Virus record (IMG/VR): IMGVR_UViG_3300036901_000031 | Coordinates: 1 to 56,536 of that record | Reading direction: 5' to 3' (one strand) | From: a virus | Length of the DNA stretch: 56,536 nt | Shown: positions 1 to 56,536 of the stretch, in pieces | How the letters are laid out: the number at the start of each line of letters is the position of its first letter | Numbering within the stretch: position 1 is the stretch's first letter | The notes under the pieces: generated by a model | Told to the model about the DNA's origin: nothing | Seen by the model: only the letters and a program-made list of their open reading frames with translations | Database searches by the model: none | Made by a program: the position numbers and the translations under genes

Positions 1-161
1 GTAATCGATCCTAAAGGGCTTCCACCTGTCTCGGCGGCATAGACATTAACAGCGCCTCCTGTTGGGCGACTGGTAATTGTAACGGTTGCCCCAACAACAG
101 GCTGAAGATCGCTGGAAACGATCTTCGAAACTACATACGGAATAAAAACACGAAAAGCCAT
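1..161 (-). CDS. Partial virion or surface protein (N-terminus only)
   Basis: The ATG lies at 159-161 and the frame stays open to the left edge, so only about 53 residues are visible. They begin MAFRVFIPYVVSKIVSSD and continue with a PVVGATVTI segment, typical of beta-sandwich (carboxypeptidase-regulatory or Ig-like) domains in phage tail and baseplate proteins. It is the last gene of the leftward 1429-to-1 cluster. A structural role is inference from composition only. Confidence 0.5.
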   Translation of the reverse strand, partial: MAFRVFIPYVVSKIVSSDLQPVVGATVTITSRPTGGAVNVYAAETGGSPLGSI

Positions 162-179
162 ATCAACGATTACTCGTCG

Positions 180-698
180 CTAATACCAATTACAGACCCC
201 GGTAGCAGCTAAAATTCCCACCACGAGGCTTACAAAGGAGAAAATTGCGGCAATAGTTGCAAATATTATCTGATGCCGAGTAAGGCGACGGCCACGTAAT
301 GCAGCAGCAACCTGTTCTGATGTTGCCAAGTTACCTTCCATTCGTACGAGGGTCACATTTGCCTCGGCTACTTCTTTAGCTAAATCTGCGACCGATCCAT
401 TGATGGTTGCCAAGTGTGCTCCGTGCTCCTCAAGGACATGATCTACGTGTTGCTCGCGTAGGGCGGTAGAGACTGCGATCTTTACAGCAGCACTCTGATT
501 TTCGGCGGCGAGTACAGCAGCTTTTGCAGTAGCCTCAGCAGCTAAACGGGTTGCTTCCGTGGCAGCACCCGCAGCCACATTGGCTGCGGTCTTAGCCGCA
601 TCAGTTTCATAGACTTTGTTCTTATCTTCTAGGGCGACAACAGCATCGTGATCAAGACCCACCTCGTTGCCCTGAGAATCTACGGGGGTAGCAATCAT
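180..698 (-). CDS. Coiled-coil protein with C-terminal membrane anchor
   Basis: 172 residues. Residues about 20-75 are an extremely Ala-rich helix (AAKTAANVAAGAATEATRLA type), followed by a second helical stretch to about 125. One strong hydrophobic segment (about 142-165) lies before a short CNWY tail. This architecture, a long helix anchored by one C-terminal membrane span, fits a lysis accessory or spanin-like protein, or a virion coiled coil. It lies 2 nt downstream of the 137-residue membrane protein. Function is not recognised. Confidence 0.7.
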   Translation of the reverse strand: MIATPVDSQGNEVGLDHDAVVALEDKNKVYETDAAKTAANVAAGAATEATRLAAEATAKAAVLAAENQSAAVKIAVSTALREQHVDHVLEEHGAHLATINGSVADLAKEVAEANVTLVRMEGNLATSEQVAAALRGRRLTRHQIIFATIAAIFSFVSLVVGILAATGVCNWY

Positions 699-700
699 GT

Positions 701-1114
701 TTACTTTGCTGAAGAGGCCGTTTTTGCCTCTATAGCTTGACAGTTTAGAGCCTTAAGCCTGTATGGATCAAGGACGAGGACACCCGGAGACTTGTTAATC
801 AGATTAATTATGAGGGCTTGGTATTCCTTGATGAATACGGTTTGCTGGGGGGTTAAGTTGCCGTCCTTCAAAACAATATCGATAGCCGCTGATCGAGCAG
901 CTTGCATCGCTTTTGTTTTGGTTAGGTAAGTTTTGTCGTACTCTCTATTCTCGTTGATGGCCGTACACCATGTAGCCACATTGGCCACACGATTATGTAG
1001 TTGGTTTGCACTAAGCTGGTCCACTCGATTAATCGAGTAGAGCACGGCGACAACCAAAATCACATAGCCAACTATGGACTTGAATCGATTGAGGTAATTG
1101 AGGAGTTTCTTCAT
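701..1114 (-). CDS. Membrane protein with N-terminal span
   Basis: A start at 1114 gives 137 residues, MKKLLNYLNRFKSIVGYVIL and on, with one hydrophobic segment at about 12-28 and a soluble remainder. The frame is open further upstream, but I prefer this ATG because it overlaps the stop of the 35-residue gene by one base (TAATG). Its place in a run of small membrane proteins suggests a lysis or membrane-stress role. No family recognised. Confidence 0.65.
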   Translation of the reverse strand: MKKLLNYLNRFKSIVGYVILVVAVLYSINRVDQLSANQLHNRVANVATWCTAINENREYDKTYLTKTKAMQAARSAAIDIVLKDGNLTPQQTVFIKEYQALIINLINKSPGVLVLDPYRLKALNCQAIEAKTASSAK

Positions 1115-1221
1115 TATATAACGTGGCTCACAATGATGGCCAACTGCGTAACAATTAAACCAAGGTAGGGAATGAATAGAATATGATGACTTCCCACCCA
1201 CCCAACTAATTTAGTCTTCAT
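1114..1221 (-). CDS. 35-residue single-span membrane micro-protein (holin candidate)
   Basis: MKTKLVGWVGSHH leads into a hydrophobic stretch IPYLGLIVTQLAIIVSHVI that runs to the stop. The ATG lies inside the end of the upstream gene (11-nt overlap) and the TAA shares one base with the next ATG. Both ends therefore look translationally coupled, which is the main evidence that it is real. A single short membrane helix between two other membrane-protein genes fits a small holin or pinholin-like protein, but no family was recognised. Confidence 0.55.
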   Translation of the reverse strand: MKTKLVGWVGSHHILFIPYLGLIVTQLAIIVSHVI

Positions 1222-1429
1222 CGTCATCTTTGTCGTTCTTTTTGTTGTATGGGTTCTGATAACCAGCCGGATTAAAGAAGGCCGGAAGTCCCATCATTGA
1301 AGCAAAGAGAATCAATAGCTCCAAATTTGGGGTATGAATAACGAAAGTCTCGAATGCAACGCCAACCAGTCCCCCGACAAATAGGACATTTGCTTTGTTG
1401 AATATCTTTTTGAGTGTTCTTAAATTCAT
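1211..1429 (-). CDS. Small membrane protein, two hydrophobic segments
   Basis: 72 residues. Segments at about 15-30 (VLFVGGLVGVAFETF) and 36-52 (LELLILFASMMGLPAFF) look membrane-spanning, followed by a charged tail ending in KNDKDDDED. Size and topology (two spans, charged C-terminus) match phage holins. It is first in a leftward cluster of four genes for small membrane or coiled-coil proteins. There is no strong Shine-Dalgarno before ATG 1427-1429. Holin is a plausible but unproven call. Confidence 0.6.
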   Translation of the reverse strand: MNLRTLKKIFNKANVLFVGGLVGVAFETFVIHTPNLELLILFASMMGLPAFFNPAGYQNPYNKKNDKDDDED

Positions 1430-1480
1430 TCATGTTTGTTCGTGAAGGTTTTTTCTGAACATTGGTTACATCAATTATTT

Positions 1481-1510
1481 GTTAGCTAACGTCGATCTTA
1501 AAGTAAGATC
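1481..1510. promoter_or_regulatory. Paired palindromes in the divergent intergenic region
   Basis: Between the leftward lysis-like cluster and the rightward PLD gene are a perfect 10-bp palindrome GTTAGCTAAC (1481-1490) and, 3 bp on, a 7-bp inverted repeat GATCTTA-AAG-TAAGATC (1494-1510). They sit where an operator controlling two divergent transcripts would be. The second could also form a small hairpin. Confidence 0.45.
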
Positions 1511-1529
1511 ACCGTCCGTAGCCTAATGT

Positions 1530-2168
1530 ATGATGTCAACCTCTACTCAAACTCCTACATTACAAACATTTACTCTTGATGAGTTAGCTCAATTCACGGC
1601 TGAAGGGGTATTTGGGCCATCAGCTAGTCCAGACCTTCGAGGATTCTATGTAGGCCGCGATAACGTTCATGGCGTGCTCGCCTATCTCTTGAGCGCCGTT
1701 ACTCTTAGCGTCAAAATAAATATGTTTGGATATGATGATGATCAGCTAGCCCAGATCCTAACGGGCCTCGTTGAAGACCCCAAGGTATTTGTCCAAGTTA
1801 CGCTCGATAAGTCTCAATCGGGCGGCGTTCACGAGAAGACAATCCTCGCCTCCCAAGCTGCTGCTGACCCTGCCGGATTCGCTGCCGACTTTGCTATTGG
1901 TGAGAGCGCTACACATCAGATCTCCCATACCAAAGGAGGCGTACTCGATGGATTGGTCGGATTTGAAGGATCAACCAATTGGAGCGCCTCTGGAGAGGGC
2001 ACAGGCATAGGTTTGCGGGGTACAGCCAACCAGCCTGGATTCAAAGCACAGAACAATACGCTTTGGGTCACAACCAACCCATATGAGATTGCAAAGTTCA
2101 GCGCTCGATTAGACTATGAGCACGCTGTGGCCAAGGCTCAGCAAGCTAAAGCTCAATCGGCTCCCTAG
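1530..2168 (+). CDS. Single-HKD phospholipase D-family nuclease-like protein
   Basis: 212 residues. The signature HTKGGVLDGLVGFEGSTN at about 133-150 fits HxKx4Dx6GSxN, the catalytic HKD motif of the PLD superfamily (H133, K135, D140, then GSxN). Only one copy is present, as in bacterial Nuc-type endonucleases, which act as homodimers. No signal peptide is seen. It is the only plus-strand gene in the left 43 kb, faces a palindrome-containing intergenic region and has a weak TAGCCT -10-like box just before the ATG. Activity may be nuclease or lipase; nuclease is favoured by the single motif and small size. Confidence 0.75.
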   Translation: MMSTSTQTPTLQTFTLDELAQFTAEGVFGPSASPDLRGFYVGRDNVHGVLAYLLSAVTLSVKINMFGYDDDQLAQILTGLVEDPKVFVQVTLDKSQSGGVHEKTILASQAAADPAGFAADFAIGESATHQISHTKGGVLDGLVGFEGSTNWSASGEGTGIGLRGTANQPGFKAQNNTLWVTTNPYEIAKFSARLDYEHAVAKAQQAKAQSAP

Positions 2169-2238
2169 CCACGCAACCCGAGAGGTACCAGAACGTCACG
2201 CTCAAAGAGTCGAATACGGCAACGTGTACGCGATACAT

Positions 2239-2439
2239 CTATTCTCCCTCGTCATAACGAAAGCGGCCATAATCATTCCAGACTTCAATCTCTCGCCACT
2301 TTTCAAGAAATAAAACTTCTTGTTCAATCGTCATCAAACCCGCATGTCTCAATGAGGCAGTCAAACCGGGTGCCCAATATACTGGTAATTTTGGTTTCCT
2401 AAGTGGTCGTTTTGTGGAAAATTTCATTTTGGTAATCAT
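2239..2439 (-). CDS. Hypothetical small protein
   Basis: 66 residues, basic N-terminus (MITKMKFSTKRPLRKPKLP) and a helical C-terminus rich in Glu and Trp. Its ATG overlaps the stop of the 54-residue gene upstream (ATGA), which supports the start. It converges with the PLD gene. No recognised domain. Confidence 0.55.
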   Translation of the reverse strand: MITKMKFSTKRPLRKPKLPVYWAPGLTASLRHAGLMTIEQEVLFLEKWREIEVWNDYGRFRYDEGE

Positions 2440-2600
2440 CCCTCATTCACAAATTGTCTATATTGTTCAAAATCGAATTTCTCACTGGTTAGCTGGCTCT
2501 GCAAATTCTCGTTAGTCAAATATAGTTGCTCAATCTCGCGCCGAGCATAGTTAAGTTGAGATTGGAGCCGCTTGATCTCATCTTCCTGTTCTTTACTCAT
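2436..2600 (-). CDS. 54-residue coiled-coil protein
   Basis: The sequence is an almost continuous amphipathic coiled coil: MSKEQEDEIKRLQSQLNYAR, with leucines spaced in heptads (L12, L16, L26, L33, L37). The TGA overlaps the next ATG. The gene fills the gap between its neighbours exactly. Role unknown; small coiled coils often oligomerise or act as adaptors. Confidence 0.55.
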   Translation of the reverse strand: MSKEQEDEIKRLQSQLNYARREIEQLYLTNENLQSQLTSEKFDFEQYRQFVNEG

Positions 2601-2616
2601 TAATTCTCAGCCTCAT

Positions 2617-3093
2617 TCAACCAACGCTCCACCAATCTGAATACTCGTCGGGAGCAAGACGATGGAGAACATGCTGCTTCACAAACGATTGAAGAACGTG
2701 AATCGCCCCAATCAACTCGTCATCGTTATATTTAAGTTGAGTGCCATGCTCATCCATATTTTGAATGGCAAACATCGCCTCGATGATTAAATTCCAAGCT
2801 TTGGTTTCCCTCTCAGTGTGAAAGTTCGAGGATGCCACAAGACGGCTGGGATAATGCTCCCGCCAGTCGGCCTCATCCCAAGACGGCTGGAGTACCTGTT
2901 CGTTGAAGGGATTCTTGATCGAATCGGCCTTCTTCACCAAATCCTTTTCGTTAATAGCCCAATAGTCCACCCCACCAGCAGGATCATCAAAGTCAATTAG
3001 GTATTGGTGTTTGATTTCTCTCACGGTACCAACATTCGCCCCATGATAGGGATGATGCCAAACTACCCGTTCTCCCTCTTTGAATTCAGTCAT
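2617..3093 (-). CDS. Hypothetical protein with N-terminal SH3-like barrel
   Basis: 158 residues. The first ~50 (GERVVWHH, VGTVREI, YLIDFDD) look like a small beta-barrel of the kind seen in phage regulatory proteins: a short repeat of V-G-x-V-x-x-I strands. The rest is helical, including a conserved-looking EMA/AIQNMDEHG stretch. It starts 4 nt after the upstream zinc-ribbon gene. No function assigned. Confidence 0.6.
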   Translation of the reverse strand: MTEFKEGERVVWHHPYHGANVGTVREIKHQYLIDFDDPAGGVDYWAINEKDLVKKADSIKNPFNEQVLQPSWDEADWREHYPSRLVASSNFHTERETKAWNLIIEAMFAIQNMDEHGTQLKYNDDELIGAIHVLQSFVKQHVLHRLAPDEYSDWWSVG

Positions 3094-3096
3094 TCT

Positions 3097-3444
3097 CTAC
3101 TCCTCATATTTAAACGGCTCAAAGCCCACAAAAATAGATCCTTTATGAGCCGCAATGATAAGCTCGCCAACACCACTATCGCAATTATCGCAAAATAGAC
3201 CAATGCTAATCCATTCGTTTCGTGTTCCTAGTGGACACTCATACTCGGAAGCCGGGTAAAGATGTTCGCATCCCTCTTCCTTCTTGAAATCCATATAAGG
3301 GGTGTGATAAGCGGGCATCTCAAAAGTAAGAGATGGCGTGCCACAGTAAGGACAAACAATCATTGAGCCGGGAAAGCCCGATCCCCCAAAACCTATTTTC
3401 TCCTGCCGCACAGCAATATCTGTTATATTGATAATTTTTGTCAT
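3097..3444 (-). CDS. Zinc-ribbon protein
   Basis: 115 residues with two CxxC knuckles, CPYC at about 32-35 and CDNC at about 84-87, spaced as in treble-clef or zinc-ribbon proteins. A further Cys-His pair (GCEHL) and a lone Cys (ECPLG) lie between them. The start is ATG at 3444, overlapping the upstream stop. Probably binds zinc; whether it binds nucleic acid or protein is unknown. Confidence 0.6.
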   Translation of the reverse strand: MTKIINITDIAVRQEKIGFGGSGFPGSMIVCPYCGTPSLTFEMPAYHTPYMDFKKEEGCEHLYPASEYECPLGTRNEWISIGLFCDNCDSGVGELIIAAHKGSIFVGFEPFKYEE

Positions 3445-3677
3445 TACTCTCCTTTTGTAAACTGTATCACAATCACATTGTCGCCCTTAAACTTAGTGCG
3501 AGCCGATAGGCCACGAGACTTCTTGGTACGATGAACAAGAGTACGAAATGATCGAGGATCACAATCGAAGTCTTCGCCACGAGTCAACTCATGAACTTCG
3601 CCATTGGTCCACTTTGCCCAGTCATAAACTGGTGGACGACCACGATGCTTAGGAAATTCTGTAAGTATCTTAGACAT
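3444..3677 (-). CDS. Small basic protein, possible DNA-binding
   Basis: 77 residues from ATG 3677, which overlaps the previous stop as TGATG. It has an AT-hook-like RGRPP near the N-terminus, a central DPRSFRTLVHRTKKSRG stretch resembling a recognition helix, and a short beta C-terminus. A DNA-binding role is inference from these basic motifs. Confidence 0.5.
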   Translation of the reverse strand: MSKILTEFPKHRGRPPVYDWAKWTNGEVHELTRGEDFDCDPRSFRTLVHRTKKSRGLSARTKFKGDNVIVIQFTKGE

Positions 3678-3856
3678 CAAACTTCTTCTTCCTTATTCTC
3701 TGGAACGTTTATGATTTTGGACACGGGCTGGGCTGGTGTCGGTCGCGCGTTGGGATTCGCAGCGATGCCAGCGAGGTATGCGCGTTTGGCTTGCCGGTAC
3801 TCGCTGTCGATGCCGTTCGCGAGTCCTCGTAGCCATCTGGCGAGTAGGTGACGCAT
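3677..3856 (-). CDS. Hypothetical small protein
   Basis: 59 residues from ATG 3856 (a GTG one codon upstream is also possible). The first half is basic-amphipathic with RHLLARWLRGLANG; the second half is proline-rich (NARPTPAQPV) with an acidic end. GC is higher than in the neighbouring genes. No recognised family. Confidence 0.45.
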   Translation of the reverse strand: MRHLLARWLRGLANGIDSEYRQAKRAYLAGIAANPNARPTPAQPVSKIINVPENKEEEV

Positions 3857-4230
3857 CACGAATCCTTTAATTGAAATGGCTTATATCTTGCTGGCTCATC
3901 ATATGGGCCTCTATCGTCTATTGTAGCACACATTCTTTTAGCAGCCGTAGAATTCCACGAATGAATCTCAGGGGGAGCGCTAGGCCACACATTATGCTCA
4001 ACCATCCAGTTCACAAAATCCATGCCGGAGCCATCTCGTGAATCACCAACGATCCATGCAGCTTGATCGGGCGTCCAATTTTCAGGAATAATCGCCCCGA
4101 GATCATGATCGAGCGACATGTAATTAATCTTATTTGCCCGTGCATATTTGATAGCCTGAGCTACAGTCTTAGCCCAATACCAAGAGTTGTTAGGCGGCTG
4201 CCTAACGTCATCTAACCATAGCTTTTTCAT
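3856..4230 (-). CDS. cREC: cyclic-phosphate-processing receiver-like domain protein
   Basis: 124 residues. Three landmarks fit the cREC family, a receiver-like fold linked to RNA-end processing: LWLDDVR (D7, D8, R10) at the N-terminus, SLDHDLG (D41, H42, D43) after strand 2, and HSWNSTAAKRM (H90 to M100) near the C-terminus. In classical receivers a phospho-acceptor Asp would be present; here the DD and DHD acids suggest a hydrolase-like metal site. It overlaps its neighbours by 1-4 nt. Given the 2H phosphoesterase and CCA enzyme elsewhere in the window, a role in RNA 2',3'-cyclic-phosphate or tRNA end repair is the most attractive reading, but it is family-level inference. Confidence 0.7.
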   Translation of the reverse strand: MKKLWLDDVRQPPNNSWYWAKTVAQAIKYARANKINYMSLDHDLGAIIPENWTPDQAAWIVGDSRDGSGMDFVNWMVEHNVWPSAPPEIHSWNSTAAKRMCATIDDRGPYDEPARYKPFQLKDS

Positions 4231-4478
4231 ATCAGTTTTTTCTCAATCTTTTGTATAGTTTTACTTTGAATCAAAAGGACGGTCCATAAAGCTGCTGTAA
4301 CGGCTCCGGCAATGGTTGAAAACGTATAGTGCAAATCAATATAGCAGATCACGAATGCCCACAACCAAAAGGCCGTCAAAGCACAAGTAAACGATGGTGG
4401 CGGCTGTCGCTTAAGAATTGCCGGAAGCAAAGCTAGCGAGAAGCAAATTGAGCCTATTCCAAAGATGATGTTAACCAT
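4227..4478 (-). CDS. Three-span membrane protein, SemiSWEET-like
   Basis: 83 residues from ATG 4478, which overlaps the stop of the alanine-repeat gene by 8 nt. The same frame is open far upstream, but that part is only the antisense of a GCT repeat. Three hydrophobic segments (about 3-21, 30-46, 52-72) with a Pro in the first (LALLPAILKRQ) resemble the three-helix SemiSWEET/PQ-loop unit that dimerises to transport sugars. The match is topological rather than a firm motif match. Confidence 0.55.
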   Translation of the reverse strand: MVNIIFGIGSICFSLALLPAILKRQPPPSFTCALTAFWLWAFVICYIDLHYTFSTIAGAVTAALWTVLLIQSKTIQKIEKKLI

Positions 4479-5262
4479 TTCGAGCCACAATTGATAGCAG
4501 GTGTTTACCCTGCCATTGACCCTCAGCATTAGCAGCATTAGCAGCATAAGCAGCAGCATTAGCAGCAGCATTAGCAGCATCAGCATTAGCAGCAGCATTA
4601 GCATCAGCAGCATAAGCATAAGCAGCAGCATAAGCAGCAGCATAAGCAGCATTAGCAGCATTAGCAGCAGCATCAGCAACAGCAGCATAAGCATAAGCAG
4701 CAGCATTAGCAGCAGCATTAGCAGCATTAGCAGCATCAGCACGAGCAGCAGCATCAGCATCAGCAACAGCAGCATAAGCATCAGCAACAGCATCAGCAAC
4801 AGCAGCATAAGCAGCATTAGCAGCATTAGCAGCAGCATTAGCATTAGCATTATTGCGCGCTGCTACTATCGCATTGCGGGGCCGCTTATCATCGGGAAAA
4901 CAATCCTCGAAAAGATATAACACCCGCTCTGCAACATCACATGCAAACGTTACTAACGCCACTCGATCTAGTACACCAATCTTATGTACAAGTCGTATCT
5001 GTTCCCACGCAGATTTATCGCTTTGGGAAACATTCGCACCCCGAACCTCAACCTCATATAGTGCTAGTGGATATTGCGTAAGATGTGATGAAATCTGTGA
5101 AATTGTCGCAACATGATAGCCGCGTTTACATATCCTTGGATTAGCGATCTTAGGCGACCACTTGCCTGGGCGCTTTCCCTTTGGAAGGTGATCAGAATAA
5201 TTACCAAAACCATAAGCTCCCAGGTTATTCTGATCTAACCATTTGTAATAAATCTCGGTCAT
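4471..5262 (-). CDS. Protein with long alanine-codon repeat tail (DUF7666-like N-terminus)
   Basis: 263 residues. Residues 1-130 form a globular domain containing RICKRGYHVA, LYEVEVRGA and FPDDKRPRNAIVAAR, features I associate with phage proteins annotated DUF7666. Residues about 135-247 are a low-complexity run of Ala broken at intervals by Asn, Tyr, Asp and Val (ANAANAAYAAVADA style), predicting one very long helix. Start: AGGAGG 8 nt before the ATG. A second, frameshifted relative lies at 12875-13380. The repeat is built from GCT codons and may vary in length by replication slippage. Function unknown. Confidence 0.65.
   Translation of the reverse strand: MTEIYYKWLDQNNLGAYGFGNYSDHLPKGKRPGKWSPKIANPRICKRGYHVATISQISSHLTQYPLALYEVEVRGANVSQSDKSAWEQIRLVHKIGVLDRVALVTFACDVAERVLYLFEDCFPDDKRPRNAIVAARNNANANAAANAANAAYAAVADAVADAYAAVADADAAARADAANAANAAANAAAYAYAAVADAAANAANAAYAAAYAAAYAYAADANAAANADAANAAANAAAYAANAANAEGQWQGKHLLSIVARNG
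4522..4853 (-). repeat. Imperfect GCT-AAT / GCT-TAT trinucleotide-array repeat
   Basis: About 330 bp consist of GCT (Ala) codons interrupted every one to three codons by AAT, TAT, GAT or GTT, all in the frame of the 263-residue protein. Nearly every position is a period-3 match, so units can expand or contract without shifting frame. Both strands are consequently open in several frames, giving spurious Leu/Met- and Ser/Ile-rich frames. Confidence 0.85.
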
Positions 5263-5267
5263 TTCTA

Positions 5268-5450
5268 CTACCTCCTCTTCAATTCGAGATTACAGACGTT
5301 CTCCATAGCCTGTGCTGCAAGCCCTATGCCTACAAGGGCTAGAACGTGATCGGTAAAGCCGTGGTGGATGTACCCGATTATCGCAAGAATCCAAGCCACG
5401 GTAGCTAGGGTGCCATAGAAGATCACCCAAACAAGGAGAAACCATTTCAT
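5268..5450 (-). CDS. Two-span membrane protein
   Basis: 60 residues with hydrophobic segments at about 3-25 and 33-48 and a basic end (LELKRR). The ATG overlaps the upstream stop by one base. No family recognised; one of several small membrane proteins in this operon. Confidence 0.55.
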   Translation of the reverse strand: MKWFLLVWVIFYGTLATVAWILAIIGYIHHGFTDHVLALVGIGLAAQAMENVCNLELKRR

Positions 5451-5764
5451 TACTCATCCTCTTTCTGTACATACATTCCAAGGCCCGTAGTAAAGCCTCC
5501 ACGCTCTTTGGCCTTTGCTGTAGCCACGTATTCTAGATCAGCAAACGTCTTCTTAAGATCCCAATCGAGGAGGGCCAGCACCACCTCATACACATCGGCC
5601 AATTCCTCTAATGACGGGTCTAGAATGTACTCAAGAGCCTCCTCAACAAGCTTCTTGCGGAGATCTTTCTTTACCTCATCCTGTGGCACAAAGTCATAGA
5701 CCAAACTCCCGCCTTCTAAACCACCCATCTTGTCTCGGATGACCTTCACAAGGTATCTAGCCAT
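5450..5764 (-). CDS. MazG-like / phosphoribosyl-ATP pyrophosphohydrolase-like NTP hydrolase
   Basis: 104 residues from ATG 5764. GGAGAG precedes this ATG by about 7 nt and the ATG overlaps the previous stop, so I prefer it to the longer start. KVIRDKMGG, KKLVEEALEYILDP, ELADVYEVVLALL and the C-terminal AKERGGFTTGLGM match the all-alpha MazG/PRA-PH-type family, in which EExxE and ExxD acids bind Mg2+ and hydrolyse nucleoside triphosphates to monophosphates. Likely pool cleaning or ppGpp/dNTP control during infection. Confidence 0.75.
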   Translation of the reverse strand: MARYLVKVIRDKMGGLEGGSLVYDFVPQDEVKKDLRKKLVEEALEYILDPSLEELADVYEVVLALLDWDLKKTFADLEYVATAKAKERGGFTTGLGMYVQKEDE

Positions 5765-6020
5765 GAGAACTCTCCACAACATCGCCCCATGCAGTCAAGA
5801 CATAGTTGAGCACGGCATCCCTACGCTCGCGCCACTGGGTAGCCTCATCAGCTTCATGGTCCTTAGCAAGGCCATGAGCTTGCTGATGTTCGAAGAGAAG
5901 CGTTACGGCCTCTTCCAGGATCACATCATGCTCTTGTAACTTGGAGGCAAGATAGTGAACTCGATTCACGAGTCGCCCTGCACTCTGGAATGCCCCAACA
6001 AGATCCTCAGTATTAGCCAT
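5757..6020 (-). CDS. Hypothetical helical protein
   Basis: 87 residues from ATG 6020, which shares one base with the upstream stop (TGATG). Predicted all-helical, with a His/Glu-rich middle (LFEHQQAHGLAKDHEADE). No recognised family. Confidence 0.5.
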   Translation of the reverse strand: MANTEDLVGAFQSAGRLVNRVHYLASKLQEHDVILEEAVTLLFEHQQAHGLAKDHEADEATQWRERRDAVLNYVLTAWGDVVESSHG

Positions 6021-6220
6021 CAGCCAGCCACCAATGGAGTCAGCAGTCCCCAGTGAGTCACGGTCCACCAATAGGACCAGTTCTCTGCGTGTGCCCAATG
6101 AACACCCAAGGTCAGCCAAATGCTCCACCAGAGATCAGACAAAACGTAAGCGCCGATAAGGGTAAAGATGAACCCCAACACTACGCTACCACCAATTGAA
6201 AAGCTACGTACACGTTTCAT
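6020..6220 (-). CDS. Small Trp-rich membrane protein
   Basis: 66 residues; one clear span at about 9-28 (GGSVVLGFIFTLIGAYVLSD), then a Trp-rich second half (LWWSIWL, WSYWW). First gene after the rIIB terminator. Unknown function. Confidence 0.5.
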   Translation of the reverse strand: MKRVRSFSIGGSVVLGFIFTLIGAYVLSDLWWSIWLTLGVHWAHAENWSYWWTVTHWGLLTPLVAG

Positions 6221-6240
6221 TGTTTGCCTTAAGATTGAAA

Positions 6241-6266
6241 AGGCTAGGGGATTTCTCCCCTAGCCT
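6241..6266 (-). terminator. Intrinsic terminator after rIIB
   Basis: AGGCTAGGGG and CCCCTAGCCT are perfect 10-bp inverted arms around a 6-nt loop, followed on the minus strand by TTTTC. It lies just past the rIIB stop and separates it from the small-gene operon. Confidence 0.8.
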
Positions 6267-6273
6267 TTGTTTA

Positions 6274-7314
6274 CTAGACGGTCCAGCTTGTCCGACTCTT
6301 TGGCTCATCATCGTTGATAAGCCTCCAACCCTGTGCCTGTGCGAGCTTTACATGAGACTGCTTGCGGGACTTCACGCGGGCCTCAAGAGCTTCCCATTCG
6401 GCCTTTGTGGGATAACCAGCAATTACCTCATTATCCTCGATCTCCTCGGTATCGTCCTCATCATCACCAAAGAGGTACTCGTAGACTTCCTCATCGGTGG
6501 GTAGGTCTTCGCTATCGCTGAAGAGAACCGAGGTGTCATATGCTGCATCGACAACCTGGATCACTTCGTAGCGGCAGACACGGACCTTCTCCCAATCGCT
6601 GTCAGTCGGGACCGAAACCACGTCACGCGGGTTGATCCAAACCTCCAGGACGATGTTCGCAAAGCTTCTGGCATAACGCCAGTTGCCAGCATGGAGTCCA
6701 GTCGAGCAGCCCGTCGATGGGTCATGATGAACCTCAAGACGGGGCATCTCGACAATAGAGCCGGGGTTGGTGGGAATCCTTCCCGAAACAACCTCGCCAT
6801 CTACGATAGCCTTTCCCCTGTGGATACTCTCATATCCGCCGTTCTCGCTTACCTGGACACCCTTGTAAGCCACGATATAGCCCTCATCTGTGATCGTGAA
6901 ATCACGCTTTGCGAGCCAATCGTAAAGCTGCTCACGCGAATGGGGATGCGGGTTGTTTGCCACGTTCTCCATGAACTTCACGAGCGGCTGCCAATCCGAG
7001 ACACCCTCGTTGATGAAACGAACAACCTGCTTTGCCAGCGAGTTATCAACCTCGTCGTTGTCGAAGTACAGACGACCGTTGGCGACGCTGACACGCTCTG
7101 ACAGCGGCGCGAAATACTTAGCCGCAGTTGCAGCCACATCGAACAGCCCGATCAGATACTCATCATCACCCTCTGCGAGATCGAAAACAACCACATCCTT
7201 GATCTCTGCGTAATTCGGATGAGAATCATCTGCTACTAGCGGGTAAGGATGGCCCGAGATATACACCGTGATGTTGGTGTTCTCCCCATCGCTTACGATT
7301 GAATACTGGGGCAT
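6274..7314 (-). CDS. rIIB: RIIB-like protein
   Basis: 346 residues, directly abutting rIIA, as in T4-like and many actinobacterial phages. The middle (EQLYDWLAKRDFTITDEGYIV, GLHAGNWRYARSF and a VCRYEVIQV strand) matches RIIB homologues. The C-terminus carries an acidic stretch (GDDEDDTEEIEDNE) and a basic helix. In T4 the rII proteins protect infection against other prophage-encoded exclusion systems and affect lysis; the molecular activity is still unclear. The ATG immediately precedes the rIIA stop, consistent with coupled translation. Confidence 0.75.
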   Translation of the reverse strand: MPQYSIVSDGENTNITVYISGHPYPLVADDSHPNYAEIKDVVVFDLAEGDDEYLIGLFDVAATAAKYFAPLSERVSVANGRLYFDNDEVDNSLAKQVVRFINEGVSDWQPLVKFMENVANNPHPHSREQLYDWLAKRDFTITDEGYIVAYKGVQVSENGGYESIHRGKAIVDGEVVSGRIPTNPGSIVEMPRLEVHHDPSTGCSTGLHAGNWRYARSFANIVLEVWINPRDVVSVPTDSDWEKVRVCRYEVIQVVDAAYDTSVLFSDSEDLPTDEEVYEYLFGDDEDDTEEIEDNEVIAGYPTKAEWEALEARVKSRKQSHVKLAQAQGWRLINDDEPKSRTSWTV

Positions 7315-9255
7315 TTAGTTGCTCTCCTGTTCTGCCATGTAAGTGGCGTTGATATAGATTACCGAATGTGTTAGGTGGCTTGTGTTCAGTAGCGGGTACT
7401 TCTCCAGGGGGTTAACCCAGTCATTGTATTGTATCACACGATGGCCGGGGACATACTGGAGAACTTTGTTAAGGTTATCCAGATCATTAACAACGGTCTG
7501 ATCCAGAGGAAGCGTAGCAATCTTGATCGCCTCCACAACATCAGGGTCCTCGATGTAGTCTTCAATCGGGCACCCAGCCAGATCCTTGAGAGACTGAATC
7601 TCCCACTGGCGAGTTGAGCGAAGAGCATATGCCTGCTTCTCTTCCTCGGTGAGCTTAGCTGCGACCTCCTGATAAGCGTTGATAGCTGCCTTTTCTACCT
7701 TGACGGCACCGGGGAAGTCTCGGCAGAACTTGTTGATCCGGTTGGGAGATAGCTCAACAACCGTCGCCGTTGGATAGTTAGTCTTCACATAATTAATAAC
7801 CCTGTTCATAGCTGACTGGCGGTTATACCAGAAGACATCCTCCGACGTGTCGATATCCTTGGCTAGGAGTTCATCGTGGTAGCTCTGCTTCACCCATGCC
7901 TTGTAAGAACCGGTGAGCCGACCCGATACGAATGAGCGGGCTGTCTCCAGCTTGATCGAGCGGATATCCTCCCAGCTAACCATGTTCGAGGTATCGACCC
8001 AGCTAACCTTCATCGGCTGATTCGTCAGAACGTAGTAGGTCGGCATGAGTCCATTATCCTCAGAGTACTTGATGAGCTTCTTCTTGTGGCTCGGGGTAAA
8101 GGAATCATGGTCGTAGCCATGAATCAGAAGCCCGTCCACAAGAGTCTCCGCAGTCAGTGAGGGATAACGGCTAGCTGAGTTGAGCTTATGTGAGTCACGG
8201 GGAGCCACAATGATCCGCTCGCCAGCAGGGGCATCAATTGACTCGGGGATATCCTGCTTCTTGTAGCTAAAGGCAACCTTCTGGCCCTTGATGATGTTCT
8301 GCCATTCGAATGCCTTCTTGAAAGCTTCTACCGGGGTAGCAGCGGTATCAACGTCGGCCTGTGCGACAGCCACAAGGCTCTGAGTGATCTGATCCTTGAG
8401 GGCGTCAAGAGTAGCCTTCGTCTTCCTCGTGTACTGGAGATCCTCACGCGAGGGAGTGAAGTTGACATCACCAATGTTCACGTAGGCGATGACACTGTAG
8501 GAGGTGTTGAGGTTATCAAGGTTGAAGTAGGCGTCGTTTACCTTGTAAGGGACGCCACCCATGACAACAATATGCTCACGGGTGTAGTAACGGTCGTTCT
8601 TCTTGATGATCAGGGAGTCAGAGATCCTCATCCCCTCGATGCCCGTGGGGTCTTCCCCGTTCAGCAGAACCGTACCGGACTTCCAGTACTTGAAGAAGTT
8701 CTCTGCCTTCTCCTGAATGCTGTTGTAGGTCTTGGTGGGGATGATGATCTCGACACCGTTTGGCTCAACGGTCAAGTTCTCCTCAATCACTGTCATCGAG
8801 CCTGCCCCATCCTCATCCCGGCCAATGCTGACCATCGTGCGGACGCCATCCTTGATGCCAACGAGAGAGAACTGTGAGGTGTAAGTAAGGGCCGACTTGC
8901 AGCCAAGACCAAGGACACCGACCTGCTCGTTTGTCTCACGCTTAGTAGAAGCGCCGTACTTCGAGTAGGTGTTCACGATGTCATCGCGGTCCATTCCCAC
9001 GCCGTAGTCCTTGACCTTGAGGTAAGGGGACAGAGTGGTAGGAGTAGTCACCTCAATCGGGCGAATCTGACCGGCCTCAACGTGAGAGTCGTAGGCGTTG
9101 GTGCTGTACTCACGGATGATTGCAAGCTCCTGATCCGAGTAAAGATCGGTAAGGACGCTCATCAGGTGGACGAGAGAGTTCTCATCGAACTTCATCCCGA
9201 TCTTCTCGCCTGAGATGGTCCCTTGGACTTCAATATCGGAGCGGTCTGTGATCAT
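7315..9255 (-). CDS. rIIA: RIIA-like GHKL ATPase
   Basis: 646 residues. The N-terminal third is a GHKL (Hsp90/MutL-type) ATPase: EYSTNAYDSH (N-box, N53), DYGVGM (D83, G85, G87) and GVLGLGCKSA (glycine lid, 113-122). The long C-terminal part is typical of RIIA. A TATAAT box at 9289-9294 and AAAGGA before the ATG give a conventional, non-leaderless start. The protein likely works with RIIB at the membrane or nucleoid to block host or prophage interference; that role is by homology. Confidence 0.8.
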   Translation of the reverse strand: MITDRSDIEVQGTISGEKIGMKFDENSLVHLMSVLTDLYSDQELAIIREYSTNAYDSHVEAGQIRPIEVTTPTTLSPYLKVKDYGVGMDRDDIVNTYSKYGASTKRETNEQVGVLGLGCKSALTYTSQFSLVGIKDGVRTMVSIGRDEDGAGSMTVIEENLTVEPNGVEIIIPTKTYNSIQEKAENFFKYWKSGTVLLNGEDPTGIEGMRISDSLIIKKNDRYYTREHIVVMGGVPYKVNDAYFNLDNLNTSYSVIAYVNIGDVNFTPSREDLQYTRKTKATLDALKDQITQSLVAVAQADVDTAATPVEAFKKAFEWQNIIKGQKVAFSYKKQDIPESIDAPAGERIIVAPRDSHKLNSASRYPSLTAETLVDGLLIHGYDHDSFTPSHKKKLIKYSEDNGLMPTYYVLTNQPMKVSWVDTSNMVSWEDIRSIKLETARSFVSGRLTGSYKAWVKQSYHDELLAKDIDTSEDVFWYNRQSAMNRVINYVKTNYPTATVVELSPNRINKFCRDFPGAVKVEKAAINAYQEVAAKLTEEEKQAYALRSTRQWEIQSLKDLAGCPIEDYIEDPDVVEAIKIATLPLDQTVVNDLDNLNKVLQYVPGHRVIQYNDWVNPLEKYPLLNTSHLTHSVIYINATYMAEQESN

Positions 9256-9288
9256 GCAATTCCTTTCTAGTGGTTGCCTTGTAAGTAC

Positions 9289-9294
9289 ATTATA
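9289..9294 (-). promoter_or_regulatory. rIIA promoter -10 (TATAAT, extended TG)
   Basis: Minus strand reads TGATATAATG, an extended -10. A 33-nt leader with AAAGGA follows before the rIIA ATG, unlike the leaderless promoters elsewhere in the window. Confidence 0.6.
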
Positions 9295-9316
9295 TCATAC
9301 ATTACGTCACGGCGTA

Positions 9317-9502
9317 CTACCGAACTGCAAAGTTCCCGTGGTAAATCTCACGCATCTCTCCGCCTTCAGCAAGGAGATAGTCTCGAAAGATAAGGTAGTC
9401 CCGAAGATGCTTCCCCGGACGAAGAGGATTCATTGCAATCTGATTTGCCGCTTCCTGCATAGCGACACGATACTCTTTAATACGCTGCTCTTTGGTTTTC
9501 AT
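9317..9502 (-). CDS. Hypothetical small protein, leaderless
   Basis: 61 residues from ATG 9500-9502; basic N-terminus MKTKEQRIKEYR, helical. TATAAT at 9509-9514 ends 6 nt before the ATG and there is no Shine-Dalgarno, so the transcript should begin at or next to the start codon. No family recognised. Confidence 0.55.
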   Translation of the reverse strand: MKTKEQRIKEYRVAMQEAANQIAMNPLRPGKHLRDYLIFRDYLLAEGGEMREIYHGNFAVR

Positions 9503-9508
9503 GACCAC

Positions 9509-9514
9509 ATTATA
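9509..9514 (-). promoter_or_regulatory. Leaderless-type promoter -10
   Basis: TGATATAAT (extended -10), 6 nt before the ATG of the 61-residue gene; same layout as the boxes at 11143, 12859, 13387, 21195, 44233 and 53146. Confidence 0.6.
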
Positions 9515-10396
9515 TCATACTTTTAGTGATATCCCATCGGGGAGATCATAAAGCAACATCATATTGTCATACAGCGAGCAGAGAAGGGCCATACGAAGAA
9601 ATAAACCATTCTTGGCTTGTTGGAAATAATATGCTCGTGGATCGTCATCAACGGCAAGTTCAATCTCATCGAGTCTTGGCAATGGATGCAAAATGATTGC
9701 ATCCTCCTTCATCTGGTTTACAAGATCTAAGGTCAGAATAAAATCATGCTCGGTGGCTGTATCGGGACGCCGCTCCTTTTGAAAGCGAGTTACGTATAAA
9801 ACGTCTAGGGTTAGAAGACCAGAATAATCTGGACCTCGAACTACATTCACATCATAATTTGCCAAAAGAGTCATTAACGAATTAACGGTTCGGCTGTAGA
9901 GGAAATCCCCAGCAAAGCCAATTTTGAGGCCATCGATTTGTCCTTTTGCCCGCCAGATAGAATAGAGATCAAGAAGCGCTTGAGTCGGATGTTCGGCTGC
10001 TCCGTCTCCGGCATTGATGATTGGCACATCAGAAACTTTGGCTGCCCGTTCTGCCGAGCCTGCTTCAGGATGACGAAGTATTATGCCCTGAGCATAACCG
10101 CCAATTACCCGAATAGTATCCTCCAAACTTTCTCCCTTAACGTGAGATGAAAACTCTCCGGCGTGCTCTGTGCTAATTACATGACCGCCGAGATTCTGAA
10201 TAGCAGCTTCGAAAGATAGTCGCGTCCTCGTGCTTGGCTCATAGAAAAGAGTAGCCAAAGTGAGATCCTTAAGCGGCTTTAGAGTATTGATCTGATCTGG
10301 AAAAGTCTGTATTGTATCCGTCAGACTAAACAAATGGCGAAGATACAATTTATTGCTAAATTGGCTGGCTGACAAAATATGATTTTTTTTAATCAC
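9515..10396 (-). CDS. pyrB: Aspartate carbamoyltransferase catalytic chain
   Basis: 293 residues, GTG start in a GTGA overlap. Carbamoyl-phosphate loop FYEPSTRTRLSFEAA (S55-T-R-T-R59), K87 in the 80s loop (HVKGESLEDT), RHP (108-110), HPTQALLDLY (136-145), TRFQKER (203-209) and HPLPR (237-241) are all present. This is the enzyme making carbamoyl-aspartate, the first committed step of pyrimidine synthesis. The aspartate domain lacks about 25-30 residues usually found between the GDFLYSRTVNSL segment and DVLYVTR, so it is short for the family. No regulatory chain gene is visible. The start has an A8 run (ATT AAA AAA AAT). Confidence 0.9.
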   Translation of the reverse strand: MIKKNHILSASQFSNKLYLRHLFSLTDTIQTFPDQINTLKPLKDLTLATLFYEPSTRTRLSFEAAIQNLGGHVISTEHAGEFSSHVKGESLEDTIRVIGGYAQGIILRHPEAGSAERAAKVSDVPIINAGDGAAEHPTQALLDLYSIWRAKGQIDGLKIGFAGDFLYSRTVNSLMTLLANYDVNVVRGPDYSGLLTLDVLYVTRFQKERRPDTATEHDFILTLDLVNQMKEDAIILHPLPRLDEIELAVDDDPRAYYFQQAKNGLFLRMALLCSLYDNMMLLYDLPDGISLKV

Positions 10397-10668
10397 GTAG
10401 ATTTGGTGTCAACAAATTCCTGATCGGCCTGAACAGATTCGGCCGTTTCGAGCACGACATTCTCTGGCGTTTCCTCTCTTGGTCTTTGCCAGTATGGCGT
10501 ATGCAATAATTCGATTTGACCATCCTCATATCCTTCCCGGTGGCCCTCATCCCAACCATCTTGTTTGCCGTCTTCGTAACCTTCTTCGTAACCCTGATCG
10601 TAGCCAGAATGATATTCATCGTCTACAACTTGATAAAGAGCTTGTGTTGTGATAACTAAATCAGACAT
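10393..10668 (-). CDS. Tyr/Gly/Asp repeat protein (YxxGYxxG type)
   Basis: 91 residues. Residues 18-50 are a 4-residue repeat (GYDQ GYEE GYED GKQD GWDE GHRE GYED) like the deca-GX3 repeat of Yae1-like proteins, expected to form a glycine-faced helix. The rest is acidic and unstructured. Coupled to pyrB by a GTGA overlap. Function unknown; Yae1 itself is a scaffold for an Fe-S cargo adaptor, but no such partner is seen. Confidence 0.55.
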   Translation of the reverse strand: MSDLVITTQALYQVVDDEYHSGYDQGYEEGYEDGKQDGWDEGHREGYEDGQIELLHTPYWQRPREETPENVVLETAESVQADQEFVDTKST

Positions 10669-10671
10669 ACT

Positions 10672-11136
10672 TTACCTTACCACATTAAGGGGATAAATAT
10701 CAATAGGAATTCCCTTCTTGCGTGCCCGACGTATTGTGGCCCACGTACCGGAGCGCAATACCTCTTTAGATGTCTCGGGAAACGCGATAAGATGATCTGC
10801 CAATTCGATCATCTTATCGTTGCGAGCCATGTAGTTTGGGGAATTTCCTCCAGGGACAGAATCGAGTCTAATGATCTCAAAGAAATGCTCATGAGCGAAT
10901 TTAACTATCTCTAGGTTATGGGGAGCAGCAGGGACAACAAGAACGTTGTGTCCCGGCGCATATGCATATGCGTAATAGGCGGCTAGGGTATCGACTCCTT
11001 TAGCTGCTCCGGTTACGACATTGAAAAGAACAGCGGTGCCCAAATTACGAATAACCTCGGAAACCAATTCGGAATGGCTCCTGCTCGTAGGCCAATTTGC
11101 TGTCCCCGTAAAGGCTATTGTCTGGGCATCAATCAT
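10672..11136 (-). CDS. SLOG/DprA-like Rossmann-fold protein
   Basis: 154 residues. FTGT at 9-12, VVTGAAKGVDTLAAYYA (40-56), VLVVPAAPHN (65-74) and MIELADHLIAFP (109-120) follow the DprA/SLOG nucleotide-sugar-binding pattern, ending with RARKKGIPIDIYPL. DprA proteins load RecA on ssDNA, while stand-alone SLOG domains bind nucleotide signals; it lacks the usual DprA C-terminal domain. The start is leaderless: TACACT ends 6 nt upstream. Confidence 0.65.
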   Translation of the reverse strand: MIDAQTIAFTGTANWPTSRSHSELVSEVIRNLGTAVLFNVVTGAAKGVDTLAAYYAYAYAPGHNVLVVPAAPHNLEIVKFAHEHFFEIIRLDSVPGGNSPNYMARNDKMIELADHLIAFPETSKEVLRSGTWATIRRARKKGIPIDIYPLNVVR

Positions 11137-11142
11137 CCAACA

Positions 11143-11148
11143 AGTGTA
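11143..11148 (-). promoter_or_regulatory. Leaderless-type promoter -10
   Basis: TGCTACACT (extended -10 TACACT) 6 nt before the SLOG-protein ATG; no Shine-Dalgarno between. Confidence 0.5.
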
Positions 11149-11154
11149 GCATAC

Positions 11155-12426
11155 CTATCGACGCTTAACAGCAGGACCCGGCTTCTTAAGTTCGGGCCTC
11201 AAAACTAGATCGTTTCTCCAATGCCAAGCTGATACTCCGTGAGGTTCCATCGGGCCATTTTGTTTTGCGGGACCGGTGTAATACACGTTAACCAATCCTG
11301 TGGGATCGGTTCCAAGAATCTCTCCTACGCTACCTGCCGGGATGTTCATTGGTTGCCCTGCCCCGTGAGCTTCTGATCGACCCAAAGCCGTGCCAACATC
11401 ATCGTATCTAAGGGACACGAGATTGCCATTGGCCCATGGATCTTCTGTGGAGACATCTGTATCACCAAATCTCCAAGAGGAAAAGGTCCCACCTGGCCAT
11501 TGAATCGGGTTAAGCGGACTTGGTTGTTTTAATCCTGGTACCGAAATAGGATTGACCGGAGGAAGAAGAGGATTAGGAAATTGAGGAAGAATCTCATTGC
11601 CCGGAGGAGCAGGATAGTTAAGGGGTTGCTCTGGCTGAATAAGTTGAGGTGGTTCTAATCCTTCTCCAGGAGCCACTTGCATAGCAGGAGGAGCAGAATC
11701 AAATCCTCCTGGTCCACCTTGAGTAGGATCGGCTGTTCCTGGCGGAGCATTGAACGGAGTTGGCTGCGTGGGGAGACTAGGATTAGATGGATCAAACTCC
11801 TCATCGAGCGGAGTAGAAAGAGCCTTCCAATACGCAGCCAATGCGTGACTACATACACGATCTTCATACTTCTTCCATTGACGGGTTCTACCGTGACTGA
11901 ATTGTGCCCATGGGCAGTCACAAAGCCATTGAGTGATGACAGACGAGTTAGGATCGTCACGCGAAAACTCTGTTTGGTGGCTACCATGATCCCCCTGTAC
12001 TTGGGCTACCACATTGTTGACGCTATTGCGAAGGATCTGGACAGCACCAGATTGTATGAGTCGCTTGGCTTTGGCCATAACGTCTGTCCAACTTCCATAC
12101 TTAAGTGCAGCCGTGTGAAACTCCTCATCTTCAAACATGTCGATAGGCTCATCAGGATCTCGATCCATATCATGAGCGAGACAGACGTATCGATCAGCCA
12201 ATTGAGAACGAACTACACAATGAGCGAGATAACGATCATCAATCGTTCCCCCTTCAGTAGCAATTATGACTTTCCCCGGCTCTATCTCAAACCACTCGGT
12301 TTCTGTTGAGCCGATCTTCTGGTGAGTAGGCGGCAACTGAGGTGGCTCAGATGCGATCACTAATTGAACATAATCATCAAACCATGCTTCCTCGTTTTGT
12401 GTCGCGGTTATATTGCTGAAATCCAT
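11155..12426 (-). CDS. SWIM zinc-finger protein with proline-rich linker
   Basis: 423 residues. CDCPW at about 169-173 followed by CSHA about 20 residues later is the CxCx(n)CxH pattern of a SWIM zinc finger. A linker of about 130 residues rich in Pro and Gly (PPGTADPTQGG, PLLPPVNP) separates it from a C-terminal SH3-like domain (VGEILGTDPTGLVNVYY). AAGGA lies 7 nt before ATG 12424-12426. SWIM domains bind DNA or protein. The linker and size suggest a structural or DNA-packaging-associated role; not established. Confidence 0.6.
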   Translation of the reverse strand: MDFSNITATQNEEAWFDDYVQLVIASEPPQLPPTHQKIGSTETEWFEIEPGKVIIATEGGTIDDRYLAHCVVRSQLADRYVCLAHDMDRDPDEPIDMFEDEEFHTAALKYGSWTDVMAKAKRLIQSGAVQILRNSVNNVVAQVQGDHGSHQTEFSRDDPNSSVITQWLCDCPWAQFSHGRTRQWKKYEDRVCSHALAAYWKALSTPLDEEFDPSNPSLPTQPTPFNAPPGTADPTQGGPGGFDSAPPAMQVAPGEGLEPPQLIQPEQPLNYPAPPGNEILPQFPNPLLPPVNPISVPGLKQPSPLNPIQWPGGTFSSWRFGDTDVSTEDPWANGNLVSLRYDDVGTALGRSEAHGAGQPMNIPAGSVGEILGTDPTGLVNVYYTGPAKQNGPMEPHGVSAWHWRNDLVLRPELKKPGPAVKRR

Positions 12427-12445
12427 ACATTCCTTAAGATGTAGA

Positions 12446-12480
12446 AAGCCCGTGCCATCAAAGAATCATAGCACGGGCTT
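12446..12480 (-). terminator. Intrinsic terminator upstream of the SWIM gene
   Basis: AAGCCCGTGC (12446-12455) and GCACGGGCTT (12471-12480) are perfect inverted arms with a 15-nt loop, followed on the minus strand by TTTCT. It ends the short operon starting at 12852. Confidence 0.75.
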
Positions 12481-12482
12481 AA

Positions 12483-12521
12483 CTACAAGTAGGGATGGGT
12501 ATTTGGATCATATCCCTTCAT
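12483..12521 (-). CDS. 12-residue micro-ORF with strong ribosome site
   Basis: AGGAGG (12530-12535) is 8 nt from ATG 12519-12521, the strongest Shine-Dalgarno nearby, driving MKGYDPNTHPYL and a TAG just before the terminator hairpin. An in-frame ATG two codons earlier is too close to the site. Could be a leader peptide or a real micro-protein. Confidence 0.4.
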   Translation of the reverse strand: MKGYDPNTHPYL

Positions 12522-12533
12522 AGGCATCACCTC

Positions 12534-12707
12534 CTAGAATTCGTCGTCTAGATATCCTTCGTCTTCGTCATCGTCGGCAAAAACATCTTCGAGATAGTCC
12601 ACATCCTCGGATTCAATCTCGCCATACTCGCCATCCTCTTGGGCGCGGGTAAGCCAAGCATCAAGCTCATCTCGATCTCGTTGACTATCGCCCCATCTAT
12701 CGCTCAT
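12534..12707 (-). CDS. Acidic small protein
   Basis: 57 residues from ATG 12707, with AAGGAG 7 nt upstream; overlaps the previous gene by 11 nt. About 40 percent Asp/Glu, ending DDDEDEGYLDDEF. Such acidic proteins can mimic DNA or inhibit basic partners; nothing here proves it. Confidence 0.55.
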   Translation of the reverse strand: MSDRWGDSQRDRDELDAWLTRAQEDGEYGEIESEDVDYLEDVFADDDEDEGYLDDEF

Positions 12708-12852
12708 TCGTAAACTCCTTTTCATGATGTTTTACCCATGCAAGCACAGCAAAGAGAGAGGTGTTGCTGTGGACCACCCTTTCCTTGCCATACCAGTCAG
12801 CCAAAACAACCCAATGATTATTGTATCTATTGGCCATCGTTACAATCTTCAT
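12697..12852 (-). CDS. 51-residue protein, leaderless
   Basis: MKIVTMANRYNNHWVVLADW and on, with two short strands (HWVVLADWYG, RVVHSN) and a helix (SLFAVLAWVKHHEK). TATAAT at 12859-12864 ends 6 nt before the ATG and no Shine-Dalgarno is visible. Unknown function. Confidence 0.5.
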   Translation of the reverse strand: MKIVTMANRYNNHWVVLADWYGKERVVHSNTSLFAVLAWVKHHEKEFTNER

Positions 12853-12858
12853 AGCCAC

Positions 12859-12864
12859 ATTATA
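12859..12864 (-). promoter_or_regulatory. Leaderless-type promoter -10
   Basis: TTTGGTATAATG: TATAAT with extended TG, 6 nt from the ATG of the 51-residue gene; terminated by the hairpin at 12446-12480. Confidence 0.6.
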
Positions 12865-12874
12865 CCAAATCTAG

Positions 12875-13380
12875 TTAATTGGCGTAATCCTTCATATGAT
12901 CAATTATCCACTTGTTAATTCGCTTTAGCGCTGCTGACCTCGCTGCTGACTCCGCTGCTGACCTATTCTTCTCGCTAGGATCAGCTAAATATGCTTTGGT
13001 CGCTTCAATGGCCTTACGTGGTCGATCATCGTCGGGATACAAATTTTCGTAATTCTTTAGCACCAACTCGGCGGCGAAGATTGACAAGGCTACACTATCC
13101 TTTTGCTGCCACTCATACGCCTCAATAATACGCATATCGGAGGAAACTTCCTTATCGCCTCCCTCAATAATCTTCCCTTTGATCTCAACCTTGGCTAAAA
13201 CTTTACCACATACATAAGTTAGTGCATCCAGGGGGACTCTTTGAGCTATGCAAACCGTTTTGGCACAAAAATATCTCGCCATCAACGTGCTCCCATTTCC
13301 CAATTTCCCAAGTTAAATCACCACTCTTTGAAACAATCTTTCCGTCCTTTCAGGTTTAGAAACTTATATCTAGTTTTCAT
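12875..13380 (-). pseudogene. Frameshifted paralogue of the alanine-repeat protein domain
   Basis: Three frames joined end to end give one plausible protein: MKTRYKFLNLKG (from ATG 13378-13380), then KIVSKSGDLTWEIGKWEH and EIFLCQNGLHSSKSP, then LDALTYVCGKVLAKVEIKG through YPDDDRPRKAIEATKAYL to 12875. Each junction is an apparent one-base insertion, one near AAAGG and one at a CCCCC run. The C-terminal part resembles FPDDKRPRNAIVAAR of the protein at 4471-5262. The defects may be true mutations or sequencing errors in homopolymers. Confidence 0.65.
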
Positions 13381-13386
13381 CCTCTT

Positions 13387-13392
13387 TGTATA
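13387..13392 (-). promoter_or_regulatory. Leaderless-type promoter -10
   Basis: TGATATACA (extended -10), 6 nt before ATG 13378-13380 of the frameshifted gene, abutting the stop of the APS reductase gene. Confidence 0.5.
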
Positions 13393-13986
13393 TCACACAT
13401 GGATGCCGCATTCTGTTTTGTCTATTCCGGCCCATCTTCCCTCTCGACCCAAACCAGGGATAGTACATGGGACGCAACCAATTGAGTCATAGCCGCGATC
13501 ATGGAGAACGTTGTAAGGAAGATCGTGTTCATGGATGTAATCCCAAACATTTTGCTCCGTCCAATCAGCTAAGGGAGCCGCCTTCCAAATGCCCCGGCTA
13601 TCGACATCAAGGAGTTGGATATCTGATCGTGTTGGCCCCTGTTCTCTTCTCAACCCGGTAATCCAGCCGTCTACGTTTTCGAGAGCTAGATCCAATGCGG
13701 CAACCTTCCCTAGAGAGCAACAATGATCCTTGTCCCATTTGCCTGCGGCCATATAATCTTTAATCCTAATATCGTATCGGGCCTCAATTTCTGTCCAGAC
13801 TTGGTAAGTCTCGGGAAATAGCTTGCCCGTGTCAATAGTAAAAACGGAAATCTTTGGATCGATTGATAGAACCAAATCAATGAGAACAGAATCCTCTTTC
13901 TGAAACGAGCAGGCCAGCACAAGACGAGGGGCACAATACCTCGCCTCTTGAATAACCTCCTGTGCTGATTCAACCTTGTTCGTCAT
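13393..13986 (-). CDS. cysH: Adenylyl-sulfate (APS/PAPS) reductase
   Basis: 197 residues. CSFQKEDSVLIDL (26-38), FTIDTGKLFPETY (49-61), CCSLGK (C89, C90), WITGLRREQGPTRS, CVPC (C171, C174) and ECGIH (catalytic C193) are the hallmarks of the CysH family. The two Cys pairs indicate a [4Fe-4S] cluster, the APS-reductase type. It reduces activated sulfate to sulfite with thioredoxin, in sulfate assimilation. Phage cysH is a known auxiliary metabolic gene. The N-terminus is short for bacterial CysH, but all key residues are present. Confidence 0.88.
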   Translation of the reverse strand: MTNKVESAQEVIQEARYCAPRLVLACSFQKEDSVLIDLVLSIDPKISVFTIDTGKLFPETYQVWTEIEARYDIRIKDYMAAGKWDKDHCCSLGKVAALDLALENVDGWITGLRREQGPTRSDIQLLDVDSRGIWKAAPLADWTEQNVWDYIHEHDLPYNVLHDRGYDSIGCVPCTIPGLGREGRWAGIDKTECGIHV

Positions 13987-15178
13987 AATAAGTATGGAGA
14001 TCCTTTAATGGTCCTACATCAAATTGTAGACCAGGATGCTCCATTTGTACAGCCTCGGGTGAATGTGCCACAGTAATATGGGGTTTATACCCTCCTTCAA
14101 ATCTAGATACCGGAAGGCCACGAGCTTCAGCCTCATCCATTAGTGCCTCTGTATGCTTTATGAGATCGTCATTGTGAACTCGGAGCACTACAGGGTGGGG
14201 ACGCCCTTGTTCCATCGGGGTAAAGGCATCCACGCTTTGAGTAGCAACCGGATAGGTTAAGCCACTTCTTTGTTGAACCCATTGCTGATGCTCGGGATTA
14301 GAATATCCACTGGGACTATAGATGCCCGTTACATGATAACGGTCTGGTCGAGCAAATTGTGTTTGTTCTGGCCATTGTTGATTATGAGTCCACTCGTTGA
14401 TTTGTTGTTTAATATCGTCGGGTACCATGTAACTTGGGGCAAACCAATCTCCCTTTGATTGCTTAGCAGAAGCAATGTGAGTCCCTGTTAACTCGGCCAT
14501 CTTCTCTAGAAGTCCACGTTGGGCCAAGAACTTATAGAGCACATTAGATTCGGAAAAGTCCCCCTTACCAGCAGCTTGATCTCGTTGTCTCTTAGCATGA
14601 ATCTGATGGTAGAACTGGATTGCCTTATCCGGCTCATAACGAATCAATCGCTCAAGCTTATCAGCACTGAGGAGCGCCCAAGTATAGAATGCATTCTCTT
14701 CTTGCTCTACATTGTGGACTCGGGCGTGCTCAGGAGGCACAATCCACTTGTTAGCATCTAGATCGTAGCCCGATCTCAATCCCGGCTTGTACAAATCCTC
14801 AGGAGTAATCCCCTTGGGTACAACATAGTCCTGCATAGGAAATGGTGTACCGGGGAGTTTGGTGCCGTCTACCTTTCCCACCATTACCCCAATCATCTCA
14901 GCTCTAGACCATTCGGGAAGGACCTCATGATTGACGAATAACGAAACATCTACATCGGACTCATCCGAATACTGAAACGTAGTAAGTGAGCCTGTTAAAA
15001 CAAGGTGTAGCCATTTCTCAATGTCAGTGTAACCCGCATCTTTGAGAGCGGCGTAGATCGTTCTCTTGATCCAGTTCAGGTGTTGGGGCTTCAGCTTTGG
15101 CTCAGGGGACTCTGGATCATCGAAGACGCGAGGATCTAAACCAGCATGAGCCGGGTCGAGAATGTTAGCTATCTTCAT
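13970..15178 (-). CDS. Nucleotidyltransferase fused to 2H phosphoesterase
   Basis: 402 residues. N-terminal domain: LTGSLTTFQYSDESDVDVSL (61-80) has the GS...DxD motif (G63, S64, D75, D77) of the polymerase-beta-type nucleotidyltransferase fold. C-terminal domain: HVT (282-284) and HITVAH (367-372) are the two HxT/S motifs of 2H phosphoesterases, which open 2',3'-cyclic phosphates or act as RNA ligase-like enzymes. The linker contains a helical segment (about 160-240). It follows the CCA-enzyme operon and precedes cysH. A nucleotide-adding domain joined to a cyclic-phosphate-opening domain suggests RNA 3'-end healing, by inference. Confidence 0.7.
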   Translation of the reverse strand: MKIANILDPAHAGLDPRVFDDPESPEPKLKPQHLNWIKRTIYAALKDAGYTDIEKWLHLVLTGSLTTFQYSDESDVDVSLFVNHEVLPEWSRAEMIGVMVGKVDGTKLPGTPFPMQDYVVPKGITPEDLYKPGLRSGYDLDANKWIVPPEHARVHNVEQEENAFYTWALLSADKLERLIRYEPDKAIQFYHQIHAKRQRDQAAGKGDFSESNVLYKFLAQRGLLEKMAELTGTHIASAKQSKGDWFAPSYMVPDDIKQQINEWTHNQQWPEQTQFARPDRYHVTGIYSPSGYSNPEHQQWVQQRSGLTYPVATQSVDAFTPMEQGRPHPVVLRVHNDDLIKHTEALMDEAEARGLPVSRFEGGYKPHITVAHSPEAVQMEHPGLQFDVGPLKDLHTYYDEQG

Positions 15179-15311
15179 CTAAGTTTTTGTTGTAGTAGGT
15201 GATCTTCCTATTACTCTTTATGACGCCGACACACAAAACGTTATCAGGTAAAGCAACCGAATATACATACTTCCCTTCTGGAAGGGCAGATATCAAATTC
15301 TTATCGGACAT
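15165..15311 (-). CDS. 48-residue hypothetical protein
   Basis: Start ATG 15309-15311 with GGAGAG about 9 nt upstream, overlapping the previous gene by 11 nt and the next by 14 nt. Compact beta-rich sequence (KYVYSVALPDNVLCVGVIKS). No family recognised; an upstream in-frame start would overlap its neighbour by 83 nt. Confidence 0.5.
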   Translation of the reverse strand: MSDKNLISALPEGKYVYSVALPDNVLCVGVIKSNRKITYYNKNLDEDS

Positions 15312-15585
15312 ATGAATGCTCTCCGCGACACGTAGTAATTTTCTCCCACACATATAGTTTATGTGATACGGCTCCTCGACCACGACATTGAATACCGGCC
15401 TCTTCTACAGCATCTCGCCACGAAGGAAAGTGTTGTCGAACAAGCCATACAGAAGGATGATCTCCTGTTATAACACTCCAGTCTTTAATGAACGGTCCCT
15501 CTCCATATAGTTTATTCCATCTGCGCATAGCATTTAGAATTCCCTCTTTAGACCACTCCTTGCTGTACTGGTTGTGCATTTGCAT
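15301..15585 (-). CDS. Protein with homing-endonuclease-associated repeat
   Basis: 94 residues. KEGILNAMRRWNKLYGEGP, then VRQHFPSWRDAVEEAGI, fits the short W...A..rw...yG.P...FpsW..A...AG repeat found beside HNH endonucleases and in phage DNA-binding proteins. It overlaps the end of the CCA-enzyme gene by about 35 nt; the start could be 15585 or 15579. Likely DNA-binding; no nuclease motif is present. Confidence 0.55.
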   Translation of the reverse strand: MQMHNQYSKEWSKEGILNAMRRWNKLYGEGPFIKDWSVITGDHPSVWLVRQHFPSWRDAVEEAGIQCRGRGAVSHKLYVWEKITTCRGEHSYVR

Positions 15586-18500
15586 ATTCCTTGGCTCGTT
15601 GGAGCAACGTATCTCGTTGATTTAAGGTGGGATCATCAATCACATCATTTGTTAAGTTTCTTAACACTTGACCCACCTGTGGTCCAGGTGGCACACCTAA
15701 TCCAAGTATATCATTTCCATTAATGGATAGGGCAGATTGTTGAGTTGGATCTTGAGCGGATCGAGACTGTTCTACCAATCCTCGCATCCTCTCCACATCC
15801 GTTATCCCGCCATCGGGAGCTATGACACCAATGTCATTTCCCTTGCCGTCAACGTCAGCATTACGAAGAGCGAGAAGATCGTCAGCGTTATCCCCTACTC
15901 GATTGAGAAACTTGCGTGCCCCCTTGGGTGTATTAAATGCTGGCCACATATGCTGCTCGACAAGCGATTGAATTCTGTGAATGCGAGAGTTAGGGTAACG
16001 AAGCTGTCGCAAACGATCCCCAACCATTTGGGCACCCAATGTTTCGTGATCGGCTCCCTGATGATTTGGTCCCTCATAGTAATGGTTGTATCCCGTAACC
16101 GGATCTACCCATGCACTATTGGGCTTACCCACATCATGAAGTAGGGCGGCCAATCTAAGATCGGGATCGGTTGAATTGCGGCTTATATGATCGAGCACAT
16201 TGAGTGAATGATCTCCAAGCGAGAAATTGTGATGAGGATTATTCTGATCAAAATCAAAGTTGTGTGCTAGCTCAGGAAGTAGCTGATGAAGCACTCCTGT
16301 CTCTTGGGCTAGACGAATGGCTCCAGCCGGATTAGGAGACTGAAAAAGCTTATCTAGCTCTCGCCCTGTGATGTCAGGAGACTCGCCACCAAGCTTAGAT
16401 GCGTTCTCTGTCATCTCTCGACGGGTACGCTCATCCGGAACAAGTCCGTGTCGAGAGGATGCTACCAAAGCACGCACTAAACGAGTAGGGTCCTCTTCAA
16501 ACGAAGAGGGATGGGTCGTTCGCAGAGTCTTACGCTCAATGTCCTTAGCTCCACCAAACGGATCAATTAACTGACCGTTATCTAGGTTAACGGCCATTGA
16601 ATTGACCGTGAAGTCTCGACGCTCAAGATCCTTCTTAATTGGCAGCGTATGATCGACTGTAATCTGTCCCTCTCCACGGCGACCACTCTCGTACTTGTCT
16701 TGTCGTGGCAGAGCGATCTCCACTTCCGATCCACCCGTGTTGTATCGGTAGACACCAAACTTCTTACCCGTGAGGTTAACAGAACCCTTGACCTTACTTA
16801 GAGCGTGTTCAACCTCTTCTGGAGGAAGTCCCGCAACCATAAGGTCGATATCCTTAGGCTCTCGCTGAAGTAGAGCATCTCGAACAGCCCCACCTACAAC
16901 ATAGACTTGACCACCGGCCTTCTTAAGGGTTTGGTAGGCACTCCAAGCAGCAGGATCGGTGGTTGCCAAAGTACGGATATATTGACCAACGCTCTGTGAA
17001 GCGGCAACCTTGGTTGTATTTCCTGCGGCATCTCTAAGTTCTACGCTTGTAACCTCCATTTGTGGATGTGAATGATACCATAGATCGAGCATGTGTCGCA
17101 CCGAGTAAGGTTGATCCGTCATATTCTGAATCGAAACCTTTCCTCCCGGAGCATAATATCCCTCTACGATTCCACCAGGAGTAAACCGGCCACTAATCGG
17201 ATGAGTAATATCTGATGTCTTTGTTCCGGGGTGGCCAATTGTGATGTGATCTTGTTGAACATCAAAGATGAAGGGAATCTCGGCCTCGATCATGTCCTTA
17301 GGATCTGAGCCAGCCGAGTAAACCCACTTCTGGCCTTTGACATTAACAAAGCCCAATCGCCGCATCACTCGTTCCCCTCCTTCCGAACCAGCATGAGAGT
17401 AGACGTTTGGGTGATACTCGATTACCTTCTGGGTCATCGTCAATCCAAGTCCTCGTCCAGGGACGGCATGGATCATGATGATCTCGGTCTTGTCACCATC
17501 TGGTCGGACACAAGTGTAGCCTAATAGCTCACCATTATCATAGCCTCCGTAAAAGATTAGGCCGTCATCTCTATCGTATCCCCATAGTTTTGCGTACAAT
17601 TCAAATCCAGGGACGACAGAAGCCTCACGGAAGCTAGCAAGCGGAATTGCTACAGGCTCGGAATTGTGTCGATGTGCTGGAAGCGGATCATCTATTTCTC
17701 CCGGTCGAGGGAAGTGTCCATCCTCGATTGGATCAACATCAGGATGATGGTTCTGAACGTGCAACATATACTCGCCAAACGAGTCTAGAGGAATGTTGCA
17801 AGCGGGACAGCTAAAGTTTGTATCAGGAGGAAGATCTGTTTTCTTCTCGGGTTCCCAATTAGGATCAATACGATTGAAAGTCTCAAGACCCTCTTCGTTC
17901 TTGATCTTATCGTTAAAGTCTGTCTCCGTTCCAGGATACTCGGCTAATTTGTATCCAAAGTCCTTGGCCCAATCCCTAAGTCCCTCGGAGTAATTATCGT
18001 CGGCCAATGATCCCGAGCGTATTTTTGCCACTCCTCCTGCCACGTCAATAATTCCTGCAAACCTCTGTAGGGGTCTTTCGGAAAGAACCAAACCCTTGTT
18101 CCACGAGTAATACATTCGCCGCTTAGGGCCGAAAAGATCTTGTCCTTCGATTCCATCAAATTGCCAGCCGACTTTTTCTCCGTAGTCTGTGAAGATACTT
18201 GCGAGTCCTCTAAGCCCCGTATTAGTTGCAACGGTCCATCTGGCTCGTCCTCCTCGTACAACAAGTAATCCCGTGGCAAGCGGCCCATTATAATCGGCCG
18301 AAACTCGCGCCAAGTTGTGTAACTCCTCGATTGAGTGGATAGGGGAGACGTGTAGTTTACCGTTTGCCCAGAAGTATTTGTACTGTTTGATTTCGTCGTC
18401 ATTTTCAGGTACCCATGGTTCATCGTGAAAGAATTTTTGATTCATGTCCTCTACCGATTGAGGGGTCGAACCAGGATACGGATCGGCTCCCATCAGATCG

Positions 18501-18904
18501 GCAGTCTTATGACCGGCAAGAATATTGTCTGCTCGCTTTGAAAACAGTTTAGCACGCGGAGTCTCCGGTGTGTCGGTTTTCACTCGCAGATCTTTGAAGA
18601 GACTATGAGAGGTTCGCTTATAGAGAACTGGCCCCGGCTCAGATCCATGCGGATGGGCATCGCCAGTAAGATCTACGGCGTATGTCTTGTCAGGAGACAC
18701 CCAGAAATAGTGACCGTTCTTCACGCCAACATAGCCACCCCAATGCTTTGTCAACCACTTGCTCGTGACAAAGCATTGGCCATGAGCCAGATTAGGATGA
18801 CCGGCAAACTTCTCGTGCCTAGTATCATCGCCCCAGGCAGCCTCAGCAGCCTTACGAAAGGTTGTTAGTTTATCTTGGCTGAGAGAGGTTGGATCAAAAG
18901 ACAT
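15548..18904 (-). CDS. 1118-residue multidomain CCA-adding enzyme (YunG-like, zinc finger, GNAT, CCA/PAP, HD)
   Basis: Domains in order: about 10-80 YunG-like (HGQCFVTSKWL with C44, NGHYFWVSPDK, AVDLT); about 366-387 C2H2 finger (CPAC ... HVQNHH); about 430-530 GNAT acetyltransferase-like (LLGYTCVRPDG, HAVPGRGLGLTMTQ, RRLGFV); about 660-860 class II tRNA nucleotidyltransferase/poly(A) polymerase (VVGGAVRD 669-676, D685xD687, RRDFTVNSMA 762-771, IDPFGG); about 890-1000 HD phosphohydrolase (DHSLNVLDH, LLHDVGKP with H923-D924). A bacterial CCA enzyme is usually about 400 residues. The encoded tRNAs lack CCA, so CCA addition is the likely role. Start at ATG 18902-18904: TATAAT ends 7 nt upstream, no Shine-Dalgarno. 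Confidence 0.8.
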   Translation of the reverse strand: MSFDPTSLSQDKLTTFRKAAEAAWGDDTRHEKFAGHPNLAHGQCFVTSKWLTKHWGGYVGVKNGHYFWVSPDKTYAVDLTGDAHPHGSEPGPVLYKRTSHSLFKDLRVKTDTPETPRAKLFSKRADNILAGHKTADLMGADPYPGSTPQSVEDMNQKFFHDEPWVPENDDEIKQYKYFWANGKLHVSPIHSIEELHNLARVSADYNGPLATGLLVVRGGRARWTVATNTGLRGLASIFTDYGEKVGWQFDGIEGQDLFGPKRRMYYSWNKGLVLSERPLQRFAGIIDVAGGVAKIRSGSLADDNYSEGLRDWAKDFGYKLAEYPGTETDFNDKIKNEEGLETFNRIDPNWEPEKKTDLPPDTNFSCPACNIPLDSFGEYMLHVQNHHPDVDPIEDGHFPRPGEIDDPLPAHRHNSEPVAIPLASFREASVVPGFELYAKLWGYDRDDGLIFYGGYDNGELLGYTCVRPDGDKTEIIMIHAVPGRGLGLTMTQKVIEYHPNVYSHAGSEGGERVMRRLGFVNVKGQKWVYSAGSDPKDMIEAEIPFIFDVQQDHITIGHPGTKTSDITHPISGRFTPGGIVEGYYAPGGKVSIQNMTDQPYSVRHMLDLWYHSHPQMEVTSVELRDAAGNTTKVAASQSVGQYIRTLATTDPAAWSAYQTLKKAGGQVYVVGGAVRDALLQREPKDIDLMVAGLPPEEVEHALSKVKGSVNLTGKKFGVYRYNTGGSEVEIALPRQDKYESGRRGEGQITVDHTLPIKKDLERRDFTVNSMAVNLDNGQLIDPFGGAKDIERKTLRTTHPSSFEEDPTRLVRALVASSRHGLVPDERTRREMTENASKLGGESPDITGRELDKLFQSPNPAGAIRLAQETGVLHQLLPELAHNFDFDQNNPHHNFSLGDHSLNVLDHISRNSTDPDLRLAALLHDVGKPNSAWVDPVTGYNHYYEGPNHQGADHETLGAQMVGDRLRQLRYPNSRIHRIQSLVEQHMWPAFNTPKGARKFLNRVGDNADDLLALRNADVDGKGNDIGVIAPDGGITDVERMRGLVEQSRSAQDPTQQSALSINGNDILGLGVPPGPQVGQVLRNLTNDVIDDPTLNQRDTLLQRAKEYANAQPVQQGVV

Positions 18905-18911
18905 ACCATAT

Positions 18912-18917
18912 ATTATA
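18912..18917 (-). promoter_or_regulatory. Leaderless-type promoter -10
   Basis: TATAAT ends 7 nt before the ATG of the 1118-residue protein. The long frame upstream of that ATG is therefore not needed. Confidence 0.55.
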
Positions 18918-18920
18918 CGT

Positions 18921-19700
18921 CTAGAATGGCGCGTCTGGATGTATTTGACCGAATGACGACTCGGGAACTCCCTCACTAACTCCTACCGGGGAAGGATTAT
19001 GTGGGTCCATATACGGGTTTTTGAAGGGAACCTCAGCTATTAGGTGCTGTGCCATATTCGACCGAAACGTCTGCACCTTAGGCATCTCACGAACATAAAT
19101 GTCGGCTAAGTTGTTGCGAAAATTAAGTAGAACGAGAATGCCTAGAACTCCCTTTGTGCCGAGAGTAGCTGCGTGCTCATCTTTTCGTGCCTTCTCATAT
19201 ACGTCACCGGGAATCCAACGATGATTTTTAGCATCCATCGAGAGGGTCTTTACCTCAATGCCCCAGTCCTTTGTTGCCCCATCTAGAGGGGACTGACCGG
19301 TTGACCCGCCAGAATGCCACCAGACGATTGGACCGTACCCAGGAAGCTCACCCATATGTTCGACTAGATCCTCTCCGATCTGCCCAATCTCGCCCACCGT
19401 CAACCCAGAAATGGAGGTCCCTCCACGGTACTCGTCGTAGTTGTGTTGAGCCACTTCCTCAGGGACAGCTAGAGAAGGAAGCTCGTGAACTAGGTTATAG
19501 GACTTGTGACAAACGGGACACGTATAGTAGCCACTAGAATCCTCGGCTATCTTGACCTGAGCCTCGGGACTGATCCAAAAGGTACACGGACCCGTACCAC
19601 GATTGTTCTGAGTGTAGCAATGGACGTAGCCCTCTCGCTCAATCAGTTGCTCCGTTGTGGGGTCAGTTGCGTTAATCCCGTCTTGTAACGTCAGAATCAT
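18921..19700 (-). CDS. Putative PD-(D/E)XK-type nuclease-like protein with zinc knuckle
   Basis: 259 residues from ATG 19698-19700 (an overlap of 29 nt with the upstream gene favours this over the longer frame). CPVC at about 60-63 with an HCY...GPC pair before it may bind zinc. IGEDLVEHMG, then DWGIEVKTLS, resembles E...D-x(n)-ExK restriction-endonuclease-fold cores. The match is weak; a virion-associated role is equally possible. Confidence 0.5.
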   Translation of the reverse strand: MILTLQDGINATDPTTEQLIEREGYVHCYTQNNRGTGPCTFWISPEAQVKIAEDSSGYYTCPVCHKSYNLVHELPSLAVPEEVAQHNYDEYRGGTSISGLTVGEIGQIGEDLVEHMGELPGYGPIVWWHSGGSTGQSPLDGATKDWGIEVKTLSMDAKNHRWIPGDVYEKARKDEHAATLGTKGVLGILVLLNFRNNLADIYVREMPKVQTFRSNMAQHLIAEVPFKNPYMDPHNPSPVGVSEGVPESSFGQIHPDAPF

Positions 19701-19884
19701 TTTTGCTCTCTTGATATTGGGGCATCTGGTCACCGTCACAGAACGGGCAAAAGACAATCGTAAGCTTGTGATTTAGCGTCCGCATAGGAAGCGCGACTAG
19801 AGTAATTGGCGGCTTATCTCGCTTTATCCACCTACCCTTGCAACTTGGACACGGTTCTCCTGCTTTAGGAAAATTACTCGTCAT
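19672..19884 (-). CDS. Small zinc-ribbon protein
   Basis: 70 residues with CPSC at 12-15 and CPFC at about 46-49, a typical two-knuckle zinc ribbon. It overlaps both neighbours. No further assignment. Confidence 0.6.
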   Translation of the reverse strand: MTSNFPKAGEPCPSCKGRWIKRDKPPITLVALPMRTLNHKLTIVFCPFCDGDQMPQYQESKNDSDVTRRD

Positions 19885-20461
19885 TGAGCGTCTTTCGCGT
19901 TAACGTTTCCATGTTTTGAGCCGCTAAATAGGCCACCTGTAAATTGAGAATAGCCCTCAACTTTTCTTCCTTCTCCAGAGTGATAACGTTGGGGACAATT
20001 ATATCTCCCCGGTGCTCTAGGGAGAGAATGATGAGAGCGTCTGTATCCTCAAGCTCCTTGGCAATCTCTCGAACCTTCTCTAGGTATTCGGAGTTGATCA
20101 CATCCTCTTTAGGAGCCTCTATTTGGGGTTGTTCACCGCCCTTTATGGCAGCAACAATGTTCTGAGTAAAACCGGCGACTAGCTCTTGAATTTTGTCTTC
20201 GTTATTTTTTTCTGTCATCGCTTTCTCCACTATATCAAAGTGTGATTCAAAGGTCCAGACATTATCTAAACCGTTGTATGCCCAATGGTCTTTGTCCCAT
20301 TCGATAAAGACCTGGGGATAGCCAAATTTGGGATCTCTTTGTCGGCCCCTGATCCATCCCTGATTCCCTGCACAAGCCAAACCACCATAAAGGGTTCCGT
20401 CAATTGAATCTTTCAACTTGACCTTTGAATCGATTGGAATTTCGAAGTTCATCTCATCCAT
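19874..20461 (-). CDS. Hypothetical two-part protein
   Basis: 195 residues. The first ~80 look like a small beta domain (GYPQVFIEWDKDHWAYNG); the rest is helical and acidic (EDVINSEYLEKVREIAKELE). AAAGGAG precedes the ATG at good spacing. No known family. Confidence 0.55.
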   Translation of the reverse strand: MDEMNFEIPIDSKVKLKDSIDGTLYGGLACAGNQGWIRGRQRDPKFGYPQVFIEWDKDHWAYNGLDNVWTFESHFDIVEKAMTEKNNEDKIQELVAGFTQNIVAAIKGGEQPQIEAPKEDVINSEYLEKVREIAKELEDTDALIILSLEHRGDIIVPNVITLEKEEKLRAILNLQVAYLAAQNMETLTRKTLNDE

Positions 20462-20538
20462 AATCAGGCTCCTTTATTGGTTTATAGGGCTAATCTCCCT
20501 CACACTTTTTGAAAGAGATACCGCGTATAAAAGAGGTC

Positions 20539-20724
20539 CTAGAAGTCGAACTCTGGAATATCATCGTCCCCCAAAGCAACGTCCCTCAAGTCGGCCCAAT
20601 CTTCTCCGCATTGGCGTCGTAACTTCCTCTCCTCTACGGCTTGATGATCACTTAGAATCCTTGCAAACCTGCGGTCCATATCCGCAATGAAAGAAGGATC
20701 GAAGTCATCCTCAAATATGCTCAT
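20539..20724 (-). CDS. Small acidic protein
   Basis: 61 residues, charged helix (MDRRFARILSDHQAVEERKL) and acidic tail (DVALGDDDIPEFDF). The ATG overlaps the stop of the kinase gene (ATGA). Unknown function. Confidence 0.5.
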   Translation of the reverse strand: MSIFEDDFDPSFIADMDRRFARILSDHQAVEERKLRRQCGEDWADLRDVALGDDDIPEFDF

Positions 20725-21188
20725 TGTGTCTCTCCTATGTAAGTAACGCTATGATAACCCTCCAACGGGATATCCGCCAGAGCCTTCTCGTACTTTGCGA
20801 TCATCCTAACCATTACGCTGCCAGGAACCGGCTGTATTCTCGCCGCGTTCCTAGTAACAGCCTGAGCAAGATTTGTAAAGACCACAAGATGCTTCTCGGC
20901 ATCATTCTTCTCGGCCACATTTCGAAGCTGCTTCCTAGCATCAGAATCGAGAGCCGTTGAGTCAGCTACAGCGATTCCGTCTTCCCTGTTGCGAAGAAAC
21001 ATCCCCAACAAAGTATGGAAGATATCAAACACCTCGTCATTGAGGGTCTGATCATGCTGGTTGCCCGAGAGCGACTTACGAATGGCGTCGGTAGATACTT
21101 GAGCCTCCGGATACCAGAGGTTTGCCCAAGTGCTCTTGCCACACCCCGGCAGGCCAACCAGTATGATTAGCTTACGATCTGCGTGCAT
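20721..21188 (-). CDS. Polynucleotide-kinase-like P-loop kinase
   Basis: 155 residues. GLPGCGKST (12-20) is the Walker A motif; STDAIRKSLSGN supplies the Asp/Arg usual in the acceptor helix; VADSTALDSDAR and NAARIQPVPGSVMVRMIAKYE match the lid and C-terminal pattern of AAA_33/Pnkp-type 5'-kinases. Pnkp kinases phosphorylate 5'-OH RNA or DNA ends in repair. Its 5'-neighbours include HAD phosphatase and dNMP kinase genes. Leaderless: TAGACT ends 6 nt before the ATG. Nucleoside kinase is the main alternative. Confidence 0.65.
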   Translation of the reverse strand: MHADRKLIILVGLPGCGKSTWANLWYPEAQVSTDAIRKSLSGNQHDQTLNDEVFDIFHTLLGMFLRNREDGIAVADSTALDSDARKQLRNVAEKNDAEKHLVVFTNLAQAVTRNAARIQPVPGSVMVRMIAKYEKALADIPLEGYHSVTYIGETQ

Positions 21189-21194
21189 AGCTAT

Positions 21195-21200
21195 AGTCTA
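21195..21200 (-). promoter_or_regulatory. Leaderless-type promoter -10
   Basis: TGCTAGACT, extended -10, 6 nt from the kinase ATG. Confidence 0.5.
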
Positions 21201-21205
21201 GCAGA

Positions 21206-21508
21206 TTACTTCCGGATGTATTCGCCAATTGAGTCTCGAAGGCGATATAGGATCTCAATATCCGGCGATTCTGAAGCGGATGCGCCCATTCGCTTTGCGC
21301 GAGCACTACGAGAATCGTTCCTCATCTCCTGAATCTCAGGGATCAAGCCGTTGATCTCAGCATACCAATTCTCAAGGTCGGCAGCAGCTACGGGAGTGCC
21401 GTGCGTTTTGGGATCAATCGCGGCCCTACGTAGGTCGTTTCCAATTTGTGTCAACCTATCTCGAAGCCGATCGTTATCGAAAGAACTGTTAGGGGGAAAG
21501 GTGCTCAT
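21206..21508 (-). CDS. Helical hypothetical protein
   Basis: 100 residues from ATG 21508, coupled (ATGA) to the 25-residue ORF upstream. Mostly charged helix (DNDRLRDRLTQIGNDLRRAA; ENWYAEINGL). No family recognised. Confidence 0.5.
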   Translation of the reverse strand: MSTFPPNSSFDNDRLRDRLTQIGNDLRRAAIDPKTHGTPVAAADLENWYAEINGLIPEIQEMRNDSRSARAKRMGASASESPDIEILYRLRDSIGEYIRK

Positions 21509-21582
21509 CCTTCCCCCCCATACCAATCAACCCCTTGGGGATCTCCCCGGCTATCGATGATCGTAATTGTCTCGTCAGCCAT
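21505..21582 (-). CDS. 25-residue micro-ORF coupled at both ends
   Basis: MADETITIIDSRGDPQGVDW and five more residues. The ATG overlaps the upstream stop by 8 nt and the TGA overlaps the next ATG, so it bridges two genes with no gap. The coupling is the only evidence that it is translated. Confidence 0.4.
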   Translation of the reverse strand: MADETITIIDSRGDPQGVDWYGGEG

Positions 21583-21796
21583 CCTTGTTTTCCTCTTCTA
21601 CTAGATATCCAGAAATGTGACCCAATCCTCGATTAATATTCACGAGAAGCCGTGTATCCCGCGATTCATCTTTACATTCTCTAGCCGCCTGATGTACCTG
21701 ATCGGCAGTTATATAAATTCGACACCAATCTAGGGCGTTATACACCTCTTCAAGGTGCTGTCTTAAAACTACTATTCTGTCAAGTGGATCGGCCAT
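21575..21796 (-). CDS. Hypothetical helical protein
   Basis: 73 residues from ATG 21794-21796, in TAATG overlap with the HAD gene stop. Sequence MADPLDRIVVLRQHLEEVYN, amphipathic helices, acidic end. The longer open frame reads through the HAD gene end and is not supported. Confidence 0.5.
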   Translation of the reverse strand: MADPLDRIVVLRQHLEEVYNALDWCRIYITADQVHQAARECKDESRDTRLLVNINRGLGHISGYLVEEENKDG

Positions 21797-22545
21797 TAGA
21801 GACTCCCCTCGATATAAGGTGGCTCCAAAAGTAAACCCTTCTTGACCAACCAATCTGCAAGTCCTCTCCAAGTTGGAGCAAGAAAGATGTTCTTGACATC
21901 CGTGAGTGCCCGATTATATTCATACATCAAGGCTAGTCCCCATCGTCGTTCGCCATGCCAATCGGGATCATACACAAACTCAATCAGTGTACGGGGCCGA
22001 TCATCAATGATGTACTGACACTCTCTAAGGAACGGCACCTTAGAATCCATCTGACAGTGGACCTGTACGCCGTCATGAATAGGAAATCCGCTCTTTTCCA
22101 ACCATTCACGAGTAGCTACGGCGGCTTCAGGATCACGGTTGGACACATAGACCAAAGGATATCCCTCACTATGAAGAGCTTGAAGTGTTTCAACCGATCC
22201 GGCGAATGGCGTTTGTTGAAGGATGACTTCTGGCTGATGGCATATAGCAATGACATCCATCCAGACATCGATACCGCAAACATCAGCCGGGGACCGCCAC
22301 TCTACCCAAGAATGATATGCGCCCTTTTTTAATTCCTTATTGCCCGTTTCTTGGGCCAATTGTAAATAGGCATTACGAGCAGCAGATTCGAAATCGTAGA
22401 GAATCGAGTCCACATCGATAGCGAATTGTGGACGGTCCTTTACAACCGAAAGATGTCGCGCCTTAGGCAAGGAGTTGTTGGAGGGATCGCTTAAGGGTCC
22501 CGCGAAGATCCCTAATTGTTCCGTCGTTGCTAATGACATAATCAA
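21796..22545 (-). CDS. HAD-superfamily phosphatase, 5'-nucleotidase type
   Basis: 249 residues. FAIDVDSILYDFE (41-53, D45 and D47: DxD motif I), YVSNRD (motif II) and YIIDDRP (motif III/IV acids) define a HAD hydrolase of the NT5C class. It follows the dNMP kinase gene and precedes a P-loop kinase, so it may act on nucleotides. A T4-Pnkp-like 3'-phosphatase for RNA ends is possible. The nominal N-terminus overlaps the upstream gene by 83 nt and ~40 residues precede motif I, so a later TTG start (around 22470) is possible. Confidence 0.7.
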   Translation of the reverse strand: MIMSLATTEQLGIFAGPLSDPSNNSLPKARHLSVVKDRPQFAIDVDSILYDFESAARNAYLQLAQETGNKELKKGAYHSWVEWRSPADVCGIDVWMDVIAICHQPEVILQQTPFAGSVETLQALHSEGYPLVYVSNRDPEAAVATREWLEKSGFPIHDGVQVHCQMDSKVPFLRECQYIIDDRPRTLIEFVYDPDWHGERRWGLALMYEYNRALTDVKNIFLAPTWRGLADWLVKKGLLLEPPYIEGSL

Positions 22546-23098
22546 CTAACTCCCTTGGTAGTGGTTTTTCTGATACATGTGTATCATCGTGTTCTATTCC
22601 GGGCCTTTGAATCTCCCAAACTCGACCTCCAGCATATCTTATCGCTTCTGCCTCATTGGGGAAGCGACAATCGGTTATGACAAGAATCGGGTTCAAGCCC
22701 TGAATTCCTAATTCGGCAAGATCCTTGCGGCCGTAATAGTGGTCTGTATGAGGATCGGGAATTACCGCATCGATCCAAAAATCGTTATTGAAGACGTCTC
22801 GATGAGCCTCAGTTCCATAGAACTGAAGATACTCGCGGCCCGTTATTTCCGTATACTGGTCCCCTACGGTTATCCCGATTGATCCATGTTCCTTCAACAC
22901 ATTCGCAAAAGCAATTGCGGACATTTCATCCGGAAAATACGAACCACATATAGCCCGAATTGCACTGATCTTTAGCCGATCAGCAAAGGCATCTCGAACG
23001 GCTACAAAGGGATACTTACCTTCTGTCAAGATGTCGCGTATCTGTTGATAAGACGTATCCTTGCCGCTTTGAGCAAGTCCACTTAAACCGATAATCAT
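22463..23098 (-). CDS. Deoxynucleoside monophosphate kinase
   Basis: 211 residues. GLAQSGKDT (4-12) is the P-loop of dNMP kinases (T4 gp1 family); LQFYGTEAHRDVFNNDFWID and VITDCRFPNEAEAI match the substrate-binding pattern. It phosphorylates dNMPs toward dNTPs for phage DNA synthesis. ATG overlaps the upstream zinc-ribbon stop. The adjacent HAD protein may adjust the same pools. Confidence 0.8.
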   Translation of the reverse strand: MIIGLSGLAQSGKDTSYQQIRDILTEGKYPFVAVRDAFADRLKISAIRAICGSYFPDEMSAIAFANVLKEHGSIGITVGDQYTEITGREYLQFYGTEAHRDVFNNDFWIDAVIPDPHTDHYYGRKDLAELGIQGLNPILVITDCRFPNEAEAIRYAGGRVWEIQRPGIEHDDTHVSEKPLPRELVDYVISNDGTIRDLRGTLKRSLQQLLA

Positions 23099-23280
23099 AC
23101 TTCCTCCTCAAGGGGAACGACCAGACGTGTTACTTCGCGCCCGGATTTTGCAATTCTAGTTACTTCTTCAAACCCACAAGATTTGCGAGCCGGATGTTTG
23201 TGCCCACAATAACGGCACCACTTGACTGGTCCCCACTTTGGAAACAACGATCTATTATCAAATAGGTCAAAAATTTTCAT
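23095..23280 (-). CDS. Small zinc-ribbon-like protein
   Basis: 61 residues with CRYCGHKHPARKSC (22-35), a CxxC...C pattern plus His. Overlaps both neighbours by 4 nt. Probably zinc-binding; role unknown. Confidence 0.5.
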   Translation of the reverse strand: MKIFDLFDNRSLFPKWGPVKWCRYCGHKHPARKSCGFEEVTRIAKSGREVTRLVVPLEEEV

Positions 23281-23648
23281 ACTGATCCTATCGTAACGAG
23301 TGCGGGATTTCCAACAGCGTCAGCATCAAGAATTCCTCGAACTACGCTATGCGCACATCCCCACTGGAAGCCGGTAATACCACCAAGCCAATCGCCAAGA
23401 CCAGGAAAACGCTCGTTCGCAGCATCCCAAAGCTTTCGATTATCAGCAGCCTCAAAACTATCTAAACCCGTTGTATCGAGCAATTCTGGACGTTCTTCTG
23501 CGACTACCAACAACGCTTGTGCAAGCGCATCAACTGCCCCATCATAATCAGAAATTTTACCAACTCCCGGCAATGGTGCCTTAGCCAATCGCTCGCGCCA
23601 ACCAATCTTATTCACGGCACTCATTTGTGTAAAACCGTCTTGTTTCAT
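23277..23648 (-). CDS. Hypothetical protein
   Basis: 123 residues from ATG 23646-23648, in TAATG overlap with the upstream gene. Helical, with GVGKISDYDGAVDALAQALL and a Gly/Trp-rich end (WGCAHSVVRG). The longer frame reads antisense-like basic sequence and was discarded. No family. Confidence 0.55.
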   Translation of the reverse strand: MKQDGFTQMSAVNKIGWRERLAKAPLPGVGKISDYDGAVDALAQALLVVAEERPELLDTTGLDSFEAADNRKLWDAANERFPGLGDWLGGITGFQWGCAHSVVRGILDADAVGNPALVTIGSV

Positions 23649-23956
23649 TAGAATACCCTCGCAGCCATTCGCAGATCTCGCTCTTCCTGAAGAATCGGCT
23701 CGACCGTTTCTTTCAATTCTAACACCTTTGCCATCTGAAATGCCAGCGCCTCTTCTTCTGACCAAGAGGCCGGAATAGCATATCGCTGAGATAGGGACAT
23801 GCTATAGCCCGAACTTTCCTTGCCATAATCCTCGATGGCTACCTTGCCATCGCCGCCATAATGAACGTTCACTTCAATTATCTGCGGTTGCGGTTGCGAC
23901 GGAGAATGCTCACGAGGTTGTCCGTAAACCGAGTCGATTTCATTATTCTCAGACAT
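23648..23956 (-). CDS. Hypothetical protein
   Basis: 102 residues. N-terminal Ser/Pro/Gln-rich tail, then a short beta stretch (IIEVNVHYGGDGKVAIEDYG) and a helix (EEEALAFQMAKVLELKETVE). Overlaps both neighbours. No assignment. Confidence 0.55.
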   Translation of the reverse strand: MSENNEIDSVYGQPREHSPSQPQPQIIEVNVHYGGDGKVAIEDYGKESSGYSMSLSQRYAIPASWSEEEALAFQMAKVLELKETVEPILQEERDLRMAARVF

Positions 23957-24173
23957 TTACACCTTCTCTACAGTTGAATATAACGGTATCTCGCCATTCC
24001 TTCAAAAGATCAGGAGGAATCGGGAGATTCTCCCGATGGCACACTTTAATTACCTCAGCCTTTGCTCTTTGCTGAGCCAAAGTGTTTTCTTTTACTTCGT
24101 TCCAATAATCTTGATCTTCGATCTCTTCTTTGTATCCACAAACAGGACAGTCATCTTCTAAATGTTGTGCCAT
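23949..24173 (-). CDS. Small Cys-knuckle protein
   Basis: 74 residues from ATG 24171-24173, which lies inside the end of the upstream gene (16-nt overlap). CPVCGY (9-14) near the N-terminus, then helix (KAEVIKVCHRENLPIPPDLL). One CxxC plus later Cys-His pair may bind zinc. Confidence 0.5.
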   Translation of the reverse strand: MAQHLEDDCPVCGYKEEIEDQDYWNEVKENTLAQQRAKAEVIKVCHRENLPIPPDLLKEWRDTVIFNCREGVNV

Positions 24174-24379
24174 GTTGTCTTGATATCTTTCTTGTCTCGT
24201 GCCTGAGCACTTACCGAGATGATTTCCCATAAGCGCTCGGGATCTATTGAATCCTTTAACGTAATACTATTCTTGGGCTTGAGGCCCGGAACATCTTCAA
24301 CATAGGTTGTAAGAAATATTGTACCATGCTCCGATGGGGCCGTCAACTGCACCTGTCTCATTTTAACTGACTTAGCCAT
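24158..24379 (-). CDS. Hypothetical protein
   Basis: 73 residues from ATG 24377-24379, overlapping the upstream stop. Basic N-terminus (MAKSVKMRQVQLTAPSEHGT) and a helix-rich end. No family recognised. Confidence 0.5.
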   Translation of the reverse strand: MAKSVKMRQVQLTAPSEHGTIFLTTYVEDVPGLKPKNSITLKDSIDPERLWEIISVSAQARDKKDIKTTWHNI

Positions 24380-24683
24380 CGACCGCAAATCCTATATCAG
24401 AAAGCTTGATTTCTCCAGCCCTATCTAGTTCAACGAAATCGGTAAATCCTTGACTATTCCATACTTCGTCGGTAACACCAGCCCGTGTTCCCGTTTCTAA
24501 CTTCCATAGGCATTTCCCAATAGGTTGAAAGAAAATGACATCCGCCGAATAATCGCTCTCTTTTGTCGTATCAATACCACGCAGGGCTTTCTTAGACAAA
24601 AGTAGTTGAATGATTACTTTGTCGTCATCGTCTACAAAATCCACACCCAAATCCTTAGCCTCATTGCGATCAATATACTTCAT
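24372..24683 (-). CDS. Hypothetical protein
   Basis: 103 residues. Acidic N-terminal region (GVDFVDDDDKVIIQLLL) then beta strands (VIFFQPIGKCLWKLE). Two nucleotides after the 49-residue gene. Unknown function. Confidence 0.55.
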   Translation of the reverse strand: MKYIDRNEAKDLGVDFVDDDDKVIIQLLLSKKALRGIDTTKESDYSADVIFFQPIGKCLWKLETGTRAGVTDEVWNSQGFTDFVELDRAGEIKLSDIGFAVDG

Positions 24684-24685
24684 GT

Positions 24686-24835
24686 TTACACCTTACAAAG
24701 GCCGCAGTCGCAACTCAACGAGTGGCCTCCACATGGACCCGGAACAATACGACGCCAACGACCACGCACAAAATTCCAACGCAATATCTCAACATAATGA
24801 TCTGGAGTATATAGCTTGTTCAATAACTTAATCAT
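24686..24835 (-). CDS. 49-residue Cys-rich protein
   Basis: MIKLLNKLYTPDHYVEILRW, then a basic segment and a Cys-rich end with CDCGLC and an earlier GPC...H. The ATG overlaps the upstream stop (ATGA). Likely a small zinc-binding protein; no family. Confidence 0.5.
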   Translation of the reverse strand: MIKLLNKLYTPDHYVEILRWNFVRGRWRRIVPGPCGGHSLSCDCGLCKV

Positions 24836-25023
24836 GTTATCGCAATCGAAATTAGTAGTTTATTTGCAAGGGCCACATTGAAGACAGAATCCTCAATTTC
24901 CTTCCTTACCGCAGAAGGAATGTTCTGCCCCTGTGGATCATATACTGTAACCGAAATGGCATTCTTATGCCAACGGTATGTTGTCTGCTGTGGTTTACGT
25001 CGCTTCTTTTTGGGTTCAGCCAT
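24832..25023 (-). CDS. Basic small protein
   Basis: 63 residues with a highly basic start (MAEPKKKRRKPQQTTYRWHK) and a compact end. Such tails often bind nucleic acid. ATG is 14 nt downstream of the metallophosphoesterase stop. Confidence 0.5.
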   Translation of the reverse strand: MAEPKKKRRKPQQTTYRWHKNAISVTVYDPQGQNIPSAVRKEIEDSVFNVALANKLLISIAIT

Positions 25024-25037
25024 TACTCCTCCCCTCT

Positions 25038-26366
25038 TTACTGATAGATTTCGTCACGCCACAAGAGCGCACCATTTACATACGTCGCATGATCGATACG
25101 GAAGTACCCGTTGGGATGGGTTGTAACGGTGCAAAACCCGTTTACCCAGTCGGGAGCTACAGTATAGTTCGGCCACTTTCTTCCCTCAATGGGTGTCTGA
25201 TTGATTCTACACATACAACCGGCTTCTGCTGCCGTCAAGGTTGACGGCTCCCCATCGATATCGTGCTTAGTGTGATAAACAAGCGACTGTCGATGGCTGT
25301 GACCGATGATAACAGAGTAACCCAAATGCTCCAAAGTTGCCAGGGCAGAGTTTCCCGATCCTTGTCGGGCAATCCAACCGTGGCGCACAGCCAACTTAGG
25401 AGTCAAGTTAATCTGGGCCAAATCATATGGTCCCTCGGGGTCAACATAATTGATGCCCAACTCATCGAGACGAACCAAATAAGGGAAGATCAAAACTTTC
25501 TCGTCTTGTGTCTCTTCTGTATCAGCCCTCTTTATGTCGTAAAGCTGGGGAGCCTTGTCGATAAGAATATCTCGCAAACGTTGCTGATCGTGATTTCCAG
25601 CTAGTAGATCGATTTCGGCGTGTAGAGCAGAAGTGCGGATATCTCGAAGAAGATCATATCCGCTTTGCGTACATTCGTTCACGGTGGCAACATTCTCCGG
25701 ATCTAAACGGTGGCGAGAAATGTTCGGGTAGTCAACTGTATCCCCCAAGATCACAATTCGATCAGGATCGTTTTCCTCTAAGAAGCTACAGAATAGACCA
25801 TGAAGCTTCTTATCGTGGAATGGGGCCTGATGATCTCCCGCAACAACGATAAGCTGACTTCCATATGCGGGTTCTACACGGGGCGGTGCAACCCAGCCAT
25901 CACTACGAGCCGGGAGAATTTCCAACTCAGGCCGTTTACGTCTAAGGTTTAGCTTCGCCTGGTGATATGTGATTACCGATCCGCCAGCTTGTGGGCCATC
26001 CCACTCGTTAACAGTTGCACCAAGGATTGACCATTCCTCGGGATTCAATCCACGCTCACGTAGCATCGAGTCAGGATCATCTAGATGGGGATATGGTTTA
26101 GAACTAGCTGGGGTTTGTGGTCCTACTATTTCCGCCTCATCACCCTTAATTGTTACTCCACCAGAATTCTGAGTTGGAATACTCAAACGGTGTCGCTCGC
26201 GGAATCTCCCGATAGAGCGCTCTGAAGTTACCTGGAAGAAACGTGTAGCAATTGTCCCAACTATACTAGAATTGGTTTCTCCTTTACCTACTTCCTCGAT
26301 AATAAAGCTTCTATATGGTTCTTCGTCCAGCCAACTACTTTGTTGCGTCGCCTTCTGTTGACTCAT
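25038..26366 (-). CDS. Metallophosphoesterase with N-terminal helix-turn-helix
   Basis: 442 residues. Calcineurin-type motifs in order: AGDHQAP, GDTVDYP, AGNHDQQ and GHSH, giving the two-metal site (D, H, N, H ligands). The N-terminal ~70 residues (SSIVGTIATRFFQVTSERSI) resemble a helix-turn-helix. MPEs of this type sit beside terminase and portal genes in many actinobacterial phages and could act on nucleic acid ends or cyclic nucleotides; the substrate is unknown. It overlaps the portal stop by 32 nt. Confidence 0.75.
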   Translation of the reverse strand: MSQQKATQQSSWLDEEPYRSFIIEEVGKGETNSSIVGTIATRFFQVTSERSIGRFRERHRLSIPTQNSGGVTIKGDEAEIVGPQTPASSKPYPHLDDPDSMLRERGLNPEEWSILGATVNEWDGPQAGGSVITYHQAKLNLRRKRPELEILPARSDGWVAPPRVEPAYGSQLIVVAGDHQAPFHDKKLHGLFCSFLEENDPDRIVILGDTVDYPNISRHRLDPENVATVNECTQSGYDLLRDIRTSALHAEIDLLAGNHDQQRLRDILIDKAPQLYDIKRADTEETQDEKVLIFPYLVRLDELGINYVDPEGPYDLAQINLTPKLAVRHGWIARQGSGNSALATLEHLGYSVIIGHSHRQSLVYHTKHDIDGEPSTLTAAEAGCMCRINQTPIEGRKWPNYTVAPDWVNGFCTVTTHPNGYFRIDHATYVNGALLWRDEIYQ

Positions 26367-28782
26367 CCGTATCTTCAGACTCCTCGATTTGTGCTAATGG
26401 GTCAATAATGGAATACTTCTTCTCTGCTTCAAAAGAGACTTTCCGTTTAGTCGGCGTCTCTAGAATACTTTGCTCTGCTGTTTGTATCTTACCATGAATC
26501 TTCCAACTTACACTACTGTCTCTGAGTTCCTGATTATCCTTTAATTCAAACTCTTCATCTACTATATCAGACTCGTTAGGCGTGTCAACCTTATTTGCAT
26601 CTAGTGCAAGATATTCCTTAGCTAGTCTAGCACGCTCATGGTAAGCTGACTTTAACATCTCTACGTTGCCTACTGATGAACCATATTCGAGTCCCGGACG
26701 ACGTTCATTTGAAACCTCAGGAACGTTACCTGGAGGACCACCCTGGATAGGACTGGTTGGTGGTGGGCCACCTCCTGGGGGAGCCGTACCAGGACCCGAT
26801 CCTAGATCTGCTGGTGGAGGCGGCATTACAACCGGAGCACCAGGAGGACCACCGGCACCTGGGCCTCCCGCACCAGGAGCGGGAAGAGCAGCAGAACCAG
26901 CGCCCTGGACTAGGACAGATTCGACCTCTGCCTTTAGGTCGGCAGGAACAGGAAGGCCCTGAATCGTAAGGGCGATGTAAGTGTCCATCTTTGCTCGCTG
27001 CTGGGAGATTGTCTTCTTCTCAAGCTCGCGGTTGAACTCGCCATCGATATCCTTGATGTCCCACTCAATACCAACCATGAGACGGCTATCTGGAATCGGC
27101 ACACCGATCTGTCGAAGCTCCATGAGATACTGACGTTCAGTAGCCTCATCTCGAAGGTCGAAGGTCTGGAAGTTCAATTCTGGGACAGTGTACTTAGGAA
27201 CCTCTTTGAGAGTCTTGTTGCCTTCCTCATCGTATATGACAACCGTTTCGTAGAGCGGAATTCGGGTCTGTCCCTTTCGCTCATAATCTTGGTGGCCCTG
27301 TGCTTCAGCAACAACCAAGGCTCGTTCTCGATAGTGCTTCTTGAGTTGCTTCTGGAAGGTACGGAGAACCTGATTCATGAATTCGGCTTGAAGAGCCGAA
27401 CTAGCATATGGCTGTGAGTTTGAGCCTGCCGATAGGAGTGATGGGTTAACGCCGAATACCTGCATCAGTCGGCGTTCTACTCGATCAAAGTCATCGCCCA
27501 ATCGAGGCATCTGCTCTCGACCAAAGACAGACGATAACTCAAGTCCAAAGTGGTGGACCATAACGCGGAAGTCAGATGCCATAGCGATATCAAGATCATC
27601 TCGGACAGCTTCAAGTTCCTCTGGTGTAGGGAGAAATGGAGGAAGACCATCGCCCATGTCCATGATTCCCAACTTAGCTAAGATGAGCGGCGAGTAAAGG
27701 CGCTCTGCAATAGCATCCTGGGATGCCAAAAGCTTCTCTTCATGGAGGAGAGTACGAAGACCACGAAGGAGAATTGGCGTACCGTGATCATCCCAATCAT
27801 TAAGCTTGTTTGCTACCTGTCGAAGCATGACCGGCGAAATTGGAATGTGCTCGCCCTTAAGGAGGTACGGAATTAGCTCCTTGTAGTTCTCCTGGAGCAT
27901 GTACCACTCACGAGCAGGCTGCTTAGTCTGCACAATGCGACGGAGATAATCGGGCGGCACGATCTTAAGTTGCTGCGAATCAAGAAGGGGGAAGTTGTCG
28001 ATAACGATGTCTTCCGGATTGATTAGCTCTTCATGTGTCCAAACACCAAGATCCTCATCGAACTGACCGAGAGGGAATGCCTCTCCTACCGTCCATACCT
28101 CTCGCCCCATCGAAACAAAGAACTCGTCATACTCAAGGCTTCCCAAAAAGATGTCCTCATAGATGGACTTGAGGCCAGCATCCTTGTGCTCCAACTCCAT
28201 CCCAATTAGAGGGAATCGAGTAAAGATGTCAATAAGGCTCGGAACCAAATAGTGAGTCGCGTAGTAAAGGCGGAGCCACTTGTGAAGCTTATGGCGGTGT
28301 CCTTCATCTGCGATGTTCCATGGGAGTCCGGAGAGATCCCAGTATTCGAGCGGGTCATAGAAACGAGGAATGGCGTTATAAACGTCTCCTCCCATTCCGC
28401 TACTGCCATAACCGGTTCCAATCGAACCAAAGTGTTGACCAGCTAGAGAGGGATAATTCTGATCGTGAATAGCCTGTCGTTTAGCTTCAAAGGAACCTCG
28501 TCTGTTACCTAATCCTCGCTTATCAGCCATAGCGCTCATAAGCGCAGCATTCTCCTGACGAATTCTCCCTACTTCGGTAGAATCGTAATTAGCCTGAGTA
28601 ATCGGGCGACCTAAACGGACACTGAGGTTACGAAGATCAGCTTCAGCCGCTCTATTGAGTTGATAGTCGGTACTGACCATCTCACCAACTGCGTTTATTG
28701 CTCTTCCTGTATGTCGAGGCAGGACTAAACCGCGATTTCGTAACCCTGCTAATTCGGCATTGAGTTTATCTGTGTCTGCCAT
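26335..28782 (-). CDS. Portal protein
   Basis: 815 residues, the phage portal type: LIDIFTRFPLIGMEL, FGVNPSLLSAGSNSQPYAS and LQAEFMNQVLRTFQKQLKKH are typical of the conserved core. The portal forms the dodecameric ring through which DNA enters the head. Residues about 620-680 are a Gly/Pro-rich segment (collagen-like GAGGPGAGG, PPGG repeats), followed by ~110 acidic residues, an unusual extension. It lies two genes downstream of terminase in the operon. Confidence 0.8.
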   Translation of the reverse strand: MADTDKLNAELAGLRNRGLVLPRHTGRAINAVGEMVSTDYQLNRAAEADLRNLSVRLGRPITQANYDSTEVGRIRQENAALMSAMADKRGLGNRRGSFEAKRQAIHDQNYPSLAGQHFGSIGTGYGSSGMGGDVYNAIPRFYDPLEYWDLSGLPWNIADEGHRHKLHKWLRLYYATHYLVPSLIDIFTRFPLIGMELEHKDAGLKSIYEDIFLGSLEYDEFFVSMGREVWTVGEAFPLGQFDEDLGVWTHEELINPEDIVIDNFPLLDSQQLKIVPPDYLRRIVQTKQPAREWYMLQENYKELIPYLLKGEHIPISPVMLRQVANKLNDWDDHGTPILLRGLRTLLHEEKLLASQDAIAERLYSPLILAKLGIMDMGDGLPPFLPTPEELEAVRDDLDIAMASDFRVMVHHFGLELSSVFGREQMPRLGDDFDRVERRLMQVFGVNPSLLSAGSNSQPYASSALQAEFMNQVLRTFQKQLKKHYRERALVVAEAQGHQDYERKGQTRIPLYETVVIYDEEGNKTLKEVPKYTVPELNFQTFDLRDEATERQYLMELRQIGVPIPDSRLMVGIEWDIKDIDGEFNRELEKKTISQQRAKMDTYIALTIQGLPVPADLKAEVESVLVQGAGSAALPAPGAGGPGAGGPPGAPVVMPPPPADLGSGPGTAPPGGGPPPTSPIQGGPPGNVPEVSNERRPGLEYGSSVGNVEMLKSAYHERARLAKEYLALDANKVDTPNESDIVDEEFELKDNQELRDSSVSWKIHGKIQTAEQSILETPTKRKVSFEAEKKYSIIDPLAQIEESEDTDESTEGDATK

Positions 28783-28826
28783 CTTACTTTAACCTCTTGT
28801 TTTACCCTGATTTTCGGGTTACTTGA

Positions 28827-30353
28827 CTATTCTGATGCTTTTGTTACTGGATCCGTCTGATCACCCTTAGGAAACGTTTTTGTGTGCGGTCCCTTGGATT
28901 CCCCGCCATCAGCAAAACCAGAATCATCTAGTCCTTTAGCTGTCGGCAATGTTTCGTGCTTGATGTCCCCAATTTCCTCTAGAGCGTCTTCATTTTGAGG
29001 GATAATCGGCTCAAGAATATCCTTTTCTTTTGTGTCATCAAACTTAATTTTCTCTAGATTCTTTGGCGTCCATAGGCGCTTATCAATCTTTGGCTCAGGT
29101 CCGCCTAGACCAGTATTATTCTGGCTATCGGCTACCTTGTCGAGAGTAGATTCTCCCCAATCAGCAACCTTTCCTTTACCGTGACAACGAGAGCACTTTG
29201 AATTCTTGCCTCCACAAAGAGGACAACTTACTTCCTTCCCCTCATCGGGGTCTTTATCTTCCGCTGGATTAAACTCTTTTGGGGCTGCCGTTCGGCTATC
29301 CGGGGTATTATCCCCTGACTCCAAGATCGGTCGAATATCTCGTGGAGTCCAACTAGCGGTAAGACCACCGGCCATTAGTCCTTGAATCTGTCCCAATAGT
29401 CCTTGAAGCTGCTGTGTTCGCTGATGATTCGTTCCTCCACTAGCCTGTCCAGCTTGCTGAAGAGTCATAATGGCATTCTGAATAGCCTCTGGATTAGCCT
29501 GAGGAGTAGGCGGCGCATCAGTAGGAACGCCACCCTGAGAATTAGGGTCCATGGGAGCTTGAGAATTTGGATCTAGAGAAGCCGGATCGGTAGGACCGGC
29601 TACGAATTGCACGCCATTTGACACATCGGCTGTTCGTGTGCTAGCAGCAACAGCCAAAGGAGCCTCTGTGAGGCCCGCAGAATCACCAGAAAGGTCATCC
29701 GATCCGGAATCAGGGGATTCTGCCGCTGGTGATGGGAAATCAATTACGTTGTCTGGGAGAGCGTCAGTTGTTTCGTTAACTTGCTCGACATTTTGATCTG
29801 GCACATCAAGGACCAAAGGAGCTTCCTGAGTCGGCTGCTGCTCCTTCTTCTCTTCTCGTGCTTTAGCACGATCATCCCAATAGGACTGAGTTACCATTTC
29901 CTTCTTGAAGTTACACTTGCCTTCCCAAGCACCCTGACAATGATTGTCCGACCAAGCGTGCTGAGACATTGCGTTAAATCCTGCTTCTGGATTTCCAGAA
30001 GCTAGAGAAATATCTGTAACCTCAGAATGATATGGGCACATCTTCACTCGTGACTCACGTACAAATTCTGGCTGAGATCGTGCGACGGGTCGATAATGAT
30101 CTCGAAGGGTCTGAGCAATATTAGCCGGGGACTTATGACCAACCTCATCACAAGCGACTAGAACAACTCCGTTGAAATCGTCCTCAACATACGAAAATCG
30201 AGCATCGTATTCCTCTGGTGTTGCGGCCTGCTTGAGAAAGCTTCCGAACATAGCGTCTGTACGAGCTTCAGCAACCAATAGAGCTTGGCGTGCTGCCAAG
30301 CGTGGATTTTCATCTTCTGCTGCTATGACTTCAAATAAACCTGTTTCAGTCAT
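28827..30353 (-). CDS. Virion-associated protein with DnaJ-like zinc-finger repeat
   Basis: 508 residues between the 335-residue protein and the portal. The N-terminal 170 residues form a domain with several Cys/His (VKMCPYHSEVTD, QHAWSDNHC). The middle is a long Gln/Pro/Asp-rich linker, and CPLCGGKNSKCSRCHGKGK near 380 is a DnaJ-type CxxCxGxGx(n) motif. The gene position suggests a head or scaffold-associated role; no family recognised. Confidence 0.5.
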   Translation of the reverse strand: MTETGLFEVIAAEDENPRLAARQALLVAEARTDAMFGSFLKQAATPEEYDARFSYVEDDFNGVVLVACDEVGHKSPANIAQTLRDHYRPVARSQPEFVRESRVKMCPYHSEVTDISLASGNPEAGFNAMSQHAWSDNHCQGAWEGKCNFKKEMVTQSYWDDRAKAREEKKEQQPTQEAPLVLDVPDQNVEQVNETTDALPDNVIDFPSPAAESPDSGSDDLSGDSAGLTEAPLAVAASTRTADVSNGVQFVAGPTDPASLDPNSQAPMDPNSQGGVPTDAPPTPQANPEAIQNAIMTLQQAGQASGGTNHQRTQQLQGLLGQIQGLMAGGLTASWTPRDIRPILESGDNTPDSRTAAPKEFNPAEDKDPDEGKEVSCPLCGGKNSKCSRCHGKGKVADWGESTLDKVADSQNNTGLGGPEPKIDKRLWTPKNLEKIKFDDTKEKDILEPIIPQNEDALEEIGDIKHETLPTAKGLDDSGFADGGESKGPHTKTFPKGDQTDPVTKASE

Positions 30354-30361
30354 ATCTTTCC

Positions 30362-31369
30362 TTAAATGAATAGTGCTTCGTCTGGAGCGTCAGTTTCTTT
30401 TTGGTCTTCGGTTGCTGCTTCCTTTGCAAGGGAATCCTGTCGATCTGCCAATTCTGCTCGGCGTGCTAGCTCAACCTGTGCGACAAAGGCGTCTCGATAG
30501 TCATCGACCTTTTCGCCACTAAATCCGGCTGTCTTCGAGGTAATATGGGAATATGCCATTTCTCTAGTAATTCCGGCATCCGCCAAAGTCCCGGTTTCAA
30601 GTTCAGAAGCAAAAATTCTCGGCTCCTCGGTGAGGAGCTTGTCGAAGTCCTGTCCTTCCGATTCAGCAATGATCTCCGAAGAAACAACGTCTAGCCAATT
30701 GTCTCCCTTAGCTCGGCCAAGGTCTGCCTGATCTGCGACTCCATAATCAAAGGTTGCAGGAGGAGCAAATGCCTCTGCGTCGGATGCCTGGAGGTGGTCA
30801 AGAGCCTCTTTGATTTCAAGCTGCTCATTCTGGGCTTCGAGAGCAATTCTATGGAGAACCGTTTCCTCCAAATATGAAGCGCCCTTAACAATTAGATTCT
30901 GTGCCTCTACCTGGATCTCATTAAGCTTGCTGATACGATTTGCGAGGGATCGCTTGTCCTTCTCGTAAGGTGCATCAAGCTCTGTTCGAATGCGCTCGAC
31001 GGGATTGGTCGTAACCGACGCCAAATGCTCATTGTGATAAACAAGGTTGTCATCCTCGGAGGCATGAGTCTCAAACTTAGAAATTCGTCCGTTTTCAAAT
31101 CGAATGGTAACCTGGCTGCCCCAAACGGTCGGCACACGACTAAGGATTTCACCCTTTAGACCACTAGGGGTAGTGATATGGGTGGCTGTTTTCTTAGTCT
31201 CTTCGCGCTCCTTTTGCTTGCGCTCTCGTTCTACAGTGTCAAGGTAGTCAACCGCAGTCTTCTCAACGTCGCCAAAATTATCTCCCTGGGCAATTTTGCG
31301 GCCTTCAAAGACGGCAGTAACGATATCGCCCTCAAAAGTGTATGTTGGAATTAATTCGGACATCGACAA
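30362..31369 (-). CDS. Structural-region hypothetical protein
   Basis: 335 residues downstream of terminase. A beta-rich N-terminus (TYTFEGDIVTAVFEGRK) contains a second strand block (GLKGEILSRVPTVWG) and then long helices; acidic, ending DAPDEALFI. Start could be 31369 or 31363. Probably a head protein, by position only. Confidence 0.5.
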   Translation of the reverse strand: MSMSELIPTYTFEGDIVTAVFEGRKIAQGDNFGDVEKTAVDYLDTVERERKQKEREETKKTATHITTPSGLKGEILSRVPTVWGSQVTIRFENGRISKFETHASEDDNLVYHNEHLASVTTNPVERIRTELDAPYEKDKRSLANRISKLNEIQVEAQNLIVKGASYLEETVLHRIALEAQNEQLEIKEALDHLQASDAEAFAPPATFDYGVADQADLGRAKGDNWLDVVSSEIIAESEGQDFDKLLTEEPRIFASELETGTLADAGITREMAYSHITSKTAGFSGEKVDDYRDAFVAQVELARRAELADRQDSLAKEAATEDQKETDAPDEALFI

Positions 31370-31408
31370 TTATTATCTAGATACAATAAGAATACAGGTA
31401 TAAAAATC

Positions 31409-33550
31409 TTAGCGACTTCTACGGCGTCCTGCCCAATTGCCTCTGGCTCGACCCACAGCCGAACCATAACGCATTGCTCGATTAGCTTCGGTCTGTTCGC
31501 GGGAACGATAAAAGTCATGAATATTAACAGGACCCACACCTGAAACTGGCGGAGAATGTGAGCCACCAATAGGATACCCGCCTGCTGCACCACCAATTAG
31601 TGAGCTATTGGCTAGTCTATCTCGCATACGATTAACCATAAGGTTCCCAATTAGGGTATAAGTAACCTCAGCTACACAATCGGCCCGGTCCTTCAACTGA
31701 ACTGGACCAATATCTTGCTTGTCCACACGCGGATATTTGCTTCCTGTGTTCTGCTGCTGGAGGAACTTAAGCTCTTGATCGACCCCAAACGGTTTCTGCT
31801 CACGAGCATCATAGGGAGCATGGACAAGTCCCTGATAAAGGGCCGTCCTGAAGACCTCCCAACGCTTCCAGTTTAGTTCATTGGTAGCCGTCTTCATGTA
31901 TACCCGAGTAGCAATATTTCGCATTTGAAGGCGTTCTGATAGGTCCTGAATAGGATCGACCGATTCGTGTTGGTCGAAGGTAATCTCAAACGGGCGGTAA
32001 ATGTCGGCAAAAGTCTCTAGCTCTCGAAGGATTGGTGCCCATCGAATAACGCTGCCAGGAAAGTCCTTGGGGTTCCAGCTTTTGATCAGATCAAATACAA
32101 CGTGCTCTTCACTTACCCCGTCCCACTGTGTAAAGGTTTCGAGGTGGCCTAGAGCGAATCCAAATCCGGCTGTCGTGGATGAGGGGTCAACATGAATCTT
32201 ATATCGGAAAACGTTAAGAGCGCCTTCACCAGCCAAATCAGAACTATATAGTTGACGCCTGATAATCGGCATACCCTCTGCATTAGTCTCATAGTGGGTA
32301 GGCTTTCCTTCAAACATCTGATCCACCATTCGAGGGATCAAGAAAGCGTCTACAACTTCAGCAAACTTACCCCGACGTTCCACTCGATAGGACTCGGGGT
32401 TTTCTGCCTCTTTTGCTCGTGCCTGAAATATACGTCGGATATCCTCATCGCTATAGACCGGTTCTCCTTTTGCATCTAGTTCGTTCTCGTCCCAGTCAGG
32501 AGAGGCCGTAATAACATAATCGAACTTATGCTTTGGCATCCACTTACTCTTGTATCTCTTGTAATTCTCAAATAGTGCCCATGACGGATACATGAAGGCC
32601 ATAAGTCGGGGATTTCCATTACCTTCCGATGGGTCATCACCTTCTCCCATATCTTTTGAAAAGGATATTGGCTTAGTAGGGTCGAATGGCCGCATCATGG
32701 CTACATAGCGATCATAAAAAGCCCCAACCTTGGTATAAGGGGAACTATTACAGAACATCATCCCGTCCACACCAAACTGGTCCAGAGACGGGTCGGCAGC
32801 CTGATATACCTCGCTTGCCGACGCCTTGGATTGTCCCGGAATCATGTGGGCCATCTCGTCTATTACGCAAACCATCGTTGCCGATCCTCGAAGGGTACCG
32901 GCGTTAGCAGCCAAAGCTTTTCCTCTTAATCTGGCAATGGCTCTTGTTACTTTGCCCTGACGAGCCTGGACAATATCGATCTTGCGAAGATCGGCCTCCG
33001 TAGAAATGCGAATTTCGGTTTCCAAAGTGGGGAATACCCGAAATCGTTCCATTGCTTTACAGGACTCAACGATGGATACAAGATCGGCATACTGGAATTC
33101 CTTAGCCTGAGCTTCTGAACCAGCTACGCATGAAAAATAAATTTCTCGATCAGGGTCGATTCCATAATGTTCACCAGGATCGCCCAATTGAACAGTTTCG
33201 TACATGACCTTTCCTGTTGCGGCGGCAGTCATCCATCCCTTTGAAGAACGCCGTCCCCCTACAAGTCCTACCTCCCGAAAGTGCTTATAGCCATCAGCTC
33301 GAAGAAAATCAACTCGTTCCCGAATATCGGGGGAAATCTGAATCTCTGTACCGTTTCGACCACCAGCAATCCAGTAATCAAGGGTGTCCTCTTCTTCGCC
33401 GCTTAGCTCCTCAAGAAAGATTAACTTAAGGAATGTCTTCTGAGCCGGATAGAGAGCCTTGTTACAAAACTGATCCGACTCTACAAATTCCTCTATTCCT
33501 ACATGCCTTGGAACTAAGCTAGTTTCAATGGTGTCAAGAAGATTGGTCAT
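31409..33550 (-). CDS. terL: Terminase large subunit
   Basis: 713 residues. GGRRSSKG (98-105) is the Walker A-like motif of TerL, VCVIDEMAHM the Walker B motif, and CNSSPYTKVG the coupling motif C. The C-terminal half, starting near FRYKIHVDPSSTTAGFGFALG, has the acidic RNase H-like nuclease fold. It packages DNA into the prohead with portal and cuts it. It is long for a TerL because of its C-terminal part. Confidence 0.88.
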   Translation of the reverse strand: MTNLLDTIETSLVPRHVGIEEFVESDQFCNKALYPAQKTFLKLIFLEELSGEEEDTLDYWIAGGRNGTEIQISPDIRERVDFLRADGYKHFREVGLVGGRRSSKGWMTAAATGKVMYETVQLGDPGEHYGIDPDREIYFSCVAGSEAQAKEFQYADLVSIVESCKAMERFRVFPTLETEIRISTEADLRKIDIVQARQGKVTRAIARLRGKALAANAGTLRGSATMVCVIDEMAHMIPGQSKASASEVYQAADPSLDQFGVDGMMFCNSSPYTKVGAFYDRYVAMMRPFDPTKPISFSKDMGEGDDPSEGNGNPRLMAFMYPSWALFENYKRYKSKWMPKHKFDYVITASPDWDENELDAKGEPVYSDEDIRRIFQARAKEAENPESYRVERRGKFAEVVDAFLIPRMVDQMFEGKPTHYETNAEGMPIIRRQLYSSDLAGEGALNVFRYKIHVDPSSTTAGFGFALGHLETFTQWDGVSEEHVVFDLIKSWNPKDFPGSVIRWAPILRELETFADIYRPFEITFDQHESVDPIQDLSERLQMRNIATRVYMKTATNELNWKRWEVFRTALYQGLVHAPYDAREQKPFGVDQELKFLQQQNTGSKYPRVDKQDIGPVQLKDRADCVAEVTYTLIGNLMVNRMRDRLANSSLIGGAAGGYPIGGSHSPPVSGVGPVNIHDFYRSREQTEANRAMRYGSAVGRARGNWAGRRRSR

Positions 33551-34034
33551 TTGCCCGTTTCTTGGTCTTTGTCTGTCGGTTGGGATCTTCCTTCTGCCCG
33601 AGGAATGCTTCTCCTCTTTCCTTAGCCTTTACTACCTCATATCCCTTGCGCTCATGATCGAAACCGTACTTAAGAACCTCGTGACTCGGAAGTACCCCGT
33701 CAAAGGAAATAACGATTCCTTGACCCTCTAGAAGAGGAGTAACGTCTACGCTGACAATAAGCTGACACGTTTCCATCAGTCGATACTTGATCTCCTCTTC
33801 CATCTGATCAACTAGCTCCATGGCCCTATCTACATCAAAGCGGGCATCTAGAGCAAATCGAGACACAAACTTCTCTCGCCACTTGTTGATTATGGGGATT
33901 AGAGTTCTCCAAGCCAAAGAGATTTGCTCGTCGGTAAGATCCAGCGTCAGAGCATTTGAGAACTCTACGGAGGATTTAACAATTCCGTCTTTGACGGAGA
34001 GGTTTGGAGATGTTACAGCAAAGTCGTCGGTCAT
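33534..34034 (-). CDS. Hypothetical protein upstream of terminase
   Basis: 166 residues overlapping terL by 17 nt. A helical core (DEQISLAWRTLIPIINKWRE, DVDRAMELVDQMEEEIKYRL) and a C-terminal basic tail (NRQTKTKKRANDQSS). Its place suggests a small terminase subunit or an anti-terminase factor, but it lacks a clear HTH. Confidence 0.5.
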   Translation of the reverse strand: MTDDFAVTSPNLSVKDGIVKSSVEFSNALTLDLTDEQISLAWRTLIPIINKWREKFVSRFALDARFDVDRAMELVDQMEEEIKYRLMETCQLIVSVDVTPLLEGQGIVISFDGVLPSHEVLKYGFDHERKGYEVVKAKERGEAFLGQKEDPNRQTKTKKRANDQSS

Positions 34035-34079
34035 AACTATCCTTTATTTGTTTACTTTTCTACCCCTTACAACGCAGAA

Positions 34080-34098
34080 AGGCCACTAAAAGTGGCCT
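34080..34098 (-). terminator. Intrinsic terminator
   Basis: AGGCCACT (34080-34087) and AGTGGCCT (34091-34098) pair perfectly around a 3-nt loop, followed on the minus strand by TTTCTG, just past the stop of the FN3-type protein. Confidence 0.7.
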
Positions 34099-34121
34099 CT
34101 CAAGCGTTTGCCCGCCGAAAA

Positions 34122-35360
34122 TTACGGTCTTGGTGCAAAGACTACTGGGGCAGCGAAGGAGGTTGCCGCCGTGTTGTTTACGAGGTAAATTGCCAACGGG
34201 GCAACGTTGGTGAACGTTGCCGTAACCGTTGCCGATGCCGTAGCCTGGCCCGATCCTGGTCCCCATAGGGTAACCGATCCTGCCTGGTTCGCATACGCCG
34301 GAGTAACGGCTGTAACGTAGAAGTAGCTTCCAGAAACGGCAGCCAATCCCGTTGCAGTTACAACCGATCCAACCTGAATTCCCGTTGTATTAGCTACAGA
34401 GAGAACGTTACTGCCGCTCACCGTTGTTACAGGGGTCTGGGTAATAACCCCGGTATTTGCTGGGTTAATTACAGGAAGAACCGCTGTTCCTACTGTCGTC
34501 GTAACCGGCCCCGTTAGATTGATAACCAATCCGCTCGGAAGAGCCGCAACGACATCAAATCGTTCTGAACCGGATGCTGGCTTTGTAGCCAAAACAGTAG
34601 TTGTGGTAAGTAGAAGCGTATACTGACCGATTGAGCGATTCTTTATCTCTCCACCAGACGGGGTAATCGTCAAGGTTGAAAGAGAAAGAGTCGGCAATGT
34701 GTTGAATACCAAGTCGTAGTTGGACTTAGAGATTCCTCCGACTACGTAATATGCCCCAATTGCAGAAGACTGGGAGAGTTCCTTACGGAGGTTTCGATTG
34801 TTCTCTGAAGGAGTATATGTGTTATTGACCACATTTGGTGTGGTATCAGGTACCGCTACACCCGCCGAAGTAGCAGCAGGCTGATCTGTCGGGTTAACCG
34901 TACTAACTGTCGTTCCCCATCCTGCCGTCTGAGTAGCAAGACCGTCTGCATAAATTGTTCCACCAGTAACGTTAACCAAGAAGGTTTCTGCACCGGAAGC
35001 TGTTCCTCGATAGATGTTGTATCCGCCAACAGGCTCAGTAAAGTTACCGTTTTCGTCTACAATTGGCAACCAACGAAGAGTTAAGTACGAGGTAGTGTCG
35101 GCACTCGTTGTGGCAGTAACTTCAGCCGATGCAGGAGTTTCTCCACCATTACCATCAACCGCCGTGATAACGTAGTAATATGCTGTAGCAGAGCCGAGTC
35201 CCGTACCACCGGTAGTAGTTTCAACGGGGGTTTGTACTCCTATCGGAATAGGAAGCTGTCCTAAATCAATATAGGAAGTGGTGTTAGGGCCGATCTTGAA
35301 GCCGCCGATACGAAGGTTTTGACTGCGGTTAAAAGCTCGAATTGGTAGATATGCTGGCAT
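34122..35360 (-). CDS. Fibronectin-III/Ig-like virion protein
   Basis: 412 residues. ATAYYYVITAVDGNGGETPAS and VGGYNIYRGTASGAETFLVN are fibronectin type III-like strands. The C-terminal half is Thr/Ala/Gly/Val-rich with repeating ITPSGG, TTTVGTAVLPV and TVTATFTN strands, typical of decoration or tail fibre proteins. No transmembrane segment or signal. It is likely exposed on the particle and may bind the host or its polysaccharides; that is inferred. Confidence 0.6.
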   Translation of the reverse strand: MPAYLPIRAFNRSQNLRIGGFKIGPNTTSYIDLGQLPIPIGVQTPVETTTGGTGLGSATAYYYVITAVDGNGGETPASAEVTATTSADTTSYLTLRWLPIVDENGNFTEPVGGYNIYRGTASGAETFLVNVTGGTIYADGLATQTAGWGTTVSTVNPTDQPAATSAGVAVPDTTPNVVNNTYTPSENNRNLRKELSQSSAIGAYYVVGGISKSNYDLVFNTLPTLSLSTLTITPSGGEIKNRSIGQYTLLLTTTTVLATKPASGSERFDVVAALPSGLVINLTGPVTTTVGTAVLPVINPANTGVITQTPVTTVSGSNVLSVANTTGIQVGSVVTATGLAAVSGSYFYVTAVTPAYANQAGSVTLWGPGSGQATASATVTATFTNVAPLAIYLVNNTAATSFAAPVVFAPRP

Positions 35361-35451
35361 TTTGTGTCCTTTTGTCGCCTACTTATTCGGCAACGATAGT
35401 TAGGGATCATAACCTACTTTATTCGGTTATCAATTTTTATATAGATAGAAG

Positions 35452-35468
35452 ACCCTATAAATAAGGGT
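35452..35468 (-). terminator. Short terminator-like hairpin
   Basis: ACCCT (35452-35456) and AGGGT (35464-35468) with a short A/T loop, immediately past the stop of the 233-residue protein; the run CTTCT follows. Weak. Confidence 0.4.
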
Positions 35469-36170
35469 TTACGTCCAAGCACCCGTAGCATCGGTTAACG
35501 TCCAACCATCAAGGGCAACGCCCTTACCATAAACTAATGTTTGTTGCGGTCGTAATACTACAGCTAATCCGCTACAAGCAAGGTAAAGTGTAAAATCACC
35601 TGATGAGCCATTTAGCACTGTACTAGGGAACGGAACATCGGGTGGATTTATTGTATATGCTACTCCTTCGCCAGTAGGGATCGTAGCAAGGATTGAAGTT
35701 GTCGTGGTAGTAGTAATAGCCGAGCCACTATTATTATAAAGTTCTCCTCTAAATCGTAATACACCACCAGGATCTAATCTTACTGCGGGGACACCCGTTT
35801 GGGTTTGGCCCCCAGGAAAACTACCAATTATTCCACTTGTTAATATCAAAGATACCCAAGGAGTTGGGGTAACATTGATCCAACTCGATACTTGATCAAG
35901 CCATAAGACTTCGGTATCCGTTGCATAATATAGACGCCCCGCTGTCGCGGGGACCGGTATCGCAGAATATACTCCCTCTAAATAGAAAGAGGTCTGAGCG
36001 AATCCAACAGCCCCATTAGCTATTCCAGCCGTTGAAATCGGCACCCCCCGACCCGAAGAGTGGTCGTGATAATCAATCTTTGTAAAGTTCCCGGATAATT
36101 GTTTGTTGCTATAGGGGTCACTTAATTGATCCCACAGAACCAAAGACATTTTTGGACTATTTCTGGCCAT
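35469..36170 (-). CDS. Tail fibre-like protein
   Basis: 233 residues. IDYHDHSSGRGVPISTAGIA near the N-terminus is the HxDHxxGxG-type repeat common in phage tail fibre/needle shafts; the rest is Ser/Thr/Gly-rich beta sequence. Flanked by terminators on both sides, so it may be its own transcript. Receptor binding is inference. Confidence 0.6.
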   Translation of the reverse strand: MARNSPKMSLVLWDQLSDPYSNKQLSGNFTKIDYHDHSSGRGVPISTAGIANGAVGFAQTSFYLEGVYSAIPVPATAGRLYYATDTEVLWLDQVSSWINVTPTPWVSLILTSGIIGSFPGGQTQTGVPAVRLDPGGVLRFRGELYNNSGSAITTTTTTSILATIPTGEGVAYTINPPDVPFPSTVLNGSSGDFTLYLACSGLAVVLRPQQTLVYGKGVALDGWTLTDATGAWT

Positions 36171-36207
36171 CGTTGATTATGGCGTTGTTTATCCCTAGAA
36201 ACCAAAA

Positions 36208-36226
36208 AACCCCCATAAAGGGGGTT
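36208..36226 (-). terminator. Intrinsic terminator with T6 tract
   Basis: AACCCCC (36208-36214) and GGGGGTT (36220-36226) flank a 5-nt loop; minus strand continues TTTTTTGG, a classic rho-independent terminator. Confidence 0.8.
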
Positions 36227-36249
36227 CTCTGGTCATGCGACTGTCCAAA

Positions 36250-36600
36250 CTATGCGGCCTTTAGAATTGCAACAAACTTAGCTACCGTTCGAGCAATTGC
36301 ATAAGTTCCAGCCAAGGCAGCAACAACGATCTTGCTTTCCTTACTTTCACCATTTGCTAGAGCAGCATTCAAGGCTGCAACAACGACCCCATAAAACTCA
36401 GTTGTCTTATAACCGGCTTTGACTTCTCCTACTACTCCGGGAAGCAGCTTGATAATGGCCGATCCGTCTACCCCACCGAGTTGGAGAATCTCTGAAATAT
36501 TCTTCTCCTTAATAGCCTTAACTAACGGATCAACGTCCTGCTTTACGTCAGTAATTACTGACTGAAAAATGTCTGGGTCCTGCGTTGGTTTTGTCCCCAT
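36250..36600 (-). CDS. Small hydrophobic protein, possible holin or structural
   Basis: 116 residues, mostly Ala/Val/Ile/Lys helices (VVVAALNAALANGESKESK, VVAALAGTYAIART). Two moderately hydrophobic stretches (about 48-65 and 92-112). AAAGGAG precedes the ATG. Location before the lysin genes suggests lysis, but the hydrophobicity is weak for a holin. Confidence 0.45.
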   Translation of the reverse strand: MGTKPTQDPDIFQSVITDVKQDVDPLVKAIKEKNISEILQLGGVDGSAIIKLLPGVVGEVKAGYKTTEFYGVVVAALNAALANGESKESKIVVAALAGTYAIARTVAKFVAILKAA

Positions 36601-36616
36601 AAGGGTTCTCCTTTTG

Positions 36617-37063
36617 TTATGTGTTTCGTTGATGTCTTGGCTTGAAACCCGTAACGGTTTCTTTAGTTAGCCACCAACAATTTTCCCCTGTATGGGGTGC
36701 TTCACAATAAGTGTGATTCGGGTTGGCCCGTTTCTTAAACTCTAGGAAGCAATGATGTTGAACATTATCATCTCTTACCCATAATGTCAAGAGTTGACCT
36801 TCACCTTCTTCCCCCCATGTCAAAAATTCGGTTGTATCGAGTGCTATTTTAGATCCTAAAAGATTCCCGGCATGAAGGACGGCTGAAGCAAATCCTGAGC
36901 AATCATATCCCGCAGGTTCCTTAGATCCCGGAGGAGTGGATGGCTCGAAACCAGGATGGCCCCCTCCATAGGTGTAACGTGTCGGATAAGCGATAATTGC
37001 TTCTGCCTGATGGTATGCCTTCTCAACTTCAAAGCTAACCTTCAGATTGTTATTTAGCTGCAT
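36617..37063 (-). CDS. NlpC/P60-type cysteine peptidase (endolysin)
   Basis: 148 residues. YTYGGGHPG (31-39) then GYDCSGFASAVLHAGN (53-68, catalytic C56) is the conserved NlpC/P60 start, with a later His region (NVQHHCFLEFKK). NlpC/P60 enzymes cut gamma-D-Glu-diaminopimelate bonds in peptidoglycan. The ATG overlaps the previous lysin gene by 14 nt, so the two cell-wall enzymes are made together. Confidence 0.75.
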   Translation of the reverse strand: MQLNNNLKVSFEVEKAYHQAEAIIAYPTRYTYGGGHPGFEPSTPPGSKEPAGYDCSGFASAVLHAGNLLGSKIALDTTEFLTWGEEGEGQLLTLWVRDDNVQHHCFLEFKKRANPNHTYCEAPHTGENCWWLTKETVTGFKPRHQRNT

Positions 37064-37691
37064 CTAGTTTTCTTTGCCACTCGGTATAAAGGGCATAGGC
37101 ATCCTCACCATATCGAATAGCCGCCGGTCCACTCCCATTATAATGCTGAAAAGCCAATCGAACATTTCCATCAACTTCTTTAAGAAGTTGGCTCATAAAT
37201 ACAGCCCCTACTTTGCCGTTGGGCAACGGTAACCAACAACCCCCAATACTATTTGCAGCTTCCTGCAACGATTTATCCGTTAGCTGACTGCGACCGCAAC
37301 CATTAACATGTAGACCACGTTCAACGTTGGCCCAATAAACCTTCCACTTAGGGTAAGTAACAGGACTTTCAAACCATTGAACTGGAAGGGCATCTCCTCC
37401 AGGATCGCCTCCCCAAATGTTCTTTCCTCCCCAAGATTCCATATCCAAAGAAGTAGCCACAATCGACGTATGAATATGAGCATAATCAGCCGATTCAAGA
37501 GCTACAGAGGAATCAACAATTCCATGTTCATTGAGAACATTAATTACCTTATATTCGTAAGTCGAGAAAAAGTAATTTTTTAGAGAAGATTTGATCTTAG
37601 GATTGTCCGCAACGTAGGCTATAGTCGAAGTAATAGCCCGAGAGACTATTGCATCACGTTCCTTATCACCTATGACTGTTGGACATCCCAT
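37050..37691 (-). CDS. Lysozyme-like muramidase/transglycosylase
   Basis: 213 residues. CGRSQLTDKSLQEAANSIGG (about 132-151), VGAVFMSQLLKEVDGNVRLA and FQHYNGSGPAAIRYGEDAYA match the transglycosylase/lysozyme family: a catalytic Glu early and the NGSG-type loop. Whether Glu 30-ish acts as the catalyst was not resolved. It cuts the glycan strands, paired with the NlpC/P60 gene downstream. Confidence 0.65.
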   Translation of the reverse strand: MGCPTVIGDKERDAIVSRAITSTIAYVADNPKIKSSLKNYFFSTYEYKVINVLNEHGIVDSSVALESADYAHIHTSIVATSLDMESWGGKNIWGGDPGGDALPVQWFESPVTYPKWKVYWANVERGLHVNGCGRSQLTDKSLQEAANSIGGCWLPLPNGKVGAVFMSQLLKEVDGNVRLAFQHYNGSGPAAIRYGEDAYALYTEWQRKLDAAK

Positions 37692-37802
37692 TATTTCTTA
37701 CCATCCCGATTCAAGACTTTTCTTGCGCCCGGATTTTCTAACCTGCGTAATTAAATACGAAGGCGTCTGAAGATTTACTATGTGACAGAAGTTCGACAAA
37801 AA

Positions 37803-37871
37803 TTGCGATAGGCAGAATCGAACTGCCTCCTACACCGTATGAAAGTGTATGTCAGCCATAGACTTACCGCA
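37803..37871 (-). tRNA. tRNA-Met(CAT)
   Basis: Acceptor TGCGGTA/TATCGCA, T-arm GGCAG-TTCGATT-CTGCC and loop TTCATAC. The D-arm is short (3 bp). No CCA is encoded. Could serve Met or lysidine-modified Ile. Confidence 0.7.
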
Positions 37872-37979
37872 TTGGATTTCCCCCTACCGCCTATCCTCGG
37901 TCATTGGGGTACTCAAATGTCGTGAAGTTCACTCTCCCTAATCCGGGGTGCGGAGTGTACGATAGGTGTCACGCTCGGT

Positions 37980-38141
37980 TTAGTGGCGTCGGTTACCTTC
38001 CATCCCTGGTCCGCGAGGCTTTCCCACGCGGAGACGATAGCGAGCGCACTTAATTTTGTTGCGTCCGTACTTTCGGTTCTTGCGTCCCTCCTTCTTCTTT
38101 TTCTTTGGAGGGGTGACAAGACGAACTACTGGTACAGCCAT
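37980..38141 (-). CDS. 53-residue basic protein
   Basis: MAVPVVRLVTPPKKKKKEGR, then KNRKYGRNKIKCARYRLRVG, ending in basic residues. The AAGGAGAAATCC before ATG 38139-38141 is a strong ribosome site. This fits a family of small, very basic phage proteins (GRNKxKCxxYRxxG) found beside tRNA and structural genes. It probably binds nucleic acid or ribosomes. Confidence 0.65.
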   Translation of the reverse strand: MAVPVVRLVTPPKKKKKEGRKNRKYGRNKIKCARYRLRVGKPRGPGMEGNRRH

Positions 38142-38209
38142 GGATTTCTCCTTCGTTTAGGGGTCATATCCTAAACATGGCAATACCTCCTTAGTTTGTT
38201 GTTGATAAA

Positions 38210-38281
38210 AGCGGATGGAGGGAATCGAACCCTCATCTCAGGTGTGGAAGACCGGCATAATAACCATTATACTACACCCGC
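38210..38281 (-). tRNA. tRNA-Gly(TCC)
   Basis: T-arm GAGGG-TTCGATT-CCCTC, loop CTTCCAC (anticodon TCC, codon GGA); acceptor nearly perfect with one wobble. No CCA. Confidence 0.8.
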
Positions 38282-38339
38282 GTAAGACCTTTTAGAACCC
38301 ATGTCCAGGGGCTTGCTAGCAATAGGGAATGACCCTACA

Positions 38340-38413
38340 AGCTCATTTAGGGAATCGAACCCTATCTATTCCGCTTTACAAGAGCGACGCAGCACCATTT
38401 CTGCATAATGAGC
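38340..38413 (-). tRNA. tRNA-Thr(TGT)
   Basis: Loop CTTGTAA; acceptor arms GCTCATT/AATGAGC are perfect complements. Lies 8 nt downstream of the RNase P RNA 3' end. Confidence 0.85.
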
Positions 38414-38420
38414 GATATTA

Positions 38421-38891
38421 CAGTTTGTAGCCGGGGTTCTGTTTATCCAGGTCAGGAAGCTTATCCTCCCTAAATTAACGATCATCTGTCTCAGGAGATA
38501 GTTAGTCTCCTGGCGGATTCTTGACGAGTTGCCCGCTGCCCTCTACCTGCTATGTCCATAGGTTTCCCCTTAGGATTCGCGTCTTGAGGTTGCATCCTCA
38601 ACGTTCGTATGTGGTCCAAACGCAGCAACAAGAACCGGATCGGTTTTCCATAATGATGAATCCTTTTCCGCTTGCTTTACGAGATACAAAAGAACAAATG
38701 GAAACATTGCTTCCCGTTGTTCTTTTGTCGTGATAGATTTAGCTATCGCTTCAGCCGTTTTATACGACATTGCTGCTCCCACTACTACGTCGCTTATTTA
38801 CTGGGTTGATTAAGCCCATAACCGGATTTCCCCGGCCAGGATGCCCCGAACTTCCTCTACGCATACCTTCTGCGCAGCAATCGTCTAACTG
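38421..38891 (-). ncRNA. rnpB: RNase P RNA (rnpB-like), with inserted ORF
   Basis: Reading on the minus strand: 5' end CAGTTAGACG (P1, pairing with AACTG at the 3' end), hairpin CTGCGCA/TGCGTAG (P3), GAGGAAGTTCGGGGC and the 3' strand ACAGAACCCCGGCTAC. The last two correspond to the universal P4 strands (consensus GAGGAAAGTCCGGGC and ACAGAACCCGGCTTA). They pair as AG(U)UCGGGG/CCCCGGCU, keeping the single bulged U that is universal in P4. Length is 471 nt against about 350-400. The specificity-domain position holds a 66-codon ORF. RNase P matures tRNA 5' ends, and this gene sits among tRNA genes. A protein subunit was not identified. Confidence 0.75.
38570..38770 (-). CDS. 66-residue protein encoded inside the RNase P RNA gene
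   Basis: MSYKTAEAIAKSITTKEQRE and on; helical, Lys/Glu/Ala-rich, ending in TSRRES. GGGAG lies 8 nt upstream of ATG 38768-38770. The codon pattern looks like real coding sequence. Its position inside rnpB, in the place of the specificity domain, is unexpected. Function unknown. Confidence 0.55.
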   Translation of the reverse strand: MSYKTAEAIAKSITTKEQREAMFPFVLLYLVKQAEKDSSLWKTDPVLVAAFGPHTNVEDATSRRES

Positions 38892-38906
38892 TAAATTTTA
38901 AGAATA

Positions 38907-38977
38907 CCCTCCTGCCCGGAGTCGAACCGGGGACGCCACCCCTGGGGGATGCGCTCTGTCCTCTGAGCTACAGGACG
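38907..38977 (-). tRNA. tRNA-like, anticodon unclear (possibly Trp CCA)
   Basis: T-arm CCCGG-TTCGACT-CCGGG is sound and flanking GAATACC/GGTATTC arms extend the acceptor stem. Anticodon loop reads CCCCAGG, with C instead of U at position 33, and the anticodon stem is imperfect. Confidence 0.5.
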
Positions 38978-38987
38978 GTATTCTAAA

Positions 38988-39058
38988 AGCGGATAGAGGA
39001 AATCGAATCCTCACATCTTCCATGGCAAGGAAGTAGGCTGCCACTACATCATATCCGC
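38988..39058 (-). tRNA. tRNA-Gly(GCC)
   Basis: Stem CTTCC/GGAAG, loop TTGCCAT; acceptor GCGGATA/TATCCGC; T-loop TTCGATT. No CCA. Confidence 0.9.
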
Positions 39059-39066
39059 AAGCTTGA

Positions 39067-39114
39067 GTGCCCCTGGACGGATTTGAACCGCCGACACCCG
39101 GTTTCGAAACTTTA
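39067..39114 (-). other. Orphan tRNA 3' half
   Basis: A T-arm (GGCGG-TTCAAAT-CCGTC) and an acceptor 3' strand AGGGGCA follow tRNA-Arg(TCG) directly, without a 5' half. The acceptor strand closely matches that of tRNA-Arg(TCG), so it looks like a recombination remnant. Confidence 0.5.
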
Positions 39115-39189
39115 GTGCCCCCGCAGGGAATCGAACCCCGTATCTCTTGTTTCGAAGACAAGCGTATTTTCCGTCTTACTCCGAGGGCA
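39115..39189 (-). tRNA. tRNA-Arg(TCG)
   Basis: Stem CTTGT/ACAAG, loop CTTCGAA; T-arm around TTCGATT; acceptor pairs TGCCCTC with GGGGGCA. Short D-arm. Confidence 0.75.
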
Positions 39190-39248
39190 TAATTGAGCCG
39201 TTTCATTCCTCGTTACTCAGGAGTTAGGCAATTAGGTTGCCATCCAAG

Positions 39249-39322
39249 TGCCCCCTCTGGGATTCGAACCCAGGATTTTCGGATTAAGAGTCCGCTGCCT
39301 TAGGCCGCTTAGCTAAGGAGGC
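39249..39322 (-). tRNA. tRNA-Lys(CTT)
   Basis: Loop CTCTTAA, T-arm CTGGG-TTCGAAT-CCCAG, acceptor GCCTCCT/AGGGGGC with one wobble. No CCA. Confidence 0.85.
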
Positions 39323-39380
39323 AAGTTAGCTAGTTTGCCCTTAGTAATCCCTTCGCAGGGTCATAGCGGGCGCTCGCTAG

Positions 39381-39449
39381 TCCCCGTAGTCGGAGTTGAA
39401 CCGACCATCCAGCCTTCGCAGGGCCAGCACTAGATCCGCTAGTACGGAG
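39381..39449 (-). tRNA. tRNA-Arg(GCG)
   Basis: Loop CTGCGAA with a wobble-rich anticodon stem; T-arm GTCGG-TTCAACT-CCGAC; acceptor CTCCGTA/TACGGGG. Confidence 0.75.
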
Positions 39450-39464
39450 TTATTGAGTGAGAAT

Positions 39465-40136
39465 TTAGCCCTCACTCACGGCTCTGAACATCTGGCTGCT
39501 AACGTCTTCAAAGACAAACGAGTTTTTGTCTCTTGCAAACTCTCCCAAAGTATAGTCCCTAAGGAGGGTGTACTCGTAGGAGTGCTCATCCCCGCCGAGG
39601 ATCAGTTCCCAAATTGCAGGACGCTGTTCCTTAAACTCGGTGAGCATCTTCTGCGCAAACTTTCGTTCGTCCGTGGTCATCGAAGGACCAATGCTTTTTG
39701 ATTCAAGTTCCCCAATCCTTAGGTGAAGGTCCCGATGGGAACCAACACAAATTGGGATCGTACACTTGGACCGAGAAGCATATGCCTGATAGTTCTCAAG
39801 CAGGAGCATCATCCATCGCGGAACGTAATGGTGCCGAGTGATTCTTCCCTCGCACTCAAGTCCATGGATGGAGCAGATTCGACAGACCGGCTCAATTCCA
39901 GCTAGACGGATTCGCTCTTGACGACGAGCCAAAACATGGGCCGGAACTATGCTGCCATCGGATGCTACTCGACAACGATAGAGAACCTGACGCTGGGAGA
40001 GATCTTCGTCAAGAAGATCGTCCAAATCCACGTCTTCAAGGTCTGCAAGAAGCTCAAGTTGAGCCGCAGTAGCCTTGGATCTCTGGTCGAACCAAAGAGT
40101 CTGATCGTTGATATGAAAGGGTCTAGCTCTAGACAT
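39465..40136 (-). CDS. HNH-type endonuclease
   Basis: 223 residues. CRICSIHGLECEGRITRHHYVPRW is followed by CVGSHRDLHLR: a Cys-Cys pair, HH and a later HxxLH-type site as in HNH nucleases. TATAAT (40152-40157) and GGAGAAG precede the ATG, a normal leadered start. It is a likely homing or free-standing nuclease between tRNA genes. Confidence 0.65.
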   Translation of the reverse strand: MSRARPFHINDQTLWFDQRSKATAAQLELLADLEDVDLDDLLDEDLSQRQVLYRCRVASDGSIVPAHVLARRQERIRLAGIEPVCRICSIHGLECEGRITRHHYVPRWMMLLLENYQAYASRSKCTIPICVGSHRDLHLRIGELESKSIGPSMTTDERKFAQKMLTEFKEQRPAIWELILGGDEHSYEYTLLRDYTLGEFARDKNSFVFEDVSSQMFRAVSEG

Positions 40137-40227
40137 AATTCTTCTCCTCTCATTATATCATGGATATAAGCCGCGAATATTTTGCCCGTTAAACTATTGA
40201 TCTCTTATGGCTACAAGCTGTCTTGCA

Positions 40228-40270
40228 ATCCGGGACCAAGCAGGACTCGAACCTGCAACTTTTGCGAAGT
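40228..40270 (-). other. Orphan T-arm/acceptor fragment
   Basis: GCAGG-TTCGAGT-CCTGC plus TTGGTCC follow tRNA-Glu(CTC) with a 12-nt ACTT/AAGT mini-hairpin before. No matching 5' half nearby. The same arrangement as at 39067-39114. Confidence 0.45.
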
Positions 40271-40340
40271 AGCGATACGGGGAATCGAACCCCGATTTTT
40301 ACCGTGAGAGGGTAACGTCCTAACCGTTAGACGATATCGC
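40271..40340 (-). tRNA. tRNA-Glu(CTC)
   Basis: Stem TTACC/GGTAA, loop CTCTCAC; T-arm CGGGG-TTCGATT-CCCCG; acceptor GCGATAT/GTATCGC. Confidence 0.85.
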
Positions 40341-40404
40341 CTTGGTGCGGGCCGGAAACCTCCGTAGGTGGAGGACCGTACCCGCATGTACTGCTGCCCG
40401 CAAG
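40341..40404 (-). other. Nested hairpin before tRNA-Glu
   Basis: Downstream of the NAMPT stop the minus strand reads TGCGGG..CCCGCA around CCTCC/GGAGG. It has no U-tract, so it may be an RNA element or processing structure rather than a terminator. No tRNA or protein seen. Confidence 0.35.
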
Positions 40405-41853
40405 CTACAATGCCGCCCTCTCACGAATGTCGGCAAACGTTTGATGCCTTGTAATCTTCCCATTCTCAAATACCGTTTCGAGGATATCCTGCTTCACATC
40501 ACGTTGATCATGGGGGCCTCGATAATCGGCAGTAATACCAACTTTCAAACCCTCTTCTAGGGTCCTATACGAAACCTCGCCGTGCTCACCAACGAAACGA
40601 CTAAGCTGAAGACGACCCGCCTTGCTCTTCTTTGAAGAGTCGAGAGGATTCTTCGAGACATCATGCCAAATTCCATCGCGCTCTTGAGCCGAGCACTTGA
40701 AGGCAAATCTCTGGGTGTCGCGGTTGACCTTCTGGAGAAGACCACCGCCCATTCCAAAGACCATATTCTCTGCCGAGTATCCAGCAAGCTGAAGACGACC
40801 GAGAATGTTTGCAATGCCGTGAGGATCGATCCCATCGCCCCAGAGGACCCTTACATGGGGGTCTAGGACCTTGAAACCCTTAGAGTTAGTGGTTGTCCCA
40901 AACGCCTCCCCAAGACTCGTTACAATCCACTCCGTAAGAGTCTCAGGAGTAGGATGCTGAGGGGTTGTCGAATCGGGACGGACCACAAAGACCCCATCTC
41001 GCTCTAGGATCTCGGTTCTCAACCATGTGTCGTTTGAGATTTCCTCTACGAATCGATAGATGTTGTAAGAATCAGCAACCACCGAAAGGATTCCCGTAGG
41101 ATGATCTTGGAGTAGCTGATGCACAATTGAGTATTCTCCCTCGCTACCGAGAGCCGTCATTACTGAGTGCTCTGTAGCAGGAACCGAGAATGCAAGACTC
41201 TCATAGTCCGCATCGTAGGTTTCGTGTGCCAGCAACATAGCCGGAAGTGTATCCGTCCCCATGAAGTTGACTAGATGGGCTGCTCCACCGATAGCTGCTG
41301 TCTCGTCACTTGAAGCTCCGCGATAACCAAAGTCGTGAAGCATGAACGGAAGAGAGTCCTGCGAATCTGCTGTATTCGTCAAGAACTGGGCGATTGTCTC
41401 TTTGACCGCTCGACTGACGGTAGCAACCGTTGACGGGTACCAAACGTGAGTCAACAGGGACTCAACGAAGTTGGTCAACCAGTAACACTTAGGATCGGTG
41501 TTCTCGACCGTCATTAGGGCATTCCCCGTAGGAATGACAGAACCCTCAGGAACAGCCTTAATACGGAGTGGAAGCATTCCGACGTGCGCTTGATAGATGT
41601 ACTCCCAACCCTTCCGGTTGAAAAGTTCATCGTTACCGAAGTGAATCGCAGCAAGTTCGCTGGCCTCTTCGATATCGGCGTATCTTATCGGCGTTGCTAG
41701 CTTCTCCAGGATCTTCTGCAATCCGAAAAACACCGTGTAGGGATATGTTGCCCCCTCTCGGCTTTCAAAATATGAGTAAACTCCTGTCGTCCCTTTCGGG
41801 TACTGGTTCCAGTGAGTTAGCTTGTATGAGTCTGTACTGAGAATTGTATTCAT
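40405..41853 (-). CDS. nadV: Nicotinamide phosphoribosyltransferase
   Basis: 482 residues, full length for NAMPT. TDSYKLTHWNQYPKGTTGVY (N-terminus), DFGYRGASSDETAAIGGAAH, SVPATEHSVMTALG, VVADSYNIYRF, RPDSTTPQHP and VFGMGGGLLQKVNRDTQRF match the family core that binds nicotinamide and PRPP and makes NMN. TATAAT at 41891-41896 gives a 38-nt leader with AAGGA. Directly upstream in transcription is the NMN adenylyltransferase gene, making the NARP2 pair that restores NAD+ after NAD-depleting defences act. Confidence 0.9.
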   Translation of the reverse strand: MNTILSTDSYKLTHWNQYPKGTTGVYSYFESREGATYPYTVFFGLQKILEKLATPIRYADIEEASELAAIHFGNDELFNRKGWEYIYQAHVGMLPLRIKAVPEGSVIPTGNALMTVENTDPKCYWLTNFVESLLTHVWYPSTVATVSRAVKETIAQFLTNTADSQDSLPFMLHDFGYRGASSDETAAIGGAAHLVNFMGTDTLPAMLLAHETYDADYESLAFSVPATEHSVMTALGSEGEYSIVHQLLQDHPTGILSVVADSYNIYRFVEEISNDTWLRTEILERDGVFVVRPDSTTPQHPTPETLTEWIVTSLGEAFGTTTNSKGFKVLDPHVRVLWGDGIDPHGIANILGRLQLAGYSAENMVFGMGGGLLQKVNRDTQRFAFKCSAQERDGIWHDVSKNPLDSSKKSKAGRLQLSRFVGEHGEVSYRTLEEGLKVGITADYRGPHDQRDVKQDILETVFENGKITRHQTFADIRERAAL

Positions 41854-41898
41854 GACCTTATCCTTGTATAGGCGTTGAATGTTTCTTTGTATTATACG

Positions 41899-42804
41899 CT
41901 ACTTGGTCCACCAACGTCGTTCCAGAACTTGTTCGAGGAGAATCTTGTGATTCTCCACGACCTGATCCTTTAGACGCGGCTCTAGTTCGAACCACCTGAC
42001 CTCAGCAATATCGTCCGCCGCCTTGGGGTGACCATACATATGGAACGCCTCAAAGAGGAGTGTCTTGATTGCCCGATCTGGCTCATTTCGATAGCGCCAA
42101 TCATCGATCAGAAAGCTGCCGATGTAGACCGGATCAGTGACTTCGATATTGGCCTCTTCCATTACCTCTCTACGAGCATCTGCCTCGTAGCTAGGAGAAC
42201 CAGGATCAGCGAATCCCCCGATCAAGCGGAACTTCTTCTCATTCGGCTTGCGCCCAAGAAGAATCTTTGTCTTCCCGCCATTGAGAATTGCAACGTCAAC
42301 TGTTGGGAAACACTGAGGAAATTGGCTAAATGCCGACCACACTACCCCGGCTCGGAAATCCGGGGTTCCCCGAACGCTTGTACGAGAAACCTCTTTGCGG
42401 ATTTCGCTCCCCGAGACATAAACCGATGACTCAAGTTCTTCTGTCGGATGCCTGCCGCTGTAATGCGAGATGAATGAGTCCCGTCCTCCATATAGGCGGA
42501 CCGACTGAGAGGGAGTAATGACATCCTCGATTTGCTTATCGAGATTCAAACTCCACCCCTCATCATCCGGCTGATCCTTGATGTAGAGCACGTTCACATT
42601 TGGAAACCGGGCTAGAATCATCTGCTTGCGGGCTTCGAAGTCCAGAGGATTCTCCCGCGTCACCATCAACGGCGACAAGCCAAGGAAGATGATTACCTTC
42701 CCGTGGCGATCACAAACAGTCTGAATAAGCTCTAGATGAGCATCGTGCAACTCTGGGACTTGAAAGCGCCCTACAATGACGCCAACATCTTCATTGATTT
42801 TCAT
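41899..42804 (-). CDS. nadM: Bifunctional NMN adenylyltransferase / Nudix hydrolase
   Basis: 301 residues. GVIVGRFQVPELHDAH (7-22) has the nucleotidylyltransferase HxxH-type signature, followed by VYVSGSEIRKEV. The second half has a Nudix box GGFADPGSPSYEADARREVMEEANI-type (Gx5Ex7REUxEExGU). The first domain joins ATP to NMN to make NAD+; the Nudix domain likely cleaves ADP-ribose-type compounds. AAAGGAAC precedes ATG 42802-42804. With NAMPT it forms NARP2. Confidence 0.9.
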   Translation of the reverse strand: MKINEDVGVIVGRFQVPELHDAHLELIQTVCDRHGKVIIFLGLSPLMVTRENPLDFEARKQMILARFPNVNVLYIKDQPDDEGWSLNLDKQIEDVITPSQSVRLYGGRDSFISHYSGRHPTEELESSVYVSGSEIRKEVSRTSVRGTPDFRAGVVWSAFSQFPQCFPTVDVAILNGGKTKILLGRKPNEKKFRLIGGFADPGSPSYEADARREVMEEANIEVTDPVYIGSFLIDDWRYRNEPDRAIKTLLFEAFHMYGHPKAADDIAEVRWFELEPRLKDQVVENHKILLEQVLERRWWTK

Positions 42805-42849
42805 TTTGTTCCTTTCAATTCCATCGATAACGAATTGTATGAACTACAG

Positions 42850-42921
42850 TACCCCCGGTGGGAGTCGAACCCACAACATTCGCCTTAAAAGGGCGCTACT
42901 TTGCCTTTCAGTTTCGGAGGC
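42850..42921 (-). tRNA. tRNA-Lys(TTT)
   Basis: Loop CTTTTAA, T-arm GTGGG-TTCGACT-CCCAC; acceptor GCCTCCG/CGGGGGT. The anticodon stem has a terminal mismatch. No CCA. Confidence 0.8.
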
Positions 42922-42992
42922 AGGTACTAATAGCTTCTATGATCTCACCTGGACACGCAGGGTGTGTCGATCTTCAATAACCTTCCCGCAAG

Positions 42993-43066
42993 TACTCCAT
43001 CTTGGACTCGAACCAAGGACACGCAGCGTATAAGACTGCTGCTCTTACCGACTGAGCTAATGGAGC
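42993..43066 (-). tRNA. tRNA-Ile(TAT)
   Basis: Stem GCAGT/GCTGC, loop CTTATAC (reads ATA); T-arm CTTGG-TTCGAGT-CCAAG; acceptor GCTCCAT/ATGGAGT. Confidence 0.8.
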
Positions 43067-43069
43067 AAG

Positions 43070-43230
43070 ACAAATAATCGGCTGTCAATAGCCACGAGTG
43101 GCGAACCTCGCGTTTGGGCCTGACATTTTGGCCTGGGCCGACCGTGCCACAGTCTAGATCCAGTTTGCCCGGTGCGTACAACCAATGCCGCTAAGCAGGT
43201 TGAAGTGGTCCGGTTACCGACTATAAGATT
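43070..43230 (-). other. Unassigned stretch between tRNA-Ile and tRNA-His
   Basis: Contains a GGCCC...GGGCC-rich segment and a T-loop-like GAGGTTCGCCACTC, but I could not fold a complete tRNA or find a plausible ORF. Confidence 0.3.
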
Positions 43231-43236
43231 TTCAAG

Positions 43237-43311
43237 GGTGTATGACCGGATTCGAACCGGCATTGACTACCTTCACAGGGTAGGGCATTGACCAATTATG
43301 CTACACACACC
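43237..43311 (-). tRNA. tRNA-His(GTG)
   Basis: Stem CTACC/GGTAG, loop CTGTGAA; acceptor GTGTGTG/CATACAC plus the extra G-1 paired with C73, the tRNA-His identity feature. Confidence 0.9.
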
Positions 43312-43600
43312 ATGATGTGCTCGCGTATATACCAAAACGCGCGTGGGCGATATCGCATATACACTAGAGCACGGATACTATACCAGAGGACGCTTGTTAT
43401 CGTACAATCGTCAAACGCTCGACCACCAAGCTGCCAGGTGGTACCTACCGAGTCAACCGCTACCGAGTCGCCACTGGATACGCTCAACCCCTGCTCTCGG
43501 CCAATATCGCGTTCATCCCGACATTCTCATCCACAGCCACTTGCTAGGCGACTGCCTCTACCGTAAAACAACCTCTACCGTTATGTAAATTAGTAGAAAG

Positions 43601-43684
43601 TAGCGGTGGAGGGACTCGAACCCTCAATCTCTCACGAGCGGAGGTTTTTAAGACCGCCGTGTATACCAATTCCACCACACCGCC
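43601..43684 (-). tRNA. tRNA-Leu(TAA)
   Basis: Class II with a long variable arm; loop CTTAAAA; T-arm GAGGG-TTCGAGT-CCCTC; acceptor GGCGGTG/CACCGCT. Confidence 0.85.
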
Positions 43685-43689
43685 AGATA

Positions 43690-44187
43690 ATGACCAAATC
43701 AAGAAAATATAAAGATTCTGATCTAATCGGTGCTGTTGAAACTTCAGTTTCAATCCGACAAGTCCTAAATCAATTAGGTCTAAAACCCGCTGGAGGCAAC
43801 TATACCACAATCAAAAATCGTGTACGGGAGCTAAGTCTAAATACCTCACACTGGAAGGGCCAAGCTTGGAATAAGGGTCTGAGCGTTTCGTCCTACACTA
43901 AACGTGATCTCAAGGATATTTTAGTTGAAAACAGTCCTCATAAGCAAAGTCATAGCCTAAAAATTCGCCTTCTTAAGGAGGGCATATTACAAGCCATATG
44001 CGACGAGTGTACCATCATCAATTGGCAAGACAAGCCCCTATCATTTCACCTTGAACATATTAACGGAATTCATGATGATAATCGTCTTGATAACCTACGA
44101 CTTTTGTGCCCTAATTGTCACTCCCAAACCCCAACCTATTGCGGAAAGAACATCGGCAAAAGCCGAATCCCTCTGCCATTGGGGTAG
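43690..44187 (+). CDS. HNH homing endonuclease
   Basis: 165 residues from ATG 43690. Sequence pattern of phage homing enzymes: SIRQVLNQLGLKPAGGNYTT, then LEHINGIHDDNRLDNLRLLC and PNCHSQTPTYCGKN, including the H...N/H...H active site and Cys pairs. It is on the plus strand, opposite to its neighbours, between tRNA-Leu and a small gene. The last ~45 codons lie opposite a minus-strand ORF (44095-44226), as if the element invaded that gene. Confidence 0.8.
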   Translation: MTKSRKYKDSDLIGAVETSVSIRQVLNQLGLKPAGGNYTTIKNRVRELSLNTSHWKGQAWNKGLSVSSYTKRDLKDILVENSPHKQSHSLKIRLLKEGILQAICDECTIINWQDKPLSFHLEHINGIHDDNRLDNLRLLCPNCHSQTPTYCGKNIGKSRIPLPLG

Positions 44188-44226
44188 TCCTACAAACTCG
44201 TTCTTCTTGACTGTTTCAAATTCCAT
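44095..44226 (-). CDS. 43-residue leaderless ORF antisense to HNH end
   Basis: MEFETVKKNEFVGLPQWQRD then SAFADVLSAIGWGLG and a short tail. TATACT at 44233-44238 ends 6 nt before the ATG, the leaderless layout. The final third runs antisense to the HNH gene, so I infer a small host-phage gene whose 3' end was replaced by the HNH insertion. Confidence 0.45.
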   Translation of the reverse strand: MEFETVKKNEFVGLPQWQRDSAFADVLSAIGWGLGVTIRAQKS

Positions 44227-44232
44227 AACTAC

Positions 44233-44238
44233 AGTATA
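44233..44238 (-). promoter_or_regulatory. Leaderless-type promoter -10
   Basis: TGATATACT, extended -10, 6 nt before the 43-residue ORF. Confidence 0.5.
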
Positions 44239-44268
44239 TCATACCCGTCCGATTGTTGGCGGTTGTCG

Positions 44269-44616
44269 TCAATACCCCAAAGCTTCTTCAATGAATTTCC
44301 AATCATCCTCAGTTCCATATGCTATGGGATCTTCTTCGCCAGAGGCATCACGAGCCATCACAATGATGAAATCGTGGGGGTAATCAAGACTGTAATCCGC
44401 CATCTCTTGAGTAATATTTCCTCGTTCTACATGCTTTTTTAGGGCATGACGTGCCCCACGCTCTGTCGTCGGGATAATCACAACTGGACCAGTTTGATAA
44501 ACCATCGCTACTCGTTCGTGACGAAAATCCTCGCCGGTAATTCCAGCATTTTTCATGAGAGTAATAAGATCTTCTCTTTCCTTATCGGATAACGCATATT
44601 GCTTTACTATACCCAT
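44269..44616 (-). CDS. Hypothetical protein
   Basis: 115 residues. Charged helices at the ends with a beta strand region (FRHERVAMVYQTGPVVIIPT). A TATAAA box and an 11-nt gap precede the ATG. Lies between the HNH gene and tRNA-Gln. No family recognised. Confidence 0.55.
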   Translation of the reverse strand: MGIVKQYALSDKEREDLITLMKNAGITGEDFRHERVAMVYQTGPVVIIPTTERGARHALKKHVERGNITQEMADYSLDYPHDFIIVMARDASGEEDPIAYGTEDDWKFIEEALGY

Positions 44617-44737
44617 TTTTAACTCACTTTATAGAAATTTTGAGCGATCTAGGCTTCCAGTTATTCATTGGCTTGGGAAGCTCCACGAAATGCCAATCAA
44701 GATGTTCCCGCGTCAATCGCTCTGGGGAACCCACGAG

Positions 44738-44812
44738 TTGCAGAGGTAGGAATCGAACCCACGGCTTCCTGGTTCAAAGCCAGGCGAACATGCCAGCATA
44801 TTCTACTCTGCA
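44738..44812 (-). tRNA. tRNA-Gln(TTG)
   Basis: Stem CCTGG/CCAGG, loop CTTTGAA; acceptor TGCAGAG/CTCTGCA; T-loop TTCGATT. No CCA. Confidence 0.85.
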
Positions 44813-44910
44813 ATAGCCCCGACTCACACGGGAAATCGAATGCATAGTTGAATCCACATTCCATACACGGCTCATCCGTGCTTGGTCATCCTCGATGACG
44901 ATGTATTAAG

Positions 44911-44982
44911 CTGCGGAAGTAGGATTCGAACCTACATCAGACGGCTTCAGAGGCCGCTATCTTGCCATTAGACCACTCCGCA
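44911..44982 (-). tRNA. tRNA-Gln(CTG)
   Basis: Loop CTCTGAA, stem GCGGC/GCCGT; T-arm GTAGG-TTCGAAT-CCTAC; acceptor TGCGGAG/TTCCGCA. Confidence 0.85.
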
Positions 44983-45044
44983 TTGTTTACCTCAAAATCC
45001 AAATGTCGGAGTTTGACTATAACAATTGGGACACAAAAACCGCA

Positions 45045-45116
45045 AATCGGGACTGAGAATCGAACTCAGGAGACAGACCTTATGAAAGTCTGCGGGATAC
45101 CAACATCCTTCCCGAA
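45045..45116 (-). tRNA. tRNA-Met(CAT)
   Basis: Loop TTCATAA, stem AGACT/GGTCT; acceptor TTCGGGA/TCCCGAT with a 1:72 mismatch. The anticodon stem lacks the three G-C pairs of initiator tRNA. May be elongator Met or Ile2. Confidence 0.75.
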
Positions 45117-45119
45117 CAA

Positions 45120-45191
45120 GGAGCGGACCCGGACTCGAACCGGAACGGGAGGTTATGAGTCTCCAATGATACCAATTTCACTAATCCGCAC
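45120..45191 (-). tRNA. tRNA-Met(CAT)
   Basis: Loop CTCATAA; T-arm TCCGG-TTCGAGT-CCGGG; a U-U at 2:71 and an A-C in the anticodon stem. Third CAT tRNA. Confidence 0.7.
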
Positions 45192-45212
45192 ATACACTTA
45201 CAATAATTTTGA

Positions 45213-45296
45213 TACCCCTCACCAGATTCGAACTGGTACGCTCTTCCAAGCAACGGGACTTGAATCCGTCGAGTCTGCCTATTTCTCCAGAGGGGC
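45213..45296 (-). tRNA. tRNA-Leu(CAA)
   Basis: Class II long variable arm; loop TTCAAGT; acceptor GCCCCTC/GAGGGGT; T-arm ACCAG-TTCGAAT-CTGGT. Confidence 0.85.
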
Positions 45297-45410
45297 GAAT
45301 ATTTTTACCACAATAGGTATCTGTTTGGGAATGACAATTTGGGGCAAAGGCAAGTAACACCTTTGTTTATATGGTCTAAAACCATCCTAGCAGAGTGACA
45401 ACTGCTTAGT

Positions 45411-45480
45411 AGCTCGACGGGGAATCGAACCCCGCCTACAAGGGTGAAAACCTTGCGTTCTAGCCGCTAAACTATCGAGC
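45411..45480 (-). tRNA. tRNA-Glu(TTC)
   Basis: Stem CAAGG/CCTTG, loop TTTTCAC; T-arm CGGGG-TTCGATT-CCCCG; acceptor GCTCGAT/GTCGAGC. Confidence 0.85.
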
Positions 45481-45577
45481 CAGATATACTTCGGAACTTC
45501 AAATTTCGTGCAACACCCTAACCACCTGAACGTGGCCCGCCTTTCAAGGTCGAGCCGTAGTCTCAGATGTTACACAA

Positions 45578-45649
45578 TCGGAATACTGGGAATCGAACCC
45601 AGACGACCACCGTATCAGAGTGGCAGGCTAACCATTACATCATACTCCA
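45578..45649 (-). tRNA. tRNA-Ile(GAT)
   Basis: Stem CCACT/GGTGG, loop CTGATAC; T-arm CTGGG-TTCGATT-CCCAG; acceptor TGGAGTA/TATTCCG. Confidence 0.8.
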
Positions 45650-45653
45650 GTGG

Positions 45654-45723
45654 AGCCGTTAGAAGGATTCGGACCTTCAACTCCCCGCTCATTGGCCGGG
45701 CGTTTTACTTAAACTATATCGGC
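45654..45723 (-). tRNA. tRNA-like, degenerate (AAT anticodon?)
   Basis: T-loop is TCCGAAT instead of TTCGAAT, and the anticodon loop CCAATGA has C at position 33. Acceptor GCCGATA/TAACGGC has one mismatch. Probable decayed or special tRNA. Confidence 0.45.
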
Positions 45724-45727
45724 ATGT

Positions 45728-45798
45728 GTTCCGCAAGAGGATCTGAGTCTCTACCTCCGACATTATGGGCCGGAATGCTTCAATTACACCATACGGAA
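45728..45798 (-). tRNA. tRNA-like, degenerate (ATA anticodon?)
   Basis: Acceptor TTCCGTA/TGCGGAA is good, but the T-loop reads CTCAGAT and the anticodon loop CCATAAT has C33. Adjacent to another degenerate tRNA. Confidence 0.4.
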
Positions 45799-45799
45799 G

Positions 45800-45871
45800 T
45801 GGCGATTCTCGGAATCGAACCGAGTGCGCGCACGGCTTCAACGTGCCGCTCTACCATTGAGCTAAATCGCC
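45800..45871 (-). tRNA. tRNA-Phe(GAA)
   Basis: Stem GCACG/CGTGC, loop TTGAAGC; acceptor GGCGATT/AATCGCC; T-arm CTCGG-TTCGATT-CCGAG. Confidence 0.9.
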
Positions 45872-45892
45872 AGAACTACCTATACAACATAG

Positions 45893-45975
45893 CGGAAGAC
45901 AAGGGATTTGAACCCTCAACGGTTATCCCGCAACTGCTTTCGAAGCAGCTTCCTCAACCAGTTCGGATATCTTCC
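45893..45975 (-). tRNA. tRNA-Ser(CGA)
   Basis: Class II; stem GCTGC/GCAGT, loop TTCGAAA; acceptor GGAAGAT/GTCTTCC; discriminator G. Confidence 0.85.
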
Positions 45976-46068
45976 TTACCTTCTAGTGGTCCATTGGGCC
46001 TTGAGAATGCTCTCAATCCAGGCATCCCAAACAGAAAGCTGCTTAGGGTTATTTTGCGAGGATGACAT
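45976..46068 (-). CDS. 30-residue ORF framed by long inverted repeat
   Basis: MSSSQNNPKQLSVWDAWIES then ten residues. CCATTGGGC at the start and GCCCAATGG at the end pair as a 9-bp stem 64 nt apart, so the ORF would lie in a large hairpin. No recognised function; could be a regulatory RNA. Confidence 0.3.
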   Translation of the reverse strand: MSSSQNNPKQLSVWDAWIESILKAQWTTRR

Positions 46069-46169
46069 TGCCCAATGGCCTTGGATCATCTATCTGAATA
46101 CTTGTTAAAACTGCTATTTTCTTTATCTTCTGCATACTATTTATAGTAGTCATTTTAGTGATTTTATAT

Positions 46170-46185
46170 TTGTACATATGTACAA
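46170..46185. promoter_or_regulatory. Perfect 16-bp palindrome
   Basis: TTGTACATATGTACAA in an A/T-rich intergenic stretch, beside an ACTAT..ATAGT inverted repeat at about 46134-46150. Fits an operator or a protein-binding site, though a role is not shown. Confidence 0.35.
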
Positions 46186-46207
46186 GATTTGGAGGCCACA
46201 AACCTCA

Positions 46208-46292
46208 CGGATAGAACAGGAGTCGAACCTGCAAGGCTGTTATGCTCGCTTCCTTTCCAGGGAAGTCCCGTCACCAATCGGGTTGCCTATCC
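46208..46292 (-). tRNA. tRNA-Ser(GGA)
   Basis: Class II; stem CTTCC/GGAAG, loop CTGGAAA; acceptor GGATAGG/TCTATCC; discriminator G. Its 5' end overlaps the end of the Pth2 gene by 6 nt. Confidence 0.85.
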
Positions 46293-46769
46293 TTTAACCT
46301 CAAAGTCATACTTCATCGGCAAATTAAGTCGATACTTCTTTCCTAGACGATTTAGATGACCAAAAGCAGCCACAGTGTTGTATGTGATCTGAAGATCAAC
46401 CGGACGAGGAAGATCCTTATAGGTTTTAAAGCCTTCGAACGAAGCCTGAACATGAGGATCGTCCTTATCGACAATCTCGATGCCGAGAGCCGTGTAGGAA
46501 TATGGCTTGATCTCGGTGCGGCCTTCATCAATGATGATAGCTGTCTTGAATCCTCGTTCTTTAAGATAGCGCTCAATCACCAGGAGTTGGTCCGCATCCT
46601 CGGCTAGCATAACTAGCTTTGTGTAGTGCTTTCCGTACTCCCAGTGGTCGATCATCTTGGTAGATGAAACCTTATATGCTTCAACAGCAGCATGGGCTAC
46701 CTGAGCAGCCGATTTTCCTGTTGACATCCCCAAATCTCGATTTAGGAACAAATACATGGCAGGTCGCAT
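46287..46769 (-). CDS. pth2: Peptidyl-tRNA hydrolase, Pth2 type
   Basis: 160 residues. NRDLGMSTGKSAAQVAHAAV, EYGKHYTKLVML and DEGRTEIKPYSYTALGIEIV are the core Pth2 motifs (conserved K/H/D/T). Pth2 frees tRNA from peptidyl-tRNA that drops off the ribosome. The family is typical of Archaea and Eukarya, less common in bacteria, so its presence in a phage is notable. It sits inside the tRNA array, with AAAGGAG before the ATG. Confidence 0.8.
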   Translation of the reverse strand: MRPAMYLFLNRDLGMSTGKSAAQVAHAAVEAYKVSSTKMIDHWEYGKHYTKLVMLAEDADQLLVIERYLKERGFKTAIIIDEGRTEIKPYSYTALGIEIVDKDDPHVQASFEGFKTYKDLPRPVDLQITYNTVAAFGHLNRLGKKYRLNLPMKYDFEVKG

Positions 46770-46778
46770 AACTCTCCT

Positions 46779-46964
46779 TTATGAATCAAGTTTTGAATAA
46801 ACTCCTAGCACGTCGAATAGTTTATCTACGGCCCAAGCCAGTAGTCCCAATACGACCCAGATCTTCCACGCAGCACCCAAAATAAGTGCAGGAGCAAGAA
46901 GGGTATACAGAGCAAATGCTAGAAAAACGACCGCCGCAACGATCAGGATTTTCTTTAGTATCAT
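46779..46964 (-). CDS. Small membrane protein
   Basis: 61 residues, two hydrophobic segments (about 4-29 and 35-50) and a short polar end. Directly upstream of Pth2. No family. Confidence 0.5.
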   Translation of the reverse strand: MILKKILIVAAVVFLAFALYTLLAPALILGAAWKIWVVLGLLAWAVDKLFDVLGVYSKLDS

Positions 46965-47016
46965 GTGTTCCTTTGTGTTTCAACGACTATTTGTTTATTC
47001 ATTTATTCGTTAAAAG

Positions 47017-47097
47017 CGGAAGGCCAGGGAATCGAACCCAGTACGGTTTTACCCGCGACGGCTTTCAAGACCGTTTGCCACCATTTGCCTACCTTCC
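47017..47097 (-). tRNA. tRNA-Ser(TGA)
   Basis: Class II; stem ACGGT/GCCGT, loop CTTGAAA; acceptor GGAAGGT/GCCTTCC; discriminator G. The T-stem has one mismatch. Confidence 0.8.
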
Positions 47098-47102
47098 AAA
47101 GC

Positions 47103-47136
47103 GGATCGTAGCCCCATTTCAGGTCCGCTACGATCC
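47103..47136 (-). other. Perfect 10-bp stem between tRNA genes
   Basis: GGATCGTAGC and GCTACGATCC arms with a 14-nt loop; no U-tract follows, so processing signal or attenuator is as likely as terminator. Confidence 0.35.
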
Positions 47137-47140
47137 TAAG

Positions 47141-47212
47141 AGGCAATGACTGGATTCGAACCAGCATTGAAACGCTTTGCAGGCGCACACGTAACCGTTC
47201 CGTCACATTGCC
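47141..47212 (-). tRNA. tRNA-Cys(GCA)
   Basis: Loop CTGCAAA, acceptor GGCAATG/CATTGCC perfect; T-arm around TTCGAAT. Anticodon stem partly wobble. Confidence 0.8.
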
Positions 47213-47483
47213 TTGGTCACAGCCGACACCTTCCGATGCCGACCGTGAGAGTGAAATAGGGATTGCCTACCCTAAACTTCCGCCCAATATCGGTTTATGA
47301 TATTACAGAAGTACCTTTTGTTAGCTGCTAAGCACACCTGCCATCCGCTGCTAACGGACGCCACTAACTTTCTCAGGGACTTCCCCGTTGATGCGTTAGC
47401 TTAGCGATGCCAAAATTGCCTTATCCCCTACTGGGTAAGAGATTATTCAGCCATTTCTAGGTATGACCGTCGCCACACCATAG
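47213..47483 (-). ncRNA. Unassigned structured region, 271 nt
   Basis: No ORF or tRNA found. Several inverted repeats (TCCGTTAGCAGCGGA, AATATC...GATATT, GGTC...GACC) indicate structured RNA. It lies in the tRNA array between tRNA-Asn and tRNA-Cys. I could not match it to RNase P, tmRNA, 6S or SRP RNA. Confidence 0.35.
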
Positions 47484-47555
47484 CTCCTGAGACTGGATTC
47501 GAACCAGTATGTCATGCCTTAACAGGGCACCGAATTGCCTATCTCCCACTCAGGA
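47484..47555 (-). tRNA. tRNA-Asn(GTT)
   Basis: Stem GTGCC/GGCAT, loop CTGTTAA; acceptor TCCTGAG/CTCAGGA perfect; T-arm ACTGG-TTCGAAT-CCAGT. Confidence 0.85.
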
Positions 47556-47697
47556 AAGTGGTACTACAAGATCCTATGTGAGAACCATAGGATAAATAAA
47601 CGTAGGCTCGGATATCCACGATCCCTAGTGATCTTCAATGTCACCGGAATGACCGGGCTATAGAGAAGTTATATTAGTCTCGTCTTCTACCTACGAG

Positions 47698-47780
47698 CGG
47701 AATACACGGGACTCGAACCCGCAGGGCTGTTACACCGTAAGAGTTTAGCAAACTCTCTGCTTTCCATTCGCATATATTCC
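47698..47780 (-). tRNA. tRNA-Ser(GCT)
   Basis: Class II; stem AGAGT/ACTCT, loop TTGCTAA; acceptor GGAATAT/GTATTCC; discriminator G. Confidence 0.85.
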
Positions 47781-47783
47781 AAA

Positions 47784-47855
47784 CGTCCCTAGTGGGAATC
47801 GAACCCACAATCGCGCTTTAGGAAAGCGCTGCCTTATCCATCTGGCCCTAGAGAC
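47784..47855 (-). tRNA. tRNA-Arg(CCT)
   Basis: Stem GCGCT/AGCGC, loop TTCCTAA; acceptor GTCTCTA/TAGGGAC; T-arm GTGGG-TTCGATT-CCCAC. Confidence 0.85.
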
Positions 47856-47904
47856 TTAAAACCTCCGCACCCACCCGAGAGCTACAAACTCACTTGGAGA
47901 TTAA

Positions 47905-47995
47905 TGAAGTAACAGGATTCGAACCTGTACCCGTATGCCTACGGTTATCCGTGCGGGAATATAGGTGCCAACCCTCGAATGATATTCCTCACTTC
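47905..47995 (-). tRNA. tRNA-like with unresolved anticodon
   Basis: Acceptor GAAGTGA/TTACTTC and T-arm ACAGG-TTCGAAT-CCTGT are good. Between them GGAATAT/ATATTCC and CCGTA/TACGG stems do not allow a standard 7-nt anticodon loop. Confidence 0.45.
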
Positions 47996-47998
47996 AAG

Positions 47999-48067
47999 TG
48001 GTAAGTCTAGAATCGAACTAGAATCTCTGGCGTTTACCAGCGAGGTTTCCAAAATCTCTTCATTACC
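47999..48067 (-). tRNA. tRNA-like with 6-nt anticodon loop
   Basis: T-arm TCTAG-TTCGATT-CTAGA; D-arm loop with GG. The anticodon stem CTGG/CCAG closes a 6-nt loop TAAACG, one short of normal, so the anticodon is unclear (one-base deletion or special function). Confidence 0.4.
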
Positions 48068-48100
48068 TCTCCAGTACCCATGCATTGGTGTTGGAGTTAG

Positions 48101-48502
48101 TGGATCTGGTCGGACTTGAACCGACGTTCTCGATACGCTTACTAGGTTACTTATATCAGCTTAGGGGCAGGCTTTAACCCGCCTCCACCAAAGAGTTTAT
48201 ACGATACTCATAAACGGCCCCGCTACCAATCTAGCTTTTATTCTGGTCATTCTAGACGTGCTAGACAACGCTAGAAGACCGACTCTTATTCTGGTTCCAG
48301 GTCAGAGTTGACCCATGCATTGATTTCTATATCAAGGCTAGGAGTGAATCACCAGCGGTGATACCCTCGGGACGAGTCCCGAAAAGGCTTGCTGGAATGT
48401 TCACGAGTGAATCGTCGTCAGTTATTGACTTGTTTGGTTTAAGGTGACCAACCGCTGAATAACACTAATCGCTTCTTATCGAGTCGAATGCCTGTCAGAC
48501 CC
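48101..48502 (-). ncRNA. ssrA: tmRNA (ssrA-like)
   Basis: Minus-strand 5' end GGGTCTGACAGGCATTCGAC resembles the actinobacterial tmRNA start GGGGCTGAACGGTTTCGAC. The 3' end GTCGG-TTCAAGT-CCGAC then CAGATCC and A73 pairs with GGGTCTG, giving a G3-U70 wobble, the alanyl-tRNA synthetase identity pair. CTCGATA near the 5' end pairs with TATCGAG before the 3' T-arm (P2). GGCGGG...GCCTGCC resembles a late pseudoknot. Length 402 nt is typical. A single resume codon or tag could not be fixed. tmRNA rescues stalled ribosomes with SmpB; CCA is not encoded. Confidence 0.8.
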
Positions 48503-48588
48503 GTATCGATGGACTAGGATTTCCGGCGATCTGCCGTTACCTAGACTTGATTCCCTTTCGGGCTGTCTCTATTTGGACTACCCATCTA

Positions 48589-48660
48589 TGCCCAATGTTG
48601 GAATCGAACCAACTACTTTCACGTTGTCACCGTGACACTCTCCCAGTGAGTTAATCGGGC
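48589..48660 (-). tRNA. tRNA-Val(GAC)
   Basis: Stem TCACG/CGTGA, loop GTGACAA; acceptor GCCCGAT/ATTGGGC with one wobble; T-arm GTTGG-TTCGATT-CCAAC. Confidence 0.85.
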
Positions 48661-48692
48661 GGGCATACTAAGCTGTCAGTCATTCTGCCAAG

Positions 48693-48766
48693 TACTCAAT
48701 CTCGGATTCGAACCGAGGATCTTCTGCGTGTAAAACAGACGCTTTCGGCCTCTAAGCTAATCGAGT
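48693..48766 (-). tRNA. tRNA-Val(TAC)
   Basis: Loop TTTACAC, stem TCTGT/GCAGA; acceptor ACTCGAT/ATTGAGT; T-arm CTCGG-TTCGAAT-CCGAG. Confidence 0.8.
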
Positions 48767-48783
48767 AGGTCCCCTCAGCCGAT

Positions 48784-49383
48784 TTATTGGCTGCCGTTAC
48801 GGACAAGGGGAGGAATTTTGACACTGTAGTATTGCGCCAAATCTGCTGGCGCTATTGAATCTGGAAGCCGATTGAAGTAGGCTCCCATGCGTTCCATAGC
48901 TCTGGCAACCAGAGCCGAGCACATAATCTGTCCTTGAAATCCAAAGTTTAGTTTGTTGCCGGTTAGGTAGCCGACAAAGACACAGAAGTCGTTGAGGTAA
49001 CCATACTTCTCACCCACAACTCTGTCGGCGTAGTAAATGATCTGTGTCTGATCCAGAGGAGCGGCATGAGTACTTACTAGCGTGTACTCCACGTTCTTAT
49101 ACTTGCTGATGTGAGAACGAGTTGCCCCGGTTCTGGTTAGGGCCTCTACAAGGTCACCCTGATCAGAGACAATCAAAGCCGCATGATTCCAAAAGGTATA
49201 GGCCCTCTTGTCGCCACGGAAACGTATTCCTTGGCACCAGCGGATTGCTGCCCCAATCCATCTACCATGATGGGTAAGGATAAAATCCCCAACCCTGTAC
49301 TTGGGAGCCTCGACACCGGCTGGATATGACTTTGATGTTTCCATGCTTTTTACGTAATAGAACCAGAGAGAATCTGCGTTCAC
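48784..49383 (-). CDS. Permuted papain-like (YiiX/NlpC) hydrolase
   Basis: 199 residues from a GTG at 49381-49383 (ATG at 49342-49344 is an alternative). FWNHAALIVSDQGDLVEAL supplies the His first, and QIMCSALVARAMERMG the Cys near the C-terminus, the permuted NlpC/P60 order. Members hydrolyse amide or thioester bonds in lipids or peptidoglycan. Located between tRNA genes. Could help entry or lysis. Confidence 0.65.
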   Translation of the reverse strand: MNADSLWFYYVKSMETSKSYPAGVEAPKYRVGDFILTHHGRWIGAAIRWCQGIRFRGDKRAYTFWNHAALIVSDQGDLVEALTRTGATRSHISKYKNVEYTLVSTHAAPLDQTQIIYYADRVVGEKYGYLNDFCVFVGYLTGNKLNFGFQGQIMCSALVARAMERMGAYFNRLPDSIAPADLAQYYSVKIPPLVRNGSQ

Positions 49384-49540
49384 ATCATCTGGAATCGGGC
49401 CTATCCCTCACGCTGCGCAAGGTGAGGGGGACCGCCAGATGGCTGACTGTCATTCGGGGACTAGATCTTTGGTCCCTGTTTCTCTGGGTAAGATCCGGCC
49501 CTTACTAGGTTGACCAGGTGACCAACCGTTCGGGGCGAAG

Positions 49541-49614
49541 CGAAGTTGAGGGGATTCGAACCCCCGATCTCTACCGTGACAGGGTAGCGCTTTAAGCCAC
49601 TAAGCTACAACTCC
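49541..49614 (-). tRNA. tRNA-Asp(GTC)
   Basis: Stem CTACC/GGTAG, loop CTGTCAC; acceptor GGAGTTG/CAACTTC; T-arm around TTCGAAT. Confidence 0.85.
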
Positions 49615-49740
49615 AGAAGCCCCGATGCCGTCTGTCGGCTGCTTGATCACGCTCCCTCAGGGCTTGAGGAGCGACAGCACAGTGAGACAGTTCCTATAGC
49701 AGCATGTCCGGGCTGCGGTGGGGTTCTCTCCCACCCAGAA

Positions 49741-49817
49741 CAGGAGTACAAGGAGTCGAACCTTGCTGTTATTTCCAAGAGTTTTGGAGACTCTTCGCCG
49801 CCCAGCGGCACACTCCC
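49741..49817 (-). tRNA. tRNA-Trp(CCA)
   Basis: Stem AGAGT/ACTCT, loop CTCCAAA; acceptor GGGAGTG/TACTCCT; T-arm CAAGG-TTCGACT-CCTTG. Variable loop longer than usual. Confidence 0.75.
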
Positions 49818-49895
49818 AATTATGGATCACAAGGGCCGTAGGAACCACCCGCATCCATCTTAGTAGGGGCTACCTACCAACACTTTCCAACAAAA

Positions 49896-49976
49896 TAGGC
49901 TCGCACGGGGGATCTCGACCATTCCTCTGGCTCCCCAGCCGGGGTTTGGTTTTTACGAGTAAGCAATGTCCGCCTA
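49896..49976 (-). tRNA. tRNA-like, possible Pro(GGG), degenerate
   Basis: A loop CTGGGGA and a T-arm-like TCGAGAT are present, but the anticodon stem is broken and the T-loop lacks TTC. Low confidence. Confidence 0.3.
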
Positions 49977-50048
49977 AGCCAATATTCGGAATCGAACCGA
50001 ATCCTCACCCTTACGAGGGGCGCACACCACCATTTGTGTTTTACTGGC
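49977..50048 (-). tRNA. tRNA-Thr(CGT)
   Basis: Stem CGCCC/GGGTG, loop CTCGTAA; acceptor GCCAGTA/TATTGGC; T-arm TTCGG-TTCGATT-CCGAA. Confidence 0.8.
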
Positions 50049-50062
50049 GCTACTTAGGTTTA

Positions 50063-50133
50063 ATCCCTCATCGAGAATCGAACTCGAACGGCATCCTTAC
50101 CACGGATGCAGGCTACCATTACATCATAAGGGA
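50063..50133 (-). tRNA. tRNA-Thr(GGT)
   Basis: Stem CATCC/GGATG, loop GTGGTAA; acceptor TCCCTTA/TGAGGGA; T-arm TCGAG-TTCGATT-CTCGA. Confidence 0.85.
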
Positions 50134-50235
50134 AAGACTGGGAGTTGCCCGGAGCTACCCGATGTGGCCGCTTAAGCTTATAGCGGCTCTCAACTCCCTA
50201 TTTTGATCAACCTCCTTAACTAGGGGCCAATAAAG

Positions 50236-50307
50236 TCCGGGTGCGGAGGGTCGAACTCCGGCTTCCTCGTTCCAAGCGAGGGGTGCATCCGCCAACACTT
50301 CACCCAG
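50236..50307 (-). tRNA. tRNA-Pro(TGG)
   Basis: Stem CCTCG/CGAGG, loop CTTGGAA; acceptor CTGGGTG/CACCCGG; T-loop TTCGACC. Confidence 0.85.
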
Positions 50308-50358
50308 GAAATCAAGACGGGGGAACCCCTATGAGGGCCGGATGTACATTCCGTCTAA

Positions 50359-50432
50359 TCAGGATAGGAGGATTTGAACCTCCGACAACTCGCTTCCAAG
50401 GCGAGGACTCTACCAGACTGAGCTATACCCTG
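50359..50432 (-). tRNA. tRNA-Pro(TGG), second copy
   Basis: Stem CTCGC/GCGAG, loop CTTGGAA; acceptor CAGGGTA/TATCCTG; T-loop TTCAAAT. Body differs from the copy at 50236. Confidence 0.85.
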
Positions 50433-50579
50433 TAGAGCGGCGAGAGGCTTTGACACCCAACACCGCAAGTCTATTCGGTACCGGCTCTGCCGCCTCTGCG
50501 GTGATCACCAGTAGGCAGACGGGTCATGACTCCCGCTCCCTCTTACGTCTAGCTAGGTCCGTAAGTCCGAAAAGTTACA

Positions 50580-50651
50580 TGGAGAATAGGGGAGTCGAAC
50601 CCCTAATTCCTGCGTGCAAAGCAGGTGTGTTCCCATTAGCACTAATTCCCC
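50580..50651 (-). tRNA. tRNA-Ala(TGC)
   Basis: Stem CCTGC/GCAGG, loop TTTGCAC; acceptor GGGGAAT/ATTCTCC with G3-U70; T-arm AGGGG-TTCGACT-CCCCT. Confidence 0.85.
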
Positions 50652-50783
50652 GTGACCCAGAAGTGATTGGCCCCTCTGGGTTTACTATCATATTTACCGG
50701 TACGTTCACCAACCGAACGATAGAGCAGGGCTAGACCCCTCTATGATGAAGAACCTTTCTAGCAAGGCTTGTTGGTCCAACAG

Positions 50784-50857
50784 TGCCTCTCCTGGGATTC
50801 GAACCCAGACTGATACGCTTCTAAGGCGTAGTCCTCTACCAATTGGGATAGAGAGGC
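50784..50857 (-). tRNA. tRNA with UAG anticodon, class I body (Leu?)
   Basis: Stem TACGC/GCGTA, loop CTTAGAA (reads CUA). The variable loop is only 5 nt, whereas bacterial leucine tRNAs are class II. Acceptor GCCTCTC/GAGAGGC. Confidence 0.75.
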
Positions 50858-51035
50858 AAATTGTCGATCACGGCATTCTGTGCCTATCGACCCTCCTATA
50901 CGCCGATTGCTTCTCGTCGTATAGAAGCCGCTGCGATATATTAGGAAACTACTCTGTACTTGGAAACCCGATCTTGGCCGGGACTTTTATGTTTCATAGT
51001 ATCATGACAGCGCTTCTGACCACCGCTGAGGTGGA

Positions 51036-51117
51036 TGCGACCAAAGGGACTCGAACCCTTATATCCGAAGACACACGCCTCTCAAACGTGCCTGTATACC
51101 AATTCCAGCATGGTCGC
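51036..51117 (-). tRNA. tRNA-Leu(GAG)
   Basis: Class II; loop TTGAGAG, stem CACGT/GCGTG; acceptor GCGACCA/TGGTCGC perfect. Confidence 0.8.
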
Positions 51118-51194
51118 GTCATTCGGGATTTGAGAGTCTAAATCTTCATTTCCCTAAACGAGTATCAAAGTTATCGCTCGTTCTAATCGATTAG

Positions 51195-51269
51195 TGGACC
51201 AGATGGGATTCGAACCCACATCCTCCTGAGTGCAAAACAGGCGCTCTACCAATTAGGAGCTACAAGCCC
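51195..51269 (-). tRNA. tRNA-Ala(TGC), second copy
   Basis: Loop TTTGCAC; acceptor GGGCTTG/CTGGTCC with G3-U70 and one U-U mismatch; T-arm GTGGG-TTCGAAT-CCCAT. Confidence 0.75.
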
Positions 51270-51420
51270 AGACTACTCTTAGAGGGGATCGGTCTAAGAG
51301 GTACGGCTAGATTATATGTAACGGAAGATCCCAACCGCCGAAATGTCTGTTAAGTTCTTTTCGGACAAAGATAATCCCAACTTAACTGGGATTCTGATGA
51401 CCTTGCAAGTATCATCATAG

Positions 51421-51507
51421 TGCTGGCCGAGGGATTCGAACCCCCATGGATTGTTTTGCCCGCTCGGGTTACAGCCGAGTGCAGCTAACCGTATCTGCGT
51501 GACCAGC
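51421..51507 (-). tRNA. tRNA-Tyr(GTA)
   Basis: Class II-like long variable; stem CTCGG/CCGAG, loop CTGTAAC; acceptor GCTGGTC/GGCCAGC perfect. Confidence 0.85.
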
Positions 51508-51633
51508 ATGATATAGATGACCGGGCGCATAACCCAGTAAGTTCCTTTTCCGTGTCACAGGCCGATATGTGGTGCCTGCCAGATTGACGGTAAAGTCATC
51601 GCCGTCCAGGAGCTTATTGGGCCTTACGGTCAT
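51469..51633 (-). CDS. Possible 54-residue ORF overlapping tRNA-Tyr
   Basis: MTVRPNKLLDGDDFTVNLAG and on; its ATG overlaps the TGA of a 16-residue ORF at 51630-51680 (ATGA), behind the TTGACA/TAGACT promoter. The last ~17 codons overlap the tRNA, so it may be spurious. Confidence 0.3.
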   Translation of the reverse strand: MTVRPNKLLDGDDFTVNLAGTTYRPVTRKRNLLGYAPGHLYHAGHADTVSCTRL

Positions 51634-51699
51634 TTCTGCCGTGCCTGGTTGGGCTGCGGATTGGCTACCGCCTGGTTCATCTATGTTTGCTACAAGACA

Positions 51700-51729
51700 A
51701 GTCTACCACACTTCTGGTTTTCCTGTCAA
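51700..51729 (-). promoter_or_regulatory. Sigma70-type promoter in the tRNA array
   Basis: TTGACA (51724-51729) and TAGACT (51700-51705) with an 18-bp spacer and extended TG, reading toward tRNA-Tyr and the following tRNAs. Best consensus match in the array. Confidence 0.65.
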
Positions 51730-51730
51730 G

Positions 51731-51799
51731 TGCCCCTGCTCGGAGTCGAACCGAGTAGCAGAGTTTAGAAGACTCCGCGCCAATTCCGTTGGCAAGGAC
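51731..51799 (-). tRNA. tRNA-Arg(TCT)
   Basis: Loop CTTCTAA, stem close to GAGTC/ACTCT; T-arm CTCGG-TTCGACT-CCGAG; acceptor GTCCTTG/CAGGGGC. Confidence 0.75.
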
Positions 51800-51843
51800 T
51801 GGTTGGTGGTTTATATTTGACGGCCCTTCCATACCGCTTGCTG

Positions 51844-51849
51844 ATTGTA
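51844..51849 (-). promoter_or_regulatory. Probable promoter -10 before tRNA-Arg(TCT)
   Basis: TGATACAAT, extended -10, with TTGTTT 18 bp upstream; placed to serve the first tRNA of the array. Confidence 0.45.
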
Positions 51850-51875
51850 TCACACCTTGTATTTCAAAAACAAGA

Positions 51876-51895
51876 CCCCGGAAATCTTTCCGAGG
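51876..51895 (-). terminator. Terminator between leader ORF and tRNA array
   Basis: Minus strand CCTCGGAA-AGA-TTCCGGGG hairpin followed by TCTTGTTTTTG; lies between the 22-residue leader ORF and the first tRNA. Confidence 0.6.
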
Positions 51896-51927
51896 CCCCT
51901 GGTCCTATCTTATGTAGGCCAAGGGAT

Positions 51928-51996
51928 TTAGATGGTGCTTCCACCTCTTGCAAATTGATTATACGTCGGGTTTAAAATCAGTTCTTTCATGTCCAT
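51928..51996 (-). CDS. 22-residue leaderless ORF upstream of the tRNA array
   Basis: MDMKELILNPTYNQFARGGS plus two residues. The ATG lies 8 nt after a TATAAT (52005-52010) of a strong promoter. A terminator hairpin follows, so it may be a leader peptide with attenuator. Confidence 0.4.
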   Translation of the reverse strand: MDMKELILNPTYNQFARGGSTI

Positions 51997-52004
51997 CTAT
52001 TATC

Positions 52005-52034
52005 ATTATAGCATACTCTATTTTGTAGTGTCAA
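52005..52034 (-). promoter_or_regulatory. Strong sigma70-type promoter
   Basis: TTGACA (52029-52034), 18-bp spacer, TGCTATAAT; fits both boxes exactly and the extended -10. Confidence 0.75.
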
Positions 52035-52049
52035 CTAGAAAGTTTTAAT

Positions 52050-52595
52050 CTAAGGGGCTGGCACTTCGAATGTCCATCCGTTGGCAGGTGCATTGACCTT
52101 CAACCAATGGCGTTCATACCGGGTCAAATGACGACGACCGAGATAATAAGCTGCGCAGAGTGGTTGCTGTCTTTGCTTGATCCAATTCGTGTTCATCATG
52201 TCCGGGCCGGTATCATCCGGCCATCCGAGTGAGTGACCATCCTCATGCGTAATCGTAGCACACAAGAAATATTCACCATCAAGACCCGGATAAGTCCATA
52301 GATCTGGAGAAATATCGATATCGCACGAAGAGGGAACAGTCTCGGCCCAAATATCTGAAGGGGGAAGAATGGTCCCGTCCCCAGCTAGGGCCGGGAGCAT
52401 CACTTGTTCTGTGATAACGAGAGAACCACAAGTCGGGACAGAAGGAATATATCCGCTCTGTTGCCAGTACTCGTTAGCCAGCGATACATCAATAGCCAAC
52501 TGGGAGGGCAGCGGATCGGCCTTGACTCCGACGCACCAGAGATTGAAAGTTATCAGTGTCAGCCCACAGAGGACCCACATTAGACGCTCTCTCAT
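52050..52595 (-). CDS. Secreted metzincin-type metalloprotease
   Basis: 181 residues from ATG 52595 (ATGA overlap). The N-terminus has a signal-like hydrophobic segment (WVLCGLTLITFNLWCVGV). ITHEDGHSLGWPDD has the HExxHxxGxxD motif with Asp as third ligand, as in snapalysin-type metzincins of Streptomyces; DMMNTNW supplies the Met-turn. An exported zinc protease is unusual in a phage. Possible roles: modifying the cell surface or blocking superinfection. Confidence 0.7.
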   Translation of the reverse strand: MRERLMWVLCGLTLITFNLWCVGVKADPLPSQLAIDVSLANEYWQQSGYIPSVPTCGSLVITEQVMLPALAGDGTILPPSDIWAETVPSSCDIDISPDLWTYPGLDGEYFLCATITHEDGHSLGWPDDTGPDMMNTNWIKQRQQPLCAAYYLGRRHLTRYERHWLKVNAPANGWTFEVPAP

Positions 52596-52843
52596 GACCA
52601 ATCCTCCATCGCCATCTCTTCCTCTCGACGCATCTCAAGGAACAGGGCATCAAGATCAATTTCTGGTTCGTCGGTCCAAGATTCTGCATAGACGAAGCGG
52701 CCTTGAAGATCATTGCCATCAAGACCGTTCCACCTAGAGAGGGGTCCACACACCTTCTCAATAGCTACGCGGGGATTAAGAGCCGTGACGATTCCAACTT
52801 CTACGTCATCGGCGTACACGCTATATGTCTCAGGAGCACTCAT
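52592..52843 (-). CDS. Hypothetical protein
   Basis: 83 residues, beta-start (TYSVYADDVEVGIVTALN) and acidic C-terminus rich in Glu. ATGA overlap to the metzincin gene. No family. Confidence 0.5.
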   Translation of the reverse strand: MSAPETYSVYADDVEVGIVTALNPRVAIEKVCGPLSRWNGLDGNDLQGRFVYAESWTDEPEIDLDALFLEMRREEEMAMEDWS

Positions 52844-53139
52844 CGACCAATGCCCCTACTCTCATAATAATCCATGCGCTCTTCGAAATCGGGAAAAGCT
52901 TGAACCTCACGAGCGGCCTCAACATCATCGTAAGGGCGATCCGTCGTGTAGTTATCAAGCGTAGTAAGTGTTGCGGGGTCGTACATGCGAACGAAGTACA
53001 TGTTGGCCGGTTCGTCAGGCTCAGGGTTAGCCGTGATCTCGAAAGCGAAATCGGCTGGGAATTGAGCCTCATAACGAGCCTCCATCATGGGGATTCCTGC
53101 TGCGACCAGTTCATTGAAGCGAATCTCAGTGGTTGTCAT
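52840..53139 (-). CDS. Hypothetical protein, leaderless
   Basis: 99 residues. Mostly mixed alpha/beta (YEAQFPADFAFEITANPEPD). TATACT at 53146-53151 ends 6 nt before the ATG; no ribosome site seen. Confidence 0.5.
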   Translation of the reverse strand: MTTTEIRFNELVAAGIPMMEARYEAQFPADFAFEITANPEPDEPANMYFVRMYDPATLTTLDNYTTDRPYDDVEAAREVQAFPDFEERMDYYESRGIGR

Positions 53140-53145
53140 GACTTA

Positions 53146-53151
53146 AGTATA
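53146..53151 (-). promoter_or_regulatory. Leaderless-type promoter -10
   Basis: TGCTATACT, extended -10, 6 nt before the 99-residue gene. Confidence 0.5.
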
Positions 53152-53177
53152 GCATATGTTAGGACGAATTACCACAT

Positions 53178-53435
53178 CTAACGGTTGAGATCGGCACGGA
53201 TGAGATTCTGAGCTTGTATGCGGGCAGGCGTGAAGCCCTTCTCTCCATAGGCCAGTTCGTGAACGACTCGCTCAATCGCTTCGTCGCTCAGTAGCTCGTC
53301 TACCCGGACAACCTCAACCTCATCGACCGGCGAATCGCAGAGGCGACAGTTCAGCCCAGCGAGAGTCGTCAACGATAGGGCCGAGTCCGAGCAGTGTTTC
53401 TCTGGTCCTTGACAGATGTAGACCTTGAAGATCAT
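53178..53435 (-). CDS. Hypothetical protein with two Cys pairs
   Basis: 85 residues. C8/C15 near the N-terminus and CRLC at about 30-33 could bind zinc. Higher GC than genes to the left. Its first codons lie in a 32-bp repeat also found before the next gene. Confidence 0.5.
   Translation of the reverse strand: MIFKVYICQGPEKHCSDSALSLTTLAGLNCRLCDSPVDEVEVVRVDELLSDEAIERVVHELAYGEKGFTPARIQAQNLIRADLNR
53399..53430. repeat. 32-bp direct repeat, copy 1
   Basis: Covers the start of the 53178 gene. An identical copy lies at 53838-53869, 439 bp away. Confidence 0.8.
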
Positions 53436-53836
53436 CGCCGGACGAACACGCTGATCGTTCGGATGCGGTCAATGGTCATATCCTGATCTGGGTGCGGGTC
53501 GTGAACGATCTCGCCTCCGTGCATCACGACCGCATGATCGACACCGCGTGCTGATTCGCCGCCGCCGACGTAGTACGCGACCGGCGGATAGGGCCACATG
53601 AAGTTCGCTGGCGAAGTCGTGCCGTCCTGATGGTGGGTGATGCCCCGGCGTAGATCGTTCGTCAGTGCATCGAGTGACCATTCCACAAGGCCGCGTTCTT
53701 TCAGCCACTCGTTGAGAATGTTGTGCTGGTTGTCGAGGTCGGTGGTGTCCGGCGCGTCTTCCCAGTCGATCTCGAAGACGCTGGCGATGCAGGCCCGCAG
53801 GCAGTCGCTCTTTTCTCGCTGCATAATGGGCTTCAT
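53432..53836 (-). CDS. C39-like cysteine peptidase-like protein
   Basis: 134 residues. QREKSDCLRACIASVFEI places the Cys at residue 11 after Gln-like context; RGVDHAVVMHGGEIVHDPHP supplies His and Asp in C39/papain-like order. C39 peptidases cut after double Gly in leader peptides, but no substrate is seen. May instead be a peptidoglycan enzyme. Confidence 0.5.
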   Translation of the reverse strand: MKPIMQREKSDCLRACIASVFEIDWEDAPDTTDLDNQHNILNEWLKERGLVEWSLDALTNDLRRGITHHQDGTTSPANFMWPYPPVAYYVGGGESARGVDHAVVMHGGEIVHDPHPDQDMTIDRIRTISVFVRR

Positions 53837-53837
53837 C

Positions 53838-53869
53838 TCTCTGGTCCTTGACAGATGTAGACCTTGAAG
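53838..53869. repeat. 32-bp direct repeat, copy 2
   Basis: Lies just upstream of the peptidase ATG; identical to 53399-53430, so the start of one gene has been duplicated in front of another. Confidence 0.8.
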
Positions 53870-53881
53870 GAGATCGGAGAC

Positions 53882-54115
53882 TCAGGCATCGGCATGTGCT
53901 CGGTCGATTTCTTCAGGGTCGAGCCGGAGCCGGAAGTGCTCCAGCACGGCGAGCGGCTTGTAGTCGTGCCATGCATCCGCCCACGGTGCCTCATCGCTCG
54001 ACGCCTTCCACTGTGCGCCGTGCTCGTGGTCTAGAACAATCTCGCAACACAGCCCAAGCGATCCCAAGAACTCCTGATTGCTCTCTTTGATTTCGATGCG
54101 GCCAATCTCGCTCAT
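53882..54115 (-). CDS. Hypothetical protein
   Basis: 77 residues from ATG 54113-54115. Begins at the first of four copies of a 20-bp junction repeat. Acidic/charged with a His-rich middle (VLDHEHGAQWKASSDEAPW). No family. Confidence 0.5.
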   Translation of the reverse strand: MSEIGRIEIKESNQEFLGSLGLCCEIVLDHEHGAQWKASSDEAPWADAWHDYKPLAVLEHFRLRLDPEEIDRAHADA

Positions 54116-54128
54116 GTCTTCTCCGGCC
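54109..54128. repeat. Gene-junction repeat, copy c (20 bp)
   Basis: Minus strand GGCCGGAGAAGACATGAGCG: holds a ribosome site (GGAGAA), the ATGA stop/start overlap and the first codons. Other copies at 54378-54397, 54542-54561 and 54943-54962; the last two extend to 56 bp. Confidence 0.85.
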
Positions 54129-54384
54129 GCCAGACCACAATGACTTCCTCGAAGCTGCCCCGGTAGATCGTCCGCTCAGTTGGCCCTGGCTCGCGCCCGT
54201 CACAGACACGCAGACACACCACCTCGGCGTCTTCACCGAACCATCCGAGGGCACCCACAACTCGCTCAGGGCCGAAGCGCGAATCGAACAGGCACCACCA
54301 CCCGTTCTCGACCTCGTGGACCGGCACAATCGGGATCAACGGCAGTGTTGTTACGGCCATTTCTTTCTCCCTTGGTTCGCTCAT
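54112..54384 (-). CDS. Hypothetical protein
   Basis: 90 residues from ATG 54382-54384, at the junction repeat. Beta-rich middle (VENGWWCLFDSRFGPERVVG). Ends WRPEKT, echoing the EKT ends of three neighbours. Confidence 0.5.
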   Translation of the reverse strand: MSEPREKEMAVTTLPLIPIVPVHEVENGWWCLFDSRFGPERVVGALGWFGEDAEVVCLRVCDGREPGPTERTIYRGSFEEVIVVWRPEKT

Positions 54385-54397
54385 GTCTTCTCCGGCC
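54378..54397. repeat. Gene-junction repeat, copy d (20 bp)
   Basis: Same 20-bp core spanning the ribosome site and start of the 54112-54384 gene. Confidence 0.85.
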
Positions 54398-54548
54398 ATC
54401 GCTTGCGATCCCAGATGATCGACGGTTGGATGACGATGCGGTCGGGACTCGTCGAGTAGGTGTGCCGGTAGAACTGAATCTCCAGCCGCAGCCTACCTAG
54501 CCGCCACTTCCAGAATCGGTGAACACTCCCATCAGCCTGTCCGCTCAT
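54381..54548 (-). CDS. Hypothetical protein
   Basis: 55 residues from ATG 54546-54548 at the junction repeat. Basic, with RWRLGRLRLEIQF-like strands (WKWRLGRLRLEIQF). Ends KRWPEKT. Confidence 0.45.
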   Translation of the reverse strand: MSGQADGSVHRFWKWRLGRLRLEIQFYRHTYSTSPDRIVIQPSIIWDRKRWPEKT

Positions 54549-54597
54549 GTCTTCTCCGGCCAGTTGGCTAGTAGCTCCCGAGCACACTCATCGAGAG
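54542..54597. repeat. Gene-junction repeat, copy a (56 bp)
   Basis: 20-bp core plus 36 bp coding the C-terminal ECARELLANWPEKT end of the preceding gene; matched at 54943-54998. Confidence 0.85.
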
Positions 54598-54949
54598 GGA
54601 CGTTCATCACTTCTTTTATGAGCCGCCAGCCGATATTGGCTTCGCGGAGTGTGATGCCCGAACACATGACGCCGCCGTCTGGATGCACCAACAACTCAAT
54701 AGCCAGCCCTTCGGCTCGGGCGCGTTCGATCACGGCCAAGACCGGAGATGGCTCGGCTGCGCGGCGCAGGGTTCTATCAGCAATCCATCCCTGGGCAGCG
54801 TGCCTCGCCTCCTCAACGCCTAGCAAGTAGCCTTCCCATTTATCGTCTGAACCCTTCAGACAGTCACGGTCCGGTGGTTGGCCGTGGGTCTGCTGCTCGA
54901 TGAAATCCGGCAACGTAGTTATGTCGATCGCTTCCTTTGGGTCGCTCAT
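54545..54949 (-). CDS. Hypothetical protein, paralogue of 54946-55320
   Basis: 134 residues from ATG 54947-54949 at the junction repeat. Contains SPVLAVIERARAE and ends ECARELLANWPEKT, both shared with the next gene. Helical; function unknown. Confidence 0.5.
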   Translation of the reverse strand: MSDPKEAIDITTLPDFIEQQTHGQPPDRDCLKGSDDKWEGYLLGVEEARHAAQGWIADRTLRRAAEPSPVLAVIERARAEGLAIELLVHPDGGVMCSGITLREANIGWRLIKEVMNVPLDECARELLANWPEKT

Positions 54950-54998
54950 GTCTTCTCCGGCCAGTTGGCTAGTAGCTCCCGAGCACACTCATCGAGAG
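54943..54998. repeat. Gene-junction repeat, copy b (56 bp)
   Basis: Nearly identical to 54542-54597; spans the end of one gene, the ribosome site and the start of the next. Confidence 0.85.
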
Positions 54999-55320
54999 AG
55001 ACACCTGCCGAGCTAGCGATTCGATTGCGGCCTCGCCAGAGATTGATCCCGAACGTCCCGGCAGAACCACCGCTCATCGTCCAGTTGATGCGGTCTTCTC
55101 GGGCGCGTTCGATTACGGCCAAGACCGGGGAAGACTCGGCGGTCAGTTCTCCTTCGAGTTCTTCTCTAATCTGCTGATAGAGAGCCTGAGCGCTTGGATC
55201 GTTGCCGTCGAGGCCGGACTTGAGGATCGTCCAGGCGTCACCGAGTGAGACGACTCCGCGCAGGGCTTCCTCGATCGACTCGCGCCGGAACACAACGAAG
55301 TCGCTAGGTGGTTCGTTCAC
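54946..55320 (-). CDS. Hypothetical protein, paralogue of 54545-54949
   Basis: 124 residues. SSPVLAVIERARED (80-ish) and C-terminal SLDECARELLANWPEKT match its neighbour, from the 56-bp repeat that covers both gene ends. Confidence 0.5.
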   Translation of the reverse strand: MNEPPSDFVVFRRESIEEALRGVVSLGDAWTILKSGLDGNDPSAQALYQQIREELEGELTAESSPVLAVIERAREDRINWTMSGGSAGTFGINLWRGRNRIASSAGVSLDECARELLANWPEKT

Positions 55321-55508
55321 GACACAACCCCCGACCCAAGACCGGATTCCTCGATCTGGGACTTAGCGAACATTCCGACAACGCCGTGCGGCAATGGGTC
55401 GCCGGAGCGCATCGCTGCGTGAACCTCCGCGACCATGTTGGCGCTCACACCCGAGTAGCCGAACTCTCGAAGGTTGCGAGCGATGGCTATGTAGATTAGC
55501 TTTCTCAT
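55317..55508 (-). CDS. Hypothetical protein
   Basis: 63 residues; AGGAGGAG precedes the ATG at good spacing. Helical (MRKLIYIAIARNLREFGYSG). No family. The frame overlapping it (55363-55761) probably should end near this ATG. Confidence 0.55.
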   Translation of the reverse strand: MRKLIYIAIARNLREFGYSGVSANMVAEVHAAMRSGDPLPHGVVGMFAKSQIEESGLGSGVVS

Positions 55509-55761
55509 TTCTCCTCCTTGGTTTTTTCCGGTCGATACAGAAGAAGCCCGCTACATCAATTCCTAGACGCTCAGCCACGTCGCGGTCCCAAACAATCCAG
55601 CGAAACCGAATCGGCAGGCAGGGGAACACACAGACAAAGACCGACCATCTACTGCACTTCCATCCACCGAGGCGTTCCCGCTTGACGTACGCGCCAAGCC
55701 ACAGGTCGCCCGGCACGACGCCGAACCGAACGCTCGGCATACTCACGCGCAGGTCAGGCAT
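55363..55761 (-). CDS. Hypothetical protein, possible frameshift at A6
   Basis: Start at ATG about 55761: MPDLRVSMPSVRFGVVPGDL and on, with a Trp/Arg-rich basic middle. The frame runs 145 nt into the next gene. A one-base shift in the A6 run before AAGGAGG would end it at the TGA overlapping the next ATG, as in its neighbours, so a frameshift or sequencing error is likely. Function unknown. Confidence 0.45.
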   Translation of the reverse strand: MPDLRVSMPSVRFGVVPGDLWLGAYVKRERLGGWKCSRWSVFVCVFPCLPIRFRWIVWDRDVAERLGIDVAGFFCIDRKKPRRRNEKANLHSHRSQPSRVRLLGCERQHGRGGSRSDALRRPIAARRCRNVR

Positions 55762-56014
55762 CCTCAACGAACCGATCGCCAACGAGCAGCCGAACCTCAT
55801 CGTCACCGTCGCCGCAAAGCGAGACGGGAACCTCCATCGAGACGGTGCCGTGGATCAAGTCCTCGGGGTGGCAGTTATCGACCCAGCCCTGCGCCCAGCA
55901 CTCGATGTCGCCTTGGATCGCGTCACGCGCCGGGACACAGCCAGCCTCCGGGTGCAGTAGTTCCATACTCACGTAGCCGTCTCGCACGGTGATCTTCAGG
56001 CGATGGTCGCTCAT
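55754..56014 (-). CDS. Hypothetical protein
   Basis: 86 residues; beta-rich start (MSDHRLKITVRDGYVSMELL) and an acidic end (CGDGDDEVRLLVGDRFVEDA). Good GGAGAA before the ATG. No family. Confidence 0.5.
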   Translation of the reverse strand: MSDHRLKITVRDGYVSMELLHPEAGCVPARDAIQGDIECWAQGWVDNCHPEDLIHGTVSMEVPVSLCGDGDDEVRLLVGDRFVEDA

Positions 56015-56044
56015 TCTCCTTCCCCTTCTCCTGTAACCGGAGGA

Positions 56045-56302
56045 TCAACCACGGAGAGCCTTCGCTAAATTTTGAAGCTCGTTGCTCGCCCGCCCCAGCC
56101 CAGTCGAGTAGCCCGTCGCGAACCTGGCCTCGTCCGTGAAGTTCGTCCATTCCTCCAACTTCTCAGGGTCGCCAGCGATCACGTCAGCTTCGGCCCCGAA
56201 CCTTTCCGCTCGGCGACTGCTCTCCCTACTCTCGTCGTCAAACCACTTGGCAAGCCGCTCGATTGAGTAGAGGACAAGCTTCTCGGTCGTCGGTTCAGCC
56301 AT
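56045..56302 (-). CDS. Hypothetical helical protein
   Basis: 85 residues from ATG 56300-56302. Helical and charged (YSIERLAKWFDDESRESSRR). Similar to the next gene upstream (AEALDRLARWLF), so possible paralogues. GGAGAA before the ATG. Confidence 0.5.
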   Translation of the reverse strand: MAEPTTEKLVLYSIERLAKWFDDESRESSRRAERFGAEADVIAGDPEKLEEWTNFTDEARFATGYSTGLGRASNELQNLAKALRG

Positions 56303-56536
56303 CTGTTTCTCCTTCGCTAACCAGAGGATCAAGAGCACGCCGGGCTACATCGACTACATCGCCGGGGAACCTTGACTCGCACCCGGCTATCGCTTGGAGG
56401 GCTTCTCTTAGTCGGTCCCGTTCAACCCGACACTCGGCAAGCTCAGGTGCGCCGAACAGCCACCGGGCCAGACGATCAAGGGCCTCGGCTGAGACTTCCT
56501 CGACGCTCAAGCCCTCGCCGTCGAACCAGTCCTCAA
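56295..56536 (-). CDS. Partial helical protein at the right edge
   Basis: The frame is open to the right edge; an internal TTG at 56508-56510 could start it, but EDWFDGEG upstream of it continues in frame, so the gene probably begins outside. Coiled-coil-like with RVERDRLREALQAIAG. Confidence 0.45.
   Translation of the reverse strand, partial: EDWFDGEGLSVEEVSAEALDRLARWLFGAPELAECRVERDRLREALQAIAGCESRFPGDVVDVARRALDPLVSEGETDG

Follow-up and report, generated by a model that had tools for sequence, protein, structure and literature searches.

Why does a phage carry a CCA-adding enzyme at the end of a long protein, behind an acetyltransferase fold and several other domains? The window, that is, the whole 56.5-kb stretch analysed here (56,536 nucleotides, virus record IMGVR_UViG_3300036901_000031), belongs to a soil-type bacterial virus. 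Its terminase is nearest to those of Rhodococcus phage E3 and the Bxz1-like mycobacteriophages, and in addition to genes for a portal protein and rIIA/rIIB it carries about 40 for tRNAs, along with one for a tmRNA. The gene in question, at 15548..18904 on the minus strand (as are all features located below), is a frame of 1118 codons that runs uninterrupted from an ATG at 18904 to a stop at 15548. The portal and terminase genes lie about 7 kb upstream on the same strand; in relatives, the major capsid gene is far from the gene of this family. A first-pass annotation had read YunG-like, C2H2, GNAT, class II nucleotidyltransferase, and HD domains in this one chain, and profile, fold, and conservation evidence bears the list out. 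The two domains on which that reading hinged are both present, the CCA enzyme by its match to PF01743 and the GNAT by a fold match. The list was incomplete, since two more conserved segments, at about residues 170-300 and 536-630, had been missed.

Is the fusion real? Relatives were sought with the neighbouring gene, and then with alignments of relatives, as probes. The family is present on ten contigs in all, among them L002, a fragment whose sequence is the same as that of the window. An orthologue that spans the full length, at 77% identity, is found on a 160-kb IMG/VR contig (L001/L012) and keeps the architecture whole, and further contigs keep it with gene splits or swaps. The orthologue, the related contigs, and the GNAT fold match (Z 12.8) therefore rule out an assembly artefact or a chance fusion. 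In L078, two neighbouring genes encode the front half and the back half separately, and the latter has two additional segments ahead of the CCA enzyme, which look ART-like and ParB-like by eye and matched no Pfam family. L014 has about 95 additional residues at its N-terminus, likewise without a Pfam match. HNH-endonuclease open reading frames (ORFs) split the gene in L011/L016 and in L015; no Rfam match to group I introns was found at these interruptions (L011/L015). A pattern scan of bacterial genomes found no relatives, the N-terminal half had no match at E<1 among annotated phages, and scans by region at E<10 gave insignificant matches throughout.

The C-terminal part of the protein, residues 655-1105, is a class II CCA-adding enzyme with a PolyA_pol head, an RNA-binding neck, an HD domain, and a tail. 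The head (16520..16906) matches PF01743 at residues 667-795 (E 9.5e-30, 104 bits against a cut-off of 23), and its motifs are GG..RD at 671-676, DxD at 685/687, RRD at 762-764, and EDxxR at 804-808. It is followed by a tRNA-binding neck matching PF12627 (residues 824-880, 16265..16435), an HD domain above the cut-off of PF01966 (residues 898-986, 15947..16213) with H899, H923-D924, H953, and H985, and a tail (residues 1055-1102, 15599..15742) that resembles tRNA_NucTran2_2 at 24.5 bits against a cut-off of 27. All of the enzyme motifs and HD metal ligands are invariant in the eight aligned sequences. The best named models are phrog_2244, tRNA nucleotidyltransferase (E 8e-60), and TIGR02692, the best-matching CCA equivalog model (E 9.6e-59). 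Because the score against TIGR02692 is 199.2 bits and the equivalog cut-off 438.8, the module is not filed as an equivalog. Nevertheless, it shares the order of head, neck, HD domain, and tail with the actinobacterial CCA tRNA nucleotidyltransferase of that model, matching positions 21-456 of its 466; the difference is a fused N-terminal half of 640 aa. Solved relatives of the module include 3h37 and 6ibp.

Free-standing CCA enzymes are found in many large phages. The solo tRNA nucleotidyltransferases of PHROG 2244, such as gp27 of Mycobacterium phage ScoobyDoobyDoo and the enzyme of Salmonella phage PVPSE1, are homologous to the window module and about 30-32% identical to it. However, gp27 is a stand-alone protein of 397 aa whose gene sits in a run of small ones at the left genome end, whereas in the window the enzyme forms the C-terminal module of a chain of 1118 aa. 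The CCA part is intact in every sufficiently long contig, and in the phages of the clade that were searched PolyA_pol matches exactly once per phage, always in the gene of this family. Rhodococcus phage E3 has no PolyA_pol match.

What would such an enzyme do for the phage? The tRNA cluster of the window (37803..51507, about 40 genes with the tmRNA) encodes CCA after the discriminator in just one of the 40 genes with a scorable acceptor stem, an odd tRNA-Ile AAT judged by its raw ends. Three relatives have no such gene at all (0/34, 0/45, and 0/32). Given tRNA genes without CCA, a single CCA enzyme per phage, and invariant motifs, the completion and repair of tRNA 3' ends is the most economical function. 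The module plausibly matures the phage tRNAs: with its predicted catalytic activity, the CCA/HD module most likely adds, and could repair, the CCA at the 3' ends of the tRNAs that the phage encodes, and damaged tRNAs would be a further substrate. The host will likewise have a CCA enzyme, since a PolyA_pol match was found in 10 of 14 control genomes, and the benefit of the phage copy is therefore presumably capacity, timing, or independence from host damage.

The N-terminal half begins with a YunG-like domain (residues 1-108, 18581..18904). Its match to PF24585 stays under the cut-off of 27 in the window protein (15 bits, E 0.03) and passes it in L019 (28.2 bits). The domain has an invariant C44, H65, and D78, which are possibly a thiol-hydrolase-type triad. 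A profile search of the PDB with this region returned only spurious matches to designed proteins, and a literature search on YunG found nothing useful. An uncharacterised middle domain follows (residues 170-300, 18005..18397), recognised by conservation and by the AlphaFold model, where residues 170-250 have a pLDDT of 72-83. The model used was built from an 11-row alignment (pLDDT 59.8) and replaced a 3-row model (pLDDT 37.6); the middle domain and the GNAT are the only parts that it models well. The C2H2 zinc finger (residues 364-387, 17744..17815) shows the pattern C-x2-C-x12-H-x3-H, and its four ligands, C366, C369, H382, and H386, are invariant in 8/8 sequences; the zf-C2H2_4 profile scores 12.2 bits against a cut-off of 27. 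At the very start of the gene, the first-pass annotation had proposed leaderless translation. In the window a leaderless start would fit a TATAAT that stands 7 nucleotides before the ATG. As a trait of the family it is not supported, because most relatives have no -10-like hexamer at this spacing and several have G-rich, Shine-Dalgarno-like stretches ahead of the start codon.

The zinc finger is followed by a slot whose content is exchanged among relatives. It is bounded by the C2H2 region on one side and by a segment starting KD[ML][IL].A..PF on the other. In the window, it holds a GNAT acetyltransferase fold (residues 414-533, 17306..17665). The GNAT profile is sub-threshold on the window protein (E 0.06), and the same segment of L017 matches PF00583 at E 9e-8 (32.8 bits against a cut-off of 20.7). 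The domain, confidently modelled at 414-533, gives the GNAT fold in VIA-align over residues 413-532, with 117 aligned residues and an rmsd of 2.6, the nearest structures being 1y9k (Z 12.8), RimI (12.4), and Naa50 (12.0), and Foldseek also returns a GNAT match (E 5e-5). At the acetyl-CoA P-loop, (R/Q)xxGx(G/A), the window reads PGRGLG, with P at the first position. The likeness to RimI/Naa50-like GNATs extends across the whole domain at Z of about 12; by contrast, identity to them is 9-18%, and the window-type GNAT is swapped out in relatives. Protein acetyltransferases of the RimI/Naa50 type are as good a likeness of the window GNAT as any others. A GNAT also fills the slot in L012, L013, and L017/L018, and in L015 and L078 it is present with a degenerate P-loop and in shortened form, respectively. 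The slot holds a zinc-ribbon-like segment in L014, another domain (HCGTYA...HHYFAHDDEHAYD) in L016/L011, judged papain-like by eye only, and a PcfJ-like domain in L019, with a weak match (E 0.018). Beyond the slot, a conserved domain of about 95 residues (residues 536-630, 17015..17299; GGIVEGYY, LWYxSHP) stands between the GNAT and the CCA enzyme.

Do the GNAT and the CCA enzyme work together? It had been suggested that they jointly modify tRNA ends, by acetylation or protection. This idea is not supported by the comparison, as relatives swap or degrade the GNAT and keep the CCA enzyme. With a slot that is exchanged and a CCA part that is constant, there is no functional tie between GNAT and CCA enzyme, and the main ground for tRNA acetylation is thereby removed. 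The GNAT, in what would be a swappable effector slot, probably has a protein as its target and works apart from the CCA module.

Among known systems, the closest are the polyvalent proteins (Iyer et al. 2017, PMC5512222), multi-domain proteins of phages and conjugative elements with mosaic domains, which are encoded near virion genes and for which injection has been proposed. GNAT, Pol-beta nucleotidyltransferase, and 2H are named among their domains (PMC5512222). The 1118-aa protein is similar in joining disparate domains, in showing domain mosaicism, and in having its gene about 7 kb from that of the portal. It differs in its CCA-adding and YunG-like domains and in the fixed order of its constant modules; 'CCA' and 'YunG' have no occurrences in the main text of PMC5512222. 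None of the domains that are hallmarks of polyvalent proteins, MPTase, LPD, and ArdC-N included, was found by Pfam. MPTase is present in about 36% of polyvalent proteins, and MPTase and LPD are non-obligatory (PMC5512222).

The adjacent gene (13970..15178) is modular as well, with profile matches to a nucleotidyltransferase and a 2H phosphoesterase; the versions in relatives also have Fic, GNAT-like, and other modules. In L017, a Fic domain, a nucleotidyltransferase, and a 2H domain are separated by RTA and KTAA, in that order, which are motifs of the [KR]-x-A kind discussed below for the 1118-aa protein. The 2H domain there has a weak match to the anti-CBASS enzyme Acb1 (E 9e-4), a hint that it may act in counter-defence.

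Are the modules of the 1118-aa protein separated after synthesis? The module junctions of the family carry [KR]-x-A-[D/E/A/S] motifs that are kept in relatives. K133-T-A-D136 (18497..18508) and K319-L-A-E322 (17939..17950) lie in low-pLDDT linkers and read [KR]-[TQ]-A-D and [KR]-x-A-E, respectively, in 8/8 aligned sequences, and K632-V-A-A635 (17000..17011), directly ahead of the CCA enzyme, has an invariant K and A. Another candidate, R426EAS, was dropped when the fold search placed it within the GNAT domain. The motif [KR].A[DEAGS] was then counted across all ORFs of two relatives of near-complete size, G001 and G002, with G003 and G004 held out. In G002, the two most enriched proteins are that of the 1118-aa family (13 against 3.4 expected) and the head-protease/scaffold protein (14 against 3.1), whose N-terminus is a head maturation protease (phrog_18299). 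In G001, the protease/scaffold protein ranks first and the 1118-aa family fourth. Of about 180 ORFs in the held-out G003 and G004, the family comes 1st and 2nd, respectively, and the protease/scaffold protein 4th and 3rd. The 1118-aa protein is first in the window (13 against 2.9 expected), and in phage E3 the protease (gp77) is 3rd, one place behind the ORF over gp70, whose annotation is that of a structural protein. All of these ranks concern a motif first noticed in the 1118-aa protein's own linkers, and the homologues are not independent of each other. When all 400 x.y pairs were ranked with no motif chosen beforehand, K.A came 2nd and R.A 6th in five protease/scaffold proteins; for the N-terminal part of the 1118-aa family, K.A was 8th and R.A 1st. 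In L017, enrichment in the N-terminal part alone is weak (P 0.10). Several copies of [KR]xA in the family sit within folded domains. Six [KR]xA motifs are found in a 508-aa protein encoded between terminase and portal (28827..30353), a possible internal head protein.

The junction motifs and their enrichment in the protease/scaffold protein suggest processing and packaging. As a tentative proposal from these sequence patterns, [KR]-x-A|x might be where the head-maturation protease cuts the 1118-aa protein, the adjacent nucleotidyltransferase-2H protein, and further internal ones, and the released enzymes, among them an active CCA-adding enzyme and the swappable effectors, would be packaged in the capsid and injected. 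Next to the predicted catalytic activity and the likely target of the GNAT, this cleavage at the junctions, with the pieces entering along with the DNA, is the weakest part of the overall interpretation. A cut after A634 would free a CCA enzyme of 484 residues, near the length of the free-standing model (466). A literature search for a virion study of phage E3 found nothing useful.

How else might the protein be understood? One alternative is that the nucleotidyltransferase module has some activity other than CCA addition, for instance that of a poly(A) polymerase. The nucleotidyltransferase family is common to CCA-adding and poly(A) activities, and TIGR01942 (pcnB) matches along with PF01743; however, the best models are those of CCA and tRNA nucleotidyltransferases, and a phage with about 40 tRNAs without CCA makes this alternative highly improbable. 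An integrated enzyme, whose GNAT acetylates tRNA ends or aminoacyl groups once the CCA domain has built the end, would account for the presence of both on one chain in the window, L012, L013, and L017/L018, and GNATs acting on aminoacyl-tRNA exist. Nevertheless, such an enzyme is very unlikely given the unrelated slot domains in L014, L016, and L019, the degenerate GNAT in L015 and L078, and the conserved domain that parts GNAT from CCA enzyme.

A more serious contender is a single uncut enzyme of tRNA maturation or repair, made only within infected cells. Its N-terminal half would bind RNA or have a regulatory part, and the [KR]xA motifs would have no significance. It fits phage tRNAs without CCA, an intact HD domain, the 2H phosphoesterase encoded next door, and the conservation of the N-terminal region, zinc finger included. 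However, the free swapping of the slot and the two halves as separate genes in L078 argue against a tightly integrated machine, and the junction motifs are shared with the scaffold, so that this account, too, is rather unlikely. The protein is probably of the polyvalent kind and modular, with a CCA-adding module, so that one phage polypeptide would carry otherwise independent enzymes and binding domains. The best reading of the family is a new clade of polyvalent phage proteins, with the CCA enzyme as constant module plus a swap slot. None of the sources searched describes a multi-domain phage protein that has a CCA-adding enzyme among its modules.

For these phages, whose large sets of CCA-less tRNAs are unexplained, the family offers an enzyme that could complete them. 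The slot between constant flanks provides a way to discover phage effectors, of which the GNAT, PcfJ-like, and zinc-ribbon occupants, and Fic next door, are examples. If the proposed processing is true, the phage would bring enzymes of tRNA maturation and counter-defence with its DNA and exchange effectors between cleavage sites; and should the head protease indeed cut at the [KR]-x-A junctions, the virion cargo of these phages would be predictable from sequence.

The gene for the multi-domain protein with the CCA-adding module is interrupted or abutted by HNH-endonuclease or HNH-repeat ORFs in the window (15301-15585) and in the related contigs L011 (5122-5592) and L015 (7079-7624). The reading on both sides of the gap in L015 suggests that the gap is an intron; a search of the HNH interruptions in L011 and L015 against Rfam gave no group I intron match.

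The neighbour of this gene encodes a second modular protein (window 13970-15178; L017:10351-13653; L015:9676-11802). Its product in the window combines a 2H phosphoesterase with a nucleotidyltransferase, and a PAPS-reductase-family gene (13393-13986) lies immediately downstream. In the related contig L017, a Fic/Doc domain (PF02661, E 1e-7) precedes the nucleotidyltransferase and 2H part, the latter weakly matching the anti-CBASS protein Acb1. The L015 version has a weak match to GNAT further along. In the version from contig L014 (10666-13749), the nucleotidyltransferase is interrupted by an insert that resembles an intein and contains a LAGLIDADG domain (CLAPDTLVL...GLYSHN|S); the SWIM-finger gene of contig L078 (13726-16065) has a similar intein-like insert.

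Elsewhere, the window carries a carbamoyltransferase-like gene (9515-10396) and, within its tRNA cluster, a nicotinamide phosphoribosyltransferase-like gene of NAD metabolism (40405-41853). The phage also encodes a tmRNA (48100-48502), for which ARAGORN predicts a tag of unusual length; the related phages G001 and G002 likewise have a tmRNA within the tRNA cluster.

[KR]TA and [KR]xA motifs are abundant in proteins encoded between terminase and portal (window 28827-30353 and 30362-31369; G002 96894-98933). These proteins may be processed internal head proteins.
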